Virus record (IMG/VR): IMGVR_UViG_3300009419_000011
Coordinates: 16,175-80,174 of that record
Origin: a virus
Length of the DNA: 64,000 nucleotides
Direction: 5' to 3' (one strand)
The first letter of the stretch is position 1; every line of letters starts with the position of its first letter. Below are positions 1-64,000 of this stretch, piece after piece. The notes below the pieces were generated by a model. The model was not told where the DNA came from and ran no database searches. It saw nothing but the letters and a program-made list of their open reading frames with translations. The position numbers were made by a program, and so were the translations under genes.

Positions 1-277
1 GTAACACAAAATACTCATTCCAGTCAAGTTCAAAGAATCCGTTACGCACATTTTCTTTATTAACATGAGTATCTAGTACAGCTACCCAGGGCTCTTTCTT
101 TTCATTTGCTATTTCTTTTGGGCTAAGTTTTGATAACCGTTCTAATTCTCTAGCACGTTCTGCCTGTGCCGCCGCCTCTTTGGCAATTTGCGTAGAGCGT
201 TCTGCATCCTCTACAGCACGTCTAGTTTCGGCTTCAATTTTGTCAATGCCAAATATTTTTTTAATAAAACTGTTCAT
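1..277 (-). CDS. conserved phage protein, C-terminus beyond window edge
   Basis: A minus-strand frame opens at ATG 277-275 and runs off the left edge, so only the first 92 residues are visible. The protein starts MNSFIKKIFGIDKIEAETRR, continues with an Ala/Glu/Arg-rich helical or coiled-coil stretch (about residues 15-50), then a motif KEPWVAVLDTHVN and FFELDWNEYFV. The ATG overlaps the queE stop by one base (TAATG), so it is translationally coupled to queE. It resembles small conserved proteins of T4-like marine phages; the function is unknown. Confidence 0.8.
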   Translation of the reverse strand, partial: MNSFIKKIFGIDKIEAETRRAVEDAERSTQIAKEAAAQAERARELERLSKLSPKEIANEKKEPWVAVLDTHVNKENVRNGFFELDWNEYFVL

Positions 278-1119
278 TAAGTTCCCCACTCATTTTTAAA
301 TAACGGCACTTGCAATCTGTCACTGTAGCGTAGACCTGCGTTCATTGCCATAATAGCTACTGCTCGATTGTTTAGTGCGTAAACACTTTCAACACCACCT
401 ACTGGCATTAGATAAACATGTCCTTTAAATCCTGCGGCACGATATTCTTCAGTAGCACGTTTAGCATCAGCAAAGTCTTGTTCTGTTGCAATAACAAACT
501 TCAAATAAACTGTACCGTAGTTTTCATAGTCACAAACTACTTCTGGCTTAATAGCATCTGCCCACGGCTCACCGCTACATGGAAGTTTAGCACTTACGCT
601 GAAAGTAATTTCTCTCTCGTCGCTACCGAACGCCCAGTCTTTTAAATATTCTTTAAATGCTGTAGTAAGACGCATAGTACCGTTGGTCTCAAAAGTAATT
701 TCTTTTAGACCTGCCATCTTAGAATGTGATAACAAATCTGGATATTGTTTCTGCCATCCTAGCAATGGCTCACCGCCTGTAATTACAAGATGTTCGTCCC
801 GCCATTCTTTGTGCGGTAACGAATCAACAATAGCATCGGCAATTGAATCAGTAGAAAGAAGGGGAGATAGATGCTTAAAGCGAGGATCCCAACTAGCGTA
901 ACTGTCACAACCTGTACTAACCAAAGGTAGCGATTTGTACTCGGTGTAAAGAGTTGGGTCAATATTTTCTGCTTCATTGCTAAGTTCTCCTCGTGGCATG
1001 CCAAAGCCTTGACATTTAAAGTTACATCCAAATGTACGCAAGAAAACGGAAGGTACTCCCATGTACCGTCCTTCACCTTGGATACTGTAAAAAAGTTCTG
1101 CGATTTTAATCTTACTCAT
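277..1119 (-). CDS. queE: QueE-like radical SAM 7-carboxy-7-deazaguanine synthase
   Basis: 280 residues. QueE converts 6-carboxytetrahydropterin to 7-carboxy-7-deazaguanine on the route to preQ0. The N-terminus has the family signature SIQGEGRYMGVPSVFLR (12-28) and the later TGGEPLL motif. The first two cluster cysteines are C32 and C36 (GCNFKC). The third is not three residues on: a GCDSYASW motif with C71 aligns with the usual CDTxYxW, implying an insertion of about 32 residues inside the [4Fe-4S] motif. It overlaps the MazG-like gene upstream by 8 bases and shares its chain with folE and a DpdA-like gene, which suggests DNA rather than only tRNA modification. Identity is confident; activity is inferred. 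Confidence 0.9.
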   Translation of the reverse strand: MSKIKIAELFYSIQGEGRYMGVPSVFLRTFGCNFKCQGFGMPRGELSNEAENIDPTLYTEYKSLPLVSTGCDSYASWDPRFKHLSPLLSTDSIADAIVDSLPHKEWRDEHLVITGGEPLLGWQKQYPDLLSHSKMAGLKEITFETNGTMRLTTAFKEYLKDWAFGSDEREITFSVSAKLPCSGEPWADAIKPEVVCDYENYGTVYLKFVIATEQDFADAKRATEEYRAAGFKGHVYLMPVGGVESVYALNNRAVAIMAMNAGLRYSDRLQVPLFKNEWGT

Positions 1120-1384
1120 AAATTCCTGACCATTGTTTTAATTTTTCAATCTTAGCCTGCTTGGCAGTATTAAGACCTTCTTCTGTTATAATATCATAAG
1201 ATTTTAACAGATCTATCATAGCAAGTACATCCCCAATCTCACCTTCTAGGTGCTGTGCATTAGTTAACGGCTTACCGGGTTTAAAATTGTTTAAACCAAA
1301 TCGATGACATTTACTAACTGCCTGAATTACTTCTGCACATTCTTCACTGAGAATGTTCATTACTTCGTGTAACTTATTATCCAT
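1112..1384 (-). CDS. MazG-like nucleotide pyrophosphohydrolase
   Basis: 90 residues, all alpha. It shows the MazG/all-alpha NTP-PPase metal-binding pattern: SEECAEVIQAVSK near residues 13-25 (ExxE) and EIGDVLAMIDLL near 49-60 (ExxD). This is a single half-length domain, as is common in phages, probably working as a multimer to hydrolyse NTPs or dNTPs to monophosphates. It overlaps queE downstream and the cupin-like gene upstream by 8 bases each. The substrate cannot be told from sequence; clearing canonical nucleotides during base modification or lowering host alarmones are both possible. Confidence 0.8.
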   Translation of the reverse strand: MDNKLHEVMNILSEECAEVIQAVSKCHRFGLNNFKPGKPLTNAQHLEGEIGDVLAMIDLLKSYDIITEEGLNTAKQAKIEKLKQWSGIYE

Positions 1385-1838
1385 TATTTGCTCTTTCTGT
1401 TAGGTAAACATCATTGTGTACCCATTTATTGTTTACTAGGAAACCCCATTCTCTACGCTGTGGACCAGGCATGAACATTGTCCAGCAGTCCGTTCCTGCT
1501 TTAAGCTCAACACGGTGATAGCTATTAGCAGGGCAAATACGGAAGTGCCCAGGACCACGCCAATGCCGTGTTTCACTGATCTTGGCACCTTGTGAATCAA
1601 AGTTAGGAGTCCATTCATAATAACCACCTTTAAGTATTAGAGTAGCGTAAGGCCATGGATGATCATGCACATCATCGGGATCTGATTTAAGGAACTTATG
1701 AAGAAAGATATTAAAGGGGAAGTGCTTTCTATCTTTAAGAAATAAGTAATAGCGTTCGAGATACGGTTCATTTTCTTGCCTATCCATTACGATACGTTTA
1801 CGACCAACTTGTTCTAAAAAGTTTAGGAACCATTTCAT
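1377..1838 (-). CDS. cupin-fold protein of unknown substrate
   Basis: 153 residues from ATG 1838, which overlaps the upstream stop as ATGA; a longer frame to 1856 would extend 20 bases into the upstream gene. The core HDHPWPYATLILKGGYYEW (roughly 62-80) followed by GPGHFRICPANSYHRVEL is a two-motif cupin pattern with candidate metal-binding His and Glu residues. The C-terminal FMPGPQRREWGFL is distinctive. Similar proteins occur in T4-like marine phages. The reaction is unknown; position in the queE-folE chain suggests nucleotide or small-molecule metabolism. Confidence 0.7.
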   Translation of the reverse strand: MKWFLNFLEQVGRKRIVMDRQENEPYLERYYLFLKDRKHFPFNIFLHKFLKSDPDDVHDHPWPYATLILKGGYYEWTPNFDSQGAKISETRHWRGPGHFRICPANSYHRVELKAGTDCWTMFMPGPQRREWGFLVNNKWVHNDVYLTERANNG

Positions 1839-2050
1839 TTGCAATTCTCCAGCCAACTGTCAAATCGTTGTACGGCTTCTTCGAAGTCGATAGCCCAGAC
1901 TTTTGCATAGATGATATTTTCTTTAATCTCCATATCAAATGGAATAGTACCATTGAAACGAAAATCTTCTGGAACATCTGTAGTAACTACAAATTCGTTA
2001 AGATGCTTTGCACGATTAATCAAGTTATGCATCATATCAACTGAGTTCAT
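1835..2050 (-). CDS. hypothetical protein, 71 aa
   Basis: A small protein starting MNSVDMMHNLINRAKHLNEF and ending in an acidic/aromatic segment (DFEEAVQRFDSWLENCK). No catalytic motif is seen. It overlaps its neighbours by four bases on both sides, as expected for a real gene in a coupled operon. Function unknown. Confidence 0.7.
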   Translation of the reverse strand: MNSVDMMHNLINRAKHLNEFVVTTDVPEDFRFNGTIPFDMEIKENIIYAKVWAIDFEEAVQRFDSWLENCK

Positions 2051-2550
2051 GTTGCCTCCGGGTCTGGAAATGATTCACTAAAGGGCCAAGACGTCTTTGG
2101 ATTCGGCCTTGGCTTTAGTTTAATATTTTCTTCAATTACTGTACCATCATCTTCACACAAGTCTATTTGATAAGGTGCAATAACATGTACAGCAGTATCT
2201 TCTTCTTGCCAATCATGTTCACCGTCAAACAACCAGCCTGCTCCACCTTCGTAGTAGAGTTCTTTAAGTTCTTGCTGTTCTAATTCTGTAATGTCATCAC
2301 TGAATTCCCATTCGATACTACAGCTATCGTCAAACTCGCAACCCCAACCGCAGTCAGCTCTGGCATAAGCAACATTGTCACCTTCCCACGGAAGATTACA
2401 ATCTAGGTCGCCTTCAACAAAACCTTGTCCCCAGCGATATGTTTCGTCAATATTAAACCAGCTGATACTACCGTCAGCATTTTCTCGAAACATTTCTACA
2501 TGCCATACAATGCTTTTCTTTTCAAGAGGTTTAATTAAGTATACTGACAT
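2047..2550 (-). CDS. acidic conserved phage protein, 167 aa
   Basis: A strongly acidic protein rich in Trp, Asp and Glu. Four cysteines (near CNLPW, ADCGWGCEFDDSC) cluster around residues 50-80 and might bind a metal, although spacing does not match a zinc finger I recognise. The C-terminal 30 residues are Pro-rich. Its stop overlaps the next start by four bases. It resembles uncharacterised proteins of T4-like marine phages. Confidence 0.75.
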   Translation of the reverse strand: MSVYLIKPLEKKSIVWHVEMFRENADGSISWFNIDETYRWGQGFVEGDLDCNLPWEGDNVAYARADCGWGCEFDDSCSIEWEFSDDITELEQQELKELYYEGGAGWLFDGEHDWQEEDTAVHVIAPYQIDLCEDDGTVIEENIKLKPRPNPKTSWPFSESFPDPEAT

Positions 2551-2551
2551 A

Positions 2552-2743
2552 TTAGTTGTCTAATTCCATAGAGTTGTATTCTTTAACTACATCGAGAACT
2601 TCTTCTTCTGTGTTACATACAATCTTACTGTTCTTCCATTCGTTGTCGCTATCACGACCGCCGACTTCTACCATCCAACCGTTATCATAACGATTGATAG
2701 TAATTGACTCATTTACTTTTGCGAGTTTTTTTAATTTTGACAT
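2552..2743 (-). CDS. hypothetical protein, 63 aa
   Basis: A small beta-rich protein starting MSKLKKLAKVNESITINRY, with a WMVEVGGRD core and an acidic C-terminal helix. It overlaps the 3' end of the upstream gene by 35 bases, and a sigma-70-like promoter lies inside that gene just before it (2791-2819). No function is recognised. Confidence 0.65.
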   Translation of the reverse strand: MSKLKKLAKVNESITINRYDNGWMVEVGGRDSDNEWKNSKIVCNTEEEVLDVVKEYNSMELDN

Positions 2744-2978
2744 CTGGATCTCCTTGTGTTGTTTCTACTGGAATAGTACTTTCCGCTTTTAGTATAGCAG
2801 CTCTGACGTCTCTTGTCAATGCTTCGTCGTCCCATTCTAATTCAGTGCGACCATCCGGGTAAGTAGTCACTGTTAAATGACTGCCTTTTTCTACTTTTGG
2901 CAGAACAATTTTAGCAGAACCTATTGTTCCGGGCATTTCCAAAACTGTACTATCTGATTTCTTTTTACGTGTTGCCAT
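2709..2978 (-). CDS. small conserved protein with basic ends, 89 aa
   Basis: The ATG at 2978 is chosen over an in-frame TTG at 2993 because a GGAG ribosome binding site sits about ten bases upstream and the longer form would overlap the previous gene. The protein begins MATRKKKSDS and ends VKIKKTRKSK, with a central segment that looks like two or three beta strands (SHLTVTTYPDGRTELEWDDEAL). Basic termini around an acidic centre may indicate nucleic-acid or protein binding. A promoter for downstream genes lies inside its coding sequence. Function unknown. Confidence 0.7.
   Translation of the reverse strand: MATRKKKSDSTVLEMPGTIGSAKIVLPKVEKGSHLTVTTYPDGRTELEWDDEALTRDVRAAILKAESTIPVETTQGDPDVKIKKTRKSK
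2791..2819 (-). promoter_or_regulatory. sigma-70-like promoter inside coding sequence
   Basis: On the minus strand TTGACA (2819-2814), a 17-base spacer and TATACT (2796-2791). It lies within the gene at 2709-2978 and points to the gene starting at 2743. The spacing matches the other promoters of the window. Internal position makes it less certain. Confidence 0.5.
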
Positions 2979-2982
2979 AGTA

Positions 2983-3186
2983 TTATTCTCCAAAATAACT
3001 GTTCATTATTTCTAGCTTGTCTTGATACTCTGCCATTAGTGCAACTTCCTTTTCAATAGCATCCATTAGATCTGTGTGATCATGGATAGCAGTAGGATTA
3101 CTAAGCATAATATCCACATTCATTTTATGCTTTAGAATGTGTGCTTCAAAGTGTTGTTTTAATACGCTGATAATTTCTTGTCTCAT
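2983..3186 (-). CDS. conserved phage helical protein, 67 aa
   Basis: A mostly helical protein (MRQEIISVLKQHFEAHILKH...) with several His residues in the first half. It overlaps the folE stop by four bases. It resembles small uncharacterised proteins of T4-like cyanophages. No catalytic motif is visible. Confidence 0.7.
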   Translation of the reverse strand: MRQEIISVLKQHFEAHILKHKMNVDIMLSNPTAIHDHTDLMDAIEKEVALMAEYQDKLEIMNSYFGE

Positions 3187-3881
3187 CTTGGGGCAAAGTC
3201 CTGTTGTAATTTAATGTTATCAAAGAATTCCTTCTTTGTGCTTTGATCGTCTTTAAACGCACCTTTTAGTACTGTGGTTTGTGTAAGACTTGAATGTGCC
3301 ATGATGCCGCGATTCTCACAGCAACCATGTACTGCCTGAATATAAACGCCTACATCCTTGGCGTCTGTAGCCTTCATGATTTCTTTGGCAATATCATTAG
3401 CAAGCTCCTCCTGGAGAGTACCACGTCGGGCACACCATTGAGCGATGCGTGTATATTTTGAGAGGCCAATGAGTTTCTCGGCAGCAATAATACCAATATA
3501 GGCAACGCCACTAACAGGTTGGTGATGATGACTGCACATACTGCGAAGCTCACTGCGAACAACCAACATACCTTCGTAGCGGTCCTCCGAATCATTTGGA
3601 AATGCTGTTGCGTCTGGTGCTGGGTCATATCTACCTGCCATTATTTCGTGGAAGTACATTTTGGCAAGTCTTCTTGCGGTACCTTTTGAGTTGGGATCAT
3701 TTTCGCGATCAATTAGCAATGTGTCTAGCACTTGTTCAAATGCTTGTGTTGCTTCGTCGATTAGTTCGGGCAAAACATTAGTATCAACATACTCGCTGAT
3801 GTTGTCTCCTGCCCAGAAACGTTTGTTGTCGCTTCGCATTCTATTACGAATTACTTGCGACAGATTTTTACTTGTATCCAT
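3183..3881 (-). CDS. folE: GTP cyclohydrolase I
   Basis: 232 residues, the usual length for FolE. It converts GTP to 7,8-dihydroneopterin triphosphate, the first committed step toward folate and 7-deazaguanines. The zinc and active-site motif MCSHHHQPVSGVAYIG and the second motif GCCENRGI, with its zinc-ligand Cys, are intact; GLSKYTRIAQWCARR matches the family core. It heads a chain read toward queE and is preceded by a promoter (3922-3951). Together with queE, queD and a DpdA homologue it would supply preQ0 for DNA modification. Confidence 0.95.
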   Translation of the reverse strand: MDTSKNLSQVIRNRMRSDNKRFWAGDNISEYVDTNVLPELIDEATQAFEQVLDTLLIDRENDPNSKGTARRLAKMYFHEIMAGRYDPAPDATAFPNDSEDRYEGMLVVRSELRSMCSHHHQPVSGVAYIGIIAAEKLIGLSKYTRIAQWCARRGTLQEELANDIAKEIMKATDAKDVGVYIQAVHGCCENRGIMAHSSLTQTTVLKGAFKDDQSTKKEFFDNIKLQQDFAPR

Positions 3882-3921
3882 TGTGATTTCTCCGAGTTAT
3901 TGTCGTGGATGACTTCTATAC

Positions 3922-3951
3922 ATTGTAACTTTATTTAGGCAGGTCAGTCAA
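3922..3951 (-). promoter_or_regulatory. promoter upstream of folE
   Basis: TTGACT (3951-3946), an 18-base spacer and TACAAT (3927-3922) on the minus strand, 40 bases before the folE ATG. The spacer contains CCTAAATA, a T4-late-like motif, so the site may serve early and late. It overlaps the 3' end of the dehydrogenase gene. Confidence 0.5.
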
Positions 3952-4746
3952 CCGTAGTAGCAAATTTTTCTGCACAGCTGATGATAGCACATTTAGATTA
4001 ACATTATATTCTTTGGCATAGTTTATTAAAGCTTCTGTATCTTTTGGAAAGCAGTACCCGCCAAATCCTAAAGAGCCATCTATACCTGGAACACGCATAT
4101 GACTTTCACCGATGCGTTCGTCTTGCTTAATTAGATTAACAACTACATCGTAATTTAATTCAGCCATTCTTGCTAATTGATAAAGCTCATTCATGAACAC
4201 TACCTTAGTAGCCAGGAAGCTATTAATAGCATATTTGGCCAAGGCAGCATCACCTATACTACAGAATTTAACTGTCTCTAAACAAGGCTGTGTCATTTTA
4301 ATAATGCGTTCAGCTTCGTTTCGATATGCCCGAACATCGCCGCCGATAATGCACCACTTTGCATTGGCATAATCTCTACTAGCATTTGCTGCTGTTAAAA
4401 ATTCTGGACTGTGTACTAGATTAGGGTAGATTTTATTGAGACTCTGATATACATTTGGTGGTGCAGTTACTTTAGAAATAATAACGCCTCGAAAGTCTTT
4501 TAGTTTTTCTAGTACGCTTTCTAGTATACTAGTGTCACAACTCCCGTCGTCTTTCATTGGACTTGGAACACATATAAAGATGCCTTCGCATGCCATTAGA
4601 TCTGTGTAAGTTCCGACATGTCCTTTACGAACATCGGAATCTACACATACAACATTATCGGATGTAAATTCAGTAGAAGCACGAATAGCCTCTCCAACAA
4701 ACCCTAAACCAACAATTCCTACCCTGGGATAAAAAGAATCATTCAT
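3931..4746 (-). CDS. short UDP-glucose/GDP-mannose dehydrogenase-type protein
   Basis: 271 residues. The N-terminal Rossmann motif GIVGLGFVGEAI (9-20) binds NAD, and the catalytic-cysteine motif GFGGYCFPKDTEAL (about 228-241) is intact, as in UDP-glucose 6-dehydrogenase. Family members are usually about 390-450 residues; the C-terminal UDP-binding domain is missing, so the protein ends soon after the catalytic domain. It overlaps the glycosyltransferase by four bases (ATGA), which suggests that both act on sugar nucleotides. Whether the product decorates virions, DNA or host surface is not visible. Confidence 0.8.
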   Translation of the reverse strand: MNDSFYPRVGIVGLGFVGEAIRASTEFTSDNVVCVDSDVRKGHVGTYTDLMACEGIFICVPSPMKDDGSCDTSILESVLEKLKDFRGVIISKVTAPPNVYQSLNKIYPNLVHSPEFLTAANASRDYANAKWCIIGGDVRAYRNEAERIIKMTQPCLETVKFCSIGDAALAKYAINSFLATKVVFMNELYQLARMAELNYDVVVNLIKQDERIGESHMRVPGIDGSLGFGGYCFPKDTEALINYAKEYNVNLNVLSSAVQKNLLLRLTDLPK

Positions 4747-5816
4747 TTAATATTTTCCAACAAGGTACTAGCACTAAAGAAATGTTCAGTTAAATCAGTT
4801 GCTTGTTTACGCACTTGAAATTTAAACTGTTCGTAGTTGTTAATATACTGAATAATTTTGTAGCATAGTGCATGTCGATTTGCCTCGTATGCCTTGTAAC
4901 TGTCAGTCCATTCGCTAGGATATTTAAACATGTCGTAATACATTTCAGTATATGACAATCTATCCGGAACCATTGGAATAGCATCTACAATAGCACCTTC
5001 GTAACAGCTAATGCCTAGTGTTTCTTGTAGATTGGCACTAAACACTAACTTTGCCTCGCCTAACAAATTATGATATTCATTCTTTGTCAGTTGTTGATCT
5101 TGACACACAACAAATTCATATTGCGGCAAGTGTTTAGCTAAGTCACGGAAAATTTCAACCTGCTTTTCAGGAGCAATACGGTGTGGAAACAAAATAAGAT
5201 CACGCTTGGGCATGTTCTTATACATTGTTAGTGTTGAGTCCATATATTCCATAGGCCAACCTGAACGTACAATTTTGTTAGACCGTACAGCACGGAAATG
5301 TTCTGTTGGACCGTCAGTGCCAAACAAATTCTTAACGAACATGTCAATATGAAATTGTGTAGCAAAGTAGTTGTGATCAAATGCGTGATAGAAACTCTTC
5401 TCAGCGTGTCTAACCCAAGGCTTATCACCTACAAGACGTCCTAGAAAGTCTTGAGGGTCATAACTGCCAGCATGCCATAAGCCGTGTGTAGTTACTGGAA
5501 TACCCAGCAACTCGCTCATGTACTTGAGATTGATGATACCAGGGTGCCAAGCATCAGTAAATACAAAATGATCACCTGGGCGAACGGCTCCGTTGCAAAA
5601 TAGCCGGCCCATCTGCTCAACTTGACTAGCCTTGTATATATTGGTGCCGCCAAAGTTGAGAAACGCTCCAGGAGTGGTAGCACTAGGAATATCCGTAGGA
5701 CCTGATATAATGTTGACATTGTGTCCTGCCTTTCGTAAGAGGGCAGGTACATGGGACTTCCATTGTCCCGTGTACCTTGTCTCTACTGATTCTAAATCAA
5801 CGAGAAAAACTGTCAT
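4743..5816 (-). CDS. GT-B fold glycosyltransferase
   Basis: 357 residues from ATG 5816. The longer open frame to 6002 would lie inside the well-supported 84-residue gene at 5797-6051, so the short start is preferred. Two halves resemble GT4-like enzymes: an N-terminal acceptor domain with DAWHPGIINLKYMSELLGIP, and a C-terminal domain with LILFPHRIAPEKQVEIFRDL and the donor-binding FSANLQETLGISCYEGAI (E7-like pattern). It is coupled to the dehydrogenase downstream. Possible targets are modified bases of phage DNA or glycans; neither is proven. Confidence 0.8.
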   Translation of the reverse strand: MTVFLVDLESVETRYTGQWKSHVPALLRKAGHNVNIISGPTDIPSATTPGAFLNFGGTNIYKASQVEQMGRLFCNGAVRPGDHFVFTDAWHPGIINLKYMSELLGIPVTTHGLWHAGSYDPQDFLGRLVGDKPWVRHAEKSFYHAFDHNYFATQFHIDMFVKNLFGTDGPTEHFRAVRSNKIVRSGWPMEYMDSTLTMYKNMPKRDLILFPHRIAPEKQVEIFRDLAKHLPQYEFVVCQDQQLTKNEYHNLLGEAKLVFSANLQETLGISCYEGAIVDAIPMVPDRLSYTEMYYDMFKYPSEWTDSYKAYEANRHALCYKIIQYINNYEQFKFQVRKQATDLTEHFFSASTLLENIK

Positions 5817-6051
5817 TTCTGTTGTATTGTGGACGAGGGTTTTTGCCCTTGTACTCAGTACGAGGTCGACGTTCGCCACCGCTGTTCCAACGTTGATAAT
5901 TCTTGTATTCTGGAGAACGATACAAGTCTGCTGGATTAAAATCCAATAAGTTGAAACGGCAATAATCGAGCCACTTATCGAGATCATCAAAGATCTTCTC
6001 AACTTCAGGTTTCATGAACAGGGTTTTTTGAATGTAGTTTGGCTGTGCCAT
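5797..6051 (-). CDS. conserved T4-like phage protein, 84 aa
   Basis: It starts MAQPNYIQKTLFMKPEVEKI, followed by a conserved-looking helical segment (FDDLDKWLDYCRFNLLDFNP) and a basic, Arg/Asn/Gly-rich tail (about residues 55-84) likely to be disordered and nucleic-acid binding. It overlaps the glycosyltransferase start by 20 bases. Comparable proteins occur in cyanophages; I cannot assign it to a named T4 gene. Confidence 0.75.
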   Translation of the reverse strand: MAQPNYIQKTLFMKPEVEKIFDDLDKWLDYCRFNLLDFNPADLYRSPEYKNYQRWNSGGERRPRTEYKGKNPRPQYNRNDSFSR

Positions 6052-6066
6052 TTTTGTAATACCTAA

Positions 6067-6450
6067 TTAAAGGGTTGAAGGAAATTTAATGAAGCAGCCG
6101 TTCTCGCCGTCTTCACTTACATCAATCCAAATCTCGCGACCTGGATATCTTGCAGAAATGGTTCCGTGGAGATCACGGCTTATCATTTCGCAGGATTTGT
6201 GGTTGAGTTCGAGTGTGCCATCTGTGTAGCAGTGCTCTAACCAACGCTTAAACTGAATAAACTCAATATCACGATCATCGTGAAAAACTTGAATATAGAT
6301 TTTAAAATGGAAAATATGACGGTGCGGAGTACCAAGGAAACTGACATCATACATGTCTCCTGTTTTAAGTTTAGGGTCTGTAGCCGCCGCTGGATACATA
6401 TGAACACCTTCCTTGCGAAAGGTTACCCAAATCATGTTAAGATCAGTCAT
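6067..6450 (-). CDS. conserved phage protein, 127 aa
   Basis: Contains IWVTFRKEGVHMYPAA, FLGTPHRHIFHFKIYIQVFH and DVSEDGENGCFIKF. The HRHxFHFK segment with the following FHDDRDIEFIQFKRWL is highly patterned and resembles widespread uncharacterised proteins of marine T4-like phages that lie beside 7-deazaguanine genes. It overlaps the upstream gene by 8 bases. A role in base modification is guessed from position only. Confidence 0.75.
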   Translation of the reverse strand: MTDLNMIWVTFRKEGVHMYPAAATDPKLKTGDMYDVSFLGTPHRHIFHFKIYIQVFHDDRDIEFIQFKRWLEHCYTDGTLELNHKSCEMISRDLHGTISARYPGREIWIDVSEDGENGCFIKFPSTL

Positions 6451-6649
6451 TAACTAGATCCTTTGCAAGAGATTTAATCTCTGAATCAGTTAGGAAAAAT
6501 TGATAGTTTGAAGTAAAGTCAACTTCTCCGTCTTTGTTAAAACATTCCTGAATAAACTGTACATGATTCAAGTCAGTTGGAGTAAGGCATTTCTTTGACG
6601 TAACACGGAGCCTAAACGCTTTATTTTCTTTTACTGTAAATTCTTTCAT
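6443..6649 (-). CDS. hypothetical protein, 68 aa
   Basis: Starts MKEFTVKENKAFRLRVTSKK; a short mixed alpha/beta protein without recognised motifs. It overlaps the next gene by eight bases and lies in the same chain as the DpdA-like gene. Confidence 0.65.
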   Translation of the reverse strand: MKEFTVKENKAFRLRVTSKKCLTPTDLNHVQFIQECFNKDGEVDFTSNYQFFLTDSEIKSLAKDLVND

Positions 6650-6667
6650 TTTGCTATCTCGTCCTCT

Positions 6668-7165
6668 TTATATTTGATCCCAATCGGTAAACTTATTACT
6701 ATCCAACAAATCGTGCAATCTATGTGTCCAAACACCTGCATTAGTTGCTTCGAAATCTTTGTCGTCTAGCTTTATTGTAGCATTATAATTGAACTGTGTC
6801 AAGTAGGGTAACTTAACAGAAATCATCGAAATGAATTTTCTTTGCTCATTTAATCCTGTTTCCAAAATATCTTCTGCGTACTTGCAATCAAAATCCAAAG
6901 TACACCAAAAATCTTGTTTTAGAAGAGCCATAATCATTAGCTTCCAATTTTCGAGATCTTCTGTGCTTCTTGGTTTGAAACTTTGATTTGCACCAAAGTA
7001 AACATGCTTGACTTTTTCTTGTTTAGCAAGTAGTAAAACTTCGGCTGGATTTTGAACACCTGTTACAAACAGAGTGTCCATTCCGTATGCCGCAGTATGC
7101 TCAATTTCTTTACCAGTAAAGAAAATTACTTGATCACTAGTACCTGTTGCATAATCACGATTCAT
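6668..7165 (-). CDS. conserved neighbour of the DpdA homologue, 165 aa
   Basis: It begins MNRDYATGTSDQVIFFTGKE and contains GMDTLFVTGVQNPAEVLLLA and KVKHVYFGANQSF, which look like alternating strands and helices of a Rossmann-like fold. The start overlaps the DpdA stop by 11 bases, so the two are co-translated. Related proteins appear next to the transglycosylase in T4-like marine phages. I do not recognise an enzyme family; an accessory role in preQ0 insertion is an inference from linkage. Confidence 0.75.
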   Translation of the reverse strand: MNRDYATGTSDQVIFFTGKEIEHTAAYGMDTLFVTGVQNPAEVLLLAKQEKVKHVYFGANQSFKPRSTEDLENWKLMIMALLKQDFWCTLDFDCKYAEDILETGLNEQRKFISMISVKLPYLTQFNYNATIKLDDKDFEATNAGVWTHRLHDLLDSNKFTDWDQI

Positions 7166-8789
7166 CTTGCAGTCCTTCTTCTAGAGCACGTAAATCATCA
7201 TCATCTGGATTAACTAAATCAACTTCTTCTGCTTTAGTAACTTCTTCAATTTCGAAGAATGAGTTAAAAGTATTCTGCTTAGGACCGCCTTGTAGACGAG
7301 CACCTTCTAAGCTACGAAGGAAAGGACCAGCTTGCTCAATTAACGCAAACGCTTCATCTTTAGTAGCAGTATTAAACAGCTCTTCGACAAATGTGCTAAA
7401 GTACAAAATGTTACGAGGAACCCAATCTGAATACTCGTCACTCATGTCGCTTGATTTAACTTTCTTCCAATGTTTCCAATTAATTCTATCTTTAGTTTTT
7501 GCAATCTCAATATCCATTAATTGTTGAGCACGTTGAACAGCAACAATATGACATTCAACATTATGTCCCATCATTAGGGCATATGCAAAGCTATCCCAAG
7601 ATGTTTTGTTAGGAATCTTACCTAGTTTGTTAAGCCTAGGCACAATATGATAGTGTTCTGGATTCAAGTGATCAAACTTAACATCACCTAACTCTGTATC
7701 AGACTTTCTTTCGCCTAGATCATAATAGGCGATGTCTTTCATTGTTAGACGTTTTCCGATTGTTGACTCGAATGGGAACGGGATGTCTGATCCTGAAAGT
7801 GCTTTGTTATCTGGGGCTTTGTCCATAATAACACTCCACCTTTTTGGCGTGTGGACTGCGTTTGTGTAGACGAGGCCGTGTGCTGTTGCGATGAACGGTG
7901 AGGCACAGTCAAAAGATATGGTAAGCTCTTCATTAATATGTTTCCTAATTTGTCGTTGAATTAACGTTAAGTAACAACTCCAGTCAAGTTGTGCTGTACC
8001 CAAGAAGTGGATCCAGTTTTTGCCCTTCAGCAAACCATCTTCACGCAAGGTCATAAGACGCTTGAGTGTAATATCCATCTTGCACATGTTAGCACCACCA
8101 AAGGCCCAACCTTCTGCTTCACGCCCTGCATACTTGCCTGCCGGGTCGCTAAATTCTTTTACACCATTATACCACTTCTCAGCAGTTTCCCAATCTGAAC
8201 CTTGTAAGACATTAAGCCATTTAGTATTGCCTAATCTGTTCATTAGGAAGTAATCGTTATTGTAACGAGTCTTATCTAAGCAGTCATCGAATGTTTTTAA
8301 TCCGGTCTTTGGACTGTGAATATGATCACAGGCCCAGGTTGGAACGTCTAACATCATAGACCAATCGGCTGTTAGCTCAAGCCATTCTAAAATACTTTGA
8401 CGTGTCTTAGTTGCAGCAGGACCTTCAAAGTTTAACCAGTCAAACTTAAGAACACCTTTACCAATTTGGTATCCGCCGGAGTCTCCCAGAATCATTGTAT
8501 TCCCGCGATCACGTTGTTGGATCATTGACTCCTGCGTTATACTCTTATTCAAGTCTAACTGTGCGTGACCCGCAGAGTATAGACCGTACTTGTATGTGAA
8601 ATATCCTTGTTCAGGATTTAAAAAGTTCATACCTTCAATGCCGCGATCAAAGCCGGCGGGAATACGATCTTTGGGAACGAACTCTTCTAGGCGTTGCTTG
8701 GCAACATAGGTACTATAGAAACTACTAATTGCAGGTAGGTATACTGCGTAGTCCTTTTGTAGTGGGGTTAAATTAACTTGTTGTTTCAT
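7155..8789 (-). CDS. dpdA: DpdA-like DNA/tRNA guanine transglycosylase
   Basis: 544 residues with a TIM-barrel queuine/archaeosine tRNA-guanine transglycosylase core. The substrate-pocket motif LGDSGGYQIGKG (101-112) and the catalytic-Asp segment MLDVPTWACDH (146-156) match the family, and FGGANM, HFLGTAQLDW and ISFDCASPF follow in order. In phages such proteins (DpdA) exchange guanine in DNA for preQ0-type bases; FolE, QueD and QueE homologues in the window could make the precursor. Most phage DpdAs are smaller or have other C-termini; the last 120 residues here are not recognised. A tRNA substrate cannot be excluded. Confidence 0.85.
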   Translation of the reverse strand: MKQQVNLTPLQKDYAVYLPAISSFYSTYVAKQRLEEFVPKDRIPAGFDRGIEGMNFLNPEQGYFTYKYGLYSAGHAQLDLNKSITQESMIQQRDRGNTMILGDSGGYQIGKGVLKFDWLNFEGPAATKTRQSILEWLELTADWSMMLDVPTWACDHIHSPKTGLKTFDDCLDKTRYNNDYFLMNRLGNTKWLNVLQGSDWETAEKWYNGVKEFSDPAGKYAGREAEGWAFGGANMCKMDITLKRLMTLREDGLLKGKNWIHFLGTAQLDWSCYLTLIQRQIRKHINEELTISFDCASPFIATAHGLVYTNAVHTPKRWSVIMDKAPDNKALSGSDIPFPFESTIGKRLTMKDIAYYDLGERKSDTELGDVKFDHLNPEHYHIVPRLNKLGKIPNKTSWDSFAYALMMGHNVECHIVAVQRAQQLMDIEIAKTKDRINWKHWKKVKSSDMSDEYSDWVPRNILYFSTFVEELFNTATKDEAFALIEQAGPFLRSLEGARLQGGPKQNTFNSFFEIEEVTKAEEVDLVNPDDDDLRALEEGLQDES

Positions 8790-9141
8790 GTTCTTTACTT
8801 AATATTATTGTAGCATCTAATTGTATCTTTGCCTTCTTTAAATTATCCAAGGCAATATTAATAGCAGGATGTTCTTTAGCTAACGCTTCGATTTGAAACT
8901 CTTCGTCTCGCTTCCTTCGAGCCCAATCGAGTAATGCTTCTGCCTCAGTAGTCATTGATACACTAGCATAGGTTGTTGATAACTCTTTCCATGATGAACC
9001 GTCGTATACTTCCATGTTACAACTAGAGGTATTGTATCGCAACATTCCTGCTGATTGACTTCCAGGAGGAACGTATGTGCTTATAGGACTACCTCCAGTT
9101 ACCTGAAGGTATCTTCCGGAATGAGTTATCCCTTTTATCAT
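8773..9141 (-). CDS. small virion-associated protein, 122 aa
   Basis: The N-terminal half (GITHSGRYLQVTGG, AGMLRYNTSSCNMEVYDG, SWKEL) has the pattern seen in phage fibre proteins, where a MxYNxxxxxxEVYDGxxW motif is common. The second half is a helical EAEALLDWARRKRDEE segment. Similar small proteins occur in marine T4-like phages. It overlaps the clamp gene by four bases. Confidence 0.7.
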   Translation of the reverse strand: MIKGITHSGRYLQVTGGSPISTYVPPGSQSAGMLRYNTSSCNMEVYDGSSWKELSTTYASVSMTTEAEALLDWARRKRDEEFQIEALAKEHPAINIALDNLKKAKIQLDATIILSKEHETTS

Positions 9142-9872
9142 GCCTGTGCTGGAATAATATATTTGTAAGTAGCAAGGCCGCTATCTAATGTAATCTGCAT
9201 AGCACCTTCGTTACTGAAACTTACTTTAGCATTATTAGCGTCTGCAATTTTAAGAATGCTCAACACACTTTGTACAGGCCATGTCCAACCTTTATTTAGG
9301 TTGCCAACAACACCTGTTGCAAAAATAAATTCACCACCGTGTGTGCTTTGATCTCCAAAGGTAAACTTTAAATTACCATTTTCGGTCTTTGCCAAGAAAG
9401 TAGTGTGTTCGTTGTTAGCAGCCGCTTGGAACTGAAAACGTTGTACACTTTGAACGCTAGGCTCAATCTCAACATCCCACTTGACACCGCGAAACTTCAC
9501 AGTCTTCAACTTTTCGTTAATAATGTCAGTATTCATAAAACGATAATCGTTTTTGAAGTCCTTTGTTTTATTCTCAAAGTGCAAACCAGTTGGAATAGTA
9601 TCTCCGTTGCGGTCTGCGGTAGTAACTTCAATCTTAGCATCTTCTTTGTACTCTGGGCAATCTAACAGATACTTTAGCTTGTTCATTTGCGGCATACCGA
9701 ACACACCTACCATGTCTGGATATGGATTTGCTGTTTCAGCATACATGATAACCGAACGGTCATCTGCCATACTGTCAACGCTAGTCTTCTTTGCGTCTCC
9801 AGTAATTTTCACAATATTTAGGAAGCCAAGGTTATGTGTGTGACCTACGATGTCTTGAAGAATGTCTTTCAT
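9138..9872 (-). CDS. 45: DNA polymerase sliding clamp (T4 gp45-like)
   Basis: 244 residues, close to the size of T4 gp45 and its cyanophage homologues. The alternating strands and the pattern FLNIVKITGD, VGVFGMPQMNKLKYLLDCPE and the C-terminal LATYKYIIPAQA match the trimeric clamp family. It gives processivity to gp43 and in T4 also activates late transcription. It lies directly downstream of the polymerase gene and has its own sigma-70-like promoter (9890-9918). Confidence 0.9.
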   Translation of the reverse strand: MKDILQDIVGHTHNLGFLNIVKITGDAKKTSVDSMADDRSVIMYAETANPYPDMVGVFGMPQMNKLKYLLDCPEYKEDAKIEVTTADRNGDTIPTGLHFENKTKDFKNDYRFMNTDIINEKLKTVKFRGVKWDVEIEPSVQSVQRFQFQAAANNEHTTFLAKTENGNLKFTFGDQSTHGGEFIFATGVVGNLNKGWTWPVQSVLSILKIADANNAKVSFSNEGAMQITLDSGLATYKYIIPAQA

Positions 9873-9889
9873 TTTAAATCCTTTTGTTT

Positions 9890-9918
9890 AGTATATTTAG
9901 AAATTTGTATAATGTCAA
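9890..9918 (-). promoter_or_regulatory. sigma-70-like promoter of the clamp gene
   Basis: TTGACA (9918-9913), a 17-base spacer and TATACT (9895-9890), 17 bases before the gp45 ATG. The spacer end reads TCTAAATA, so a T4-late-like motif overlaps the -10 region. Confidence 0.75.
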
Positions 9919-9925
9919 ATAAATT

Positions 9926-12595
9926 TTATTCAAAGCTGAATAAACTGCCGAATGTGTTGTTCTGGGTAGTAGATTCTAAGTCCCACTCTAGAACTCCAAT
10001 TAAGTTGTCTAACTTGTTGTTGATAATAGTAGCTTCCATTTCGCTATGATCGAACGGAAGTTCTTGGAACCATTTTGGTAAACGCATTTCGTCAACTGGA
10101 TATGCAATTGAAGTATACCCTAATGGGTTGTCTTTCATCTTGCACACAATAACTTTCATACCGTCTACGATGCCCATTGAGTACTTGTCACCGTTCATAC
10201 GTTTCAAAGTATTCCAGTTAATACTAGCACGAACATGTCCTGGCATGTTAGTCCTGCCTGCTTTGACTTCTTTGGCTTGATATTCTGCAATGTTATTTGC
10301 ACGTTTAGGACTGCCTTTTTCCCAACCGGGCCTTTGTTTAAATTCACTTCGGAACTCACCGATGCGTTCTAGAATCTCTTCTTCCTGGGCATTATTAAGC
10401 ACCTTGGTTAGAATTTCTTCTAAGAACTTTTGCATAAATTCAGGAGTATCACTGCGTTTCAAATCTAAGCCCATAGCTTTGATCTTACCTGGCTTACCAT
10501 CTACATCGCTACGCTTGCCTTCTTTGTCATAATACAAAACAGCATAACGCTTCTTAGTAATGAACAGGCCTTTGATAGCAACAATTTCACGACCAGCTTT
10601 GATAACATCTCCTCGAGTTTTCGGGCAGTGGAAGTCGTCTAACATAAATTGTGGAAATGTGCCATTTACTTCTTCGGAGATAGTGTCGTATAGTTGAACA
10701 ACGACTTCTTTGTTCCAGGGTATTTGCCCCTTATTAATCTCGTTTTTTAAGGTTGTGTAAGCTGAAAAGTATACAGAATCTGTATCACCGTATATGATAC
10801 TTTTGCCAGTATAGTTGTACTCACCAGTAACTACTTCATTTACTTTCGCAGCCATATGCCTGGTGATCCGTCGACCAGTAAGAGTTGTGGATTGCCCAAT
10901 ACGATTATCAAAGAACCTACAACCAGCGTTAAGAATAGCACCGTATAGGCTATTGAGGTTAATCTTTTTAACCAGCTGTCTTTTATCCCAATATTCTTCT
11001 TCAACTTTATTCCCCGATGCAATACATTCTTTTAATTTTGCCTGCATTTCTTTACGTTCGGCATACCAACGTTTTAACAATCCGGGAATGATCCCTTCTT
11101 TCTCATAGGTAAAGATAGTACCGTTTGCTGAGATTACCCAAGGCTGATTGCTTTCAAAAATCAGTTCATAGATTTGAGCACCGCTCAGTATATCAACTCT
11201 GCCATCTTCCCAGTCGACAGTGATATCAGTTGCACGATCCTTTGACATAACAAGTTCGTATTCATTACTGCCAAACTTACCTTCCCATGAAGCTGCAAAG
11301 CTAGAACCTTTATTCATCTTACCTTCGATTTCGGTCTTAGTATAAGATTGGCGTAACTGTCCAACAATAGTTTCTGGACCCATGTTCAACGCACGAATAG
11401 CAGACGGATACAATGAGTTAATGTCCATTGATCCGATCCAGTCATGCAATCCTTTTTTAGGATATGCAACATACGCCCCTGCGGCTTGTGTTTCTAAATC
11501 TTCATCACGTTTAGGACGACCCGGAACAATCAATCCGCGGTGATGAGCTTCGTTTACAATTGCCTGTTCAGTAACAGCTACCGCACCCATTGTGGTCTGT
11601 AATAGTACAGTACACTCGTGTGCTAGTGTGTTAGCTAAGTCAATGAACTTTAATTTATTGTCTAGCTTATTCAACAATGCTGTATCTTGTCTATTGTATT
11701 CGATGAACTTGCGAAAGTCATTGTTATACAATTGATCCAAGGTACCTTCGTATTGCGTCTTACTCTCACCTACTTCCATCTCTCCGATGGCATCCAATCT
11801 ATAGGTGTGTCGCTCTTCATAGGTGTACTTGCGGTACAACTCGAGACTGTCCAGATGAACGCGACCAACCAAGTCATAAGTAATAGCTTTTTTTCCATAC
11901 TTCTCGTACTCTCTTTTCTTAGGGAACTGATCCCATAGACACAACCTACGAGTATCTTCTTTACTAAGAACTTTAATGATGCGGTTAACAGTGTAAGGCA
12001 TATCATATCCTTCACTATTCCATCCGCTCAAAATATCCGCATCTTGAATCAGGCCTAGGAATGTTTCTAACATTTCATATTCTGTTTCAAACAGCATGGT
12101 GTTAGGAAAGTCTTTTACTTGCTCCTTTGCCTGCTCCATTGTCAGCGTCTTGGGCGGAACTGCAAGACATACTAATGTATCTAACCATTGCAAGTGGACA
12201 GAAATTGCAGTAATTGGCATAAACGCATCTTCAGGAGTGCTGTAACCGCGTTCTGGATCAAAGTCTACCTCAATATCCCAAAATGCTACATTGAGCTTAG
12301 GAGCATCTTTGCCTAAATAGTTTTCTTCTAGGCATCGGAATACAGGATTAATATCATTTTCAAAGAGTTTTTTTCCTGAGTGAATTCGTGTTACTTTTTG
12401 GAACTCTTTGTAATTTTTGACAGAAACTTTACTTAGTGGATCACCGTAAATTGAACGGTATTTTCCTTTAGCGTCTGGGTAGTATAATACATATTTGGCA
12501 GGATAATCTTGAAAGATTCTGCCTTTCTTTGGATCACGCTCAACGACGCGAATAACGTCCTTGTCGCGATCCCACATTGAATCGACGTAGCTCAT
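9926..12595 (-). CDS. 43: family B DNA polymerase (T4 gp43-like)
   Basis: 889 residues, the usual T4-like length. The 3'-5' exonuclease acidic residues are visible in FWDIEVDF (D107, E109), GWNSEGYDMPY (about 191-201) and YNRQDTALL (D304). The polymerase palm has DINSLYPSAI (D391), KINLNSLYGA (about 544-552) and YGDTDSVY (D604, D606). All catalytic residues are present and there is no intein or split. A 7-bp hairpin with an 8-base loop overlaps the ribosome binding site, as in T4 autogenous control of gp43. Confidence 0.97.
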   Translation of the reverse strand: MSYVDSMWDRDKDVIRVVERDPKKGRIFQDYPAKYVLYYPDAKGKYRSIYGDPLSKVSVKNYKEFQKVTRIHSGKKLFENDINPVFRCLEENYLGKDAPKLNVAFWDIEVDFDPERGYSTPEDAFMPITAISVHLQWLDTLVCLAVPPKTLTMEQAKEQVKDFPNTMLFETEYEMLETFLGLIQDADILSGWNSEGYDMPYTVNRIIKVLSKEDTRRLCLWDQFPKKREYEKYGKKAITYDLVGRVHLDSLELYRKYTYEERHTYRLDAIGEMEVGESKTQYEGTLDQLYNNDFRKFIEYNRQDTALLNKLDNKLKFIDLANTLAHECTVLLQTTMGAVAVTEQAIVNEAHHRGLIVPGRPKRDEDLETQAAGAYVAYPKKGLHDWIGSMDINSLYPSAIRALNMGPETIVGQLRQSYTKTEIEGKMNKGSSFAASWEGKFGSNEYELVMSKDRATDITVDWEDGRVDILSGAQIYELIFESNQPWVISANGTIFTYEKEGIIPGLLKRWYAERKEMQAKLKECIASGNKVEEEYWDKRQLVKKINLNSLYGAILNAGCRFFDNRIGQSTTLTGRRITRHMAAKVNEVVTGEYNYTGKSIIYGDTDSVYFSAYTTLKNEINKGQIPWNKEVVVQLYDTISEEVNGTFPQFMLDDFHCPKTRGDVIKAGREIVAIKGLFITKKRYAVLYYDKEGKRSDVDGKPGKIKAMGLDLKRSDTPEFMQKFLEEILTKVLNNAQEEEILERIGEFRSEFKQRPGWEKGSPKRANNIAEYQAKEVKAGRTNMPGHVRASINWNTLKRMNGDKYSMGIVDGMKVIVCKMKDNPLGYTSIAYPVDEMRLPKWFQELPFDHSEMEATIINNKLDNLIGVLEWDLESTTQNNTFGSLFSFE

Positions 12596-12600
12596 TTTTT

Positions 12601-12626
12601 CTCCTTTGTAGTTTGTGGCCTACAAA
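12601..12626 (-). promoter_or_regulatory. hairpin over gp43 ribosome binding site, candidate translational operator
   Basis: Read on the minus strand, TTTGTAG, loop GCCACAAA and CTACAAA form a perfect 7-bp stem with an 8-base loop. The last three bases of the stem are the start of the AAAGGAG ribosome binding site, six bases before ATG 12595. T4 gp43 represses its own translation through a hairpin with an 8-base loop at the same place; the loop sequence here differs. Confidence 0.6.
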
Positions 12627-12664
12627 TACCAACCGGATCATTTATGGCTGATCAAACCTTTCTC

Positions 12665-12952
12665 TTATATATTTAATAGTCTAACGTAACCGATAATATC
12701 TATAGTGACTAACAATAGATAATTTGCTACCATGCCAGTACTCTTGCGAGTCCAAGCAGCCCATCCAAATATTGCACATTGTAAAATGAATATAGGATAC
12801 AGATAGAAAAATAAGGGATCAGTTGCTCCTGCTGCCAATGTCAGCGAGCAACCAAGACTCATTAACCAGGCAGCAATTTCTAATGAAAACCGTGTCGGCC
12901 ATTCTCGATAATCAGTCCTTGCCCAATTATATATTCTTTGGATAAACTCCAT
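12665..12952 (-). CDS. small membrane protein, 95 aa
   Basis: Three likely membrane segments: about residues 26-42 (AAWLMSLGCSLTLAAGA), 47-66 (LFFYLYPIFILQCAIFGWAA) and 74-92 (MVANYLLLVTIDIIGYVRLL). The start shares one base with the stop of the DsbA-like gene (TAATG). Function unknown; it stands between DsbA and the polymerase. Confidence 0.7.
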   Translation of the reverse strand: MEFIQRIYNWARTDYREWPTRFSLEIAAWLMSLGCSLTLAAGATDPLFFYLYPIFILQCAIFGWAAWTRKSTGMVANYLLLVTIDIIGYVRLLNI

Positions 12953-13221
12953 TAGTCTTCCTTACGGAAGCTGTGGCCGCTAATATCAACAATAGTTTCC
13001 AAATCATCAAACTCACGGAATACTTGATCCCATGTATCTTTTTGTGCAATCTTGATAGCCTTCTTGATAACGCTTGGCTTGACTTCAAGTTCCTCTGCAA
13101 CAGCTTTGATTGTTTCATTCAAACCTTCTGTTAGGTCTTGAATTTCCTGCATAACTGTCATACCTTCTGCGACAATCTGCTTAATCTTTGCTTGCTCTGG
13201 GGCACCGAATGCTTTTGACAT
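12952..13221 (-). CDS. dsbA: DsbA-like double-stranded DNA binding protein
   Basis: 89 residues, exactly the size of T4 DsbA, with a comparable helical layout: an N-terminal helix, a LNETIKAVAEELEVKPSVIKK segment resembling the DELGVDGKMFNRLL region, then the conserved K-D-T/N and acidic C-terminal helix. T4 DsbA binds DNA and affects late transcription. It has its own strong promoter (13245-13273). Assigned by size and pattern, not by close identity. Confidence 0.65.
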   Translation of the reverse strand: MSKAFGAPEQAKIKQIVAEGMTVMQEIQDLTEGLNETIKAVAEELEVKPSVIKKAIKIAQKDTWDQVFREFDDLETIVDISGHSFRKED

Positions 13222-13244
13222 AAATTAATCTCCTGTGAACATTA

Positions 13245-13273
13245 AGTATATACTAATGCGAATACAGTGTCAA
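13245..13273 (-). promoter_or_regulatory. sigma-70-like promoter of the dsbA operon
   Basis: TTGACA (13273-13268), 17-base spacer and TATACT (13250-13245). The -10 lies inside the palindrome AGTATATACT, which could bind a regulator. It is 24 bases upstream of the dsbA ATG. Confidence 0.75.
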
Positions 13274-13277
13274 ACTT

Positions 13278-13913
13278 TTATTCGTAAGTTACTGTATCAG
13301 AGTCGCCCAATCGCCATTTGGGGTTTGTTTCCACAACCCATTTTTTAGTAGCAACTTTGAAATCTGGAAAAAGCATTTCTTTGGGGTTACTGGCGGCATC
13401 AAAAAATCTACAACGGTTATTGGGCTGTGCTGCATATTGTCCGTTGGCTAACTGTATAAAGTTAAAGCTCTTGTGATCCTCCGGCCATTCACTGTAGCCG
13501 GTATCTATTGTGTTAAGATCTGGACTAGCATTGTCCACTGTAAACATATAGTCGCCCTTGTGTAGTTGACGATCTTTGGCATAAAACTCGCAGGATAGAT
13601 TGCGTAGAAATGCCTTTTGTATCACAGCAATGTCATAACTGAAACAGTCCCAGATCTGTAGTGTGTCAAGTGGTAAAAACTTATCTGGCTCTAGGTCAGT
13701 GTTTCTGCTCACGTAGGCGTGTAGGGGTAGTTTATCATACAGAGCACCGTATCTGGGCAAATAACTTTCAATACGAAATGCTTGACTACGTAAGCTCTTT
13801 ATTGATACCCATATACAAGGTTCGTATTCGCCGTGTCCAGATTTAAAATCATATAAAAATTCTCGACGTACGAAACAATGTACCGGCGGCAAGTTAGCAA
13901 CTAAGAAACTCAT
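13278..13913 (-). CDS. conserved phage protein, 211 aa
   Basis: Starts MSFLVANLPPVHCFVRREFL and contains GEYEPCIWVSIKSLRSQAFR and LPLDTLQIWDCFSYDIAVI. It is rich in aromatic residues and mostly beta. Similar uncharacterised proteins are common in T4-like aquatic phages. It is the last gene of the late block that starts at 20061; one base separates it from the zincin gene. Confidence 0.75.
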   Translation of the reverse strand: MSFLVANLPPVHCFVRREFLYDFKSGHGEYEPCIWVSIKSLRSQAFRIESYLPRYGALYDKLPLHAYVSRNTDLEPDKFLPLDTLQIWDCFSYDIAVIQKAFLRNLSCEFYAKDRQLHKGDYMFTVDNASPDLNTIDTGYSEWPEDHKSFNFIQLANGQYAAQPNNRCRFFDAASNPKEMLFPDFKVATKKWVVETNPKWRLGDSDTVTYE

Positions 13914-13914
13914 G

Positions 13915-14331
13915 TTATTCTTCTAGATTAACAGCGTCGGTATTAAAAAATTCTGGATTTGCTTTGTTAAACTTACGCATCACAATACCGGCTAACTCGT
14001 GTGCTTGATTTTCCTCAGGACTACCTGTAGCACCTGCACCAGGCTGTAGACCAGTTTCTTCGTTTTGTTTGTAATGCACCATTTCGTGTGCCAGTGTTCT
14101 TAGAATGTCTAATGGATGCCTATCTTCGATTGCAATATTGATTATTTTAGTTTCGCTATTGAAACTTCCAAAACTAGGCTGATCGTCTACACTGCCAATG
14201 CGTAAATGCATTTTGATCTTTGGAACAGTTTTTAATTTAAGTTCGTTGACTGCAAAGGGAAGGAACTCCTGAAGTATTTTCATAAAATCAGGTTTTGAAT
14301 TTACATTCTCTAATAAGTCTATGATTTTCAT
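13915..14331 (-). CDS. zincin-like metalloprotease with capsid-targeting-like N-terminus
   Basis: 138 residues. LRTLAHEMVHYKQNE carries the HExxH zinc motif (about 85-89), with EENQAHELA downstream as a possible third-ligand helix. This matches short SprT/zincin-like peptidases of phages. The N-terminus MKIIDLLEN resembles the start of T4 internal head proteins, with LLE as a possible prohead-protease site. The start overlaps the previous stop by one base. Virion maturation or delivery into the host are both possible roles. Confidence 0.75.
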   Translation of the reverse strand: MKIIDLLENVNSKPDFMKILQEFLPFAVNELKLKTVPKIKMHLRIGSVDDQPSFGSFNSETKIINIAIEDRHPLDILRTLAHEMVHYKQNEETGLQPGAGATGSPEENQAHELAGIVMRKFNKANPEFFNTDAVNLEE

Positions 14332-15233
14332 TACTTGATAATTCTACGATCCAGTGCTGCCCATAGACGAGATTCGTAAGCAGGCTCTTTGTTTTTATGC
14401 TTAGTGTCGCCTTGCTTTTGGGCTTTCTTTTTATCTTTGTGAGCACCAGCACCGCTTTGCACAGCATTCTTGGCCACAAAGTTTCGAGGTTTAACTGTGT
14501 GTTTCACAGCACGTACACCTTTCTTATTTTCTTCAACTGGCTTTTCTTTTAATTTACTGCGAGCCTGCATCTTAGACATTTTGTAAGTTGATTGGAATTC
14601 TTCGTCACTCATTGTGCGTAGATCCATTAGGATCTCTTTAACTCCGCCCTCTTTGATACTTTCTTTTTTGTGGCTCTTATAACCCTTGTTTTTCATGGAC
14701 CATGCTAGTGCATATGGATTATCAATATCATCATGCTTCTTCATAGCCTTAACAGTCTTTTCCCATCCTGGCGGTGCAACTTCTGCTACTGCACTTTCTT
14801 TTGGCACACAGTTAGGAACTTGTTTTCCGCCCTTTTTCTTCATGCCAATTTGCTTATAGTCTTTCCAACATGTTTCGTCTAATTCGCCCTCCGCTACACC
14901 TTGCCCTAACACTTGACGAACTAATAGTTCAGGAGCAAAATCCATGTCACCGGCTAGTTCTCTTGCTGCCGACAGCACTGCTTGTCTAGTTGGCTGTAAT
15001 CTTTTTTCTTCTACATCTCTACGAAGTTTCATTATGAGAGATTGTGCATCATATCCCAAATCTCTAACGCCTTCCGCAGTGTTAGTTTCTTGGAACAGCT
15101 TTCCGCTATCAAGAGCATTGTCTGTAGGCTTTTGTCGTCTAATCATCTTGCCAGCCTTGCTAGGTGCAGTTGCTACAGAGCTTGTGCTCATTCCGCCTAC
15201 GCTTGCAGATTCTAAAATTTGTATGATTCTCAT
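14331..15233 (-). CDS. late, probably virion-associated protein with CWKxYK module, 300 aa
   Basis: Begins MRIIQILESASVGG (capsid-targeting-like, ILE as possible cleavage site). Residues 122-144 hold a CWKDYKQIGMKKKGGK...NCVP module also found at the end of the 1270-aa neighbour. A PPGWEKTVKAMKKHDDIDNP segment and a Lys-rich C-terminus (about 235-285) follow. No enzymatic motif is seen. Such modules recur in marine myovirus virion proteins. It overlaps both neighbours by one to four bases. Confidence 0.75.
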   Translation of the reverse strand: MRIIQILESASVGGMSTSSVATAPSKAGKMIRRQKPTDNALDSGKLFQETNTAEGVRDLGYDAQSLIMKLRRDVEEKRLQPTRQAVLSAARELAGDMDFAPELLVRQVLGQGVAEGELDETCWKDYKQIGMKKKGGKQVPNCVPKESAVAEVAPPGWEKTVKAMKKHDDIDNPYALAWSMKNKGYKSHKKESIKEGGVKEILMDLRTMSDEEFQSTYKMSKMQARSKLKEKPVEENKKGVRAVKHTVKPRNFVAKNAVQSGAGAHKDKKKAQKQGDTKHKNKEPAYESRLWAALDRRIIK

Positions 15234-15601
15234 TTTGTTAATTTATTCCTATCAGGAACGGGCCCGTATATGTTTGTAGAGTCTAACTCGTCACTATTCA
15301 TGTCACCGTGATTCATATCTTCATAACTCGCACCGGCAGCTTTGTAGGCTGCTTTTAGCATGTCTGCTTCTACTTGTGTGTAAGGATGTGCAGTCTTCTT
15401 TTTACCTGCCCAACTTTTTGAATCAATGTCTAACTTATTCTTTCCATCGCTCATTGCCGCTGCCATACCAACTCTAAAACTGACGTATCCGCTATCTGCT
15501 TTTTCAGAATCAGAATAACGATGCAGTCCCCGTGTGGATTGCTGCTGACGCTTAGTCAGCTTGCCGTTAGTTCTTTCAGCGATGAATTCTTTTGCTCTCA
15601 T
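15230..15601 (-). CDS. internal-head-protein-like basic protein, 123 aa
   Basis: The first nine residues MRAKEFIAE closely match the capsid-targeting start of T4 internal proteins (MKTYQEFIAE), with IAE a consensus gp21 cleavage site. The rest is hydrophilic: KRQQQSTRGLHRYSD, VSFRVGMAAAMSDG and DIDSKSWAGKKKTAHPYTQ. Similar proteins occur in cyanophages. I infer packaging in the head; the function is unknown. Confidence 0.75.
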   Translation of the reverse strand: MRAKEFIAERTNGKLTKRQQQSTRGLHRYSDSEKADSGYVSFRVGMAAAMSDGKNKLDIDSKSWAGKKKTAHPYTQVEADMLKAAYKAAGASYEDMNHGDMNSDELDSTNIYGPVPDRNKLTK

Positions 15602-15609
15602 AGTGTTAT

Positions 15610-15876
15610 TTATTTTTTACCAAACCAAAGTTCGAACCAAGCCGGCGTACCCGGTTTAATTCCCTGTTCACGCATTATGCGAGCATTTTCGTTACCATGT
15701 TGACTATGTAGCGGTATATCTCTTTTTGTCAAGTATTCACGCATACGCTGTTCTGCACCTAACTCTCCTAGCCAGTTACTAGATTGTAGTGCATGTACAG
15801 GATCATCTGGGCTTAGAGCACAGTCTGGATCAGTTGAAGCATCTACAGGGAATCCTGCTATTCGATATTGTTTCAT
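15610..15876 (-). CDS. hypothetical late protein, 88 aa
   Basis: Starts MKQYRIAGFPVDASTDPDCA and ends GIKPGTPAWFELWFGKK. It overlaps the stop of the large fusion gene by four bases, so it is part of the same operon. It lacks the capsid-targeting-like N-terminus of its neighbours. Function unknown. Confidence 0.65.
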   Translation of the reverse strand: MKQYRIAGFPVDASTDPDCALSPDDPVHALQSSNWLGELGAEQRMREYLTKRDIPLHSQHGNENARIMREQGIKPGTPAWFELWFGKK

Positions 15877-18800
15877 TTATTGCTTTCGAACAGTTTTAAA
15901 ATTGCCAGCGTCATTTCGAGTTCGTATGCTTCGCCAATTGGCACACACTTATCTTTACCATTCTTAGTACCTGCGTACTTATAACCTTTCCAACAGGCTT
16001 TTCCGTCTGCACCTTTTTTCTTATCAGTCTCGCCTACTAATTTATGTGTAGGTTGTTCTTTAGGTGCTGTACCTTTTAACTGGCCTTGTGATCCTAGTTT
16101 GTTTTTATTACTACCTGCAAATTTGTTTGCAGACATCATTGCTTCATTCTTCTTAGCTATGTTTCTGCCTTTTAAATGTTCTTCACGACGTTTGTCACCA
16201 GCAGCACGTAGTTTGGCCGTAGCACCATCTTTAGGATTAGTTAATCTACTGGCAACCTGTGCCATTGCGGAACTATTATCTTCCCCTACCTTCTTTTCAT
16301 CATTAGCAAACTGTTTCTTAGTTGCCTTAACAATGCCGCTAAAACGTTTGTTGCCTTTGGCATAGTCGCCTGCTTTATCGGCAGCACTGGCTTGGGCACC
16401 TGCGGCTGTTTTATATTGTGCTAATTTTTCGTTGGATAGCTCTGACACAATCTGCCTTAAGTTGTTAACAGCAACGCTTTCGCTAATCTTTGGATCCCTG
16501 CCCATTTCTTTTTGGCTCAACAAATAATCCCAAACACTAACTAGCATCATTTCTGCTTTGGCAATCTTTTCTTGTCCCCATTCTGGTAGGTTGTCATTAC
16601 TCTTAATAGTTTTTAATAAGCCGTCGACTGCACGAGCCATTGTGCGTAGATTACTCTGTGCCATTCCTGCTTCGTCGTCGTACTCGCCGTCGAAGTTTTC
16701 GTTCTTAGCCTTTGCTTTGCCTGCTTTCATATTTGCCATCCAATGTGCTAATTGTCCTTTACGTCCGCCTTGTTTAGCTACTTTACGTAGATTACTGACT
16801 GACGATTTTGTGGGAACTCCGTGACGCTTACTGTCGCCCTTGTCTTGTGGGTTGCGACCGTCTGCAAAGTTTTCATTTAACATCAGTGCGTTAAACAATC
16901 TCATTTCACCTAGTGCAGGTTGTTCAACTGGCTGTGGTGCAGGTTGAACAGCAGGCTTCTTAACTGCTGGTTTTAATTGAGGCGTACTCATACCAGTCTT
17001 TGACACATCCATTAGATGTTTGATCCATTGTGAAGGTAGTGGCTTTGCACCATCTTGCCCGCCATTAAATGCATCATTCCACATTTGAAATGCCTGTTGT
17101 TCATCTCCAGTTTTTAACACATTGCGTAGCTTAGTAAAGCTCATGCCAGTGCCTCTAGGAGTAACTTCTAACTGAACTTTAACATGCTCATATCCGGGAA
17201 ACTTATTAACTGCTTTCATCAAAGCCTGTGCAATAGGCATCTTGGCCTGATCTTCACCTACCATAATAACAACATTATCGTAACGTGGAGGTTTACCCGG
17301 CAACGGATTAATCAGCTCGTGCTTGATCTTCTGCATCAAAGATCCGCCTTCTTGAGTTACAGCACCAATGTTGGCTGCATACTCTGGATACAGTTGTTTC
17401 CAAGTTTTAATTTTATCTGCAACAGGAATAGGATCATCTACACCTACAGCATTACCCATAAACAAGTATGGATCTCCACTGACTTCTTTCGCCTTATTAA
17501 TTGTAAGACCGAATAATTGTTGATGACCTTTGTGTCCTACAAAACTGCCAATGGCTACTACCGCAGTTTTATTTCCTGTACGTGGTTGTTCTGTACGTGC
17601 TGCTGCTTTAGCTGCCTGCTTGTCTGCAATAATTTTCTTTTGCTGTGAGCTAGTAACTTTGATAGGTCCTAGACGACTATTGATAACAATGCCTTCGTAG
17701 TCTTGTCCTAACAAGTCCTTGCCTAATATATTAGGATCTTCTTGAATTGCTTTTTCTAATGCTAATGCCACAGGTGCTAATATTTCTTTAGCTTCTCGCT
17801 TTTGTGCAAGTTTACCGCTGGCTAACATTGCTTTAATTTGTTCAATGTTTTCAACTGGGGGAACTATTGCAGTAACGTCTAGTCCTTCTTTTTGTGTTAA
17901 TGAATTATCAATAAACATAACACTGCCTTGCTTGCCTAATCCTGTTAGTTGTTTAACAACAGATTGTGCATCGCCTAAGTCTTCTCCAGATGTTGCATCA
18001 ACAACACGGAAGGGAACTAGTGCCAATTGAATTCCTTGTGGTAACTTGTCGTAATGTATACCTACAAATTTTAATTTGCCTTCTGGAGTTTCTGTTGCAA
18101 ATGGTAAGAACAGCACTTCGCAAGTGACCTGCTTATTGACTAGAAATTCTGGACCTAATTTGCTATCAACTAATTTGATAGCGTTCATCATTTCCATGAA
18201 CAGCTTGTCAAAGTTTTGAGCCCGACCTAGAATCTCAGGATCAGTTGTTCCCTTTTCTTGATGGTACTTAACAAAGCTAGGTGCATACCTTGGGGGAGTA
18301 TTACTAGTAGCCATAAATGGCTTGCCGTCTGCATCCTTACCAAAGCGTCCACCGAAACCATCTACTTTAACGTTTAATGGAATGTTTTGTAGTTTAAAAT
18401 TGCCATTACCGTCATGAATTTCGTCAATTAGATCTAATAAGTCAACTGGCTTTAGATCACGCAGGTGCGGCATATTCTTACGGAACTGTGCCTTAACTTC
18501 TTCTGCTTCCTGCAAACTTTCGGCAGTTACTTTATAAGCTGCTTTATATTGTTGCTTCATTTGTTCAAGGTCGCCTGGTGCTTGAACACCTAATTTATTA
18601 ATCATAAGATCTAACGCAGCAGATTTTTCTGCACTATCACGTTCTGGATCTCCTTTGTAAAGGCCCTGAGCACCTTTGCCAAATATTTTATCAACAAATG
18701 CTGACAACACTGACTGCTTTTCTTCTGGAGTAACTAGAGTGTTCATTGCATCTAGTAAACCGGTAAAGCTCCAATACTTACTTTCTAACTGTGCTGCCTG

Positions 18801-19685
18801 TTTAGGATTCAATCTAGAACCAAAGATAGATCCAAAAATCTTTCCAATATCCTGTTCGTAGCCTGTTGCAGGTAATGCCTGCATAACCGGCATGCCGTTG
18901 CTGACTATAGGCTGACCATCTGCTCCTAATACTGGTTCGTATTTGGCACGTAGACCACCACCTTCTTTGCTAGATACTGCAAAGCTGACCATGTTATCAG
19001 TTGTAGGCACATCTTGTATTTCTTTTGCTTTGCCCCGGCCTACTGATTTGCGTAGTAAGAAATCTTTTCTACTTAATGATGCTAGACTTTGAATTAAGAA
19101 CTTGTGGAATACACCCTTAACTCCTGCGTTCAGATCATCCCAGCTACTGCTGTGACTAAATTTACTCCACGGAGTTGGCTCGTCCTTTTCAAATGCTACA
19201 AACTCTAAGTCAATTTGTACTTTAATAGGAGGATCTTGTAGTTCCCATAGACTAGAGAACTGCTCGTTACCACGTTGGAAACCTAAGAACTTAGCATTGC
19301 CTACCATCTTACCTTGACTGGTAGATAACCATTGTTCTAGTTCTTGTTCGTTTTCTTTATTGACTTGTGTGTCAATGTCGCCAACTTTAGGCTTCTTCTC
19401 CACAAATTGTTGATCGGTAATACCCTTGGTATTGAAGAAGTGTAGACTACTTCCGCTTAGAAATTGTTTACTTTGTAGTAGTTGCGGATTCCACAAAGGC
19501 TTTTTGTATTTTTTTGCAAAAGAATTGTTGATATTAAGCAACAAGGTATCTAAAATTGGTACAATATAGGAACGATTATGTACTTTAAGATCAATTTGTT
19601 GTGCTTCGTGTCCGCCAGGTAGCGATAAATTGCCGCCTTCTGAAACAACTTTCTTTCTATTACTAAACAGCTCATTTAAATTCAT
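15873..19685 (-). CDS. nucleotidyltransferase - ATP-dependent ligase - HxGH adenylyltransferase fusion
   Basis: 1270 residues. An N-terminal polymerase-beta-type nucleotidyltransferase shows GSS (77-79), GDIDTQV (102-108) and a third Asp in VQIDLEF (156-162). A covalent nucleotidyltransferase (RNA/DNA ligase) domain has the lysine motif K440-V-D-G, CEVLF (about 522-526), YEGIVINS (663-670) and a Lys in GPIKVTS (673-679). An HxGH nucleotidylyltransferase domain of NMNAT/cytidylyltransferase type has H718-K-G-H721 and GTGMSFTKLR (845-854). The last 350 residues are low-complexity, with a DNLPEWGQEKIAKAEMML segment and a CWKGYK...KCVP module. The N-terminus MNLNELFSN and the late operon suggest virion packaging. 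Substrates are unknown; RNA end repair or NAD-linked chemistry are conceivable. Confidence 0.85.
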   Translation of the reverse strand: MNLNELFSNRKKVVSEGGNLSLPGGHEAQQIDLKVHNRSYIVPILDTLLLNINNSFAKKYKKPLWNPQLLQSKQFLSGSSLHFFNTKGITDQQFVEKKPKVGDIDTQVNKENEQELEQWLSTSQGKMVGNAKFLGFQRGNEQFSSLWELQDPPIKVQIDLEFVAFEKDEPTPWSKFSHSSSWDDLNAGVKGVFHKFLIQSLASLSRKDFLLRKSVGRGKAKEIQDVPTTDNMVSFAVSSKEGGGLRAKYEPVLGADGQPIVSNGMPVMQALPATGYEQDIGKIFGSIFGSRLNPKQAAQLESKYWSFTGLLDAMNTLVTPEEKQSVLSAFVDKIFGKGAQGLYKGDPERDSAEKSAALDLMINKLGVQAPGDLEQMKQQYKAAYKVTAESLQEAEEVKAQFRKNMPHLRDLKPVDLLDLIDEIHDGNGNFKLQNIPLNVKVDGFGGRFGKDADGKPFMATSNTPPRYAPSFVKYHQEKGTTDPEILGRAQNFDKLFMEMMNAIKLVDSKLGPEFLVNKQVTCEVLFLPFATETPEGKLKFVGIHYDKLPQGIQLALVPFRVVDATSGEDLGDAQSVVKQLTGLGKQGSVMFIDNSLTQKEGLDVTAIVPPVENIEQIKAMLASGKLAQKREAKEILAPVALALEKAIQEDPNILGKDLLGQDYEGIVINSRLGPIKVTSSQQKKIIADKQAAKAAARTEQPRTGNKTAVVAIGSFVGHKGHQQLFGLTINKAKEVSGDPYLFMGNAVGVDDPIPVADKIKTWKQLYPEYAANIGAVTQEGGSLMQKIKHELINPLPGKPPRYDNVVIMVGEDQAKMPIAQALMKAVNKFPGYEHVKVQLEVTPRGTGMSFTKLRNVLKTGDEQQAFQMWNDAFNGGQDGAKPLPSQWIKHLMDVSKTGMSTPQLKPAVKKPAVQPAPQPVEQPALGEMRLFNALMLNENFADGRNPQDKGDSKRHGVPTKSSVSNLRKVAKQGGRKGQLAHWMANMKAGKAKAKNENFDGEYDDEAGMAQSNLRTMARAVDGLLKTIKSNDNLPEWGQEKIAKAEMMLVSVWDYLLSQKEMGRDPKISESVAVNNLRQIVSELSNEKLAQYKTAAGAQASAADKAGDYAKGNKRFSGIVKATKKQFANDEKKVGEDNSSAMAQVASRLTNPKDGATAKLRAAGDKRREEHLKGRNIAKKNEAMMSANKFAGSNKNKLGSQGQLKGTAPKEQPTHKLVGETDKKKGADGKACWKGYKYAGTKNGKDKCVPIGEAYELEMTLAILKLFESNK

Positions 19686-19686
19686 T

Positions 19687-20061
19687 TTATTTTCCTAACC
19701 GATACATGCCTTTGAGGATGTCGCCGTTGTAGTGTTCTGATAATCGAGTGCATAAAGATTCTCTAAACTCTTTGGAAAATAATTTTTTAGGATCTTCTTT
19801 AAGATCAAATCTATGATAAAATTTCATGCAGCCTTTATTGGCCAACGGCATCCAAACTTCCGGAGTATGCTCGGCAGTGGGTTTGTTTCCGATTTCTTCC
19901 GCAATCGGGAAGAAGACCTTTTTATGCAAATTGTCGTCATTTATGATATATTCTAATATATCTTCTAACATCTGTGTTTCTTGAAGCTTGTCGTTTTCTT
20001 CATTTTTTGACAGCTTGTCGTTTTTGATGTTTAATCGTCCAAAGAATTCATTTAATAGCAT
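19687..20061 (-). CDS. late hypothetical protein, first gene of operon, 124 aa
   Basis: Starts MLLNEFFGRLN, like the adjacent virion-type proteins, followed by a Lys/Asn/Glu-rich stretch and DKLQE, a possible prohead-protease site at about residues 25-29. The second half (EVWMPLANKGCMKFYHRFDL) looks globular. It is the first gene after the late promoter motif at 20113-20120. Function unknown. Confidence 0.7.
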   Translation of the reverse strand: MLLNEFFGRLNIKNDKLSKNEENDKLQETQMLEDILEYIINDDNLHKKVFFPIAEEIGNKPTAEHTPEVWMPLANKGCMKFYHRFDLKEDPKKLFSKEFRESLCTRLSEHYNGDILKGMYRLGK

Positions 20062-20092
20062 AAGTTTATAGGCCCTAATATAACCAATAGAG

Positions 20093-20120
20093 AGGCTAAC
20101 GCTCTAGTAGAGTATTTAGC
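20093..20120 (-). promoter_or_regulatory. GCTAAATA late-promoter motif inside an inverted repeat
   Basis: Minus-strand GCTAAATA (20120-20113) lies 51 bases before ATG 20061. It forms one arm of a nested inverted repeat (GCTAA..TTAGC around CTCTA..TAGAG) that could also end transcription from 20133. Confidence 0.5.
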
Positions 20121-20132
20121 TGAAATGTTTGC

Positions 20133-20582
20133 TTAGTAATTGTAGCTGACTGCGGTCACAGCACCGGAATTTACAGCAAGTATTGCACGTAACCATGCAA
20201 ATTGCCCTGTAAAATTAAGGTGTTCTGTGCGAATAGGGCCTTCAATAGCACCTACTCTAGCTGGAGGGATATACCCTGGGCTGTCTGTAGTATAGACAAA
20301 CTCTGCATTGTCTATATCGAACCAATCTGCTTCTGCTGGGCTTACTGCTAGTGTGGCTTGAATAGTAGCGGTTCCTACAAACGTAGGAGTTGTATTCACT
20401 ATAAGCGTGTGTAAACCTGAAGTAGTTCCGTAGTACCCGGCTCCGTGTTCTGGGATACTGGTAAAAACTTGAGTACCAGTAGTTCCGATAGGATAAAGGG
20501 GATATGCAACTGCCACACTGGTGCCAGTTGATCCTATTCCTGTATATACGGTGAATTTAAAACTCTTACTTAGTGATGGCAT
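20133..20582 (-). CDS. virion structural protein, beta-rich, 149 aa
   Basis: A Thr/Gly/Ser-rich beta protein (MPSLSKSFKFTVYTGIGSTG) with FVGTATIQATLAVSP and HLNFTGQFAWLRAILAV, the latter typical of phage particle-decoration or fibre proteins. It has its own late-type motif upstream (20601-20608). It resembles cyanophage structural proteins; no enzyme motif. Confidence 0.7.
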   Translation of the reverse strand: MPSLSKSFKFTVYTGIGSTGTSVAVAYPLYPIGTTGTQVFTSIPEHGAGYYGTTSGLHTLIVNTTPTFVGTATIQATLAVSPAEADWFDIDNAEFVYTTDSPGYIPPARVGAIEGPIRTEHLNFTGQFAWLRAILAVNSGAVTAVSYNY

Positions 20583-20587
20583 ATTAC

Positions 20588-20609
20588 GGCTCTAAAGCTA
20601 TATTTAGCC
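20588..20609 (-). promoter_or_regulatory. GCTAAATA late-promoter motif in an imperfect hairpin
   Basis: Minus-strand GCTAAATA (20608-20601) is 18 bases before ATG 20582 and lies in a hairpin (GGCTAAA / TTTAGAGCC with a two-base bulge). It immediately follows, and partly overlaps, the end of the upstream gene. Confidence 0.5.
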
Positions 20610-21287
20610 CTTAACTAATGTATCTCGAGGTATGTATTCGTACACTTTGCGGATGTTGTTGCCTAAGAACAAATGAGTCATGGTCAACATCTTACTGTCC
20701 TTAACGTAAAAGAACGGATCTTGTTTATACGAGTATCGTCCAGTCATCCATTCTTCAGTAGTTGGGCTAATTTTAATATCGTCACCGTATTTTTTAGCCC
20801 ATTCGTGGAATTGTAATTTTACATTAGATGCAACATTCCGCATGACAACTTTATAAACATACTTTTCATGAGGTATGACATCACACAATACTCGTTTGTT
20901 TTCGTTATCTAACAAAAATGTTAATTGGTCTGGAGTTTCTGGCTCGTATACTGTCCATAACCACGGAGATAGATCTTTCAAAATACTGTTATAAACTGTA
21001 GGATCTTTACAGAAAAGGCAGAACTTGCTGCCTTCTGCTCTAATCTGAACTTCTTCCTTACGGTCTAAGTAAGACATAACCGCGTTGGTAAATGCACGAA
21101 GTTTATCTTTGTCAACTGCAATTTTTGAATATCCTAAACTAACAGCTTTACCGTCGCAATAATCTAATACAGGGCCAATGCCGTATCGAACTATTCTACT
21201 AGAAGCCGTTACAAGGCATTCAACCTTGTAAGGCCACTTGTTATAGAATAGCTTATTGACCTTCTGTCGCTTTATCGATTTCAACAT
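20604..21287 (-). CDS. conserved hypothetical protein, 227 aa
   Basis: A basic-to-neutral globular protein (MLKSIKRQKVNKLFYNKWPY) with KFCLFCKDPTVYNSILKDL and ITTEEWMTG-like patterns but no motif I recognise. It overlaps the ClpA C-terminal gene by 35 bases, so it is likely coupled. Its position after the Clp genes makes it a candidate adaptor or substrate, but nothing in the sequence proves this. Confidence 0.7.
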   Translation of the reverse strand: MLKSIKRQKVNKLFYNKWPYKVECLVTASSRIVRYGIGPVLDYCDGKAVSLGYSKIAVDKDKLRAFTNAVMSYLDRKEEVQIRAEGSKFCLFCKDPTVYNSILKDLSPWLWTVYEPETPDQLTFLLDNENKRVLCDVIPHEKYVYKVVMRNVASNVKLQFHEWAKKYGDDIKISPTTEEWMTGRYSYKQDPFFYVKDSKMLTMTHLFLGNNIRKVYEYIPRDTLVKG

Positions 21288-22182
21288 TTTCTACTACAGG
21301 TAAAATTTCAGGATATGTCAAAGTAAGATCGTTACCTTTAACACCTACTTCAACTACTCCTCCGTTTACTAATCGACCGAATAAGATTTCCTTACTTAGC
21401 GGCTTTTTAATCATATCATCAATTGTACGTTGTAGTGGACGAGCACCCATCTTACGATTGAATCCTTTCTTAATTAACAATTCGGCAGCATCAGCAGTCA
21501 GCTTAACAGCAACATTCTTATCTTTCAACAATCCATTCAGTTCGTCAACAAACTTCTTGACAATCTTTGCCATAGTGTTGTGATCTAGTTTACCGAACTT
21601 GATAATGCCGTCTAATCGATTGCGGAATTCTGGCTTGAAGAAACTGTTAATAGCACCGTCAGTTTCGTCTCCACGCTCTAAGCTACCAAAGCCCACTGCA
21701 TTGCGATCATTGTCAGCAGCACCTAAGTTACTGGTAAGGATAAGGATAGCATTGCGGCCGTCCGCCTTCTTGCCGTTAGATCCAGTAACATAACCGTTAT
21801 CCATCATTTGTAGCAGTACATTGGCAACATCCGGATGTGCTTTTTCAATCTCATCAAACAACAAGATAGCATTTGGGTGCTCTTGCAGTTTAGTAATCAA
21901 CATACCTGCATTGTCTTCAAAACCAACATATCCAGGAGGGGCACCGATAAACTTAGCAACTGAGTGTTTCTCTTGGAATTCACTCATATCAAAGCGAACT
22001 AGTTCTACTCCCATACTTGCAGCCAATACTTTAGCAGTCTCAGTCTTACCTACACCTGTTGGACCTGTAAATAGGAAACTACCTACTGGCTTGTTCAAGC
22101 TCTTCAAGCCTGCTTGTGCAATAAAGATTTTATCTAACAAGATTTCGATAGCAGTTTCTTGACCAAACACTTTGTTACGCAT
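21253..22182 (-). CDS. clpA: ClpA-like ATPase, second AAA+ domain (C-terminal part)
   Basis: 309 residues from ATG 22182. It holds a complete AAA2 domain: GPTGVGKT (40-47), AILLFDEIEKAHPDV (105-119), GFNRKMGARPLQR sensor-2 region and a C-terminal small domain. AVGFGS (162-167) sits where ClpA has its IGL ClpP-docking loop, so [LIV]-G-[FL] is conserved. No ribosome binding site precedes ATG 22182, while homology continues upstream in this frame and joins the AAA1 gene after a shift of one base. It is therefore probably the second half of one protein, made either by frameshifting or as a split subunit. Confidence 0.88.
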   Translation of the reverse strand: MRNKVFGQETAIEILLDKIFIAQAGLKSLNKPVGSFLFTGPTGVGKTETAKVLAASMGVELVRFDMSEFQEKHSVAKFIGAPPGYVGFEDNAGMLITKLQEHPNAILLFDEIEKAHPDVANVLLQMMDNGYVTGSNGKKADGRNAILILTSNLGAADNDRNAVGFGSLERGDETDGAINSFFKPEFRNRLDGIIKFGKLDHNTMAKIVKKFVDELNGLLKDKNVAVKLTADAAELLIKKGFNRKMGARPLQRTIDDMIKKPLSKEILFGRLVNGGVVEVGVKGNDLTLTYPEILPVVENVEIDKATEGQ

Positions 22183-22232
22183 GTTCTTGTCGAGATCTTT
22201 AAGATTCTTGTTTTCTTTTTGTGCAATTTGAT

Positions 22233-23522
22233 CTAGCGCAAACCAGTCAGTTTACTGACTTCAAACAAAATTTCATCGTGATCGACAATACCTTGTTCTT
22301 CGTCTCGTACTTTAAATCTAGCACACGCACAATCAATTAGGTCAATTGCTTTATCTGGTAATTTCTTATCAGTCATGTACTTGATAGAATACTTTACGCT
22401 ATCAATTACTGCTTGATTAGTGATCTTAACACCGTGATGTTGTTCATAATACTTTTTAAGACCTTTGATAATCTTAATAGCGGTAGCTTCATCTGGCTCG
22501 TTTACTACAACACGTTGGAATCGACGCATTAGGGCACGATCCTTTTCAAAGTGTTTGCGGAACTCTTCCCATGTAGTTGATGCTACGACTTTGATAGTAC
22601 CTTTGCCTAACGCTGGCTTGAGCATATTAGCCATGTCATTAGATCCACCGCTTGCTGATCCAGCACCGTTCATCATGTGTGCTTCGTCAATGAACAAGAT
22701 ACAGTTCTTTTTCTTTTCAAGTGCAGTAATTAGCATCTTTAGGCGTTCTTCAAAGTCGCCTCGATATTTGCTACCTGCTAGCAAAGCACTGATATCTAAA
22801 CTGTAAACTGTGTGCCCTTGAATAAACTTAGGAACCTTGCCTTCTTCAATCTTACGTGCTAGACCTTCTGCAATAGCAGTCTTACCTACACCCGGATCAC
22901 CGATCAGCATGACATTTGATTTTTGACGGCGTGCTAGTGCAAGTTGAATTTCTTCAATTTCTTTCTCACGTCCAATAACTGGATCAATCTTTTTCTGTTT
23001 AACTCTATTGGTTAAGTTTGCACAGTACTGAACAATCATCTTTTCTAGTTGATTGCCACCTACTTCACTAGCTTCACCGTCTTCGTTCAATGCACTGTTA
23101 TTCAGGAATTCGATAAACTTGTCTTTATCGATTTTAGCCTTACGTAGGAAGAAGTTAGCAAAGCTCTTCTTTTCGCTAAAAATACTAATGAAGCAGTCAA
23201 CTGGTTCAATTACTGTACGCCCGCCAAACAATACTTGTGTAAAAGCACGATTCAACATACGTTCTACAGTGTTTGTTTTCTTTGGGCGATAATTTTCTTT
23301 GTCGGTTTTAATGTCGTTAAGATCATCTCGAATAAATTTTTCGAGGCTCTTCTTTAGCAGTTCGACTTCGGCACCAAACTCTTTCAGCATCCCTTTGAAC
23401 TTTTCATCAGTTACCATACTGTACAAAAAGTGTTCCAGCGTGATATACTCATGTTTATGTTTGGCAGCAACCTCAATTGCACGTTCAAACATTCCTTCGA
23501 GATCGTTATTTGGTTCCAGCAT
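22233..23522 (-). CDS. clpA: ClpA-like ATPase, N-domain and first AAA+ domain
   Basis: 429 residues. Residues 1-140 form a Clp N-domain (MFERAIEVAAKHKHEYITLEHFLYSM), followed by AAA1 with GDPGVGKTAIAEGLA (208-222), CILFIDEAH (274-282) and a sensor/arginine-finger region MRRFQRV. It ends EVSKLTGLR then TAG, just where ClpA/ClpB continue VSRWTGIP and into AAA2. No middle ClpB coiled-coil is present, so ClpA type. It overlaps the peptide deformylase stop by one base. With ClpP at 59976-60596 it could form a phage ClpAP protease. Confidence 0.9.
   Translation of the reverse strand: MLEPNNDLEGMFERAIEVAAKHKHEYITLEHFLYSMVTDEKFKGMLKEFGAEVELLKKSLEKFIRDDLNDIKTDKENYRPKKTNTVERMLNRAFTQVLFGGRTVIEPVDCFISIFSEKKSFANFFLRKAKIDKDKFIEFLNNSALNEDGEASEVGGNQLEKMIVQYCANLTNRVKQKKIDPVIGREKEIEEIQLALARRQKSNVMLIGDPGVGKTAIAEGLARKIEEGKVPKFIQGHTVYSLDISALLAGSKYRGDFEERLKMLITALEKKKNCILFIDEAHMMNGAGSASGGSNDMANMLKPALGKGTIKVVASTTWEEFRKHFEKDRALMRRFQRVVVNEPDEATAIKIIKGLKKYYEQHHGVKITNQAVIDSVKYSIKYMTDKKLPDKAIDLIDCACARFKVRDEEQGIVDHDEILFEVSKLTGLR
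22245..22260 (-). promoter_or_regulatory. perfect hairpin at the clpA frame junction
   Basis: Read on the minus strand, AGTCAGT-AA-ACTGACT is a perfect inverted repeat immediately before the point at which the AAA1 frame must shift back one base to enter the AAA2 frame (before TAG 22235-22233). No classical X XXY YYZ slippery heptamer is present between the last AAA2-frame stop and the TAG. Confidence 0.4.
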
Positions 23523-24022
23523 TACTTGTATTTCCTTTTGATTGATTTCTTAACCGCCAATGCCCACTTAAGAGCACTTGTTCTATTTTGAAATGTGATT
23601 CCTTCTAGATGATCAAATTCATGTAGAAAGCATCGGCATTCGTAACCAAAAAATTCAGCTTCTTGGGTTTCACCTTTTGAGTTTTGAAACCTAACAAGAA
23701 TTCCTCTTGGTCTTTTTATTTTAGCATAAATGTTAGGAAAACTCAAGCATCCTTCCTCTTCTTCGAGCAAGTCGTCTGTTACTCCTGCGATAATTGGATT
23801 GAAAAATGCCTGTGCATGATCTCGATATTTCTGATGTCCCATGACAAACATGCGAGTTCTAACACCTATTTGATTAGCAGATAATCCAATGCCGCCATTG
23901 GCAAGCATAGTTTCGATCATGTCTTTCTCGAGTTGAACAGGATCAGTTAGTGGGTTTTCAAAATCAAATTCTGGCATTCTTTCAGCCAATATTGGGTCTG
24001 GATTTTTTATAATTGTTAACAT
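23522..24022 (-). CDS. def: peptide deformylase
   Basis: 166 residues with all three deformylase motifs: GIGLSANQIG (44-53), EGCLSFP (90-96, metal-binding Cys) and HEFDH (134-138, HExxH type). It removes the formyl group from nascent proteins. It stands between dnaJ and clpA in one operon. Phage deformylases are known from marine T4-like viruses, usually short and lacking C-terminal extensions; this one keeps a short C-terminal basic helix (VKKSIKRKYK). Confidence 0.95.
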   Translation of the reverse strand: MLTIIKNPDPILAERMPEFDFENPLTDPVQLEKDMIETMLANGGIGLSANQIGVRTRMFVMGHQKYRDHAQAFFNPIIAGVTDDLLEEEEGCLSFPNIYAKIKRPRGILVRFQNSKGETQEAEFFGYECRCFLHEFDHLEGITFQNRTSALKWALAVKKSIKRKYK

Positions 24023-24030
24023 AATAATAT

Positions 24031-24864
24031 TTAAGATGCAATTGACCTTAGCGTATTTTTTTGATACTCTGTAAGATTGTTTGGAACAGATACCTTAATA
24101 AGTATCATATGATTTCCTTTAATGCCGGGATTGTTCATTACAGGCATTCCGTAACCTTGTATGCGTAAGAAAGAGTCTGGTTGAGTTCCTTCTTTTATTT
24201 GAACAGTTAGTTTATCACCACTGATTGTACTTACTTCAAGATCTTTACCTAGCATTGCATCCCAAGCTGTGATATTAATCTGTTCGATAAGATCATTGCC
24301 GTTTCTTTGAAACCTTGAATGAGGGCGAATTCGTACTGACAACATTGCATCCCCAGGTGGAGCCCCTACAAATGAATTATCTCCTGCACCGGCAATTCTT
24401 AACACTACTCCGTCATTAATGCCAGCGGGGATTTTAACTTCAAATGTTCTTTCTTGATAATTGCCTAAACGATAGCTGGCAATGATTTCTTTACCAGCAA
24501 ATGCTTCCTCTAGGCTAATAACAGTTTCAAGATTTATGTTTTTATTACGTGGTGACCGTCTGCCAAACATTGCACCTATGTCCGGGCCAAAATGGTGAAA
24601 GAATTGTTCGAATCCCGGAGGAACTCCGCCAGTGTTTGCCTGTTGCCACCCACCAAGTGGATCTTGTCCAAACGGACTAGGATTGTCATATGCTGCTCGC
24701 TTTTCTGGATCTCCTAGTGTGGCGTATGCTTCTTGAATTTTTTGGAAAGAGGCAGTATCACCGCCCTTGTCGGGATGGTGTTTTGAAGCCAGACTACGAA
24801 ACGCTTTTTTAACTTCGTCTTGTGTTGCTTCTTTTGAGATGCCTAAAGTATTGTAATAGTCCAT
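24031..24864 (-). CDS. dnaJ: DnaJ/CbpA-type Hsp40 co-chaperone
   Basis: 277 residues. J domain at 1-65 (MDYYNTLGISKEATQDEVKK) with the HPD tripeptide in SKHHPDKGG, a Gly/Phe-poor linker, then two DnaJ C-terminal substrate-binding domains (LEEAFAGKE, YRLGNYQERTFEVKIPAGI, LDLEV-like). The Cys-rich zinc domain is missing, so it is the CbpA/DnaJB class. It is the first gene of the def-clpA operon, behind a consensus promoter whose predicted start lies only about 11 bases before the ATG. It probably recruits host DnaK. Confidence 0.92.
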   Translation of the reverse strand: MDYYNTLGISKEATQDEVKKAFRSLASKHHPDKGGDTASFQKIQEAYATLGDPEKRAAYDNPSPFGQDPLGGWQQANTGGVPPGFEQFFHHFGPDIGAMFGRRSPRNKNINLETVISLEEAFAGKEIIASYRLGNYQERTFEVKIPAGINDGVVLRIAGAGDNSFVGAPPGDAMLSVRIRPHSRFQRNGNDLIEQINITAWDAMLGKDLEVSTISGDKLTVQIKEGTQPDSFLRIQGYGMPVMNNPGIKGNHMILIKVSVPNNLTEYQKNTLRSIAS

Positions 24865-24868
24865 AAGA

Positions 24869-24910
24869 AAAGGTATAGTTTATTATACTATACCTTTCTC
24901 TAATTGTCAA
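24869..24910 (-). promoter_or_regulatory. perfect sigma-70 promoter with dyad over the -10, dnaJ operon
   Basis: TTGACA (24910-24905), exactly 17 bases, TATAAT (24887-24882): full consensus. An 11-bp inverted repeat AAAGGTATAGT / ACTATACCTTT (24897-24887 and 24879-24869) flanks the -10 and includes the predicted start site. The dyad is followed by TCTT on the minus strand and may end transcription from 24917 or bind a repressor. Confidence 0.85.
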
Positions 24911-24916
24911 CTAAGA

Positions 24917-25120
24917 TTATTTCTTAGGTGCTTTTTCTGGAACTTTTGTTCCTTCATGCTTTTCGTGTATTTTTACAGTCCTGCACTTTTCAACTTCTTT
25001 TTGGGTCTTTGCATCTGTAGTTTTAACACAAACTTTTTTAGTTTCTGGTTTAGCTTCTTGAGCCTGGACTCCTGTAGCTAATACTAATGCTAGACCTGCG
25101 ACAAAAATAATATTTTTCAT
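24917..25120 (-). CDS. small secreted basic protein with signal peptide, 67 aa
   Basis: A signal peptide is clear: MKNIIFVAGLALVLATGVQA with a likely cut after VQAQ-type residues near 20-21. The mature 46 residues are Lys/Glu-rich with two cysteines (KKVCVKT, EKCRTV) that could form one disulfide. It lies last in the lysis block, next to the holin. Phage-encoded periplasmic peptides of this type are unassigned; superinfection exclusion or lysis timing are possibilities. Confidence 0.7.
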   Translation of the reverse strand: MKNIIFVAGLALVLATGVQAQEAKPETKKVCVKTTDAKTQKEVEKCRTVKIHEKHEGTKVPEKAPKK

Positions 25121-25131
25121 AGTTTTTCCTT

Positions 25132-25662
25132 TTATAGTTCTGGATCTGGGCCTTGCATAGGACCCGGTTTACCACTGCTTGACACAAATGTTGAGCTAGG
25201 AGTAAATGATGGCTGAGTTACTGGCGGCCTTGCTGCTGGTGCTCCGAAACTTGGGCCTGCTGCTGGTGCTCCGAAACTTGGCGTTGCTGCTGGTGAACCA
25301 AAGCTACTGGGTGTGCCGAAGCCTCCTGCTGACGGCGAGCCAAATGCTGGGCCGCCGGTTGTTGGTGCGGAGATGCCCCCGTTGTTTGCTCCATTTAATT
25401 TCTCCTGAGTTCGACCAAATGCTGCAATACCTAACACAGCACCCATTGCGATGTGGAATAATCCAGCACCCTGTAGTGTTAACGGATTCCATTGTGTAAT
25501 TTGTGTGCCTGTTGTAGTTTGTAATAAACTCCACAGTACTGGAAATATAACCATGTCCATAGTACAAACAACCATGTACATCCAACCCATCATTGGACGC
25601 CACTTGGAATTCATCCAATCTTCTTTTTTCTTTTCGCTTTCGCTTTTAACTTCTTCTGACAT
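25132..25662 (-). CDS. holin of the GTA three-TM type with FG-repeat tail
   Basis: 176 residues. Residues 17-85 resemble the 3TM holin family known from gene transfer agents: NSKWRPMMGWMYMVVCTMDM, a second hydrophobic stretch, and WNPLTLQGAGLFHIAMGAVLGIAAFGRT. The last 80 residues are a low-complexity Gly/Ser/Pro/Ala tail with repeated PSFGAPAA units; at DNA level a 24-base repeat occurs at 25231-25254 and 25258-25281. The gene sits with the spanins and endolysin. Membrane holes made by it would release the endolysin. Confidence 0.75.
   Translation of the reverse strand: MSEEVKSESEKKKEDWMNSKWRPMMGWMYMVVCTMDMVIFPVLWSLLQTTTGTQITQWNPLTLQGAGLFHIAMGAVLGIAAFGRTQEKLNGANNGGISAPTTGGPAFGSPSAGGFGTPSSFGSPAATPSFGAPAAGPSFGAPAARPPVTQPSFTPSSTFVSSSGKPGPMQGPDPEL
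25231..25281. repeat. 24-bp tandem direct repeat in the holin tail
   Basis: Two identical 24-base copies (25231-25254 and 25258-25281), 27 bases apart, encode consecutive PSFGAPAAG units. The in-frame 9-codon period predicts length variation by slippage. Confidence 0.85.
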
Positions 25663-25671
25663 GATCGCCCC

Positions 25672-26190
25672 TTATAGTGTAATTGGTAGCCACAGCCATA
25701 GTGCTTGGCTGACAAACAAACTGCCCACAGAACCAACTACTAAGCTGATCCAAAACATTGGCATACTTACTGCTAATATGCTAGCAGTTAGTAATACAAT
25801 AGCAATCTGTAGCACACTGCCGCCCCATGTAAACCATGGTGATTTCTCGCGAGCAACTGCACGCTCTGCTTCTAGTGCTTTAGCTTTCTCTGCTATTTCT
25901 TTCTTGTCTGCTTCCATTCGATCTTTTTCAGCTTCGAACTTGGCCTTAACTTTAGGATCAGTTGCACTGGCAGCGGCGGTTTCATATAGAACGCCTCGCA
26001 CATTTTTCGCCTGATACCAACTCCACTGATTATTGGCAGCAATAGTGTTGTTCATAATCTTGCTGCTGTTCTGTCCGCCGATCATAGTGCTGATGGCTAA
26101 GATAGCAGCAAGGATAACAATTACGAATCCTGCTTTATCTTTAATCTTTGCTTCACGCTCTGAACGTGATAGTGGTTTTACTTCTGACAT
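25672..26190 (-). CDS. membrane protein, DUF4337-like
   Basis: 172 residues with a membrane helix at about 22-40 (AGFVIVILAAILAISTMIGG), a conserved ANNQWSWYQAKNVRG segment, a charged coiled-coil (about 75-118), and two further membrane helices near 128-170. This pattern resembles DUF4337 proteins. It is encoded between the holin and the o-spanin, with a late motif upstream, so a lysis or lysis-inhibition role is plausible. Confidence 0.7.
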   Translation of the reverse strand: MSEVKPLSRSEREAKIKDKAGFVIVILAAILAISTMIGGQNSSKIMNNTIAANNQWSWYQAKNVRGVLYETAAASATDPKVKAKFEAEKDRMEADKKEIAEKAKALEAERAVAREKSPWFTWGGSVLQIAIVLLTASILAVSMPMFWISLVVGSVGSLFVSQALWLWLPITL

Positions 26191-26217
26191 TGTCGCTCCT
26201 AATAAGTGTAGTGTTAA

Positions 26218-26487
26218 TTATTTATTTGAATTATCAAATATTCGTTTCTGCTCAGTGTACCATTCATTCCAACCTTCTACCTTTAAACTGCATTGATAAT
26301 AAAGTCCGTAATTCTCTACTACAGTTTTTAGCAAATCTGTTATAGCAGGCTTTGATGGGTCTGCTTTTTGTAAAGCCTGACACTTTTCTAAAAGTTCTTT
26401 AGGTGCTTCAGGCCATTTTTGTTTTACGGGTACCGCAGTGGAACACGCTGACAGAAAAAATACAAGTGCTAAAATACCGTATTTCAT
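26218..26487 (-). CDS. o-spanin-like outer membrane lipoprotein (Rz1-like)
   Basis: 89 residues. A lipoprotein signal MKYGILALVFFLSACS with lipobox LSAC gives a lipidated Cys at 15. The mature part has WPEAPKELLEKCQALQK, typical of Rz1-type spanins, and a predicted helical C-terminus. Its start overlaps the i-spanin stop by four bases. It would bridge to the inner-membrane spanin to fuse envelopes during lysis of a Gram-negative host. Confidence 0.75.
   Translation of the reverse strand: MKYGILALVFFLSACSTAVPVKQKWPEAPKELLEKCQALQKADPSKPAITDLLKTVVENYGLYYQCSLKVEGWNEWYTEQKRIFDNSNK
26219..26226 (-). promoter_or_regulatory. AATAAATA late-promoter motif
   Basis: Minus-strand AATAAATA, 28 bases before ATG 26190, overlapping the end of the o-spanin gene. 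It matches the T4-late octamer TATAAATA at seven positions and could drive the membrane protein and holin. Confidence 0.45.
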
Positions 26488-26963
26488 TTCTTAGCTCCTT
26501 CTGCGGCTTTATTCATTTCAGTAGCAGCATTGTGTAACTCGATAATTTCTTTTGGAACTGGACAAGTTTCGATATATTTGACAATTTCTTCTTTCTTGAT
26601 AATTTCTTTATCAATGTATTTTGTAATATATTCAGTCTTGCCTTTGACAAACTCTTTCTGTTTTACAATCTTTTCTTGTATAATAGTATTTGTCTGTTTA
26701 CTTTCTTGTTCGGCTATTACTAACTTAGCTTCTAATTCTTTTACTCGTGCTTCCCACTTTGCTTCATTGGCAATTACTCCTTGGAAGTAAACGCCCACTA
26801 ACAAAGCTAAAATACCGCCAACCTGTAAAGGCAAGCGGTATGTAGAAACAAACGGAATAAACTTGAGAACAAATGATGCCAACACTGCTAGCACGCCTGC
26901 TATTAATACTAATGCCCAAAACCAATCAGGTAACAGGCCCAGCATCCAAGTTAATTGCCACAT
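26484..26963 (-). CDS. i-spanin-like membrane protein with coiled coil (Rz-like)
   Basis: 159 residues with two hydrophobic segments near the N-terminus (about 14-35 and 47-66), then a long charged coiled coil (about 70-130) and a short tail containing PVPKEIIELHNAATEMN. Topology and order (endolysin, i-spanin, o-spanin) fit a spanin pair, though two membrane segments are one more than in classical Rz; a holin-like role for the first part cannot be excluded. Confidence 0.7.
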   Translation of the reverse strand: MWQLTWMLGLLPDWFWALVLIAGVLAVLASFVLKFIPFVSTYRLPLQVGGILALLVGVYFQGVIANEAKWEARVKELEAKLVIAEQESKQTNTIIQEKIVKQKEFVKGKTEYITKYIDKEIIKKEEIVKYIETCPVPKEIIELHNAATEMNKAAEGAKK

Positions 26964-26964
26964 A

Positions 26965-27591
26965 TTAAGCTCCTAGTACATGTAGGGCGTGATTGTAATG
27001 TTTAATGCGATCTTCGAGACCAATAAAACCGCCGTTGATTTTTTTGGTCATTGTTTTGATATCGCCAGCATCCGCTTCTTTATTCAATCCAGTGCTTTCC
27101 CAGAACCAACATGCCGATTGTACAGCACCTTCAAATGTTGCTAGGTATTCAGGGACTTCTTCAACTGACATTTCTAAACTGGCTGCAAACCAAGAATAGT
27201 TTTCTTTACCAGTTAACTGAATCAACCCACGACCGCAGTAACGGAATCCGTCACCGCTTGCTTCGTCGCCGTTACCCATACGATTAGCATACACTCTATT
27301 AGCAATTGCTTCTTGCTTGTTTGCATACCGTGCAGCTAATTCATCTGAAGGAAAATATTTAGGAAATACTTTTCTTAGAGTCACTGCACGATAGTTTAAG
27401 TTTTCTTTTAATGCTCTGAAGCCGCCGCTTTCATGAGCACATTGAGCAACAAACGCTGCTACACGCTCCGGTGTGTTGATCTGATACTCTGGCAAAATTG
27501 CACACAATGCATCATACCATTGATCCACATACGGATTACCGTGAATCATTTCTGCTAGATGTTCTTTTTTAAAATCAAATGTAAAGCTCAT
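26965..27591 (-). CDS. endolysin, GH19 chitinase-like lysozyme
   Basis: 208 residues, a single GH19 domain without signal peptide. AHESGGFRALKENLNY (51-66) carries the catalytic Glu, followed by YCGRGLIQLTGKENY (115-129), the GRGxxQLTxxxNY signature, and ACWFWESTGLN and the C-terminal KKINGG motif. GH19 enzymes in phages cut the glycan strands of peptidoglycan. It heads the lysis cassette. Confidence 0.92.
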   Translation of the reverse strand: MSFTFDFKKEHLAEMIHGNPYVDQWYDALCAILPEYQINTPERVAAFVAQCAHESGGFRALKENLNYRAVTLRKVFPKYFPSDELAARYANKQEAIANRVYANRMGNGDEASGDGFRYCGRGLIQLTGKENYSWFAASLEMSVEEVPEYLATFEGAVQSACWFWESTGLNKEADAGDIKTMTKKINGGFIGLEDRIKHYNHALHVLGA

Positions 27592-27593
27592 TA

Positions 27594-27647
27594 TTACCTC
27601 TTATGTTTTCCGCCGCATTTTGGGCATTCTTCTTGATCCATTACCAT
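27594..27647 (-). CDS. possible 17-residue zinc-ribbon peptide
   Basis: ATG 27647 to TAA 27594 encodes MVMDQEECPKCGGKHKR. The CPKCGGKH end looks like half of a zinc ribbon. AGGA lies four bases before the ATG, the frame overlaps the end of the upstream gene, and the stop is two bases from the endolysin ATG. Very short, so only tentative. Confidence 0.35.
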   Translation of the reverse strand: MVMDQEECPKCGGKHKR

Positions 27648-28387
27648 CGTTCCTTTTTAAAAACTAATGCAGTGTCTCCATTACGAACTAAAAATTTATC
27701 ATTAATTTTATGTATTTCGTAAGGACCTAAATATTTTTCTAAGAAATTAACCTGGCTTTGACTAGCTTCGTCTAACTGAATAGCACCTTGTAAGCTATCT
27801 TGTATTTCTTGATACGGACCCATTGCTAATAGTTCTAAATTAACAGATCCTGAAAACGGCTTAGAAATAGTAACGCTGTGATTCTCGTCAATTTTTACAG
27901 AATCAAACGGAGTTTTATCAAAGAATTCTTTAATAGCGTCTCCTTTAATTTCTAGCATTTTATTTCTGTAATCTTCTTCAGACAACGGAATGTCTTCTTG
28001 GATTGCCTGTTCGCTAAATGCTCTGCTTTTTCCGCCTTTATGATATCGGTATCTCCAATCAACACTGTCGACTAGTTGTCCAACACCACTTAACAAATCT
28101 CTAATTTGTCCAGGCAAATGTTTAGTTCTTTGTATTTCTACAAACACTTGATATTTGCCATCCTTTTCTTCTCCGCTGCTCATGTCAGCATCCAGTACAA
28201 AAGGATAACCCTTTTCAATAAATTCCATTAAATCGATAGCAGGATGCTTATCGTTAACTTTGAATCCTAAAACTAACACATCGGAGTCTTGTCCCATTTT
28301 GCTAGTATATTGATCAATAGTAAAAGTTGTATCTACAAATCCTTGCAGATCACCTCTTCTAAGACCTTCAAACAACCGGTGCTTCAT
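27641..28387 (-). CDS. conserved late phage protein, 248 aa
   Basis: ATG 28387 is preferred to an upstream in-frame start at 28438 because GGAGGAG lies eight bases before it and the longer form would run deeper into the preceding gene. The protein (MKHRLFEGLRRGDLQGFVDT) has no recognised catalytic motif; it is alpha/beta with an IDENHSVTISKPFSGSVNLE segment. It follows a protein expressed from an exact T4 late octamer, so it is probably virion-related. Confidence 0.75.
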   Translation of the reverse strand: MKHRLFEGLRRGDLQGFVDTTFTIDQYTSKMGQDSDVLVLGFKVNDKHPAIDLMEFIEKGYPFVLDADMSSGEEKDGKYQVFVEIQRTKHLPGQIRDLLSGVGQLVDSVDWRYRYHKGGKSRAFSEQAIQEDIPLSEEDYRNKMLEIKGDAIKEFFDKTPFDSVKIDENHSVTISKPFSGSVNLELLAMGPYQEIQDSLQGAIQLDEASQSQVNFLEKYLGPYEIHKINDKFLVRNGDTALVFKKERW

Positions 28388-28928
28388 TAGGTGCTCCTCC
28401 TGCAACTTCGCCGCCTGCCGCGGCTTCTTCCCCACCACCAGCTACAGCCGCTTGATTCGCTTGCTGCAACTGTTCGTATTTTAGAGAATCTGCTAACGCA
28501 CTATTCTCTTTATCTTCATGTCCTTGGAAGATATCCTGCATTAATTTTTTAGGAATAGTAATAGTCACAATCCAAACAGGATGTGCATCTAGTTTTCCTT
28601 TTTTAGTATTAGGTCTAAAATCATCTGGACTGTATACTTTTCTAGGAACAAGCAGATTGTCTTTCTGATAGGTGATTTTACAACCGTAGTCTAACAATCT
28701 TTCTCCGCCACTAGGATCGGGCATCTCTTCACGAGGCCACATAAACTTGCAGGTAACCGAATACCTGTTTACAGTAGGACCTTCGATTAGTTCACCGTCT
28801 TCCCAGTTTTTAAACACATAGATATCTAACTCGTCGATTACACGTTCAAAGTCTTTTAGGATTTGAAACGCAGTGTCGTTAGAGCTTAGAGTCTGTACGT
28901 TTTTAATAATATCTACAATATCGTGCAT
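28368..28928 (-). CDS. conserved late phage protein, 186 aa
   Basis: Begins MHDIVDIIKNVQTLSSNDTA and contains VNRYSVTCKFMWPREEMPDP and HPVWIVTITIPKKLM. The last 40 residues are Ala/Gly-rich (AAVAGGGEEAAAGGEVAGGA) and probably disordered. It is the first gene behind TATAAATA at 28946-28953. Similar proteins are conserved in T4-like marine phages; a structural or packaging-linked role is likely but unproven. Confidence 0.75.
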   Translation of the reverse strand: MHDIVDIIKNVQTLSSNDTAFQILKDFERVIDELDIYVFKNWEDGELIEGPTVNRYSVTCKFMWPREEMPDPSGGERLLDYGCKITYQKDNLLVPRKVYSPDDFRPNTKKGKLDAHPVWIVTITIPKKLMQDIFQGHEDKENSALADSLKYEQLQQANQAAVAGGGEEAAAGGEVAGGAPNEAPVV

Positions 28929-28945
28929 AGGGGTTCTCTTTGTAA

Positions 28946-28953
28946 TATTTATA
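28946..28953 (-). promoter_or_regulatory. TATAAATA, exact T4 late promoter octamer
   Basis: Minus-strand TATAAATA 17 bases before ATG 28928. It would start the 28928-24917 block of late and lysis genes. Confidence 0.75.
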
Positions 28954-28996
28954 CGATTCGAAAGAACCCTATTTGATTAGCTTTTTTATACTCTTG

Positions 28997-29004
28997 AGTA
29001 AATA
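28997..29004 (+). promoter_or_regulatory. AGTAAATA late-like motif upstream of phoH
   Basis: Plus-strand AGTAAATA, 32 bases before the TTG start of phoH. The other plus-strand gene has the same octamer 33 bases before its start. Confidence 0.4.
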
Positions 29005-29036
29005 TCTGTGCAGGTCGCTCACAAAGGAGGCATAAT

Positions 29037-29777
29037 TTGTCTAGAGCAAAACGTAAGGAAAGAGTAATGGCTCGTCCTGAACAAGGTCAAAATCTGATTC
29101 AAATGAATCAATATCTGCGTAAGAAAACACAGGTCAATATAGTTCCGCGAAATTTATCGCAGGAAACATACTTAGAACTGCTGAAAAATCCTCGAAAATA
29201 CATCATTTTTGCTATCGGTCCAGCCGGCACGGGTAAAACTATGCTAGCCGTTCAAATGGCTATTAAGTTGTTTAAAGAAGGTGCAATCAGTAAAATCATT
29301 GTAACCAGACCTGCGGTTAGCGTGGATGAGGAACACGGTTTCTTACCGGGTGATTTGAATGCTAAGATGGCACCTTGGACAAGGCCCATTTTCGATGTAT
29401 TTGAGGAGTATTACCATCCAAAAGAAATAGCAGAAATGCTAGAGGATGGAGCGATTGAAATATCGCCGTTAGCTTATATGCGAGGCAGAACCTTTAAGAA
29501 CGCCTTTGTCATTGCTGACGAAATGCAAAACGCCACACCGTCACAGATGAAAATGTTATTAACTAGATTAGGCGACAACAGTCGCATGGTAGTCACAGGA
29601 GATTTGAATCAAGCGGACCGTCCTAGAGAGAACGGCTTGCTAGAATTTTGCAGTTTATACGCCCAAGGAGGTGAGTATCGTATGATTGCGATGGCAAGGT
29701 TTGAGACAAAAGACGTTGAGCGTCACCCTGTAGTTCGAGAAGTATTAAAGATCTATAAGGAATCAGATAACGAATAA
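29037..29777 (+). CDS. phoH: PhoH-like P-loop ATPase
   Basis: 246 residues, one of only two plus-strand genes. The start is TTG 29037, six bases after GGAGG (29026-29030); the next ATG (29067) has no comparable site. Walker A is GPAGTGKT (61-68), followed by VTRPAVSVDEEHGFLPG and the Walker B-like VIADEMQN with TPSQMKMLLTR. This is the PhoH ATPase/RNA-helicase-like domain widespread in marine phages, sometimes linked to phosphate starvation. A strong hairpin terminator follows. Confidence 0.95.
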   Translation: MSRAKRKERVMARPEQGQNLIQMNQYLRKKTQVNIVPRNLSQETYLELLKNPRKYIIFAIGPAGTGKTMLAVQMAIKLFKEGAISKIIVTRPAVSVDEEHGFLPGDLNAKMAPWTRPIFDVFEEYYHPKEIAEMLEDGAIEISPLAYMRGRTFKNAFVIADEMQNATPSQMKMLLTRLGDNSRMVVTGDLNQADRPRENGLLEFCSLYAQGGEYRMIAMARFETKDVERHPVVREVLKIYKESDNE

Positions 29778-29807
29778 ACACCACATTCGCTAAACATAAA
29801 TCGTACG

Positions 29808-29850
29808 ATCAGGTAGTGTAACCGTTTATCCGGCCTGCACACTACCTGAT
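29808..29850. terminator. bidirectional hairpin terminator between phoH and gp44
   Basis: A 12-bp perfect stem (ATCAGGTAGTGT with ACACTACCTGAT) and a 19-base loop, followed by TTTCTTT on the plus strand. It separates the convergent phoH and gp44 genes. Confidence 0.8.
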
Positions 29851-29854
29851 TTCT

Positions 29855-30778
29855 TTATTGTATTCTAGCTAATTTAATTATAGTTGCTGCCAGATTAATC
29901 TCTGGATCTGCAATAATAGTGTGGTCGACTAGTCCTTGTTTAATAATAAGGATGGCAGCATCTTTAGTATCTTCGTCAGTGCTAAACAAATCTAAGTTAT
30001 CGTAAAGCCATCTAAAGATCTCATCAATCTCTTCAGGCCTTGCTTTACTACATACTAGTGTCCTTGCTTCTTTGAACTTTTTCTTTTTAAAGAGATCAAC
30101 CATATCAATCTTCCAATCCGATGTAGTGGAAGTTTCTGATGTTGGCTTAACCAATTGTCCGCCTTGCACATGCTGTTGTACAGTATTAATACATTTACGC
30201 AAGTCTGGATAAGTGGCTTTGACAAAAGTATCAAGATCGTCTAACTCAAATTCGATATTCTCTTCTACCAGGATGACCGCAACTCGTCCGGTGAACTCAG
30301 TTTGATCAACTCTGTCGATGTGGAATCCTTGACATCTACTGTGGATAGCAGGGATAATACGAGCAGGATAATTGCAAGTAAGTATGAAACGAGCGGTCGA
30401 AGCAAACTGCTCCATGACTCCACGGAGGGCAGCTTGTGCATTAGGTGTAAGATAATCTGCTTCATCAAGTAATACAACTTTAAAAGGTCCAAAAGGAATC
30501 ATCGAAACAAAGTTTGTAATTTTGTCTCGAACATCTTCAACTGAGTTAGTACGACTAGCGTTGATCTCTAACACATCAAATTCTTCAATGCCTAACTCAT
30601 TGATTAATAGTTTAGCCATTGTGGTCTTGCCAATGCCAGCAGTACCACTGAGTAATAGATGAGGGATACTTTTGTCTTTAATCCAAGTATTGACCTGCCG
30701 GCGTTGTTGTGCATCTTTGAATACATAACCGTCAACAGTTTTCGGCCTATATTTTTCTACCCAGAGTTCTTTGCTCAT
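29855..30778 (-). CDS. 44: clamp loader large subunit (T4 gp44-like AAA+ ATPase)
   Basis: 307 residues. Starts with the clamp-loader signature ELWVEKYRPKTVDGYV, then GTAGIGKTT (45-53), LLDEADYLTP (103-112) and the SRC arginine-finger motif (147-149). The C-terminal collar domain follows. It loads gp45 onto DNA with the small subunit gp62, which I do not find in the window. It is separated from gp43 and gp45 by about 17 kb, unlike in T4. Confidence 0.95.
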   Translation of the reverse strand: MSKELWVEKYRPKTVDGYVFKDAQQRRQVNTWIKDKSIPHLLLSGTAGIGKTTMAKLLINELGIEEFDVLEINASRTNSVEDVRDKITNFVSMIPFGPFKVVLLDEADYLTPNAQAALRGVMEQFASTARFILTCNYPARIIPAIHSRCQGFHIDRVDQTEFTGRVAVILVEENIEFELDDLDTFVKATYPDLRKCINTVQQHVQGGQLVKPTSETSTTSDWKIDMVDLFKKKKFKEARTLVCSKARPEEIDEIFRWLYDNLDLFSTDEDTKDAAILIIKQGLVDHTIIADPEINLAATIIKLARIQ

Positions 30779-31185
30779 GATTTCAATGTTTCCATAGTGA
30801 TAATTTTGTCAATTTCTTTGCCGAAGTCTGCATCGTTATTAATAACATAGAGACCGTTTGAACTGCGATCTGTCTTTTTATCATAGCGGCGTGTCTCTAT
30901 AACTCTACCACCGTTGGCATTATAAACAGTAAACTGAATTGCACGTTCTGGCTGATCAATACTTGGAGGACCTACACTTATTAAGGAACCGGATAGTCGA
31001 TTTATTTTATTTGCCGATTCACGTTCTTGATTCTGACGTTTCTCATCTTCCCATACTTCGCGACTTATTTTTGCAAACCAGCGTTTAATAAACCCTGGTC
31101 GCTTAACTTTCTTTTTTTGTATTGCAGATTCAATTCTGTAGTCTACAGTTGACTCTTCTGCCGCGTATACTTGACCGTAACTCAT
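30775..31185 (-). CDS. conserved phage protein, 136 aa
   Basis: Starts MSYGQVYAAEESTVDYRIES, with a basic segment KKKVKRPGFIKRWFAKISRE and a C-terminal part (IQFTVYNANGGRVIETRRYD) that looks like beta strands. It overlaps the gp44 start by four bases. Not recognisable as gp62 or RegA. Similar proteins occur in cyanophages. Confidence 0.7.
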   Translation of the reverse strand: MSYGQVYAAEESTVDYRIESAIQKKKVKRPGFIKRWFAKISREVWEDEKRQNQERESANKINRLSGSLISVGPPSIDQPERAIQFTVYNANGGRVIETRRYDKKTDRSSNGLYVINNDADFGKEIDKIITMETLKS

Positions 31186-31622
31186 TTGTATTCCTTATCT
31201 AAATTTACACTGGTTAGTCCAGCAATGATTTGGAAGTTATCCCACGCTTTCTTAGCGACTGGATTTGACTCCAGTTCACTACTTGGCAGAACTGCTTCTA
31301 GCCAAATTTCAGGACGGCGTGTAGGATGAGCTCCAAACTTACGGGGCTGATGGAACTTGCCGGATTCCCACAGCTCAATGGACACACTGCGAAACTGATC
31401 TTCATCAGTGTAGCCTGCCCATTCTGGGGCACTGCGACTGAATCCGCTAAATGAACTCATGTTCGGACCGCCACCGCCGTAACCATTCCAAATGCCTTGC
31501 CACTGGGCGTCATCATGCGGATCAAAATCAGTACGAGCAATAATGATTAAGACATCGTCAATGTCCACAACACCATCTACAATATCGCGAACGCATCGGC
31601 TATAACTCAGACCAATTTTCAT
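31182..31622 (-). CDS. conserved phage protein, 146 aa
   Basis: MKIGLSYSRCVRDIVDGVVD at the start, then DVLIIIARTDFDPHDDAQWQ, a GGGGPN loop, and RRPEIWLEAVLPSSELESNP. The motif density suggests an enzyme or RNA-binding protein, but no family is recognised. Four-base overlaps with both neighbours. Confidence 0.7.
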   Translation of the reverse strand: MKIGLSYSRCVRDIVDGVVDIDDVLIIIARTDFDPHDDAQWQGIWNGYGGGGPNMSSFSGFSRSAPEWAGYTDEDQFRSVSIELWESGKFHQPRKFGAHPTRRPEIWLEAVLPSSELESNPVAKKAWDNFQIIAGLTSVNLDKEYK

Positions 31623-31771
31623 TTCTTTTCTCTCAGTAGTTCTTGTTTCATTCTATCACGCCAGCGAATTGCGTCTTCTTCGTAATCGAAGTGCGGACTT
31701 AATTCGTGATCCTCGTCCAGGTCGTCGACCCACACATAAACTTCTTTATAGTCGTCACAGAGTAATTTCAT
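31619..31771 (-). CDS. small acidic protein, 50 aa
   Basis: ATG 31771 to TGA 31619 gives a 50-residue protein, MKLLCDDYKEVYVWVDDLDE and onward, with a charged DEDAIRWRDRMKQELL-like helix at the end. It overlaps both neighbours as ATGA, which supports it as a true gene. Function unknown. Confidence 0.75.
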   Translation of the reverse strand: MKLLCDDYKEVYVWVDDLDEDHELSPHFDYEEDAIRWRDRMKQELLREKK

Positions 31772-32229
31772 TCTTCAAACCTTGCTTTACGTTTGGCTTC
31801 GTGTTCTTCAAAATGTTTATCACATACATTTTTAATCCAACCGGATGTTTGTTTAGTAGCAGGTGAACCGCAATCTTCACAAGCTCTTTCTGCCCAGCTC
31901 TCTGCCATCCTTACCATTCCGCTGATTTCATCGTCTCCACCATCGTAGTAGAAACGTAGTCCGCCAAATTTTTCTTTAATTTGACGAACTACAACTTGTG
32001 CTACTTCGTCTGGAATAGTGTGATTATACGGATTGTCTTCTAGCAATTGAGCACGAGTCTTATTCTTCCAATCGATATGACCCTGAATATTAACACACAA
32101 TGCTTCAAGAATGGGCCACCAGCCTTCACCACAGCAAAAACCTCCGTAGCCCTCTTCGAACATTTTTGGAAAGCGAGTTTCCATTTGTTCAGCAAACACC
32201 TCATACGGTTCTAGTTCATCATCACCCAT
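31768..32229 (-). CDS. conserved phage protein with C-terminal zinc-finger-like motif, 153 aa
   Basis: ATG 32229 has GAGGTG four bases upstream; an in-frame start at 32259 lies inside the phosphoesterase gene and is not chosen. FEEGYGGFCCGEGWWPILEAL is notable for its Cys/Gly/Trp content, and KEKFGGLRFYYDGG is a conserved-looking core. The C-terminal CEDCGSPATKQTSGW...CDKH looks like a zinc-binding knuckle. Function unknown. Confidence 0.72.
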   Translation of the reverse strand: MGDDELEPYEVFAEQMETRFPKMFEEGYGGFCCGEGWWPILEALCVNIQGHIDWKNKTRAQLLEDNPYNHTIPDEVAQVVVRQIKEKFGGLRFYYDGGDDEISGMVRMAESWAERACEDCGSPATKQTSGWIKNVCDKHFEEHEAKRKARFEE

Positions 32230-32230
32230 T

Positions 32231-33079
32231 TTACACCTCAAAAATAAAGTTATCGTCAAATTCTACTTCACCTGGATAACCTCTAGGGTTGCAGACAACT
32301 CTAGTATCCCCTACCATATAGTCAAACTGTTGATGCATGTGACCATGAGTCCAAGCCTTAATCCTAGGATGATCTAGAATAAACTCACTCAGATTGCTGG
32401 CATATCCACCGTTCATCAATGTGTCATCTTTGTACCGATCTCCTATGCTGAGAAACGTAGGAGCATGGTGAGTACATACAACTACTTTAGCATCTTGAGG
32501 CAGGCCTTGTACAACAGTTTGAATGTACTGCTTGGTCTTAATATGCTCAACCACAGCTCGCTTGGGTAAGAACTTTCTAAAGTTCTCATTAGCAATACGA
32601 ATGACTTTAAAGTCGTTCATCATATGCTCAATATGATACAGAGTAAGAGCATCGTGATTGTTCATGTCAGTCCAAAGTGTACCGCCTATGAAATAAACAC
32701 CGTCAATTTCTTTAGTGTTATTATCCAACAGATGCACATTGGTCAGACCCATTTTCGTAAATTCATCTCTCAAATATTTTGCACTTCGATCGAATTTACC
32801 GTGATAGTGTTCGTGATTACCCATCACATAGATAACATGCGGGAATTGAAAACTAACACGCTTAAAGAAATCTCGGAATCTTTGTGCTTTGCCTGCTTGA
32901 CGCTTAAGATCTTCTAATGCACCGGGACTCCAGGGATCAAACTGAGCCGCAGGATGGTCATGAAGATCTTGTGCTGTACAAATGTCGCCAGACAGCACCA
33001 AAACGTCCGCACCATTTTGGTTCTGGAGGTTCAGATCATGAAACTCTAAGTGGAGATCTGATGCTAATTGGATTTTCAT
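32231..33079 (-). CDS. calcineurin-like metallophosphoesterase
   Basis: 282 residues with all five metal motifs in order: SDLHLEF (D8, H10), LSGDICTAQD, GNHEHYHG, CTHHAP and THGHMHQQFDY. It probably hydrolyses a phosphate mono- or diester; the substrate is unknown. It overlaps the cytidylyltransferase by four bases. Such single-domain phosphoesterases are frequent in T4-like marine phages. Confidence 0.9.
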   Translation of the reverse strand: MKIQLASDLHLEFHDLNLQNQNGADVLVLSGDICTAQDLHDHPAAQFDPWSPGALEDLKRQAGKAQRFRDFFKRVSFQFPHVIYVMGNHEHYHGKFDRSAKYLRDEFTKMGLTNVHLLDNNTKEIDGVYFIGGTLWTDMNNHDALTLYHIEHMMNDFKVIRIANENFRKFLPKRAVVEHIKTKQYIQTVVQGLPQDAKVVVCTHHAPTFLSIGDRYKDDTLMNGGYASNLSEFILDHPRIKAWTHGHMHQQFDYMVGDTRVVCNPRGYPGEVEFDDNFIFEV

Positions 33080-33534
33080 TTTTTGCTTTCTGCTTCTGCC
33101 ACACGCTTGCGTAGACTGCTGGAACTAAAACTGTGGTCTCTACCGTTAAAAACTAAGTTAATGCCTCTTTGTAAGCAAATAGCTTTACCAGTAAATTCTT
33201 TCTCTTTGTACTCTATACCTAATATTCTAACATCAATTGGTAAAATGAGCAAGAGATCTTCTAGGTCTTTTTCAGTATTATACACCACAATTTCGTCAAC
33301 ATAGCGAGTTGCAGCCAACTGAATTTGCCGTTCTACAATGCTTTGTATTGGCTCATTCTTTTCTGGACGATCCCACTTGGCATTGTTTTGTAACCCTGCA
33401 ATAAGGTAATCGCAGTGATTGCGAGCTTCACTTAGCATAGCAATATGGCCTGCATGTAGCATATCAAATTGGCTAAAGGTAATGCCAATCTTCATTCCTT
33501 GCTTTTTAAGCTCTTGTATTTTGTTGAAGATCAT
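33076..33534 (-). CDS. HxGH cytidylyltransferase-like nucleotidyltransferase
   Basis: 152 residues, close to glycerol-3-phosphate cytidylyltransferase (TagD) and the RfaE C-terminal domain. It has GITFSQFDMLHAGHIAML with HAGH (27-30), the RQIQLAATRYVDEIV segment and SFSSSSLRKRV as the ISSTxLR-type motif. It activates an alcohol phosphate with CTP or ATP. With the sugar dehydrogenase and glycosyltransferase it might serve glycan chemistry, but these are 28 kb apart. Confidence 0.88.
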   Translation of the reverse strand: MIFNKIQELKKQGMKIGITFSQFDMLHAGHIAMLSEARNHCDYLIAGLQNNAKWDRPEKNEPIQSIVERQIQLAATRYVDEIVVYNTEKDLEDLLLILPIDVRILGIEYKEKEFTGKAICLQRGINLVFNGRDHSFSSSSLRKRVAEAESKK

Positions 33535-33704
33535 ACTAGTTCCTCAACAATGCCTAACACTTCTGCCATTATAAAACAAACACCTGCCATTAGCAAATTA
33601 CCTGTAATCAAACAGCCACCTGCTACAATGCGGGTAAAACTTTTTACAAGGCTAACATAAAAATGTCCCTTGCTAGTATCTTTAGGTTGAACTTCAATTT
33701 CCAC
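33531..33704 (-). CDS. small membrane protein with GTG start, 57 aa
   Basis: GTG 33704 lies inside the end of the zinc-motif gene and the TGA overlaps the next ATG (ATGA). A single hydrophobic stretch (IVAGGCLITGNLLMAGVCFI, about 27-46) suggests one or two membrane passes. Function unknown. Confidence 0.6.
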   Translation of the reverse strand: MEIEVQPKDTSKGHFYVSLVKSFTRIVAGGCLITGNLLMAGVCFIMAEVLGIVEELV

Positions 33705-33846
33705 GTTTAAATAATCCTTTGATTGATTGTATTAGATTGTAAAATCTAAAATGATAGTTTGTTAACATAGCGGGACGATGCGGGCACCGTCCTTGATTAT
33801 AGTCGCAAGTTAATTCAATTTCTTTTCGACAGATATTACACTGCAT
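33694..33846 (-). CDS. small zinc-knuckle protein, 50 aa
   Basis: ATG 33846 is eight bases after GGAGG and overlaps the end of the previous gene. The start MQCNICRKEIELTCDYNQG and following RCPHR show a CxxC...C...CxH pattern for one zinc ion. The rest (YHFRFYNLIQSIKGLFKR) is amphipathic and basic. A regulatory or nucleic-acid role is possible. Confidence 0.72.
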   Translation of the reverse strand: MQCNICRKEIELTCDYNQGRCPHRPAMLTNYHFRFYNLIQSIKGLFKRGN

Positions 33847-34087
33847 TTCCACCTCCAAATTTTAAAGCGAACATAGTAGAATGTTTCTCTCCGTTATTCA
33901 TAAAATTAAAAACAATTTTCTCTTCGGCTTGCAAAACAGCCCATTCAAAGTCTAGTCCCATTATAAGTCCTTGATCCTTGCACCATTCTGCAAGTTGTAT
34001 TGCATGATTACTAGCGTGATAAAGTTTCATAAAATCAAGTTTTCTATATTGTACTATAGTATCAAATGGTATTTGAATATTAATCAT
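33836..34087 (-). CDS. hypothetical protein, 83 aa
   Basis: MINIQIPFDTIVQYRKLDFM followed by LAEWCKDQGLIMGLDFEWAV and EEKIVFNFMNNGEKHSTMFA; predicted alpha/beta with no known motif. Eight-base overlap with the upstream gene and GGAGG near its end serving the next gene. Confidence 0.65.
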   Translation of the reverse strand: MINIQIPFDTIVQYRKLDFMKLYHASNHAIQLAEWCKDQGLIMGLDFEWAVLQAEEKIVFNFMNNGEKHSTMFALKFGGGNAV

Positions 34088-34394
34088 CTGGTAACATTAG
34101 ATCTACAATATCTTCGAAGCCATTCAGAGATGTCACGTGGTAGTCTTTATCGCCGATCATATAACAACTTGTCCAACTAATCTGATTATTTGAGACCTCG
34201 TAAGGTTCCATCATTGCTAATAATAACAGTGTTTGTTCTCGTTCTTTGCCTTCCAACGTTCTTTTAGGAGGACCCGTAACTTTACGCAAGAATTCTTTCA
34301 ACTTCACTGGGTCGTTTATAAGTCCAGCCATAAATTCTTCATAGTCAATTGGTTGTTTTGAGGATTTCAATGATCCGTTTTTGCTCTTGCTCAT
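34080..34394 (-). CDS. hypothetical protein, 104 aa
   Basis: Starts MSKSKNGSLKSSKQPIDYEE, with GAGG about nine bases upstream. KEFLRKVTGPPKRTLEGKER suggests a basic region; the C-terminal half (WTSCYMIGDKDYHVTSLNG) looks globular. It overlaps the upstream gene by 50 bases in another frame. Confidence 0.6.
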   Translation of the reverse strand: MSKSKNGSLKSSKQPIDYEEFMAGLINDPVKLKEFLRKVTGPPKRTLEGKEREQTLLLLAMMEPYEVSNNQISWTSCYMIGDKDYHVTSLNGFEDIVDLMLPDD

Positions 34395-34587
34395 GTAACC
34401 ATTCCTCTTCTGGGCTAAACGTTGGACATTCTTTTAATAGCTTATCTAATTGCCATTTAAGTTGATATAAATCTTGTTTAACACCCCACGCAACAAATCC
34501 GTCGTTGCGTGGATTGCTGCATTCTCGTGCTGCTGCACGAATTTGAGTAATAGCTTCGATAATATCGTAAGAATGTTTATAGCCCAT
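34345..34587 (-). CDS. hypothetical helical protein, 80 aa
   Basis: Helical and charged (MGYKHSYDIIEAITQIRAAA, LYQLKWQLDKLLKECPTF). It is the first gene after the promoter at 34594-34622; the predicted transcript starts at or within a few bases of the ATG, so it may be leaderless or use a downstream start. Confidence 0.6.
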   Translation of the reverse strand: MGYKHSYDIIEAITQIRAAARECSNPRNDGFVAWGVKQDLYQLKWQLDKLLKECPTFSPEEEWLHEQEQKRIIEILKTTN

Positions 34588-34593
34588 GTAGAT

Positions 34594-34622
34594 ATTTTAT
34601 AGATTAAAAAAGGGTCTGTCAA
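34594..34622 (-). promoter_or_regulatory. sigma-70-like promoter nested with a terminator
   Basis: TTGACA (34622-34617), 17 bases, TAAAAT (34599-34594) on the minus strand. The -35 hexamer lies at and in the loop of the terminator hairpin at 34609-34630. Confidence 0.65.
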
Positions 34623-34630
34623 GACCCTTT
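34606..34630 (-). terminator. intrinsic terminator after the PRA-PH-like gene
   Basis: Stem AAAGGGTCT (34630-34622 complement) with AGACCCTTT and a four-base loop, followed by a T run on the minus strand. It begins five bases after the stop at 34635. Confidence 0.85.
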
Positions 34631-34634
34631 GGTG

Positions 34635-35000
34635 TTATTGCACGAACGGTTTAAGATCTGGTGGAGTCCAACCAATAGGTTTTAAAACCTTACCATCTTC
34701 ACGCTTACGTACTTTGCCTGTTTCGCTATCAATCTTAGCAAAGTTAGTACGCATAACTTCTTTCCAACCGCCTTCTCCGTCAAATCCTGCACTATGGATA
34801 GCACCGACTGTGACAACAATAAAGTCTAGTAGTGCATCTAATGTTTCTACATTGTCGTTATTGTCAATGGCAACACGAAGTTCTTTCCACTCTTCTTCCA
34901 TAAGATTAAGATAGAGTTTAAATTGTTCTTGATTAAAGCCTTCGACGCTTTGATCGCAGGCCCGCATAAATTTCTCTTGGTCACGAAATGGATTTGTCAT
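34635..35000 (-). CDS. MazG/PRA-PH-like pyrophosphohydrolase
   Basis: 121 residues. FNQEQFKLYLNLMEEEWKEL (23-42) carries the ExxE pattern (EEEW-E) and TLDALLDFIVVTVGAIHSAG (48-67) the second acidic motif (DxxxD), as in phage HisE/MazG-like phosphohydrolases. A C-terminal KPIGWTPPDLKPF is typical of this phage family. It shares one base with the GroES-like stop. It differs from the half-size MazG-like protein at 1112-1384; the two may act on different nucleotides. Confidence 0.82.
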   Translation of the reverse strand: MTNPFRDQEKFMRACDQSVEGFNQEQFKLYLNLMEEEWKELRVAIDNNDNVETLDALLDFIVVTVGAIHSAGFDGEGGWKEVMRTNFAKIDSETGKVRKREDGKVLKPIGWTPPDLKPFVQ

Positions 35001-35377
35001 TATTTTCCTACATTAGAAGTATTTTCAGCCGGTGCTCCCACTTGGAAGGCAAATAGAGCATCATTCGGCATATCATCACTTGACATTAGTATAGCATTAT
35101 TATCTACCATACGCAACTCGATCATTTCGCCATCTTCAAGTTCGTACTCAATGCTTCTAGTCCAACGACCGTGCTCTATAAGAATCCATTCGCCAACTTT
35201 AACTTCTTTTTGTTCAGGCCCGATAGCAAACACCTTAGCCCAACGAGGATGAATTCCCTGCACCTTACCGTTATCACTAGGAATGATAATACCTGAAAAA
35301 GTTTTCTGACTATCAAAATTCATATCCGAAACAAGTACCTTGTCTCGAATAGGAACAATCTTACCTACAACTTTCAT
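35000..35377 (-). CDS. GroES-like co-chaperonin (T4 gp31 analogue)
   Basis: 125 residues. It aligns with the Cpn10 fold: KIVPIRDKVLVSDM at the start, FSGIIIPSDNGKVQG as mobile loop region, AKVFAIGPEQKEVKVGEWIL and EHGRWTR, then MVDNNAILM near the end. T4 gp31 replaces host GroES so that the GroEL chamber can fold the capsid protein. Similar genes exist in cyanophages. It overlaps the next gene by one base. Confidence 0.88.
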   Translation of the reverse strand: MKVVGKIVPIRDKVLVSDMNFDSQKTFSGIIIPSDNGKVQGIHPRWAKVFAIGPEQKEVKVGEWILIEHGRWTRSIEYELEDGEMIELRMVDNNAILMSSDDMPNDALFAFQVGAPAENTSNVGK

Positions 35378-35592
35378 TTTTTACCTTTATTCATAGTGGC
35401 ATTTGGATTACTTTCGTAATATGAATTAATGGTGTCTTCACGCTTCTTGACAATTCTGCCACCTGGGCCCAGTTCGTCACCTCGGGCGTTCATTCGTACA
35501 TTACCAACTGCTGGCATTAGTTGATTTTTTTCTAGAAGCTGATCCATGTCGACTTCTTTGCCCTTCATTGTTCTATATACTTTACGTGTCAT
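35374..35592 (-). CDS. conserved phage protein, 72 aa
   Basis: MTRKVYRTMKGKEVDMDQLL then NVRMNARGDELGPGGRIVKK, a motif that recurs in small proteins of T4-like marine phages. The C-terminus is polar and probably disordered. Four-base overlap with the GroES-like gene. Confidence 0.7.
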   Translation of the reverse strand: MTRKVYRTMKGKEVDMDQLLEKNQLMPAVGNVRMNARGDELGPGGRIVKKREDTINSYYESNPNATMNKGKK

Positions 35593-35602
35593 TTTTGACT
35601 CC

Positions 35603-36130
35603 TTATTTTAAAAACTCATGTATATCGAGTTTGTATTTGATACTGTCTACTTTATGGATACCTATTAGGTACAGCACATAACTGGCCACACTACTGCCCC
35701 TGCCTACACCCCACACTATTTGATGTTCACGCATGGTGTCTACTAAGTATTTAAGATAAAATAACAAGTCGAACATGCCATGCTGGATAAACAGAGTTAA
35801 TTCTTCGTCTACCCTAGCCTTTTCGGATTCAGTCGCACACTGCTCGTATAACCAATCTACAATAGGAAAGTTAGAGTATTCGTTAGGCATAAACCAATCG
35901 CATTGATTAGCTTCGTCGAAAAGCTCTTTAGAATCAATATCAGTAGGTTCTTGGTAAATCTTTAAAAGAGGAGTATCCTCAAAGTTTTCCTTAACAGCGG
36001 TATTGAATTGTTTAATTTCAGCAGTATTGTCAAATAAAATCTTATCGAGATTTTTGATTTTACCAGAATACAATGCCTTAAATGCATCGTCTGTGTTTAG
36101 TATTAACTGCCCGTAGTTGTCAGATCTCAT
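35603..36130 (-). CDS. orphan DNA polymerase III alpha-like fragment
   Basis: 175 residues. The last 60 residues resemble the palm entry of bacterial DnaE: a helix FDLLFYLKYLVDTMREHQIV, the nucleotide-binding GVGRGSSVASYVLYLIGIHK (141-160), VDSIKYKLDIHEFLK, then stop. In DnaE the catalytic PDxDxD follows at once and is absent here, so polymerase activity is not expected. The intact operon position argues for a stable small protein, perhaps binding nucleotide or the host replisome. Recognised by pattern only. Confidence 0.7.
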   Translation of the reverse strand: MRSDNYGQLILNTDDAFKALYSGKIKNLDKILFDNTAEIKQFNTAVKENFEDTPLLKIYQEPTDIDSKELFDEANQCDWFMPNEYSNFPIVDWLYEQCATESEKARVDEELTLFIQHGMFDLLFYLKYLVDTMREHQIVWGVGRGSSVASYVLYLIGIHKVDSIKYKLDIHEFLK

Positions 36131-36147
36131 TTAACAAGTTTAACATA

Positions 36148-36390
36148 TTAGTCTACGTTAATCAAGTCATCAAGATTGCCATTGTTCTTTTTAGTTGCAC
36201 CCTGCAGGGCAGCTTGATTTCGTTTGGCCATTTCTTCTCTATAGGTATTGAGTACAACAATAATTTGTGGTAATACCTGATTCATTCCTGTTCTGGCCGC
36301 AATACCATACTTTCTAGTTAGATCCAAAATTCTTTCTTCTAATTCTGTATCTTTTAAATCTGCAGGATTGGCCAGTAACGGATTAAACAT
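36148..36390 (-). CDS. conserved phage protein, 80 aa
   Basis: MFNPLLANPADLKDTELEER and a helical core (TRKYGIAARTGMNQVLPQII), ending with LDDLINVD. It resembles a small conserved protein of cyanophages that usually lies near structural genes. Overlaps the next gene by eight bases. Confidence 0.72.
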   Translation of the reverse strand: MFNPLLANPADLKDTELEERILDLTRKYGIAARTGMNQVLPQIIVVLNTYREEMAKRNQAALQGATKKNNGNLDDLINVD

Positions 36391-36961
36391 TAGTATATGT
36401 GCCGATAAATTTTATGAATACAGTGTCTCCTGCATCGGCAGTTGATATTTCAAATACATGAGATACTTCTGTATTAGTTCCTAGAATGTGAGGTAATGTT
36501 AGACTTGCTTCTTTCTTCAACGTATTACTACCTTGTGTAAAATTAATAGATCCTGTGGAAGTAGTTGCGTTTAAAATTTCAAACCTTACTGTTGAATATA
36601 TGTTGCTGTCCGACGGCCAGTTAGTCACTGTCAAAGTTGCAGCCCCGTCAACTGTGACTTTATGATAGCCGCCTAATTGATAGTTTATCTGCGTACTTGA
36701 TGATATATCTTCAAGCAATGTTCCTGCAACTCCAGTAGCTTTGAGGACTCCGCGATATATACTGCCTTCGTAACCGTAGTCATTTACATCGTTTAGTTTT
36801 ACAGAAGTTAATTCTAGTTGAGATAATTCTTGAGCAGCAGATTGCAGTGCATTTTTAATGCTGGCAAAATTATCTCGAAAACCTTGGGTATCATTGTCTA
36901 CTCCTGGTACAGGGTATAAAACGTTGATATTGTTACTAAAATTGGTTACGGTGCTTGACAT
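36383..36961 (-). CDS. virion structural protein, 192 aa
   Basis: The N-terminus (YPVPGVDNDTQGFRDNFASI) is a variant of the NDGTGDS...AF.K.N.NF module found at the start of two other fibre genes here. The rest is beta-rich (YHKVTVDGAATLTVTNWPSD, LKKEASLTLPHILG). A late octamer precedes it. Probably part of a tail or baseplate appendage. Confidence 0.75.
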   Translation of the reverse strand: MSSTVTNFSNNINVLYPVPGVDNDTQGFRDNFASIKNALQSAAQELSQLELTSVKLNDVNDYGYEGSIYRGVLKATGVAGTLLEDISSSTQINYQLGGYHKVTVDGAATLTVTNWPSDSNIYSTVRFEILNATTSTGSINFTQGSNTLKKEASLTLPHILGTNTEVSHVFEISTADAGDTVFIKFIGTYTNV

Positions 36962-36985
36962 ATGTTTCTCTCTAAGAACAGTAGA

Positions 36986-36993
36986 TATTTATC
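36986..36993 (-). promoter_or_regulatory. GATAAATA late-promoter motif
   Basis: Minus-strand GATAAATA, 24 bases before ATG 36961 and overlapping the end of the protease gene. Seven of eight match the T4 late octamer. Confidence 0.6.
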
Positions 36994-38563
36994 CGAAGAT
37001 TGTAAGGGGTGTTGCAGAATTAAAAATCTGGTATAATGCTTTTGCTGGCCCGCCTTGTAAGCTGCCCCAGTTAGTGTATCCTGAACCACCGTAGTAACTT
37101 TCGTTAACTTTCCATGTGCTGGCCGTAGAAGTTGTCCAATTTAAACATTGTTGTTGATTCATCCAAGGCCTTGCCTGTAATACACAAGCCAGTGCACCTA
37201 CAACTTGTGGAGCGGCTTGACTAGTGCCAGATATGGCATTTAGATAATAATTAGAATTTCTAGGATCTGCTACAGCAGGATATGCATATGCACTGTTTGC
37301 GTAAGCACCCATAATATAATCTCCTGGTGCCCAAATATCTACTCCAGGACCGGTACAACTGAATTCTCTTTTATGCTCGGGATTAACCGAAGCAGTTGCA
37401 AATGCTGCAATTGCACCGACACAGATTACACCATTAGTACCTGCAGGTGTTGCTCCTCTGTGATAGTAATAAGTAAAACCTGTATATTCAGTCCAGTAGT
37501 TATTGTAATCAAGACCACCGCTAACATCAATTTTATGACGATCGTTACCGGCAGCAGCCACTACAATAACTCCAGCATTTATACAACTTTCTATTTCTGC
37601 ATTTAGTGCAGGATAGAAATATCCGTGTACACCTATGCCACCTTCGGGGATTCCGATAGTTCCGTATGCAGCAGTAGTAGTTGATACTGCATAGTTAGTG
37701 TTACGATATCTAATACCTGTTAATCTCGTGTAACTGGAAAAGAAACCAAAACTGCAATTAACAATAGTTGGACGCTTATAGCCAGTTGCAGGGTCTACAG
37801 CTTTGGCTATGTGGAATGCTCTAATAGTTTGCCAGACTTCAAAATCATCTAACAGTCCTAATACCCTATTGTCAGTAATATCACGTTCTGTAGTAGCACC
37901 TGAACCTACAGATCTTAAACTGTAGATATTAGCACCCGGTGCCCAACCTTGTGTGTTACCCGCCGCAATACTCGCACAGTTTGAACCGTGCCCGTCACAG
38001 TCCCCTAAAAACCCGCCGGTGGGTGCCGAAGCAATAATACCATGTTGAGTCCAATCATAATCAATTACTCTACTACCGCCAGTGCCATCTGTGTTAACTG
38101 CAAATTCTGGATGGTTAGGTTCAACACCTGTATCAATAATAATTATATCAACTCCACCGCCATTTAGATTAAAAGTAAATGGACCAGTACTAGAACTATA
38201 TCCTGTTGGAAAATTAGTCACAGTGCTTAGTCCTCTAACTAGTCCCCAATTTTTTGAAGTCTGAAAAGGTTCGATTGATTTGTTAAAAATACCTGTTCTA
38301 ATACCTGTTGTTCTTTTCTTAACGCCCATTTCAATAGGGTCTCTATGAACTTCTTTGATCCTAAGATCAGACATCAGTGCCGCTGCTTCTTCGTCAGTTA
38401 ACATCACAGTAGAATTGTGCTCACTGTGTGTCATCGGGTTAATGATTTCTACAGCACGTTCTGGAATTGCCTCATCTGAATAATCCGTAGTTAAATCTGC
38501 ATGAACGCTGGGCTTATCATTTGGATTTTCAACTACGACATAATATTTTCGTAACATTGACAT
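36989..38563 (-). CDS. subtilisin-like (S8) serine protease, virion-associated
   Basis: 524 residues. The catalytic triad is complete: D144 in VDIIIIDTG, H192 in DGHGSN and S448 in SGTSQAAP, with N340 (AAAGND) for the oxyanion hole. The first 130 residues look like an inhibitor-type propeptide region (VVENPNDKP, MLTDEEAAALMSDLRIKEVH). There is no signal peptide, so it probably acts in or on the particle. It sits among fibre genes, which suggests processing of adhesins or degradation of host surface protein. Confidence 0.9.
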   Translation of the reverse strand: MSMLRKYYVVVENPNDKPSVHADLTTDYSDEAIPERAVEIINPMTHSEHNSTVMLTDEEAAALMSDLRIKEVHRDPIEMGVKKRTTGIRTGIFNKSIEPFQTSKNWGLVRGLSTVTNFPTGYSSSTGPFTFNLNGGGVDIIIIDTGVEPNHPEFAVNTDGTGGSRVIDYDWTQHGIIASAPTGGFLGDCDGHGSNCASIAAGNTQGWAPGANIYSLRSVGSGATTERDITDNRVLGLLDDFEVWQTIRAFHIAKAVDPATGYKRPTIVNCSFGFFSSYTRLTGIRYRNTNYAVSTTTAAYGTIGIPEGGIGVHGYFYPALNAEIESCINAGVIVVAAAGNDRHKIDVSGGLDYNNYWTEYTGFTYYYHRGATPAGTNGVICVGAIAAFATASVNPEHKREFSCTGPGVDIWAPGDYIMGAYANSAYAYPAVADPRNSNYYLNAISGTSQAAPQVVGALACVLQARPWMNQQQCLNWTTSTASTWKVNESYYGGSGYTNWGSLQGGPAKALYQIFNSATPLTIFG

Positions 38564-38566
38564 TCC

Positions 38567-39649
38567 TTACGATATCACTGTTCTATCAGTGAATAGTCTC
38601 CAATTGGCTCCGTCATAGAAACAAGGCTGGCCACCACCCGCTGCATCTACTACATAAAGTATTGCACCTTGCCTTGTAATTGCACCTAACGCAGATAATT
38701 GTGCAGTAGTCGCAGTAGTTAATACAAAAGGACTGTTGACAGTAATTTGTCCAGCAGCACGTAAATTAAGATCGTTACCTGATTGAATAGTTGCAGCAGT
38801 GCTTACTCCGGTAACCGTTAAAGTTGAGATATACAGAGTTTGAACAGTGTAAGTATTGCCTACTACAGTAACAGCACCGGTTGCACCTAAATTACCTGTC
38901 GCCCCAATTAGACCAGTTGATCCAGTTAGGCCTATTTGACCCGTTGCTCCAGTAATACCAGTGGCACCTGTTGCTCCTCTTAGACCAGTTGCACCATCTA
39001 ATCCAGTAGCACCTATTCCGGTAGCACCGGTAGCACCTTGTCTTCCAGAGATTGTAAACGTCCAGTCTGAGTATGTACCAGTTCCGGTGAATGCAGTGAC
39101 ATTAATTAATAATGTGTTTCCAGTTAAGGTGTTAATAAATCCGCCAAGACCAAATGAGCTATCTGCCCCAACTGGTGTTATCTTTACAGAACTACCTGCA
39201 ACAAATGCAGTTTCGGTGTCAAGTTTATTAAGAACAAATGTTTTAATACCTGTACTGATTGAGTGAGTTGAAGTAGAAGTTAATCCTTCGTATCCGGCAC
39301 CACTTGCTCCAATTGCTCCTTGCGGTCCAGTTGCTCCTTGTGGGCCAGTAGCACCAGCAGATCCTGTGCTGCCTTGTGCAGCCGCAGTTCCAGGAATTCC
39401 CTGTACGCCAGTAGCACCAGCAGGCCCTGCTGATCCACTTTGTCCAGTAGCACCTGTAGAACCTGCAAACGCTACAGTTCCGTCTAAACCTCTAGGTCCT
39501 GTTGCACCCGGAATACCAGTAGCACCGGTTGCACCCCTAGGTAATGGACCTGCAACCCATGCCGTTGATGTACTGTTGTAAACCCATAGACTGCCGTTGT
39601 AAGTATAAACCTGACCGGCTGTTGGGCTTGATGGAAAATTTATTGCCAT
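38567..39649 (-). CDS. collagen-like fibre protein, 360 aa
   Basis: Starts INFPSSPTAGQVYTYNGSLW, a fibre-attachment-type segment. Residues 38-116 and about 204-250 are Gly-X-Y collagen repeats (mostly GAT and G-X-T/Q). Residues 117-203 are a non-collagen beta module that recurs in the next protein. The C-terminal part ends with LVDAAGGGQPCFYDGANWRL-type fibre motif. Trimeric stalk of a fibre is the likely role. Confidence 0.85.
   Translation of the reverse strand: MAINFPSSPTAGQVYTYNGSLWVYNSTSTAWVAGPLPRGATGATGIPGATGPRGLDGTVAFAGSTGATGQSGSAGPAGATGVQGIPGTAAAQGSTGSAGATGPQGATGPQGAIGASGAGYEGLTSTSTHSISTGIKTFVLNKLDTETAFVAGSSVKITPVGADSSFGLGGFINTLTGNTLLINVTAFTGTGTYSDWTFTISGRQGATGATGIGATGLDGATGLRGATGATGITGATGQIGLTGSTGLIGATGNLGATGAVTVVGNTYTVQTLYISTLTVTGVSTAATIQSGNDLNLRAAGQITVNSPFVLTTATTAQLSALGAITRQGAILYVVDAAGGGQPCFYDGANWRLFTDRTVIS
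39041..39301. repeat. copy 1 of duplicated 87-residue fibre module
   Basis: Encodes residues 117-203 ([20 protein letters not shown] to TFTISGRQG). A second, closely similar copy is at 41537-41797; large parts are identical at DNA level. Confidence 0.85.
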
Positions 39650-39652
39650 GTT

Positions 39653-42544
39653 TTATCCTATGTAAGCTACAGACCAGTTATCGTTAGCATCAAACGACAA
39701 TGTTCCTACCGTTACTACTACTTTCATTGTGTCGCCTGCTGCTAACTTAGCAATGGTACTAACACCTGCATGGTTCATTGTTGTATTGGCTCCAAATTCT
39801 AACATACATAAAGCTGTAGAACTATTTTTATAAACGATAGCCTGACTGATAGTGCTTGACGAGTTACTGCTTGTTCGCATAACTAAATGAGTTGAATATA
39901 ATCCAGCAACTGGTGCTGTGAATATACCAGTCGATGTATTCAATGAGGTTCCTTGTTGATAATCTACAGTAAAGATAGTATTAGTTAATGTAGTTACAGA
40001 ATTAATGGGTCCTCCAGTACCTTCAACACGGAACGCTGGTCTTGTTGGCATAACAACATTGCCACCAACATGTAAGTTGCCGCCGATACCTGCACCGCCT
40101 ACTACCTGCAATGCTCCGCTATTTGTTGAAGTTGCACTGGTTGTATTTGTAATAGTAAAGATACTGGTTAACGGATTTGCAATAGCACCAGTTGCACCAG
40201 CAGGACCGGTCGCACCTGTTAATCCAGTAAATCCTCTTGCACCAGTTAATGTAATAACCCAGTTTGAAAAAGTTCCTACTCCGGATACGCTATATGGCGT
40301 AATTGCTATATTTGTTCCAGTATACCAATTTATATATGCATCTGCACCAAATGCAAGGTTATCTAATGCAAGTAATCTAACTCTAGAATTAGGACCATAT
40401 GCTGTTTGAGTATTTGCTAAATTTACAGTGAATACCATTGTAGTTGAAGTAAATGCCACACTGCTCGTTGATACTAAGCTAGCAAACCCTAAACCAGTAG
40501 CACCAAATTGTCCAGTGGCACCTGTTGATCCCCACAATCCAGTAGCACCTGTTGATCCGTGTATTCCAGTTGCACCTGTTGACCCAAAAGATCCAGTTGC
40601 ACCTGTTGCACCTGGGCCAGTTGCACCTGTTGCTCCTTCCAATCCGGTTGCACCTGTTGATCCTCTAGAACCTACTGCACCAGTTGACCCTTGTAAGCCG
40701 GAAGCACCTGTTGATCCAGAAGACCCCTGGAATCCAGTTGCCCCTGTTCCGCCGCTACCAGTAGCACCAGTTCCACCTTGAATACCTGTAGCACCTGTAG
40801 CACCCGACGAGCCTTGAAATCCAATTGGTCCTGTAGCACCTGTAGCACCTGTAGTTCCAGTTAATCCTGTAGCACCTGTAGCACCAAACCCTGTTGCTCC
40901 GTTTGGTCCAATTTCTCCAGTAGCACCTTGTGCTCCAGTAGCACCAGTAGCACCACTTCCAGTAGCACCTGCAGGACCGGTAGCACCAGTAGCACCAGTA
41001 GCACCAGTACCGCCTTGAGCACCTGTAGCACCAAACCCTGTTGCTCCAGTAGCACCTTGAGCACCAGTTGCACCGATATTTCCCTCAGTTCCCTGCGGTC
41101 CTGTTGATCCTGTGCTGCCTTGCAGACCAGTAGCACCTGTTGATCCAATTTCACCTTGAGCACCTGTTGCTCCTTGGCCCGCAAATGTTCCAGGAATTCC
41201 TTGAACACCAGTAGCACCTTGGAGACCGGTAGATCCAGTAGATCCTTGAGGTCCAGTCGAACCTGTACTGCCTTGTAATCCTGTAGCACCAGTTGCACCT
41301 GTAGAACCGGTAGAACCAATTTGTCCAGTAGCACCCGTAGCACCTGCACCAGTAGCCCCTTGCGGCCCTGTAGCACCAGTAGAACCAGTAGAACCAATTT
41401 GTCCAGTAGCACCCGTAGCACCTGCACCAGTTGCTCCTTGAGCACCAGTAGCACCTGTTGATCCAATATCACCTTGAGCACCAGTAGCACCTGCACCAGT
41501 TGCTCCTTGAGGTCCAGTTGCACCTGTTGATCCCTGTCTTCCGGAAATTGTAAATGTCCAGTTTGAATATGTACCGGAGCCAGTGAACGCAGTTACATTA
41601 AGAGATAATGTGTTTCCGGTCAAGGTATTGATAAAGCCACCGAGACCAAAAGTTCCATCAACTCCTACTGGTGTTATCTTTACAGAACTACCTACTGTAA
41701 ATGCAGTTTCAGTTGAAAGTTTATTAAGAACAAATGTTTTAATGCCTGCACTAATTTCATGAGTTGAAGTAGAAGTTAATCCTTCGTATCCAGCTCCGGA
41801 ATCTCCTGCAGGTCCAGTTGCACCTGTTGCACCGTCAACTCCTGGTAATCCGCTTGCCCCAGTAGACCCCATAAAGGCCGCAGTACCTGGAATACCCTGA
41901 GCACCTGTAGCACCTGTTAAACCAGTTGCACCTGGGCCGCCGGTAAATCCTGTAGCACCGGTTGCACCTTGATATCCAGTTGCACCCGAAGCACCAGCCG
42001 CACCAGTTGATCCTGTTTCTCCAACTGATCCTCCTGGGCTTGCTGACACCCAAACCGTTCCATTGTAAGTAAACAGTTGACCTGTTTCTTGAGTGTCAAG
42101 CCACATATCTCCAGCAGCAGCCACTAACGGTCTTGATGTTGAAATTACCGCAGTTAACCTAGGTCCAGTTGCACCAGTTGATCCTCTAGTGCCAGTTGCA
42201 CCACGAGCACCTGTTGCACCCATTGAAACTACATTGACTACACCTTCAACGATTTCTAAGCCGTTGCCTACTATAATTGTTCCTAGAGTAGAAGTAGTTG
42301 CAGTAGTAGCTACAGTTGTTACATTTAAAAATCCTTCTTGGTCAACATTTAAGCCATCGCCAATTTTAATCCCACCAATAGTGCTGGTAGTTGCAGTTGA
42401 CACATTAAATGTGACTAGTTCATTATTAATGAATTCGCCTAACTGTCCTACAGTCATTTGTTTTGTTAGGTTGCCATCAGCAACAGGCATACTAGTTGCC
42501 GTTGTTATTGAACCAATAACAGGTAGATTACTAATGGTACTCAT
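39653..42544 (-). CDS. collagen-like protein with C1q-like head, 963 aa
   Basis: An N-terminal anchor ([20 protein letters not shown]) is shared with the next upstream gene. Collagen repeats run from about 108 to 250 and 337 to 720, interrupted by the beta module at 250-336 and a diverged third copy near 725-815. The last 125 residues form a C1q/TNF-like jelly roll: [32 protein letters not shown] and [13 protein letters not shown] trimeric stalk with a receptor-binding head is the obvious model. Confidence 0.88.
41537..41797. repeat. copy 2 of duplicated 87-residue fibre module
   Basis: Encodes residues 250-336 of the 963-aa collagen-like protein; nearly identical in protein to 39041-39301. 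Confidence 0.85.
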
Positions 42545-45081
42545 TTAACTAAACACTCCACAATGCCTGATCCGCTTTCTAACGCAAATGCAAATGGCTG
42601 TCGACCATTGCTTTCTGTGCTGCCTTTGCCATCCATGTACGGCCAAATAGGTTCTCCTTTTAACACGTATCCTTCTACCTTAACTGGTACACGCCCAGTT
42701 AAAGCAATGTATGTACCGCCTTCTAATTCGCTGTTCATCATGTATGCAGGCTTGCCGGACACTACGCCAATAACATAACAGTCGCTAGTAGTTATTGCAG
42801 TAACTTCTGCAACACCGCCTATCATCATAACTGTACCAACTGAGTATTCCTGGTCTGCTAGATACTTTTCTGCCAAGTCAGCATATACTGCAACAGTAGC
42901 AGTTCCTCTAAAGAATGATCCTCTAATATCGCCCAAGTCATCTCTTGCAACAATTGTGGCAGTAATATTATCTTCATATCCTTTTGCAAAATAACTAAAC
43001 CCGCCTACATACGGTACAATTTCTAAAGCTGCTGCCTGTGCATTACTCGCACCAGTAGCACCAGTTAAACCATCAGCACCAGTAGCACCTTGAGCCCCAG
43101 TAGCACCAGTTGATCCTTGAGCACCAGTTGCACCTGTAGCACCATCAAATCCAGCCGGTCCGGTAGAGCCCGACAACCCGGTAGCACCCGAACTACCAGT
43201 AAGTCCAATAGGTCCTTCTGGTCCTGTAGCCCCCATAGCTCCGGTTGCACCTGTAGAACCGATTGGACCAGTTGCACCATCTGGGCCAGTTGCACCGGTT
43301 GATCCCATTACACCTTCTGCTCCAGTAGCACCAGTTGAACCTGATGGGCCAGTAGCACCAGTTATAGGACCAACGCTGATTACAGAAGCATCGTTTAGTG
43401 TAAATTCAATTATGGTATTGCTAGAAGTTAGAGTAGCAGTAGTAATATATTTTCCAGCAGGACCAGTAGCACCAGTTGCTCCAGAAGCTCCTTGGTTGCC
43501 CTGTGTTCCAACTGCTCCGGTAGCTCCTGCAGGACCAGTTGCACCTGTAGCACCAGTAGTTCCTGGTATGCTAGGTCCTTCTGCTCCGGTAGCACCTGCA
43601 GGGCCTGTTGCACCTGTAGCACCAGTAGCACCTGTAGTACCTAATGGACCGGTAGCACCTGTGCTGCCCTGCAACCCTGTAGCACCTGTAGCACCAGTTG
43701 CTCCGATGGCACCTGTGGCACCTGTAGCACCTTGGCCAGTAGCACCTGTAGCACCTGGCTCGCCTTGGTTACCAGTTGCACCTGTTGATCCTGTAGCACC
43801 AATACCAGTTGCACCCGTTGCACCTAACTCTCCCTGAATACCAGTTGCACCCGTTGCACCGTCTCCGCCAATTGGCCCAGTTGAGCCAGTAGCACCGTCT
43901 GGACCAGTTGCACCTTCAGCACCGGTAGCACCTGTAGCACCTAATCCAGTTGATCCTTGCGGCCCAGTTGCACCAGTTGCTCCTCGAAGGCCTGTTGCAC
44001 CAGTTGCACCGAAGTTACCTGTAGCACCTGTTGATCCTAACGGACCAGTAGCACCTGTTGTGCCTAAGTCACCAGTTGGTCCTTGAATACCTGTAGCACC
44101 AGTAGCACCAAAATTTCCAGTTGCACCAGTACCACCGACTGATCCAGTTGCACCCGGACTGCCGATACCAGTTGAACCAGTTGATCCTTGTCCTGTAGCA
44201 CCTGTGGCCCCAGCACCGCCAAATGGTGCACCTGCACTCCAGTTACCATCTCCGTTTTGTTTGATATATAACGTGCCAGTACCTAGTTCTAAGAATGCAA
44301 AACCGAACGGCCTATCATCATACTGACTTCTTTCATCATACGGAGTTGGCCAATATCCTACAGCATCAATAACAAACGGTTGTCCAATCTCACCAGTAGC
44401 ACCTGTAGATCCTTCACCAGTAGCACCTATAGCACCAATAGGACCAGTTGAACCAGTGCCACCTTGTCCTGCAAATGTTCCAGCAATACCAGTTGCACCT
44501 TGTAGGCCAGTAGCACCGGTTGATCCTTGAGCACCAGTTGCACCAGTACCGCCTTGTCCGGGAATACCTTGCGGCCCAGTTGAACCAGTGCCACCTTGGA
44601 ATGCTGCTACTCCGGGAATTCCTTGGAGTCCTGTTGCACCTTGCTCGCCAGTTGCACCTTGGGCACCTGTAGAACCAGTAGCACCGCTGCCTGTAGCACC
44701 TTGACTACCTGTAGCACCTGCACTGCCAGCAGGACCTTGAGATCCAGTAGCACCAGTAGCACCCATAAACGCAGCAGTGCCCGGAATACCTTGCGGCCCG
44801 GTTGCACCAGTTCCTCCTGGATATCCTATATCACCTTTTGGACCTGTAGACCCAGTTGAACCGTCTTGACCTGTTGCACCAGTTGATCCGCTGCCCGTAG
44901 CACCTCGTAATCCAATTGGTCCAGTAGCACCGCTTGCACCTACCGCGGTCTCTCTACTAAAAAATGTTCCTAATGTTTCTACAGTTGTATAGTATGTTTG
45001 TCTGGTAGAAGTATCTGCTACTGGTATCAGAACAGCATTGGTTAGTGTGTTTAACGGTGGTAAATTACTTATTGTGCTCAT
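42541..45081 (-). CDS. collagen-like fibre protein with YxDLAEKY C-terminal domain, 846 aa
   Basis: The first 20 residues [20 protein letters not shown] match the start of the 963-aa protein. GXY repeats occupy about 48-250 and 300-720, broken by a 55-residue globular insert ([20 protein letters not shown], near 240-290) and one at about 545-575. The C-terminus has [20 protein letters not shown] and [11 protein letters not shown], a domain shared with the 2155-aa protein. Overlaps the next gene by four bases. Confidence 0.88.
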
Positions 45082-45084
45082 CTT

Positions 45085-47814
45085 TTATTCAACTAGTAGT
45101 GCGTTTCCGTCAGAGTCAGTAATAATGATACCGTCTGGACCAGCCAGCACATTTAATGGTTGTACATCATCAACATTCTTAATTGGGAACTTGAGATATT
45201 TATCGCCACTGTAATCTAGTGTTTGATCAATAATTAATCTGTCAACTTCGAAATCAATTAATTTAAAGTCAAATCCATTGAGCTCAATCTTTCTTTTAAT
45301 TTTATAACCTTCACCAGGCAACGCATAACAAATTGGCATTGCTTTAATAAAGCCTAACGGTGCTCCAGTTGCCTGTTGAATAGTTCTCATAAATCTAGGA
45401 CGTAAATATTCGTCTACTTTAATAGTTTTGCCGTATATTTGAACGCTTTCGAGACTATTTTGCCAGTTTTCGATGCTATTACTGTATAAATTGACCAGCC
45501 CCTGATTAATTAAGAAACTGATATTATCGGGACTTTTTCCTAACATATTGCTTTGACTGTCAATAATATCAACATATACTAGATCGTAAACATAATTTCC
45601 CTGCTCATCTTCTGCAGGAATTGTTTTTACATCTCCAAAGTAAAATCTTTTGTTGTAAAAATAATTCTGTAGCCCTACTACATACTCAGCTAAGTTTAAT
45701 CTTTCAATTCCGTATTCTAAAGTCATTCGAATATCTTTTTGTAAACCAAATGCAGGGTCTGCTGGGCGATATAATACTTTAGGATCAAATACATCTCTGT
45801 TATTAATAAAATCTCTGTAGACTTTTCGGCGTTGGCGTGCCATAAATGGACGCATATACACACTGCTAAACGGAGTAGGATCATTATCACCGATAAGAAT
45901 TGTAAACTCTTGATCAATTGTTGCTAGTCGATAAGCATTAGTAGCTTCTACGGTGAACGTATATGCACGATCAAAGGTAGTTCCGCCACCGTCAATGGTA
46001 AATTCTGTAGGTTGATAGTAATCAACTTCAGTAGTTCCACCATAAGGAATTTTTCCTACAATACTTCCGTCATTCTTAAATTCTAAACCTGCAGGCAATT
46101 CACCTTCTACAAACCTATATTGAATTCCTAAGTCAGGTAAATTCTCATGTTGTGCTACTACTGATAGCTCGCTTTGATATCCTGCTGCAATTGTACCTAC
46201 GGTGGATGTAGTAATCCATTGTAAATCGGTGTTTACACTGCCTTGTAGTCTTAATTGAAATACTCTATCGCTTTTACTTTGATCTCCAGTTTTGGGATCA
46301 GTTTTAATCATCCTAATAGTAAATTTGTAATCTTCACTATATGCAGGTATGTATGGAATTTGTCCGTATAAGTCTCCGGACGTTTCATTTAAATTAAATC
46401 CAGGCGGCTTTTGACTCTCACTTCCAATGAATAGAATAGTGTTGTCTGGAATGTCGTCTCTTAATGTAGTGTCGTATACTACAGTATCGCCTACAAGTAC
46501 AGGACTGTGTTTAATACCAATCACACACGTTGAAGTAGTTCCTGTTACTGAACTAATTGTATAAGTGGTATCGTATATTGCATCAGGTACATATGTGTCT
46601 AATCTAAGTAATTGTCCAACTTGAGGTAAGCTAGACACACTCTTTAAATGTACTTCACTCATACCGGCACGATTATACTTAGGCAAAAAGTCTGCACTTT
46701 CCCAAGTTGTCCCGTTCCAGACATAGCTGACAGTTTCATCTAATACATTGTACAAATCACCGATAGTATTAACTAATGGCAATTCGGCAAATGTATCAAC
46801 TACACCTCTTACAGTTACAGGAAGACCACTAGGTCCGGTATTATACTGAGTATCAGCAATTGCTCGAACTTCTGGATTTACACTGATATTATCCCAAATC
46901 CAATTAACTGCACCTAGTTCGGGGTGCGGATCGTATGTTTGTATCCTAACAATTTGATAGTTAGCAGCACGACGAATACCTAAGTTTGCTGGACTTAACC
47001 AAGCTGGTGCATACAAGTAACTGTCTCCTGCTTGGAAACATCTTGCATCTGCTGAAATATACCCTGTGTCTGCACGTAAACTGTTTACGTCAACTACTTG
47101 CAATTTAAATAATTTACGACTACTATTGAAACCGTCAGTTGCAGTTACATAGAATTGATAAATTTTCTTAATGTACTTTGGACGATTAGTTTTATTTTCA
47201 ATAATGAAAGCACTATCATACGGATAACGATCATATTTTTCAGTATCATATCCGTTACCTGAAACGCCGACTGGCTCTTCTTGCACAGTTATCTCGTCAA
47301 TGATACCAGTTAGTCTACCGTCTTCGTTCAGTTTTATTCCTTTAGGTAGTTGTCCGTCACCGTCTGCAATATAATACCTTAGTTTCATATTTTCAAACAA
47401 GACATTGGCTACTGCGGACAATTGATAATCTACAATATGTTCGTTGACTGCAAAGCACTCACCGCTAGTTCCTACTGCTAAAAATCCACTAGGAGTTACC
47501 CAGACTGGATCTTGATTACTAGTTACATCTACTGAAAAAGTACGGTCAGCTACACCCTGTGCATTTTTTGCACGAACTACAAATTGACTTCTAATTGTAG
47601 AAGGTACACTCATAGGGTTTCCAATAATAAACCCAGTTGTAGTAGTTGATGTAGCGGTAGTTACTAATTGTAAAACCATTCCGTCTGGAAGCTTCCCGCT
47701 GATAACACTAAATGTAGATCCGGTGCCTTCGACTGAAAATGGTATATTAACAGCAGTTCGTTCTGTTAACGTGCCCAGGAACCCCGCATTGGTAATCCAT
47801 ACTGGTGCTGTCAT
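45085..47814 (-). CDS. large virion protein with Ig-like (He_PIG-type) repeats, 909 aa
   Basis: Several putative-Ig units are recognisable by the PDGMVLQ, LPKGIKLNEDGRLTGI, PPGFNLNETSGDLYGQIP and LPAGLEFKNDGSIVGKIP signatures (near residues 45, 155, 460 and 570). The last 300 residues are globular (RPFMARQRRKVYRDFINNRD). It resembles long tail-fibre or baseplate proteins of marine myoviruses. The stop and start of neighbours are within a few bases. Confidence 0.82.
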   Translation of the reverse strand: MTAPVWITNAGFLGTLTERTAVNIPFSVEGTGSTFSVISGKLPDGMVLQLVTTATSTTTTGFIIGNPMSVPSTIRSQFVVRAKNAQGVADRTFSVDVTSNQDPVWVTPSGFLAVGTSGECFAVNEHIVDYQLSAVANVLFENMKLRYYIADGDGQLPKGIKLNEDGRLTGIIDEITVQEEPVGVSGNGYDTEKYDRYPYDSAFIIENKTNRPKYIKKIYQFYVTATDGFNSSRKLFKLQVVDVNSLRADTGYISADARCFQAGDSYLYAPAWLSPANLGIRRAANYQIVRIQTYDPHPELGAVNWIWDNISVNPEVRAIADTQYNTGPSGLPVTVRGVVDTFAELPLVNTIGDLYNVLDETVSYVWNGTTWESADFLPKYNRAGMSEVHLKSVSSLPQVGQLLRLDTYVPDAIYDTTYTISSVTGTTSTCVIGIKHSPVLVGDTVVYDTTLRDDIPDNTILFIGSESQKPPGFNLNETSGDLYGQIPYIPAYSEDYKFTIRMIKTDPKTGDQSKSDRVFQLRLQGSVNTDLQWITTSTVGTIAAGYQSELSVVAQHENLPDLGIQYRFVEGELPAGLEFKNDGSIVGKIPYGGTTEVDYYQPTEFTIDGGGTTFDRAYTFTVEATNAYRLATIDQEFTILIGDNDPTPFSSVYMRPFMARQRRKVYRDFINNRDVFDPKVLYRPADPAFGLQKDIRMTLEYGIERLNLAEYVVGLQNYFYNKRFYFGDVKTIPAEDEQGNYVYDLVYVDIIDSQSNMLGKSPDNISFLINQGLVNLYSNSIENWQNSLESVQIYGKTIKVDEYLRPRFMRTIQQATGAPLGFIKAMPICYALPGEGYKIKRKIELNGFDFKLIDFEVDRLIIDQTLDYSGDKYLKFPIKNVDDVQPLNVLAGPDGIIITDSDGNALLVE

Positions 47815-47815
47815 A

Positions 47816-48340
47816 TTATAACCTAAACAAACTTACTTGAGCACGCCACGAAATTACATTAGTAGCAGTCAGTCCAGAAACATTATAGGCCTGGACTCTA
47901 ACTCGATTGTCATAAATTGATGTATCTACAATATCCCAGTTTGCATTGCTAGTACTACCATTTTCGAACAAGCTCACAATTCCTGTGCCCAACACATGAC
48001 TTGTAGTACTGTTCCACGTTACCATATAGCTGCTTCCAGAATCTTGTGTATCAGTAGTCTGATTCTCGGCTAGGATATCTATGCTGGCACCCCTGTATAT
48101 TCTTTTATCAAATTCAAAAAGTTGTACAGCCGTAGAGTTGTCTCCTGGTAAGGTAAATGTTCCTCCGAATGATTGTAATTCAATGGCAGGAACTTCACCG
48201 CTGTCACTAATAACAACAGATGATGTACTGGAACTTTGAACTTGTGCAAAGTTTTGATTAATTTTGTGGAATGCTACTCGGAGACTGTCACCGTCTCCTT
48301 TGTTTGCACTTGTTCCAGTGTTGATGTATTGTAATGCCAT
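47816..48340 (-). CDS. virion structural protein with NKGDGDSLRxAF module, 174 aa
   Basis: Begins MALQYINTGTSANKGDGDSL then RVAFHKINQNFAQV, the same module as the start of the 2155-aa neighbour, which is likely to be an assembly anchor. The rest is beta-rich. One-base overlap with the upstream stop. Confidence 0.8.
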   Translation of the reverse strand: MALQYINTGTSANKGDGDSLRVAFHKINQNFAQVQSSSTSSVVISDSGEVPAIELQSFGGTFTLPGDNSTAVQLFEFDKRIYRGASIDILAENQTTDTQDSGSSYMVTWNSTTSHVLGTGIVSLFENGSTSNANWDIVDTSIYDNRVRVQAYNVSGLTATNVISWRAQVSLFRL

Positions 48341-51300
48341 TAAATTCTCCCTACTACAACTTCAATGACGCCAATTGTTTGACCATCATAATCTTCTAAT
48401 GCTTTGCCAATTACTGAACCCATTGCAGGATTCTTTTCAGCAGTTGCAACACCCGGAGCACCACTAGAAATTAACATATCGCCTTTGCGTACTTTGCCTA
48501 CAACTTTACATGGTACACGACCAGTTAGTGCAATAAAAATTCCGCCTTCTAATTCGGCATTCATTTTAAACGCCGGATTGGTTGCAACTACTCCAGCAAT
48601 CCTGCGGTCCATAAATTCTACCGCAGCAGTAACTTCTTTTGCACCTCCAAACACCATAACAGTGCCCGGCTCATAGTGTGCATCTGGCAAATATTTTTCA
48701 GCCAAGTCACCGTATTTTGCATAGTAAGCAGTACCGTATACTGTTCCAAACAAGTTGTCGCTTTGACCAATGTCTCCAACTCCGTTAGTACCGCTCTTTG
48801 TGATACTAGGAACAGTTGGAGTACCGGTTATGTTACCGCTAAATGTTGCAGTAACAGTACCTGCATTAAAGTTACCACTGCCGTCTCTAAACACTAATGT
48901 ACTTGCACTATTAGAGCTTGTACCGTTAGAAGTAACAGTGAATGTTTGAGTCTCACCAGTTGTACTACCGCTTAGACCATAGCCGCTAGTTGCACCAGTA
49001 GCAACATAATCACCAGCAGTATCTGTTCCAAGTGCCACACTATTTGCTGAGATAGTTGTTGCAATATTAATGCCAGCTGATCCGCTAAAACTTGCAGTAC
49101 CAGTTACATCGCCGCTCAGTTGAATAGTAACAGCAGCATCTAAACTTTGTGCAGTAGTTGCAGTTCCTTGGAATCGGTTTGCATATACATTAACATAACG
49201 CTTGCCGTTCTCACCAATGTCGTATGTTAAGTTTGCACTTGGTTCTAATTTCTGTGTAACTAGAGTACCAACCATAGTGTCGCCACTGGTGTTTACATAA
49301 TTAAGTTCAGTCCAACGTTTGTTTGTTGCGTCTTTATCAGCAACAGGATCAGCCATGTTAACAATACGGTTGTCTCCCATCTTGATAGTGTCGAGCATTT
49401 CTAAAACGCCTCCACGATCTAAGAATCCATTACCGATTGGACTGACACCTGCCGTTGTATTGTTTCGGTTTAGGCCTAAACGGCTATTAACATAAGTTTG
49501 AATAGCACGTTCAGTTGGAACACTGTTATTGCTGTTGCCGCCCATTGTGCCGTCAACGCTAAACACCTGTACTAATGTTTGACCACGTTTAAAGCTAATG
49601 CCGTCTACATTGGTCAAACTAATCGGAGCACTGATACTAACAGTACCGCGACCTTGGTCAACACTAAAGAACTTACCAACTTTGAAGTTACCGTCTTGGT
49701 CAGTAGTAGCATAGTATACACGACCTTTTCCTACTTCTTGAGTTTCTAATGCCGCATCTGGCGGATTGTTTGGAGGTCCGTATAGATCGTTTGGATACTT
49801 ACTGTCAGCATAGCCGCCTGTACCAACGTTCAACATGTCGTGTCCAGTAACACGCATAGTAGAAATACGTACAGTGATATCACCTGCCTGGTTAGCTGTA
49901 ATACCTGCTTTCAATGCTGTAGATAAAACTTGATGTTGTAGGGCGGAACCATCACTGACTCTCTCAACAACAATTTCACCCCATTCGTTATAAGTCTCGT
50001 CGCTGTTAATATAGTCTGTAATTTTATACAAATTACCTGCATGACCAAACACAAAATAGTAAGGAGTACTTGCAGTTAGACCAGCACCAATCCTTGCTTG
50101 ATCTTCAGCGTCAATGTCAACAACTTTAATTCTGTTATTACCAGTTTCACCATCTGGGTAGGCTGTTACAGTGGCTGTAGCAGAACCTCCGGTGATTGTG
50201 ATATTTCTAACACTGGTTCCGGCGTAGCCTGCACCTTGATTAGTTAAAATAACTTTAAAAATTTGACCACTGCTGTTAGCTTTTCCGTAACCAACTGCTT
50301 GTGTTCCGGAGAATGTTAATCCAGTGCCGTTCGTCCATGTCCATGTTCGGTCAACTCTAACCTGTGTAGAACTAGAATTAACCCAAGTTACATAAGTTGC
50401 AGCACCGTTAGGATCAGTTCCGCCGGATGTTAAAGTTACACGGCTACCTATCATTATAGTTCCGCTTGCACCACTGATAGTAATTAAATCAGTGTCTGTT
50501 GCGGTACCATTAACTGATGCTGTTCCTGCTGTACTTGGTGCAGGTATTGTTGCAGTATAATTTGTAGTAGTCGAACCAAATCCAGCACCACCGCTGGTAA
50601 TTGTCAGTGTACCTAAGCCTTGTCTATATAAACCGTTGCTCTCAGTCCATGGAGTTAAGTTGATATAATTGTAAGGAGTATCACTTTCTGCAAGTGCAGT
50701 ATCTCCACCTAAGTCTGTATATTTTAATATACGATAAACATATGTCGGGTCTTCGTCTAATGTCAATACAGTACTAGGTCGGCTTAATGTTGCTGCATTT
50801 ACATCTAATAATTCTTGATTGTAATATACACGTAGAGTAGCTTTCTCACCGTTAGCAATTGCCGCTCTTAGTCCTTGTCCTTGTCCGTCATCTAATGATA
50901 GAGAATACACAGTACTGTCAAATGTGTCTTGTACCGCACTCTTAACATTATAAAGAACAACAGTTCCGCTATGGTTAACTTCAAGTTGACTCTGTGCAAT
51001 AGGTGCGTAAGACAAACCAGTTACATACAAGGTTGCATCTTCGGCTTTGTTTGTGTATGTGCCTGCTGCGGTGATTGTAGCAATCTGGCTAGTAGCACGT
51101 TTGTTTCTTACTGCAATTGGCACTTCAGTTGGATCGCTGCCTTCTGACTTAAGACCGTTTAGACCGTAGGAAGTAGAACCAGCAATACTACGACATTGAG
51201 CACCATTTAAAGAATAGTACGCACTATAGCAGTAGTAAGTAAACATGGAAACGTTTTCTACTAAACCACCGTTAGTTGCAAAAATACCGTAGCCTAAGTC

Positions 51301-54300
51301 ATTCATCTGTGTGAAGTCGTTAGCCAACATACTTCTATTACCAGCAGTGATTAAAGTAATCTCGCTTGGTAAAGGATGTGCCGGTGTTACAATAAACCCA
51401 GATTTAATTGTGGCCACATACGCTAGTCCAGTACCAAATGTTACATATGGATCTGAATTATACCCGCTACCTTCTGTGCTAATAGTAATACCAGTAATTG
51501 CACCATTACCGTCTACACTAGCCACTGTTGCGGCAGCATTTGTGCCACCGGAACTTGGGAAGTTGATAACTGTTCCGATTGCGTATCCGACGCCGCCGTC
51601 AATAATTTCGTAACCAGTAATTGCACCTGAACTATTTCTAGTCCAGCTGATTCGAGCACCACCGATAACAATATTTGGGCAACCTTCAGTTGTTCCAAAG
51701 GTGAACGAACCGTTTGCATATCCTGATCCCGGGAATGATATAGAAACACTGGCAACATTACCAGTCACTCCGATCACCGCAGTACCAGTTGCATTTAAGC
51801 CACCAGCTTGTGTTGGAGCACTGAATCTTACCGGAACAGTTCCTGCATTGGCTTTAAATCCTGTAGCAATATTTCCTGCATTAGTAATAGAAGCAATACC
51901 GCCTGGACGTAACGGATTTAGGTTTAAACTACCAGTACCATTTGTTGGATTAAAGTTACTGACAAAGCTGACTTCGTATGTAACACCGCTGTGAACAAAG
52001 AAGCAAGGAACTTGCGGACGTATAAATCCTTCACCGGGCACAACACTTGGACGACCAATGCTGCCAGTAGTTAATGCTGAATTAATTTTTACTGGGTAGC
52101 CTGTACCTGTTGCAGTCGTAATGCTAGCAGGAGTCATTTTAGTATTGCCGGAGAATCCGTCAATAAACATACCGCCTGCAAATACGTGTCTGTTTTTGCT
52201 CTTAGAGAAACTAGAAGCAGTTTGGGTATATGGAGACTTAGCAAGAATTTGACCGTCTGGGTCAAGTACCTTCATGAAGCCGCCATGTCCTTGACAACTA
52301 ATATATCGATTAATGGTTGCATCGTTCATTAAGAACACATCCATCTGGTCGTTATACTTAGGAGGGTTAAATGCCGGATCGTTGTTAACGATGCGTGAGC
52401 AGGCCTGCACTAAGTCTGCTAAGATAGCATCGGACCCACTACTGACTAATGTTCCGCCAACTGGATCAGTAAACACTTGGTCTTCAACTGTTTGATAAGA
52501 AGTAACAGGTTGTTGATTCTTAATAATACGTTGACCAATTGTGTTAATATGATTAATAACTGCAACAGTTGCTGTAATTGCAGTAGTTACATAACTGTCA
52601 CCAGCATTGATGGTGCGATTATCACCACCGTTAATTAAGTCATAGGCAATTGAATCGATAACAAATCCTATGTCTTTATTGAACTTAGTTTCGTCAAATA
52701 CATAGCTAGGATATATTGTATCTAAGAACCCAACACATTCTGCTTTAATAAATTCTTTGTTGAGTAATAAAATATCACCAGCATTGTTATAACCACCACT
52801 GTTAGTTTGTGTAGTTAATGTATTAACTGGACGGCTAGCATCTCTTAGATAATGATATCCGTATTTGTACGGCTCGTATATATGCCAATCACCGTAAGCA
52901 ATGGTGTTACCTACTGTATAATTGTACGCACTCTTTTCAAAATTAACTTCGTTCTGTGCTAGAGAAACTGCAAAAGTATTGCTGCTTACTGCTCGAACTT
53001 CACCTTGTGCAGAAACAGTACCACTGGTTTTGAAAATCTTTCCTATCCAATTAGTACTAACAACTCCTGCATCTACAGTAACAGTGACAGTTTTTGTAAC
53101 TGGGTCATTATCAGTTGAGCTAATAGTAACGCCTGCTGCACCTGCATAATCAGTCGCAGTGTTTAATTGTGTTACAATAATTCCGTCAATCTGTGCATCT
53201 CTAAAGAAATATGTGTTAGCCCACTTAGAACTACTGATACCAGGAAGTCTTGTTCCAACTAATGGTGCTGGCTTGATAACACTTCGGCGGAATTCATCAC
53301 CACGGATAGAACAGTTTTCTGGAACCTTAATCGGGTATTGATCGTTGTGCTCACCTGACTCTACCATAATGGTAGATTGATTTTTGTTCTGTTTTTGACC
53401 CCACTGTAACTCTTCATTTAATTCAAAGTCGGCAGCATAAACATGCCACTTATCATAGTCAACAACATCTCCGTCTTGAAGCCCTAAACCATCTTTAAAC
53501 TCGACTACAATAGTATCTCTTACGTTTTGATCATCATCTAGTTCTTGGATGATTCTACTGATATATCCGTAGCTTTTAACTCCGTAGCTAGCGTCAGTAA
53601 TAACAAATTTATAACCAATCCAGAAATCTGGAATATCAATGCTATCTGCAACGTCTAATAAGAACGCACATTCTGTAATAGCACCACCAGATGTTACATA
53701 TGCATTGTAGCTAAACGGTTCTGGCTCAACAGCCATACGATACGGTTTAGCGTAATCAACTGGGGTAATGTCATAATATTCGTAACCGTTTACATCGTCA
53801 AGAGTAATAGCTTCAACTAGACCAATTGCTTCGCTACTTGCACCAATGATGTAGTTTCCTGGGAAAATGCTTTTATTGATAAATGGGTCTGATCCAATAT
53901 TAAAACTAGCCGGATCTAATGTTAATCTTAAACGGATTCCAAAAGAGCTAGTGTCTAACAGTGTACTAGGTGCAATAGAAGTAACAACAGGATTTGCTAC
54001 GCCGTTACTCATTGAAATAGTTTTTTGGTAAGGTCCTAGTACAATTTGGCTCGCTGCAATAAACTGTTCTGCTGCTGCTGCGGCACGATTAACTGTTTTA
54101 AATGCATATGCAAATGCACGACCTCTCTTATAGCTAGGTAAAGAATATTGATGGTCGTCTCCACTTAAACTTACAAAGAAGTTCTGTCGACTTGCAAAAC
54201 CACTGTTATCAACTAGTTCGTCGACATATGCTTTGTTAACAATGTGTGTAGAACTTGTAGGGCTTGCTAACAATGCTACATTGTCTCGAATGGTGCTTAA

Positions 54301-54807
54301 CCCGTTATAAATGCTTTCACTAACACTGGTATTATCGTATCTAGTAATACCGTCGCGATTAACAAAGTTCTCAAACACCCATTTACGACTAACTGCATCC
54401 CAGTCTGCATGTGGGCCTGTGTTGTCCATGTTAATAATACTGAAGGCATTTTCACCGCTGATATCTGCTGCCAGTGTCGGATTCTTATCACTTGATAAGC
54501 TAGATGCGGTATTAATGATTCTAATTTCAGTTGAGCTTGTAACAAAATCAATGTTGATACCTGTGCCAGCTACTAAAATTTTATTAAGGAATTTATTACC
54601 TTCTGCGTTAACTTGTAAAATAGCATTGGGTCTTAATGTGCTAGGAGCTTCCTTGAGTCTTAAAAAGCTGAATCCGGCACCAAAACCCAACAATGTATAG
54701 ATGTCTGTGAAGTTAGAGTTAACTTTCTGAAAAGCTGCATAGACGCTGTCGCCTGTTCCATCGTTTGGCTCGCTACCGATATTGATGATCTGTTGATTTA
54801 GTGGCAT
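48340..54807 (-). CDS. very large baseplate or fibre protein, 2155 aa
   Basis: The N-terminus (IINIGSEPNDGTGDSVYAAF) carries the anchor module. The body holds long beta-helix-like Gly/Thr/Ser stretches, for example around residues 900-1080 with repeated GSGYNSDPYVTFGTG-type units, and a pectate-lyase-like segment with NCSIRGDEFRRSVI. The C-terminus has YAKYGDLAEKYLPDAHYEPG, LTGRVPCKVVGKVRKGD and GKALEDYDGQTIGVIEVVVG, a domain common at the ends of cyanophage fibre proteins. It is the longest gene here and follows a late octamer. Confidence 0.85.
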   Translation of the reverse strand: MPLNQQIINIGSEPNDGTGDSVYAAFQKVNSNFTDIYTLLGFGAGFSFLRLKEAPSTLRPNAILQVNAEGNKFLNKILVAGTGINIDFVTSSTEIRIINTASSLSSDKNPTLAADISGENAFSIINMDNTGPHADWDAVSRKWVFENFVNRDGITRYDNTSVSESIYNGLSTIRDNVALLASPTSSTHIVNKAYVDELVDNSGFASRQNFFVSLSGDDHQYSLPSYKRGRAFAYAFKTVNRAAAAAEQFIAASQIVLGPYQKTISMSNGVANPVVTSIAPSTLLDTSSFGIRLRLTLDPASFNIGSDPFINKSIFPGNYIIGASSEAIGLVEAITLDDVNGYEYYDITPVDYAKPYRMAVEPEPFSYNAYVTSGGAITECAFLLDVADSIDIPDFWIGYKFVITDASYGVKSYGYISRIIQELDDDQNVRDTIVVEFKDGLGLQDGDVVDYDKWHVYAADFELNEELQWGQKQNKNQSTIMVESGEHNDQYPIKVPENCSIRGDEFRRSVIKPAPLVGTRLPGISSSKWANTYFFRDAQIDGIIVTQLNTATDYAGAAGVTISSTDNDPVTKTVTVTVDAGVVSTNWIGKIFKTSGTVSAQGEVRAVSSNTFAVSLAQNEVNFEKSAYNYTVGNTIAYGDWHIYEPYKYGYHYLRDASRPVNTLTTQTNSGGYNNAGDILLLNKEFIKAECVGFLDTIYPSYVFDETKFNKDIGFVIDSIAYDLINGGDNRTINAGDSYVTTAITATVAVINHINTIGQRIIKNQQPVTSYQTVEDQVFTDPVGGTLVSSGSDAILADLVQACSRIVNNDPAFNPPKYNDQMDVFLMNDATINRYISCQGHGGFMKVLDPDGQILAKSPYTQTASSFSKSKNRHVFAGGMFIDGFSGNTKMTPASITTATGTGYPVKINSALTTGSIGRPSVVPGEGFIRPQVPCFFVHSGVTYEVSFVSNFNPTNGTGSLNLNPLRPGGIASITNAGNIATGFKANAGTVPVRFSAPTQAGGLNATGTAVIGVTGNVASVSISFPGSGYANGSFTFGTTEGCPNIVIGGARISWTRNSSGAITGYEIIDGGVGYAIGTVINFPSSGGTNAAATVASVDGNGAITGITISTEGSGYNSDPYVTFGTGLAYVATIKSGFIVTPAHPLPSEITLITAGNRSMLANDFTQMNDLGYGIFATNGGLVENVSMFTYYCYSAYYSLNGAQCRSIAGSTSYGLNGLKSEGSDPTEVPIAVRNKRATSQIATITAAGTYTNKAEDATLYVTGLSYAPIAQSQLEVNHSGTVVLYNVKSAVQDTFDSTVYSLSLDDGQGQGLRAAIANGEKATLRVYYNQELLDVNAATLSRPSTVLTLDEDPTYVYRILKYTDLGGDTALAESDTPYNYINLTPWTESNGLYRQGLGTLTITSGGAGFGSTTTNYTATIPAPSTAGTASVNGTATDTDLITISGASGTIMIGSRVTLTSGGTDPNGAATYVTWVNSSSTQVRVDRTWTWTNGTGLTFSGTQAVGYGKANSSGQIFKVILTNQGAGYAGTSVRNITITGGSATATVTAYPDGETGNNRIKVVDIDAEDQARIGAGLTASTPYYFVFGHAGNLYKITDYINSDETYNEWGEIVVERVSDGSALQHQVLSTALKAGITANQAGDITVRISTMRVTGHDMLNVGTGGYADSKYPNDLYGPPNNPPDAALETQEVGKGRVYYATTDQDGNFKVGKFFSVDQGRGTVSISAPISLTNVDGISFKRGQTLVQVFSVDGTMGGNSNNSVPTERAIQTYVNSRLGLNRNNTTAGVSPIGNGFLDRGGVLEMLDTIKMGDNRIVNMADPVADKDATNKRWTELNYVNTSGDTMVGTLVTQKLEPSANLTYDIGENGKRYVNVYANRFQGTATTAQSLDAAVTIQLSGDVTGTASFSGSAGINIATTISANSVALGTDTAGDYVATGATSGYGLSGSTTGETQTFTVTSNGTSSNSASTLVFRDGSGNFNAGTVTATFSGNITGTPTVPSITKSGTNGVGDIGQSDNLFGTVYGTAYYAKYGDLAEKYLPDAHYEPGTVMVFGGAKEVTAAVEFMDRRIAGVVATNPAFKMNAELEGGIFIALTGRVPCKVVGKVRKGDMLISSGAPGVATAEKNPAMGSVIGKALEDYDGQTIGVIEVVVGRI

Positions 54808-54828
54808 AATTTCCTCTGTACTACACCA

Positions 54829-54836
54829 TATTTATT
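54829..54836 (-). promoter_or_regulatory. AATAAATA late-promoter motif
   Basis: Minus-strand AATAAATA, 21 bases before ATG 54807. A TTGACA lies a little further upstream (54852-54847) without a matching -10, so the late motif is the better candidate for the fibre operon. Confidence 0.6.
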
Positions 54837-54927
54837 CTGGTAAAATTCTGTCAAAATAACAGCAGGTAGTATTCTACAAGTATTTATTTTAAGTTACTCA
54901 AAGGGTGTTAAATGAAATTCCTGTAAT

Positions 54928-54935
54928 AGTAAATA
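54928..54935 (+). promoter_or_regulatory. AGTAAATA late-like motif
   Basis: Plus-strand AGTAAATA 33 bases before ATG 54969, the same octamer and distance as upstream of phoH. Confidence 0.4.
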
Positions 54936-54968
54936 AAGTATCGAGTTAATACTTTTAAGGAGATATCG

Positions 54969-55313
54969 ATGTTTAAAGCAATTAAAGAATTCTTCCTAGG
55001 CAAGCCAGTTGAAACACCGGCAGCACCCAAGGTTGAAGAAACAAAGCCTGTACAGGCAAATGATGTGCCACTGCAACCAGTTGTTGAAGAAGTTCAACCG
55101 GTAGTAGAGGCAAAGGTTGATCCGGTATCAGTCGCATTGGATTTAGAACCAATGGATTTTGCAACCGCTACTACTCCGGTAACTGCTAAGAAGCCACGTA
55201 AACCACGTGCTCCTAAAGCTGTGGTTGCAACTCCGGCAAAAGCAACAAAACCTAAAGCAGAAAAAGCTGCACCAAAAAAGGTAGCAGCAATTAAAGTAAA
55301 GAAGGTAAAATAA
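54969..55313 (+). CDS. small protein with histone-H1-like basic tail, 114 aa
   Basis: The first 13 residues MFKAIKEFFLGKP are amphipathic. Residues 14-70 are acidic, Pro/Val/Glu-rich and disordered. Residues 72-114 are Lys/Ala/Pro-rich (TAKKPRKPRAPKAVVATPAK), like bacterial or eukaryotic histone H1 tails. A strong AAGGAG precedes the ATG. DNA binding is inferred from the tail. A bidirectional terminator follows directly. Confidence 0.75.
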   Translation: MFKAIKEFFLGKPVETPAAPKVEETKPVQANDVPLQPVVEEVQPVVEAKVDPVSVALDLEPMDFATATTPVTAKKPRKPRAPKAVVATPAKATKPKAEKAAPKKVAAIKVKKVK

Positions 55314-55335
55314 AAAGGGCTCTTAGAGCCCTTTT
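55313..55335. terminator. bidirectional intrinsic terminator
   Basis: Perfect 10-bp stem AAAAGGGCTC / GAGCCCTTTT with a TTA loop, flanked by A and T runs, between the convergent genes ending at 55313 and 55335. Confidence 0.92.
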
Positions 55336-56351
55336 TATTTGGTTAAACTATATTCGTATAGTGCCTTAGAGGCTAAGTTTTTAGCTTTAGACTCACACAT
55401 AATATCAAAGTCTTTCCTGAAAGTTAAGGCCCAATCATTAACTGACTTGTTCCAATAGAAGTTACTGTGTGCTCTCATTTTCTGTTTTTTGTAACCGTTT
55501 TCTAGCAACAATGCATGATCAGGTAACGTAATTGGACAATGACCTACTAGCACATCTTCCCTGCTAACACTATAATGAATAACAGGGCGAACACCACGCC
55601 ATGATTCGATTACACGCTTACATCTATCGTCGGTGGCTTGAATGTACTCTCCTGTACGGATCCAGTGATGGTGTATATCAAGTACGAGGGCACAATGTTT
55701 TGCGAGTTCGATGCTCGAGTCGATGCCCCAGCAGTTTTCGTCGTTTTCGATTGTGATGCAGTTTCTTGCTTCTGGGGATAACTTTCCCAATGCGTCAATG
55801 ATGCCTTCGGGACCGCGTTTACCCGAGATGTGAACATTGATTTTAAGATCTTGGAAGGTCTTACCGAATCCCATCCAGCGGGCCATATCCACATGATATT
55901 CAAACTCCTCAATTGAACGTTCTACAATGCCGGGATTTTCACTAGCCAGCACAGTGAACTGACCAGGATGAAATGACAAGCGAACGTTATTAGTGCGAGC
56001 CAAAGCACCCACTTGGGCGAAGTGCTTTTCCGCATAAGCACGAACGTCTGGTAGACGCCAAAAGTAGCTATAATCAGGCTGGGTATAGACAGGAAGTATA
56101 TCACTGCTAATACGAACCATTCGTAGAGATTCATCTAATGTACCTACTTTTTCTACCAGCTTACGGACAGCTTCAATATTACCTTTCATCAGGTCCCACA
56201 GCTTTTCCTCTGCAACTAATTGGCTTTGACGTTTAAGCCAAGCCACAGTAGTAGATCCTGTGTTATATTGTTTAGCATCATCAGTAGATTTAATACCGTC
56301 AACTTGACCAGCATGATCAATCCACTTGCAGGCAAAGCCTATTTTACCCAT
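55335..56351 (-). CDS. uvsE: UV damage endonuclease UvdE/UvsE
   Basis: 338 residues from ATG 56351 (MGKIGFACKW). This start overlaps the upstream stop by eight bases; a longer frame to 56387 would start inside the upstream gene. The TIM-barrel metal site is seen in RLSFHPGQFTVL, ITIENDENCWGI, VLDIHHHWI and HYSVSRED. The enzyme nicks 5' of UV photoproducts and starts an alternative excision repair. Common in phages of sunlit water. Confidence 0.93.
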   Translation of the reverse strand: MGKIGFACKWIDHAGQVDGIKSTDDAKQYNTGSTTVAWLKRQSQLVAEEKLWDLMKGNIEAVRKLVEKVGTLDESLRMVRISSDILPVYTQPDYSYFWRLPDVRAYAEKHFAQVGALARTNNVRLSFHPGQFTVLASENPGIVERSIEEFEYHVDMARWMGFGKTFQDLKINVHISGKRGPEGIIDALGKLSPEARNCITIENDENCWGIDSSIELAKHCALVLDIHHHWIRTGEYIQATDDRCKRVIESWRGVRPVIHYSVSREDVLVGHCPITLPDHALLLENGYKKQKMRAHSNFYWNKSVNDWALTFRKDFDIMCESKAKNLASKALYEYSLTK

Positions 56352-56520
56352 TATCTTCTTTCTTAGTAAGAGTCCAAGATCCGTCATTGTTATCGTGCCA
56401 ATTTAGCACATCTCCAAAATCCCAACCTACTTGTGCTAGCATGTCGGGAGTAAAGGGCAAAATTAGATCTCCTGTTTTAGGATCTTCTTCAAGTGTCACT
56501 GTCCAGCGTTTTTGTTCCAT
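56344..56520 (-). CDS. small conserved protein, AbrB-like pattern, 58 aa
   Basis: ATG 56520 to TAA 56344. Sequence MEQKRWTVTLEEDPKTGDLI then LPFTPDMLAQVGWDFGDVLNW resembles the beta-hairpin pattern (LPxxxLxxxGWxxGDxLxW) of AbrB/MazE-type swapped-hairpin proteins, and close relatives are widespread in T4-like phages. Overlaps neighbours on both sides. Confidence 0.75.
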   Translation of the reverse strand: MEQKRWTVTLEEDPKTGDLILPFTPDMLAQVGWDFGDVLNWHDNNDGSWTLTKKEDNG

Positions 56521-56803
56521 GATCTATAATTTTAACGGTTATTACACGCATAGTCTTGAAACTACGCCATTCTTGTTTGTCTGTATCAAAAACCGGAATG
56601 GTTTCTAAATCTAGCAGACGGGTTTGATGATGTTCGCGAATTGCTTCACTAGGCATCCAATCTTTATGAAGAGTACACTTCATAACTCGATGTTCCCCAC
56701 TTACTTTAGTAAACTCAACTTCGCAGACGCCTTGGTAGAGGATGTCTTTGATAACTTGATACTGTGTTTCTACAGGGTTAGATGTACCAGCAAAATCAAT
56801 CAT
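56489..56803 (-). CDS. conserved phage SH3-like protein, 104 aa
   Basis: VCEVEFTKVSGEHRVMKCTL (33-52) followed by HKDWMPSEA and QEWRSFKTMRVITVKII is the pattern of small DUF2693-like phage proteins of SH3-barrel type. Possible nucleic-acid or transcription link is inferred from family resemblance only. It overlaps the membrane protein by four bases. Confidence 0.72.
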   Translation of the reverse strand: MIDFAGTSNPVETQYQVIKDILYQGVCEVEFTKVSGEHRVMKCTLHKDWMPSEAIREHHQTRLLDLETIPVFDTDKQEWRSFKTMRVITVKIIDHGTKTLDSDT

Positions 56804-56976
56804 AGACGAATCTTAATAAGTTTATAGTTGACGTAGGCAAGGAAGAAATCAACAACTGCCCAGATGTATCTGCCCTCAGCAAGGGCATCAATACCAGCAA
56901 AGCTCAACCATCCAATGATAAACCAAGTAATTTGATCTTGGTTATGAATATACCAATTACGAAATGAATTCCACAT
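56800..56976 (-). CDS. small membrane protein, 58 aa
   Basis: ATG 56976 with AGGTG nearby, TGA at 56800 overlapping the next ATG. The protein begins MWNSFRNWYIHNQDQITWFI and has two hydrophobic stretches (about 16-29 and 37-48). It is first behind a full-consensus promoter. Function unknown. Confidence 0.75.
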   Translation of the reverse strand: MWNSFRNWYIHNQDQITWFIIGWLSFAGIDALAEGRYIWAVVDFFLAYVNYKLIKIRL

Positions 56977-57000
56977 AAAACACCTTTCTAATAATGTCTT

Positions 57001-57029
57001 ATTATACAGGAGTTATATCGAATTGTCAA
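57001..57029 (-). promoter_or_regulatory. perfect sigma-70 promoter
   Basis: TTGACA (57029-57024), 17-base spacer, TATAAT (57006-57001). The -35 lies in the last codons of dadA; it drives 56976 through uvsE. A short dyad TAATAA/TTATTA follows the -10. Confidence 0.88.
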
Positions 57030-58194
57030 TCAACTCTACTACTTGTTTTGCCGTTGCAGGACTCAAAGTCCAACCCAAATGTCCGTGTCCTGCATGATAG
57101 AAAATGTTGCTGATCTTTTTACTTTGTCGTATAACTGGCATCATATTTGGAGTCATTGGACGTAAACAGGCCCATTGTGTATAATCACGGGTGTCAATTT
57201 TAGGAAAGTTTGTATGTACCCAATCTAACAATGGCTGGATACGATCTCTGCGAATGTCATAGTTTTCACCTGTTAATTCAGCAGTACCTGCAACACGGAA
57301 ACGGTTACCCAATGTACTGGTAACAATCTTTGCCTGATCATCTAATAAACTTACTGTAGGCAAATATTTTTTATCAACATTATTGATTGTAATGCTGTAT
57401 CCTTTAACTGGATAAATGCCCAAGCTATCACCTATACTATTAGCTAACTGTTCAGAACCTACTCCTGCCGCAACTACCACTGCGTCATATTCATTTGAAA
57501 TAAATTCGAGCGTTGCAGGTTTACAGTTATAATAGAATATAACACCGTATTTCTTTTCTAATACATTTGATAATTTATAACAGAATTTGTGTATATCGCC
57601 AGTCCAATCATGCCATGTCCATGCACCGCCTACAATATCTTTAACATCAACAAGTGTTTTATCTAATGCCTTGGTCTGCATTGGACCTAGTATATCCCAC
57701 GCTACACCATTACTTTGATAGATAGATTGTGCTTGTTTAGCATGTTCAAAGTATGTATGATCTTTGTAAAAATGTAGGATTCCGCTAGGACTTTGGTCGT
57801 ATGATAACCCTTCTTCGATGCCCATTTCTTTATAAAGTTTACTGGCTTCTAAACCTAAACGAATAGTTTCTTTAGTGTTATTTTCGTAAGCACCGGTTGC
57901 AGTGTAATACAAAAACTTAGCCATCCACTTCCATTGTGCCCAATCTAGTCGGGGACGGATTAGCAGTGGTGCATCTTTTTTGAACATCCACTTGATGCCC
58001 TTCTTGACATTTCCCCAAGTGGTCCATACCTCGCTATTGCTAACAGAGACCTGCCCGCCATTGGCAAAGCTAGTCTTCATTGCAGGATAGCGTTCTGCTT
58101 CGTATACAGAAACGCTATATCCTTTCCGAGCAAGATAGTAAGCAGTAGTAAGTCCGGCAATACCTGCACCGATAACTGCTACTTTTTTGTTCAT
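57013..58194 (-). CDS. dadA: D-amino acid dehydrogenase-like FAD oxidoreductase
   Basis: 393 residues from ATG 58194, which overlaps the queD stop as ATGA. The N-terminal FAD motif KKVAVIGAGIAGLTTAYYLA (3-22) is intact, with YEAERYPAMKTSFANGGQVS next, close to bacterial DadA (E..PG....S..N.G.I). The C-terminal GHGHLGWTLSPATAKQVVEL closes the FAD site. The length fits DadA (about 430) with a slightly short C-terminus. It may oxidise D-alanine or another amino acid in an operon with queD; a purpose in infection is not evident. Confidence 0.88.
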   Translation of the reverse strand: MNKKVAVIGAGIAGLTTAYYLARKGYSVSVYEAERYPAMKTSFANGGQVSVSNSEVWTTWGNVKKGIKWMFKKDAPLLIRPRLDWAQWKWMAKFLYYTATGAYENNTKETIRLGLEASKLYKEMGIEEGLSYDQSPSGILHFYKDHTYFEHAKQAQSIYQSNGVAWDILGPMQTKALDKTLVDVKDIVGGAWTWHDWTGDIHKFCYKLSNVLEKKYGVIFYYNCKPATLEFISNEYDAVVVAAGVGSEQLANSIGDSLGIYPVKGYSITINNVDKKYLPTVSLLDDQAKIVTSTLGNRFRVAGTAELTGENYDIRRDRIQPLLDWVHTNFPKIDTRDYTQWACLRPMTPNMMPVIRQSKKISNIFYHAGHGHLGWTLSPATAKQVVELIDNSI

Positions 58195-58697
58195 GCAAAC
58201 AGATCCTCGTTCCACTCTCTATGGCCTTCTCGGAAAGCCATGTTGCTCTGTGTTTCACGCACTTCTACGCGATAACACCAAAGGCGTTTGCTTTCTGCAT
58301 CGCCCCACATGTCCGGAATGTAAACTCCGTTGACATACTTGTACAGCATATCGCTCAGTGCTTCACAGCCTAATGCTGGAAGGATAGTAAGTTTAGCCAA
58401 CTTACGGCGTTCCATTTCTTTGTAGAATTCAAGTTCTGGATCATCAGCGGCCACTAGGGTTGTATGATCAAATTGATCCTCTAAGATTTTTTTAAGTTCT
58501 TTTAGACCACCGTAGTCAGCCGCCCAATTACGAACGTCTAAGTCGTTGGTCCCAAAATAGAACTTCATTGAAAAACTGTAACCGTGATTCATGTTACAGT
58601 GACTATCAGCACGCCATTGGCGATACGCACACGGGAAGGCGTCGTGATATTCTTTTGTTGATGTGTACTTATATTGTACGGGTTGTAGATTTGCCAT
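58191..58697 (-). CDS. queD: QueD-like 6-carboxytetrahydropterin synthase
   Basis: 168 residues of the 6-pyruvoyl-tetrahydropterin synthase fold. FPCAYRQWRADSHCNMNHGY (21-40) corresponds to the zinc-site region, where canonical enzymes have FxAAH and CxxLHGHxY. Here two of these His are Tyr (Y25, Y40), leaving H33, C34 and H38. DHTTLVAADDP and GCEALSDMLYKY match the later active-site motifs. It would convert dihydroneopterin triphosphate from FolE into the QueE substrate. GGAG lies seven bases before the ATG. Confidence 0.82.
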   Translation of the reverse strand: MANLQPVQYKYTSTKEYHDAFPCAYRQWRADSHCNMNHGYSFSMKFYFGTNDLDVRNWAADYGGLKELKKILEDQFDHTTLVAADDPELEFYKEMERRKLAKLTILPALGCEALSDMLYKYVNGVYIPDMWGDAESKRLWCYRVEVRETQSNMAFREGHREWNEDLFA

Positions 58698-58728
58698 CTC
58701 TAGTCTCCTTTGTAAGGTAGCAAGTTTG

Positions 58729-58776
58729 ACGACATGCAGAATTTATAAAGCGGGGTGAAAGTCGTTAAAGACCGCT
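58729..58776 (-). promoter_or_regulatory. candidate pseudoknot leader of queD
   Basis: The leader begins with AGCGG pairing with CCGCT (58776-58772 with 58753-58749). The hairpin loop carries ACGAC (58765-58761), complementary to GTCGT downstream (58733-58729), which would form an H-type pseudoknot. The layout recalls preQ1 riboswitches, but the class consensus is not matched. Confidence 0.3.
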
Positions 58777-58783
58777 AGTAACT

Positions 58784-58812
58784 ATTATATAGGCAGATAT
58801 TTATTCTGTCAA
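58784..58812 (-). promoter_or_regulatory. perfect sigma-70 promoter of queD-dadA
   Basis: TTGACA (58812-58807), 17 bases, TATAAT (58789-58784). The spacer includes AATAAATA, a late-type octamer. The predicted transcript has a leader of about 80 bases. Confidence 0.88.
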
Positions 58813-58816
58813 GTAG

Positions 58817-59896
58817 TTAGGCTCTAATTTCACCAAAATTCTTCCAAGTGCCCGGAGTGCCAGTTCTGACACAAACCCACCCAATAAAACCCTGAGGTAG
58901 AGGATTGTCATTCCACACAATGTCACCTTGTTGATAAGCACCTTGTGTTGGCGGCTCAACTCCACGCATCTGTAGCTTGCCCCCAATTCGAACGTTGCCA
59001 CCAACTTCAAATGCTTCAGTTGGATTCTTTACGTTAATAGCCAGCTTACCGTATGCACGAATAACTGTGCTGTCGCGGAGCTCATGTCCAAATGTAATAT
59101 GTCCCTGTTCGTCAACACTTACTCGAACTTGATCATCTGTAATAATATCCAGTGCTTTGGTATTCAAAGTACCAATACGACCACGACCACGATCGTCTGA
59201 GTCAATTACTACTTCAACATTATTTGGATAATCGTAAACTGTAAACAATGCAGTAGGAGCATCTTGTCCTAAGCTAAATCTATTAGCAACTGGATTGTAA
59301 AAAACAAAGTCGTTGAAGTTTACAGCACCACTTACATTTAGGTCACGGAGTGTTCCTACAGTTTTTAAACTGGAATTAACAATGCCACTACCTAAACTTT
59401 CGCTTGTTAGTACACTGCTACCGCCAATAAGATAGTTTCTGCCTTTGGCAATTTCAATGCTTTCTGTACTAAAGAATCGATCAGGCCCAGCCATTAATAC
59501 CAATTGTTTATTATAAGGAGCACCTGGCCATAACAATCCTGTGCCTACGTTTGTACCACTTTCTCCGTGTGCAAACTCTAGGTATTGCTTTTCATAAATC
59601 TGATTAGTGATAATTTCTGTAGTACGAACAAATCCTGCATCTAATACACCGTAGATTTTAACATCCCCTCGGAATGTAGTGTTACCTTCGATATTCTTTA
59701 CATTCAGCGTCTGTACTGTGATTTTATCATCTTCTACAACTAATGTCTGTTTTGTAGCAAGATCTTTAATACCTGTGCTACCAAAATTGGTAATTGTACC
59801 GCCGTCGATAACATCGCCGCTAAAATCGTTCTCTACGATTAGTAAGCTACCGCGTGGAATATTTTCTAGATTACCTGCATCAAATGTCTTTACCAT
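58817..59896 (-). CDS. tail fibre or virion structural protein, 359 aa
   Basis: Beta-rich with repeated short strands (LVVEDDKITVQTLNVKNIEG, VNFNDFVFYNPVANRFSLG). The C-terminal QQGDIVWNDNPLPQGFIGW and CVRTGTPGTWKNFGEI are the typical end of T4-like and cyanophage fibre proteins. It stands alone between queD and clpP with its own late motif upstream. Confidence 0.82.
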   Translation of the reverse strand: MVKTFDAGNLENIPRGSLLIVENDFSGDVIDGGTITNFGSTGIKDLATKQTLVVEDDKITVQTLNVKNIEGNTTFRGDVKIYGVLDAGFVRTTEIITNQIYEKQYLEFAHGESGTNVGTGLLWPGAPYNKQLVLMAGPDRFFSTESIEIAKGRNYLIGGSSVLTSESLGSGIVNSSLKTVGTLRDLNVSGAVNFNDFVFYNPVANRFSLGQDAPTALFTVYDYPNNVEVVIDSDDRGRGRIGTLNTKALDIITDDQVRVSVDEQGHITFGHELRDSTVIRAYGKLAINVKNPTEAFEVGGNVRIGGKLQMRGVEPPTQGAYQQGDIVWNDNPLPQGFIGWVCVRTGTPGTWKNFGEIRA

Positions 59897-59919
59897 GGTG
59901 TTGTTCCGTAAATGTGAGA

Positions 59920-59958
59920 AGCCCCTAAGTGCTTTTGTGTATTTAGCACATAGGGGCT
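59920..59958 (-). terminator. hairpin after clpP with late-promoter motif in its loop
   Basis: AGCCCCTA-a-GTGC pairs with GCAC-a-TAGGGGCT: 12 pairs with one mismatch and a 13-base loop. The minus-strand loop holds GCTAAATA (59947-59940), a late-type octamer 43 bases before ATG 59896. It starts 17 bases after the clpP stop; no long T run follows. Confidence 0.65.
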
Positions 59959-59975
59959 CTACAGTTTAGGAACGA

Positions 59976-60596
59976 TTATACGGGTCTATTTTCCACTACT
60001 TGATCAGCAAGACCGTGCTGTACAGCCTCTGCGGCACTTAAAAATGTGTCAAACTTCATTGTTTCGAACATTTCTTCGTATGTTTTGCCAGCAGTATTGT
60101 GCTTAACGTACAGTTGAGTCAGGCGTTCATTTACTCGTTTAGATTCTTCAAAGCTACGTTTTGCATCTTCAAATTGCAGATCTTGTACGTGTACTGATCC
60201 GCTTGTGCCCCGTGTTCCTGAACTAACACGATGGATCATTGTGCGAGACTCCGGAAGTACGAATCGTTTACCCTTGGCACCTGCTTGTGCAAGGAACGAC
60301 CCCATAGAGCAGGCTTGCCCCATAACATAAGTGCAGACATCCGGTTTGATAAACTGCATAACATCATAAATGCTAAGTCCAGCAGTAACTACTCCGCCTG
60401 GACTATTAATATAAAAATGAATGTCTTTGCTAGCATCTTGACTTTCAAGGTGAAGCATTTGTGCCACGATAAGATTGGCACTGTGGTCGTCAACTGGACC
60501 ATTTAAGAAAACAATTCGTTCGTTTAGCAGTCGACTAAAAATGTCAAATGCACGTTCTCCTGAACTTGTCTTTTCGATTACCATTGGTACTAGCAT
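59976..60596 (-). CDS. clpP: ClpP serine protease
   Basis: 206 residues, normal ClpP length. The catalytic triad is intact: S97 in [11 protein letters not shown]122 in [10 protein letters not shown] and D183 in [28 protein letters not shown] is the oxyanion and handle region. A propeptide is not obvious. The barrel could pair with the phage ClpA-like ATPase or with host Clp ATPases. ClpP homologues are used as prohead proteases by some phages, but this one has the bacterial housekeeping pattern. Confidence 0.95.
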
Positions 60597-60625
60597 AATT
60601 TTTCCTTTGTTTATTGTAGCACAGT

Positions 60626-60973
60626 TTAAAAAATAACTCTATCTTTCATTGCTCGGTCTGAATAAATTTGTAGACCTTTTTCACGAATTAGGTCAGCACA
60701 GAATTGCGGTTCAGCTTCCCATTTAGCTCTCCAGAACTGTTCGTCAAGTTCTTTGCTACAATCAATAGCGTAAATTTCATAATGACGTTGCGAGTTAAAT
60801 CTTGCCCGCATTGTTAGATTACTAATTATATTGTTTAATGGGTTATGTTCTTTTTTACGCTCGGCTAGGATGTTAATGAGATTTCTTTTATCCATATCCT
60901 CGTATTGAGTAATAGGAACAATAGCTTCTACACCGTTACAGTCCCAGCTGAATATAAATGCATTAGTTGTCAT
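60626..60973 (-). CDS. conserved phage protein, 115 aa
   Basis: [20 protein letters not shown] and [20 protein letters not shown] are the core; the C-terminal half is helical ([20 protein letters not shown]). Relatives are common in T4-like aquatic phages, without known role. Four-base overlap with the lipoprotein hydrolase. Confidence 0.75.
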
Positions 60974-61740
60974 TTTGAAAGATGCTTATCTAAAAATTCT
61001 TTTGTTCGGTTTCTTGAAAGGCGATCTGCTTCTGAATTGTACTCCATGTAGTATCCATATGCAACTCTTGATGGGAATTGCATATCAAATGCGTGGGTAG
61101 CATTTTTATACATGTGTAGGTCATATTTCTCTATGTTAGTACACCACTCCGGAGGAGTCCATGTGTCTTTGTCCCCGAAATGAATTTGAACAGGAAACTG
61201 AGGCTTAGTCCAGTCCCTACCTATGAAATTGTACCTCTTGGACCAGCAACTTGGATAGTATGCTACTGCCGCATCTACTCCTCCGACCCTATCGTTATTT
61301 GCTAGATTTAACACAGTGCTTCCTCCGTGACTAAATCCTATCACTGCTATCTTTCCTGTATGCCACGGTTGTTGTTTAATATAATCAACTAACTTACCAA
61401 TGTCATAAGATCTTAATTCTGGATTAACAGCAGAGCTTCGATTGTTGCAGAGATTAGTAAACCCTCTTGGCAAAAAAGAGTCTACCATAACACCGTTATA
61501 TCCCCAGCGACTAACCTGTACTAGCCATTCCTTATAGGAATGATTTTGGGTACCGTCGCACCCGTGTGCAATAATAACGGTAGGCCTAGGCGTATGTTTT
61601 ACTTCTTTAAAAAGATACTTCTCTTCAATGTTAACTCCGTTAGTATAATAATTTGTATCCTTTGTTGGATAAAACGGTTCTGTGGTACTGCAACCAGTTA
61701 TAAACAAAGTGAAGCATATTGTTAAGATAGTCTTTTTCAT
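60970..61740 (-). CDS. lipoprotein alpha/beta hydrolase, dienelactone-hydrolase-like
   Basis: 256 residues. MKKTILTICFTLFITGCSTT is a lipoprotein signal with lipobox ITGC, so it is exported and lipidated. The mature part is an alpha/beta hydrolase: VIIAHGCDGTQ, nucleophile in IGFSHGGS, Asp in FGDKDTWTP and His in NATHAFDM. The GFSHGGS elbow uses Ser rather than the Cys of true dienelactone hydrolase. A phage enzyme anchored in the envelope may modify the host surface or act in exclusion of other phages. Confidence 0.85.
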   Translation of the reverse strand: MKKTILTICFTLFITGCSTTEPFYPTKDTNYYTNGVNIEEKYLFKEVKHTPRPTVIIAHGCDGTQNHSYKEWLVQVSRWGYNGVMVDSFLPRGFTNLCNNRSSAVNPELRSYDIGKLVDYIKQQPWHTGKIAVIGFSHGGSTVLNLANNDRVGGVDAAVAYYPSCWSKRYNFIGRDWTKPQFPVQIHFGDKDTWTPPEWCTNIEKYDLHMYKNATHAFDMQFPSRVAYGYYMEYNSEADRLSRNRTKEFLDKHLSK

Positions 61741-61755
61741 TCAGCTCTTTCTAAA

Positions 61756-62970
61756 TTATTTGAACACCTTCAAAATCATAATATCTACATTCATGCGTCC
61801 GTTCATAATAGTCTCTGTGGCTTTAATTTTACCAAACCAATCTGTAACCCGCTTCTGCGTGTTTTGTTCCTTAAACTCACGCAACTGGTCTGCTGGCTTA
61901 CGTAGAGTTTTCTGGAAACTCTTTTCAGTAAAGTCAATAATACTAGTACCCTTGACGCTCAATCCTGAAGATGTCTTAGCAATATAAATGCCAATTTTTC
62001 GAGTCTTGCTATTGTAAATGACAGCGGCTTGGGCCCCAATCAATCCTGCGGCTGGAACTGACACTGCACCAAGTTTATCATCAATAGTTTTAAACTTTAG
62101 CTTGGCCACTAATTCTTCTGCTGGTTTGACTTTCTTAGCACGTGGCTTCTTCAAGATTTTCTGTTCTGCGGCAATCTGCTCACATGCAGCCATAATCATT
62201 TCGTAGAACTCAATCAGCTTACGAACATTCTTTCGACTGTTGTGCTTGTACGCTTCACGCAACTGTTCATCGGCGTTACCACTAGCTAGTTCAGCTAACT
62301 CGTCAAAGTTACGCTGGAAGTATTGTTTAATGAATCGCGAATGTGCAGCCTTGGCACCTTTGCCTCGCAACAGATTGACAATCTTAATATCTTTAGGGTT
62401 GAATGCCTCTGGATCTAAAATCCAGCTGTCAATTGCGATATCAAGTTCTTCGGTCATAGCACCTGCGGCTTCACGCATACGATCTTGAATAGTAGGTTGT
62501 ACTACTGTGGTTTTCACTGTCTTTACTTCGCCGTCGTCTTCAACTTCGTCATCTTGACCTTGTTCAATTACCTTGGCAATCTCGTTCCGCAACCATTGTG
62601 CAGTATCTCGGCCTTGATTAAAGCCCTCGTGAACTTCTGGCATTCCGCGAAGCAGGCAAGCGGCAACGGCACCCATAGTCATACCACAACGGCTGTCCTT
62701 AGTGTCTTTAAATGCTTTAATGTCTGATTTGTCGTATCCGTTTGCGGCCATCCAGTTAATAACCAAAGGCTTAAGATCCTTATTGGACTTTTCCAAACGG
62801 TAGTAGGCCATAGCACCACGGAAGTGGCGATTGAATTGTTCCCCAGTCAGACCTTCAGTATTGTCCCACTTTGGACTATAATCACGTTTGGCATTCTCAC
62901 GAATGCTTTGGCTAGTGACTTTTTCTTTTTTAACTTTGGGTTTAATCTTAATGCCTGCGACTGTAGCCAT
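61756..62970 (-). CDS. conserved phage protein, 404 aa
   Basis: Basic N-terminus (IKPKVKKEKVTSQSIRENAK), acidic linker near 145-160 (GQDDEVEDDGEVK), and a C-terminal domain with KPRAKKVKPAEELVAKLKFK, IYNSKTRKIGIYIAKTSSGL and a final NTQKRVTDWFGKIKATET. Related proteins are widespread in aquatic T4-like phages; none has a function I know. It starts after a strong promoter with a dyad in its spacer, so it is probably early. Confidence 0.8.
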   Translation of the reverse strand: MATVAGIKIKPKVKKEKVTSQSIRENAKRDYSPKWDNTEGLTGEQFNRHFRGAMAYYRLEKSNKDLKPLVINWMAANGYDKSDIKAFKDTKDSRCGMTMGAVAACLLRGMPEVHEGFNQGRDTAQWLRNEIAKVIEQGQDDEVEDDGEVKTVKTTVVQPTIQDRMREAAGAMTEELDIAIDSWILDPEAFNPKDIKIVNLLRGKGAKAAHSRFIKQYFQRNFDELAELASGNADEQLREAYKHNSRKNVRKLIEFYEMIMAACEQIAAEQKILKKPRAKKVKPAEELVAKLKFKTIDDKLGAVSVPAAGLIGAQAAVIYNSKTRKIGIYIAKTSSGLSVKGTSIIDFTEKSFQKTLRKPADQLREFKEQNTQKRVTDWFGKIKATETIMNGRMNVDIMILKVFK

Positions 62971-63001
62971 TTTGTGCTCCTTGCTGTTTCAGTATAGTTA
63001 T

Positions 63002-63030
63002 ATTATACAGCCAGAACGGCTGTAAGTCAA
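63002..63030 (-). promoter_or_regulatory. sigma-70-like promoter with dyad in spacer
   Basis: TTGACT (63030-63025), 17 bases, TATAAT (63007-63002). The spacer contains the inverted repeat ACAGCC-GTTCT-GGCTGT, a possible operator between -35 and -10. Confidence 0.82.
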
Positions 63031-63308
63031 GAGGTGGTAATACCAGTTTTATCCAAAAACTCCGAATATTTCAACAGAAACATTGTGCGTTTTGGCTCGT
63101 TGTAAAAATCCAAATGTATAGATTCTTTGAGGTACTTATGTCCAAAATCCGAATCTAACTTCCATACTGCGTGTCTCCTAACAGTAAATCCTAAAAAAGA
63201 CTTCATCTTATCTCGAATAAGCATTACACTAGGAGGGGTATCTTTAGTCAGTTGGGTGTGCAGTTTGGCCCATTGTTCCAAATTTAATACAATTGGTTTG
63301 CTCATCAA
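63027..63308 (-). CDS. conserved phage protein, 93 aa
   Basis: MMSKPIVLNLEQWAKLHTQL then SVMLIRDKMKSFLGFTVRRH and a C-terminal FYNEPKRTMFLLKYSEF; a mixed alpha/beta small protein, similar to uncharacterised cyanophage proteins. Four-base overlap with the upstream gene. Its tail overlaps the promoter of 62970. Confidence 0.72.
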   Translation of the reverse strand: MMSKPIVLNLEQWAKLHTQLTKDTPPSVMLIRDKMKSFLGFTVRRHAVWKLDSDFGHKYLKESIHLDFYNEPKRTMFLLKYSEFLDKTGITTS

Positions 63309-63841
63309 AATTCATCATTTTGGTCCACGACTATCCAACCAAGTCGTTTTAGGTCTTCTCGAATCTCATCAGTGACTACTGATTCGGGTACATATCCATT
63401 GGGAAACTTAATGTTCAATTCTGGGTCATAATTATTGTCATTGCGGATACCTGAACAGTACCAATCAATGTAGTCGCCTTCTTGACGCATGTCTGCAATA
63501 ATTCCACCCGCACTACGCCACGAGGCACTCCAAGTTTTATTAGACAAGATAGGAATAACTGCTAACTTTTGGAAATCATTGTTACAGATTGCGGCATAAA
63601 GATTTTGAGCATAGGATTCGCTAACACGAACTTTTTCTAGTATCCAATCGGTAGTTACTAGGTCGTACTCCATACTATCAACTTTAGATTCAGGGGTTTG
63701 CCATTTTTTGTCAGCATCTTCTAGAATCTTTTGAAACATGTCTAGGTAATCAGGATTAGGTTCTTCGCCTTTTTCTTTCATGCGTTCGACATATCCTTCT
63801 TTTTGAAAGGTATGTCGGTCTGGACTTTTACTAGGCTTCAT
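63305..63841 (-). CDS. conserved T4-like phage protein, 178 aa
   Basis: The segment SASWRSAGGIIADMRQEGDY, IDWYCSGIRNDNNYD and ESVVTDEIREDLKRLGW is characteristic of a conserved family in T4-like phages, unassigned in function. The N-terminal 55 residues are polar. ATG 63841 overlaps the partial upstream stop. Confidence 0.8.
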   Translation of the reverse strand: MKPSKSPDRHTFQKEGYVERMKEKGEEPNPDYLDMFQKILEDADKKWQTPESKVDSMEYDLVTTDWILEKVRVSESYAQNLYAAICNNDFQKLAVIPILSNKTWSASWRSAGGIIADMRQEGDYIDWYCSGIRNDNNYDPELNIKFPNGYVPESVVTDEIREDLKRLGWIVVDQNDEF

Positions 63842-64000
63842 ACAGTTACTCGTTTTGTATTTGAACGAATTTTACGGCATTCTTCTTTAACTGCGATCGG
63901 ATAATCGGGATGGAACTCTGCAATATCACAGTTGTAATAATGCACTCTAGGCAACCCATTATTGACTAACATCAATATAGGAATGCTTAGAACTATTGCA
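63838..64000 (-). CDS. partial protein with hydrophobic segment, N-terminus beyond window edge
   Basis: The frame enters from the right edge and ends at TGA 63840-63838, overlapping the next ATG. Visible residues begin AIVLSIPILMLVNNGLPRVH, a hydrophobic stretch, followed by YNCDIAEFHPDYPIAVKEEC and a basic end. Likely a small membrane or exported protein. Confidence 0.68.
   Translation of the reverse strand, partial: AIVLSIPILMLVNNGLPRVHYYNCDIAEFHPDYPIAVKEECRKIRSNTKRVTV

Follow-up and report, generated by a model that had tools for sequence, protein, structure and literature searches.

The stretch of viral DNA analysed here (the window, 64,000 nucleotides) carries an open reading frame (ORF) of 1270 amino acids (15873..19685, minus strand, ATG start) that encodes, in order, a leader, a nucleotidyltransferase (NTase), a ligase-like domain, an HxGH domain and a modular tail; its parts and the neighbouring genes described below lie on the same strand. 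The motifs of the NTase fall at residues 78–80 (GSS), 102–108 (GDIDTQV) and 157–162 (QIDLEF), those of the ligase-like domain at 440–443 (KVDG), 664–667 (EGIV) and K676, and those of the HxGH domain at 718–721 (HKGH) and 849–854 (SFTKLR). All three domains were found in constant order in 76 ORFs. Seven of these come from second copies of a record, which leaves 69 distinct records with the window included, and the 76 reduce to 52 clusters at 95% identity.

In a set of 44 representatives with less than 80% mutual identity, the checked catalytic residues were identical throughout: G78, S79, D103, D105 and D159 in the NTase; K440, D442, G443, E523, E664, G665 and K676 in the ligase; and H718, G720, H721 and R854 in the HxGH domain. 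Loss of these motifs across relatives, which would have spoken against the initial annotation, was not seen. Its claim of three nucleotidyl-transfer domains in one ORF is borne out by the motif positions, this conservation, split-gene relatives and predicted folds, and the sequence comparison confirms that the arrangement is not due to chance. Its description of the protein as late found no such backing: no T4-type late promoter lies at the gene, and TATAAATA, which we take to be the T4 late-promoter core, occurs once in the window (at 28946) compared to 5.06 copies expected by chance.

Assignment of the three domains

Searches with the single protein were nearly empty, the matches in PHROGs being families of unknown function only and the best PDB sequence match having an E value of 2.2, so relatives were needed for domain assignment. 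In profile searches of the kind proposed in the initial annotation, FAD_syn was recovered among relatives (best E 2.5e-6), RNA_ligase (PF09414) stayed below cut-off and RlaP (PF10127) was not matched. The predicted folds appear to agree with the domain calls, firmly for the HxGH domain, moderately for the NTase and weakly for the ligase.

The HxGH nucleotidyltransferase spans residues 704–900 (16986..17576; HKGH at 718, R854) and was assigned by motifs, fold and hhalign. In VIA-align, the model combines the HxGH motif with the fold of the HIGH nucleotidyltransferases (PPAT, Z 12.9, rmsd 3.2, 151 residues aligned), resembling PPAT, NMNAT and FAD synthetase. Pfam FAD_syn was matched by 42 of 46 relatives; the window protein itself reached E 0.032 (15.9 bits against a cut-off of 27) and matched no NCBIfam family. 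A ligase-HxGH profile searched against PDB sequences found the FAD synthetase RibF through its HxGH part (E 3e-4). Coupling to NAD or CTP chemistry, as had been suggested, draws on the fold only: the window protein matches no NMN adenylyltransferase model, and the standalone HxGH protein of Xanthomonas phage X1 scored at most 34 bits against such models, whose cut-offs are at least 100. A tblastn search with the HxGH domain of a sibling alone retrieved no phage record at E<=0.01.

The NTase occupies residues 17–393 (18507..19637) and carries the Pol-beta superfamily signature GS ... DxD ... D (44/44) together with a palm fold in VIA-align. Its AlphaFold model (pLDDT 91.3) matched pol mu best (Z 8.4, rmsd 3.5, 153 residues aligned), with TUT7 at Z 8.2; a Z of about 8 is moderate and falls within the range that VIA-align calls common. 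Among the matches listed, 50 of 50 are, by title, enzymes that we take to belong to the Pol-beta superfamily. Rows of pol mu head the list with about 150–197 residues aligned, and those of terminal transferases mostly align 93–113, the exception being one TUT7 row (194 residues, rmsd 8.6). Foldseek against the PDB gave no match at E<=0.001, a profile search of PDB sequences stayed at chance level (best E 0.6), and two matches in BFVD at E<=0.001 are both unnamed. Identity with RlaP was rejected, as none of 49 NTases matched PF10127 at E<=0.1; among 15 records, this family was found in 121Q only. NTase homologues were not found in four Kyanoviridae records, 121Q, LR756500 or T4.

The ligase-type adenylation domain (residues 397–691; 17613..18497) contains motifs I, III, IV and V of the covalent nucleotidyltransferase superfamily (KVDG at 440, E523, EGIV at 664 and K676) by our own assignment, with what we take to be the usual motif numbering. 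The ligase-HxGH model has a pLDDT of 89.4, and its VIA-align list is filled by HxGH-domain matches that leave the ligase part uncovered. In Foldseek, the ligase part matched Trl1 at 8.5e-5 and, at 8.4e-4, an archaeal RNA ligase, both poorly superposed, and DNA ligases enter from 1.1e-3; the assignment rests on motifs because an unrelated aldolase also appears at 8.4e-4. Its profile found PDB sequences at chance level (best E 0.11). Membership of RNA_ligase was rejected at the Pfam cut-off, one of 46 members matching at E 0.056; the ligase part of Campylobacter phage CP220 matched this family weakly (E 0.029, 15 bits against 27). In DNA ligases, motif V has to be followed by an OB-fold. The 28 residues between K676 and the start of the HxGH profile match leave no space for an OB-fold and motif VI directly after motif V, and an ATP-dependent DNA ligase of that layout was rejected.

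Cleavage-type sites, tail and neighbouring genes

The putative leader (residues 1–16; 19638..19685) ends in VSE/GGN, where the slash marks the predicted cut, and may be a propeptide of the capsid-targeting type. The motif [LIV]xE/G precedes the NTase in all 43 testable representatives (L, I or V at P3 in 29, 9 and 5, the window protein being among those with V; E at P1 and G at P1' in 43/43), after 11–22 residues in 38 and within a longer upstream frame in five. The leader was seen in 74 of the 76 ORFs, and the remaining two (L004 and L024) are truncated. A second cleavage site is predicted at LQE393/A394 in the NTase-ligase linker (18504..18515). This variable linker contains [LIV]xE in 44/44, compared to a mean of 13.8 and a maximum of 23 in 2000 shuffles, which overstate independence as the 44 sequences are related; at less than 60% identity, leader and linker site were each present in 17/17. 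Within the three domains the motif is rarer than in shuffled sequences (97 vs 173, 127 vs 190 and 53 vs 91), and in the 44 tails it is commoner (226 vs 123.5 expected). Taken by itself, its count of 0/44 in the short linker between ligase and HxGH says nothing because 0.6 was expected, and low pLDDT at residues 388–395 tells little because the modelled NTase also ends there.

In T4, internal head proteins have leaders of this kind, which the prohead protease cuts off. T4 proteins served as controls: [LIV]xE followed by A or S ends at residue 10 in IPII, 10 in IPIII, 19 in IPI, 9 in gp22, 65 in gp23 and 10 in gp24. By itself [LIV]xE is unspecific, ending at residues 8–20 in 9 of 34 other T4 proteins, none of which continues with A, S or G. 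T4 gp21 favours L or I at P3. In the IPIII leader, residues 8 and 10 are reported to control processing, and the cut to follow Glu. Leader-like starts across the window were not significantly enriched (14 of 70 ORFs, 9.1 expected, shuffle maximum 20).

The protease that would cut these sites, of the gp21 family (PF03420), was found in 11 of 15 records. It was not found in four of the eight window-type records, namely the window's 80-kb record and, among its closest relatives, G001 (192.8 kb, with an identical protein), G002 (164 kb) and G004 (228.8 kb), and the protease of G003 used as query likewise found none in these four. G001 and G004 are about equal in size to relatives possessing the protease. 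No peptidase domain was found inside the 1270-residue protein.

The tail (residues 906–1270; 15876..16970) is a mosaic rich in K, A, G, N, E and Q and in [LIV]xE. It had been called low-complexity, which its entropy of 3.97 bits, compared to 4.01–4.07 in the domains, does not uphold. Its modules reappear elsewhere in the tails of relatives and in a few of their neighbouring proteins; the window tail contains no Pfam domain at E<=0.01, and in one relative (L005) LysM and phage lysozyme are inserted in the tail.

Four adjoining window genes have a leader-like start, with G or S after the E in only two (15873 and 14331). The neighbour at 14331..15233 begins with ILE/S at residue 8, that at 15230..15601 with EFIAE/R, close to the T4 IPIII leader (EFIAE/A), and a metallopeptidase-like neighbour (13915..14331) with LLE/N at residue 8. 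The latter matched DUF6782 at E 0.0083 (15.8 bits against 27), and its homologues stand in frame ahead of the NTase only in L023, L069 and L091 (blastp E 1.1e-30 to 8.1e-37). The 124-residue upstream neighbour (19687..20061) has homologues in frame ahead of the NTase in L025, L064 and L065 (blastp E 1.8e-14 to 2.2e-23); in all three, translation could instead begin inside the fused frame, at the junction (ME/GGN).

Split-gene relatives and cyanophage proteins

In other T4-like phages, such domains are encoded separately. Phage X1 and Stenotrophomonas phage Mendera carry the set as separate adjacent genes in the order NTase, an extra gene, ligase and HxGH, and the ligase and HxGH domains are fused in Vibrio phage pv27 and in CP220. 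In CP220 the NTase, which has the leader, and the ligase-HxGH gene lie about 66 kb apart. Que genes also occur close to the set in both X1 and Mendera, and QueE at 277–1119 of the window, a link to deazaguanine modification being one conceivable reading. Among 50,697 records, NTase matches occurred in 38 and pv27-type ligase-HxGH matches in 39, the latter through the HxGH part only in Stenotrophomonas and Xanthomonas records; 36 accessions are common, LR756500 is in the ligase-HxGH list only, and phage IBB_35 enters each list through two different records. The window ligase matches those of X1 and Mendera (blastp E 1.6e-14 and 1.1e-8). Their HxGH proteins have no direct match to that of the window, the two profiles meeting only via cyanophage and 121Q proteins matched by both. 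The split-gene phages are thus tied to the window by the NTase, the ligase (two phages) and gene order. Kinship of the pv27 and CP220 ligase part with the window ligase is not demonstrated beyond motif level (E 0.29; blastp E 1.7 or worse).

The cyanophage protein T4-GC190 is homologous to the window HxGH domain (hhalign E 2.8e-10), passes the CTP_transf_like cut-off (30.4 against 21) and has a leader in 36 of 51 ORFs. In S-SM1 and S-ShM2 its gene overlaps that of a DUF6267 protein with ligase-type motifs. DUF6267 matched the window ligase at E 0.058 in the motif I region only (hhalign), and its profile PF19782 was found in none of seven window-type records; the link is therefore at motif level only, membership of the same family not being demonstrated. 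Of 80 DUF6267 loci, 67 were followed by more than 600 nt of sequence, and at 35 an HxGH gene lay no more than 900 nt away. This adjacency is not universal, since in P-SSM2 the two genes are about 99 kb apart. DUF6267 was present in 469 phage records and was named in no paper in a literature search of one open library. A leader was present on 17 of 84 DUF6267 ORFs; these were read from their furthest upstream start codon, a choice that can conceal leaders. In X1, Mendera, S-SM1 and the Methylophilales phage Melnitz, the protein next to the ligase is PD-(D/E)XK-like, judged by eye from its motif.

Possible roles of the putative polyprotein

The gene may belong to a T4-like phage and encode a polyprotein that is packaged in the head, with nucleic-acid end repair at entry as its most likely job, a reading on which our confidence is evenly divided. 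First, the leader would steer the chain into the prohead core. Second, a gp21-type prohead protease would remove the leader and separate the NTase from the ligase-HxGH protein, and both pieces would enter the host with the DNA. Third, and this is the weakest step, nucleic-acid ends would be mended at entry, before phage gene expression, with the NTase restoring lost 3' nucleotides, the ligase adenylating and joining ends, and the HxGH domain supplying or removing an activated nucleotide. Delivery with the DNA, raised in the initial annotation, gains indirect support from the leader, the internal cleavage-type site and a homologue family reported in virions. Its notion of one enzyme is probably wrong: cleavage is likely to yield two or more pieces, among them the NTase and the ligase-HxGH protein.

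T4 internal head proteins and Alt are described as carrying a capsid-targeting sequence (PMC9026906, PMC5694885). The window protein shares with the internal head proteins a short N-terminal leader ending in [LIV]xE ahead of the mature protein, as well as T4-like genomes, in 11 of 15 of which a gp21-family protease was found, but it has three catalytic domains, contains a cleavage-type site within the chain, and its packaging is predicted from sequence. Polyvalent proteins are likewise multi-domain, thought to enter with phage DNA and likened to polyproteins; there, embedded peptidases release the parts, whereas here the prohead protease would cut, and the ligase-NTase-HxGH set does not appear in the available part of that description (PMC5512222). 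RlaP with Rnl ligases also places a Pol-beta NTase alongside an ATP-dependent RNA ligase, but in the survey excerpts these are RNA-repair genes, not head proteins, without an HxGH partner (PMC7824862); the window NTase also differs in leaving PF10127 unmatched. T4-GC190, the cyanophage core "cytidylyltransferase", shares the homologous HxGH domain and a leader and is reported from S-SM1 virions (PMC3037559); its set consists of separate genes with their own tails, with no homologous NTase in the four Kyanoviridae records. A cytidylyltransferase is also reported in S-CREM2 virions, whose authors warn that such proteins may merely co-purify (PMC10665884).

Which ends would be repaired bears on the first rival. 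In DNA repair, which we consider rather unlikely, a Pol X-like NTase would fill or tail ends and the ligase would seal breaks in the incoming genome, a minimal end-joining kit sometimes with a nuclease-like partner. The precedence and longer alignments of pol mu, the DNA ligases in the Foldseek list and the PD-(D/E)XK-like neighbours argue for it, but the short gap after K676 and the weak match of the CP220 ligase part to RNA_ligase argue against it. Because an OB-fold would not fit behind motif V, the predicted substrate is slightly more likely to be RNA, in the form of cleaved tRNA, than DNA, and RNA-end repair is the leading reading of function, although unproved.

An unpackaged, cytoplasmic RNA-repair fusion, with coincidental or structural leader and linker motifs, seems improbable. 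It would explain why the leader is missing in the NTases of X1, Mendera and pv27, it fits the records in which no protease was found, and Pol-beta NTases (RlaP) are linked with RNA ligases in jumbo phages (PMC7824862). Against packaging also speaks that the ligase-HxGH protein of CP220 and the DUF6267 and nuclease-like proteins of S-SM1 lack the leader. Yet the constancy of the leader and linker motifs, the reports of cyanophage relatives in virions (PMC3037559, PMC10665884) and the failure of the NTase to match RlaP by profile speak against it. Modification of small molecules or proteins (NAD, CTP, sugar activation or protein AMPylation) is the least probable role. The HxGH fold, the FAD_syn matches and a 2021 survey (PMC7824862) that ties HIGH-superfamily NTases of phages to the chemistry of NAD or sugars argue for it, but it does not account for the conservation of a ligase and a Pol-beta NTase as partners.

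Extending the packaged end-repair reading, we suggest tentatively that T4-like phages, cyanophages and freshwater phages alike, have in their heads a pre-made end-repair kit with a ligase and HxGH core, to which this lineage adds a Pol-beta NTase. The kit would here be one polyprotein cut by the prohead protease at head maturation, as Gag-Pol is by the retroviral protease, and cyanophage DUF6267 would be the kit's ligase. If this is true, these phages would inject ready-made repair enzymes that blunt RNA- and DNA-cutting defences in the first minutes, injected effectors would be made as a polyprotein and processed by the prohead protease, and the cyanophage core virion protein T4-GC190 and DUF6267 would gain a testable role.

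A conserved three-domain protein

The minus-strand ORF at 15873-19685 of the window encodes a protein of 1270 aa, and the motifs that the initial annotation had assigned to a Pol-beta-type nucleotidyltransferase (NTase), an ATP-ligase-type adenylation domain and an HxGH nucleotidyltransferase were all located in it. The virus record from which the window is taken is 80,174 bases long, and the window covers its positions 16175-80174; a 100%-identical copy of the protein is present in a 192.8-kb viral contig, and 83-89% versions occur in other contigs. A scan of viral contigs with an NTase alignment yielded 154 relatives, from which 80 loci were retained, and iterated profiles were run on these together with earlier loci and named phages. 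The fixed order NTase-ligase-HxGH was found in 76 ORFs (69 distinct, as seven are second copies of the same record), and 23 ORFs, some of them cut by contig ends, have one or two domains only. Clustering at 95, 80, 60 and 50% identity left 52, 44, 17 and 6 representatives, respectively, and each catalytic motif residue checked is found in 44/44 of the 80%-identity representatives. The three-domain protein is real, conserved and unusual.

For the NTase model (pLDDT 91.3), a Foldseek search of the PDB gave no match at E<=0.001, the best being 9.2e-3. Using VIA-align, which re-examines Foldseek's own list and warns that Z scores of about 8 can be common, the 50 rows listed were all Pol-beta-superfamily enzymes, including DNA polymerase mu (Z 8.4, rmsd 3.5, 153 aligned) and TUT7 (Z 8.2, rmsd 2.8, 94 aligned). 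For the ligase-HxGH model (pLDDT 89.4), Foldseek matched FAD synthetase (2.0e-5), PPAT (1.6e-4), the fungal tRNA ligase Trl1 (8.5e-5), an archaeal RNA ligase (8.4e-4) and DNA ligases (from 1.1e-3); the VIA-align score against PPAT (Z 12.9) comes from rows that cover the HxGH part and leave the ligase part outside. The domain set is sound, with the ligase called mainly by motif and less by fold, because the ligase matches superpose poorly (rmsd 11-23) and the same Foldseek list includes an unrelated aldolase at 8.4e-4.

Split versions and cyanophage counterparts

Xanthomonas phage X1 and Stenotrophomonas phage Mendera carry NTase, an extra gene, ligase and HxGH as separate adjacent genes, while Vibrio pv27 and Campylobacter CP220 have a ligase-HxGH fusion with the NTase apart (in CP220 the two genes are located at about 84.8 and 18.6 kb). 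Among the relatives' loci, L034 has an NTase alone plus a ligase-HxGH fusion, L061 and L084 have NTase-ligase ORFs in which iterated profiles detected no HxGH domain, and L047, L049 and L055-L057 have an NTase alone within the stretch examined. The NTases of all these phages match that of the window by sequence. The window ligase matches the ligases of X1 and Mendera and showed no match, in sequence comparison, to the ligase parts of pv27 and CP220. The HxGH parts of the split-version phages match one another and cyanophage HxGH proteins, and solely through the latter do they connect to the window HxGH. Among 50,697 phage records, NTase matches were found in 38 and pv27-type ligase-HxGH matches in 39; the lists have 36 accessions in common, phage IBB_35 appears in both through different records, and LR756500 is in the ligase-HxGH list only. 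This co-occurrence supports a joint function without proving it, because shared descent also favours co-occurrence.

The window HxGH domain is homologous to the cyanophage protein T4-GC190 (hhalign E 2.8e-10 across 189 columns), a cyanophage core protein which a passage of PMC3037559 reports from S-SM1 virions. Its gene overlaps a DUF6267-family gene in S-SM1 and S-ShM2. The cyanophage family DUF6267 (PF19782; noted here at L110:4354-5328, L096:4791-5711 and L111:3287-4534) occurs in 469 phage records. In an alignment of three members, KWDG, a QxD motif, EGFV and KLV are common to all and may correspond to ligase motifs I, III, IV and V, respectively. The family may represent an unrecognised ATP-dependent ligase family; sequence comparison did not demonstrate homology to the window ligase, and a search of four Kyanoviridae records recovered no NTase. 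At five loci a PD-(D/E)XK-like protein, with its motif recognised by eye and no Pfam family above cut-off, lies beside or near ligase/HxGH genes (L010:8948-9952, L013:8728-9672, L110:3505-4338, L111:2209-3294 and L095:4836-5513).

Leaders and cleavage-type sites

According to reviews, T4 internal proteins have leaders of 10-19 residues, which direct these proteins into the core of the head and are cut off by the prohead protease gp21; processing of the IPIII leader is governed by residues 8 and 10, and IPIII or IPIII-leader fusions have been used to package and deliver foreign proteins (passages of PMC9026906 and PMC5694885). In the T4 record, with a slash placed after the E of the motif, we found EFIAE/A at residue 10 of IPII and IPIII, TITE/A at 19 of IPI, LIAE/A at 9 of gp22, FLTE/A at 65 of gp23 and LLRE/S at 10 of gp24, as well as [LIV]xE at residue 6 of Alt, gp67 and gp68; several head proteins have additional [LIV]xE matches. 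Among 34 other T4 proteins encoded in the same stretches, [LIV]xE ended at residues 8-20 in nine and was then followed by A, S or G in none. The three-residue motif alone is unspecific, and the four-residue form is better.

The stretch before the NTase varies in sequence and length, yet it ends in [LIV]xE/G in all 43 testable representatives (the truncated L024 being left out), with L (29), I (9) or V (5) at P3, E at P1 in 43 and G at P1' in 43. This stretch is 11-22 residues long in 38/43 and 124-143 in five, in which the upstream part is homologous to the window protein at 13915-14331 (L023, L069, L091) or at 19687-20061 (L025, L065). These five may be in-frame fusions with a cleavage-type site at the join; alternatively, translation could possibly start at internal codons near the join, ME/GGN included. 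In pv27, X1 and Mendera, the NTase is a standalone protein that starts M-GGN and has no leader.

The NTase-ligase linker (mean 24.9 aa) contains [LIV]xE in 44/44 representatives, mostly followed by A (34), compared with a mean of 13.8 and a maximum of 23 of 44 in 2000 shuffles, and a mean of 17.4 and a maximum of 26 of 44 in tail windows of linker length. The motif is found in 0/44 ligase-HxGH linkers (mean 11.5 aa), a result of little weight alone since shuffles expect just 0.6, and this fits the single ligase-HxGH chain of pv27 and CP220. Relative to shuffles, folded domains have fewer [LIV]xE matches and tails more. In L072, a separate ligase gene opens at the corresponding place with a short stretch ending FFE/SEV, the F at P3 lying outside the motif. 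The tail of one relative (L005:6001-10809) has an inserted LysM and phage lysozyme domain (PF00959, E 4.5e-16) between cleavage-type sites.

Leaders are also present in 36/51 T4-GC190-type ORFs (e.g., MKKFSAFLNE/A in S-SM1). In Methylophilales phage Melnitz-1, four neighbouring proteins open with a leader-type end: the PD-(D/E)XK-like protein at residue 10 (next residue A), DUF6267 at 10 (D), a small basic protein at 13 (R) and the HxGH protein at 9 (A); no such end was found within the first 20 residues of the S-SM1 DUF6267 and nuclease-like proteins.

Peptidase_S77 (gp21) is present in 11 of the 15 carrier or comparison records searched and was not found in G000 (the window's own record), G001 (the 192.8-kb contig), G002 (164 kb) and G004 (228.8 kb). 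Record G003 has a gp21-type protease and holds a 1602-aa version of the same type as in G002 and G004. The lack of a hit in G001 and G004 is hard to account for, both being large contigs. Collectively, the sequences support well a reading in which the protein would be packaged in the head as a polyprotein and cut in the prohead, the missing protease in four records being its main problem.

Neighbouring genes and possible function

Several other genes of the window were noted. A ClpA/ClpB-like gene (recognised by eye; 21253-23522) is split into two ORFs of 309 and 429 aa by a frameshift or assembly error in the window record, and its counterpart is unsplit in L002 (756 aa) and L005 (771 aa). 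A QueE-like radical SAM protein lies at 277-1119 (phrog_2076, E 3.7e-53), and X1 and Mendera also have queuosine-type genes near their NTase/ligase/HxGH sets. A second, separate nucleotidyltransferase-type gene is found at 33076-33534 (phrog_7878, annotated as heptose adenyltransferase, E 2.9e-28), a GroES-like or head-morphogenesis co-chaperonin at 35000-35377 (phrog_931, E 2.5e-14), and a match to phrog_3704 (annotated ferredoxin, E 1.4e-85) at 13278-13913, near a DNA polymerase gene at 9926-12595. The T4 late-promoter core, TATAAATA, occurs once in the whole window compared to 5.06 expected by chance, and late genes may use another promoter.

As for the substrate, a link between Pol-beta NTases and RNA ligases, described in PMC7824862, and the lack of room for an OB-fold after ligase motif V lean toward RNA, while the stretch over which the NTase resembles pol mu and the presence of a nuclease-like partner lean toward DNA. 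With modest confidence, we rank first the repair of RNA or unspecified nucleic-acid ends, and a set delivered with the virion, which would be active before phage gene expression, fits such end repair.
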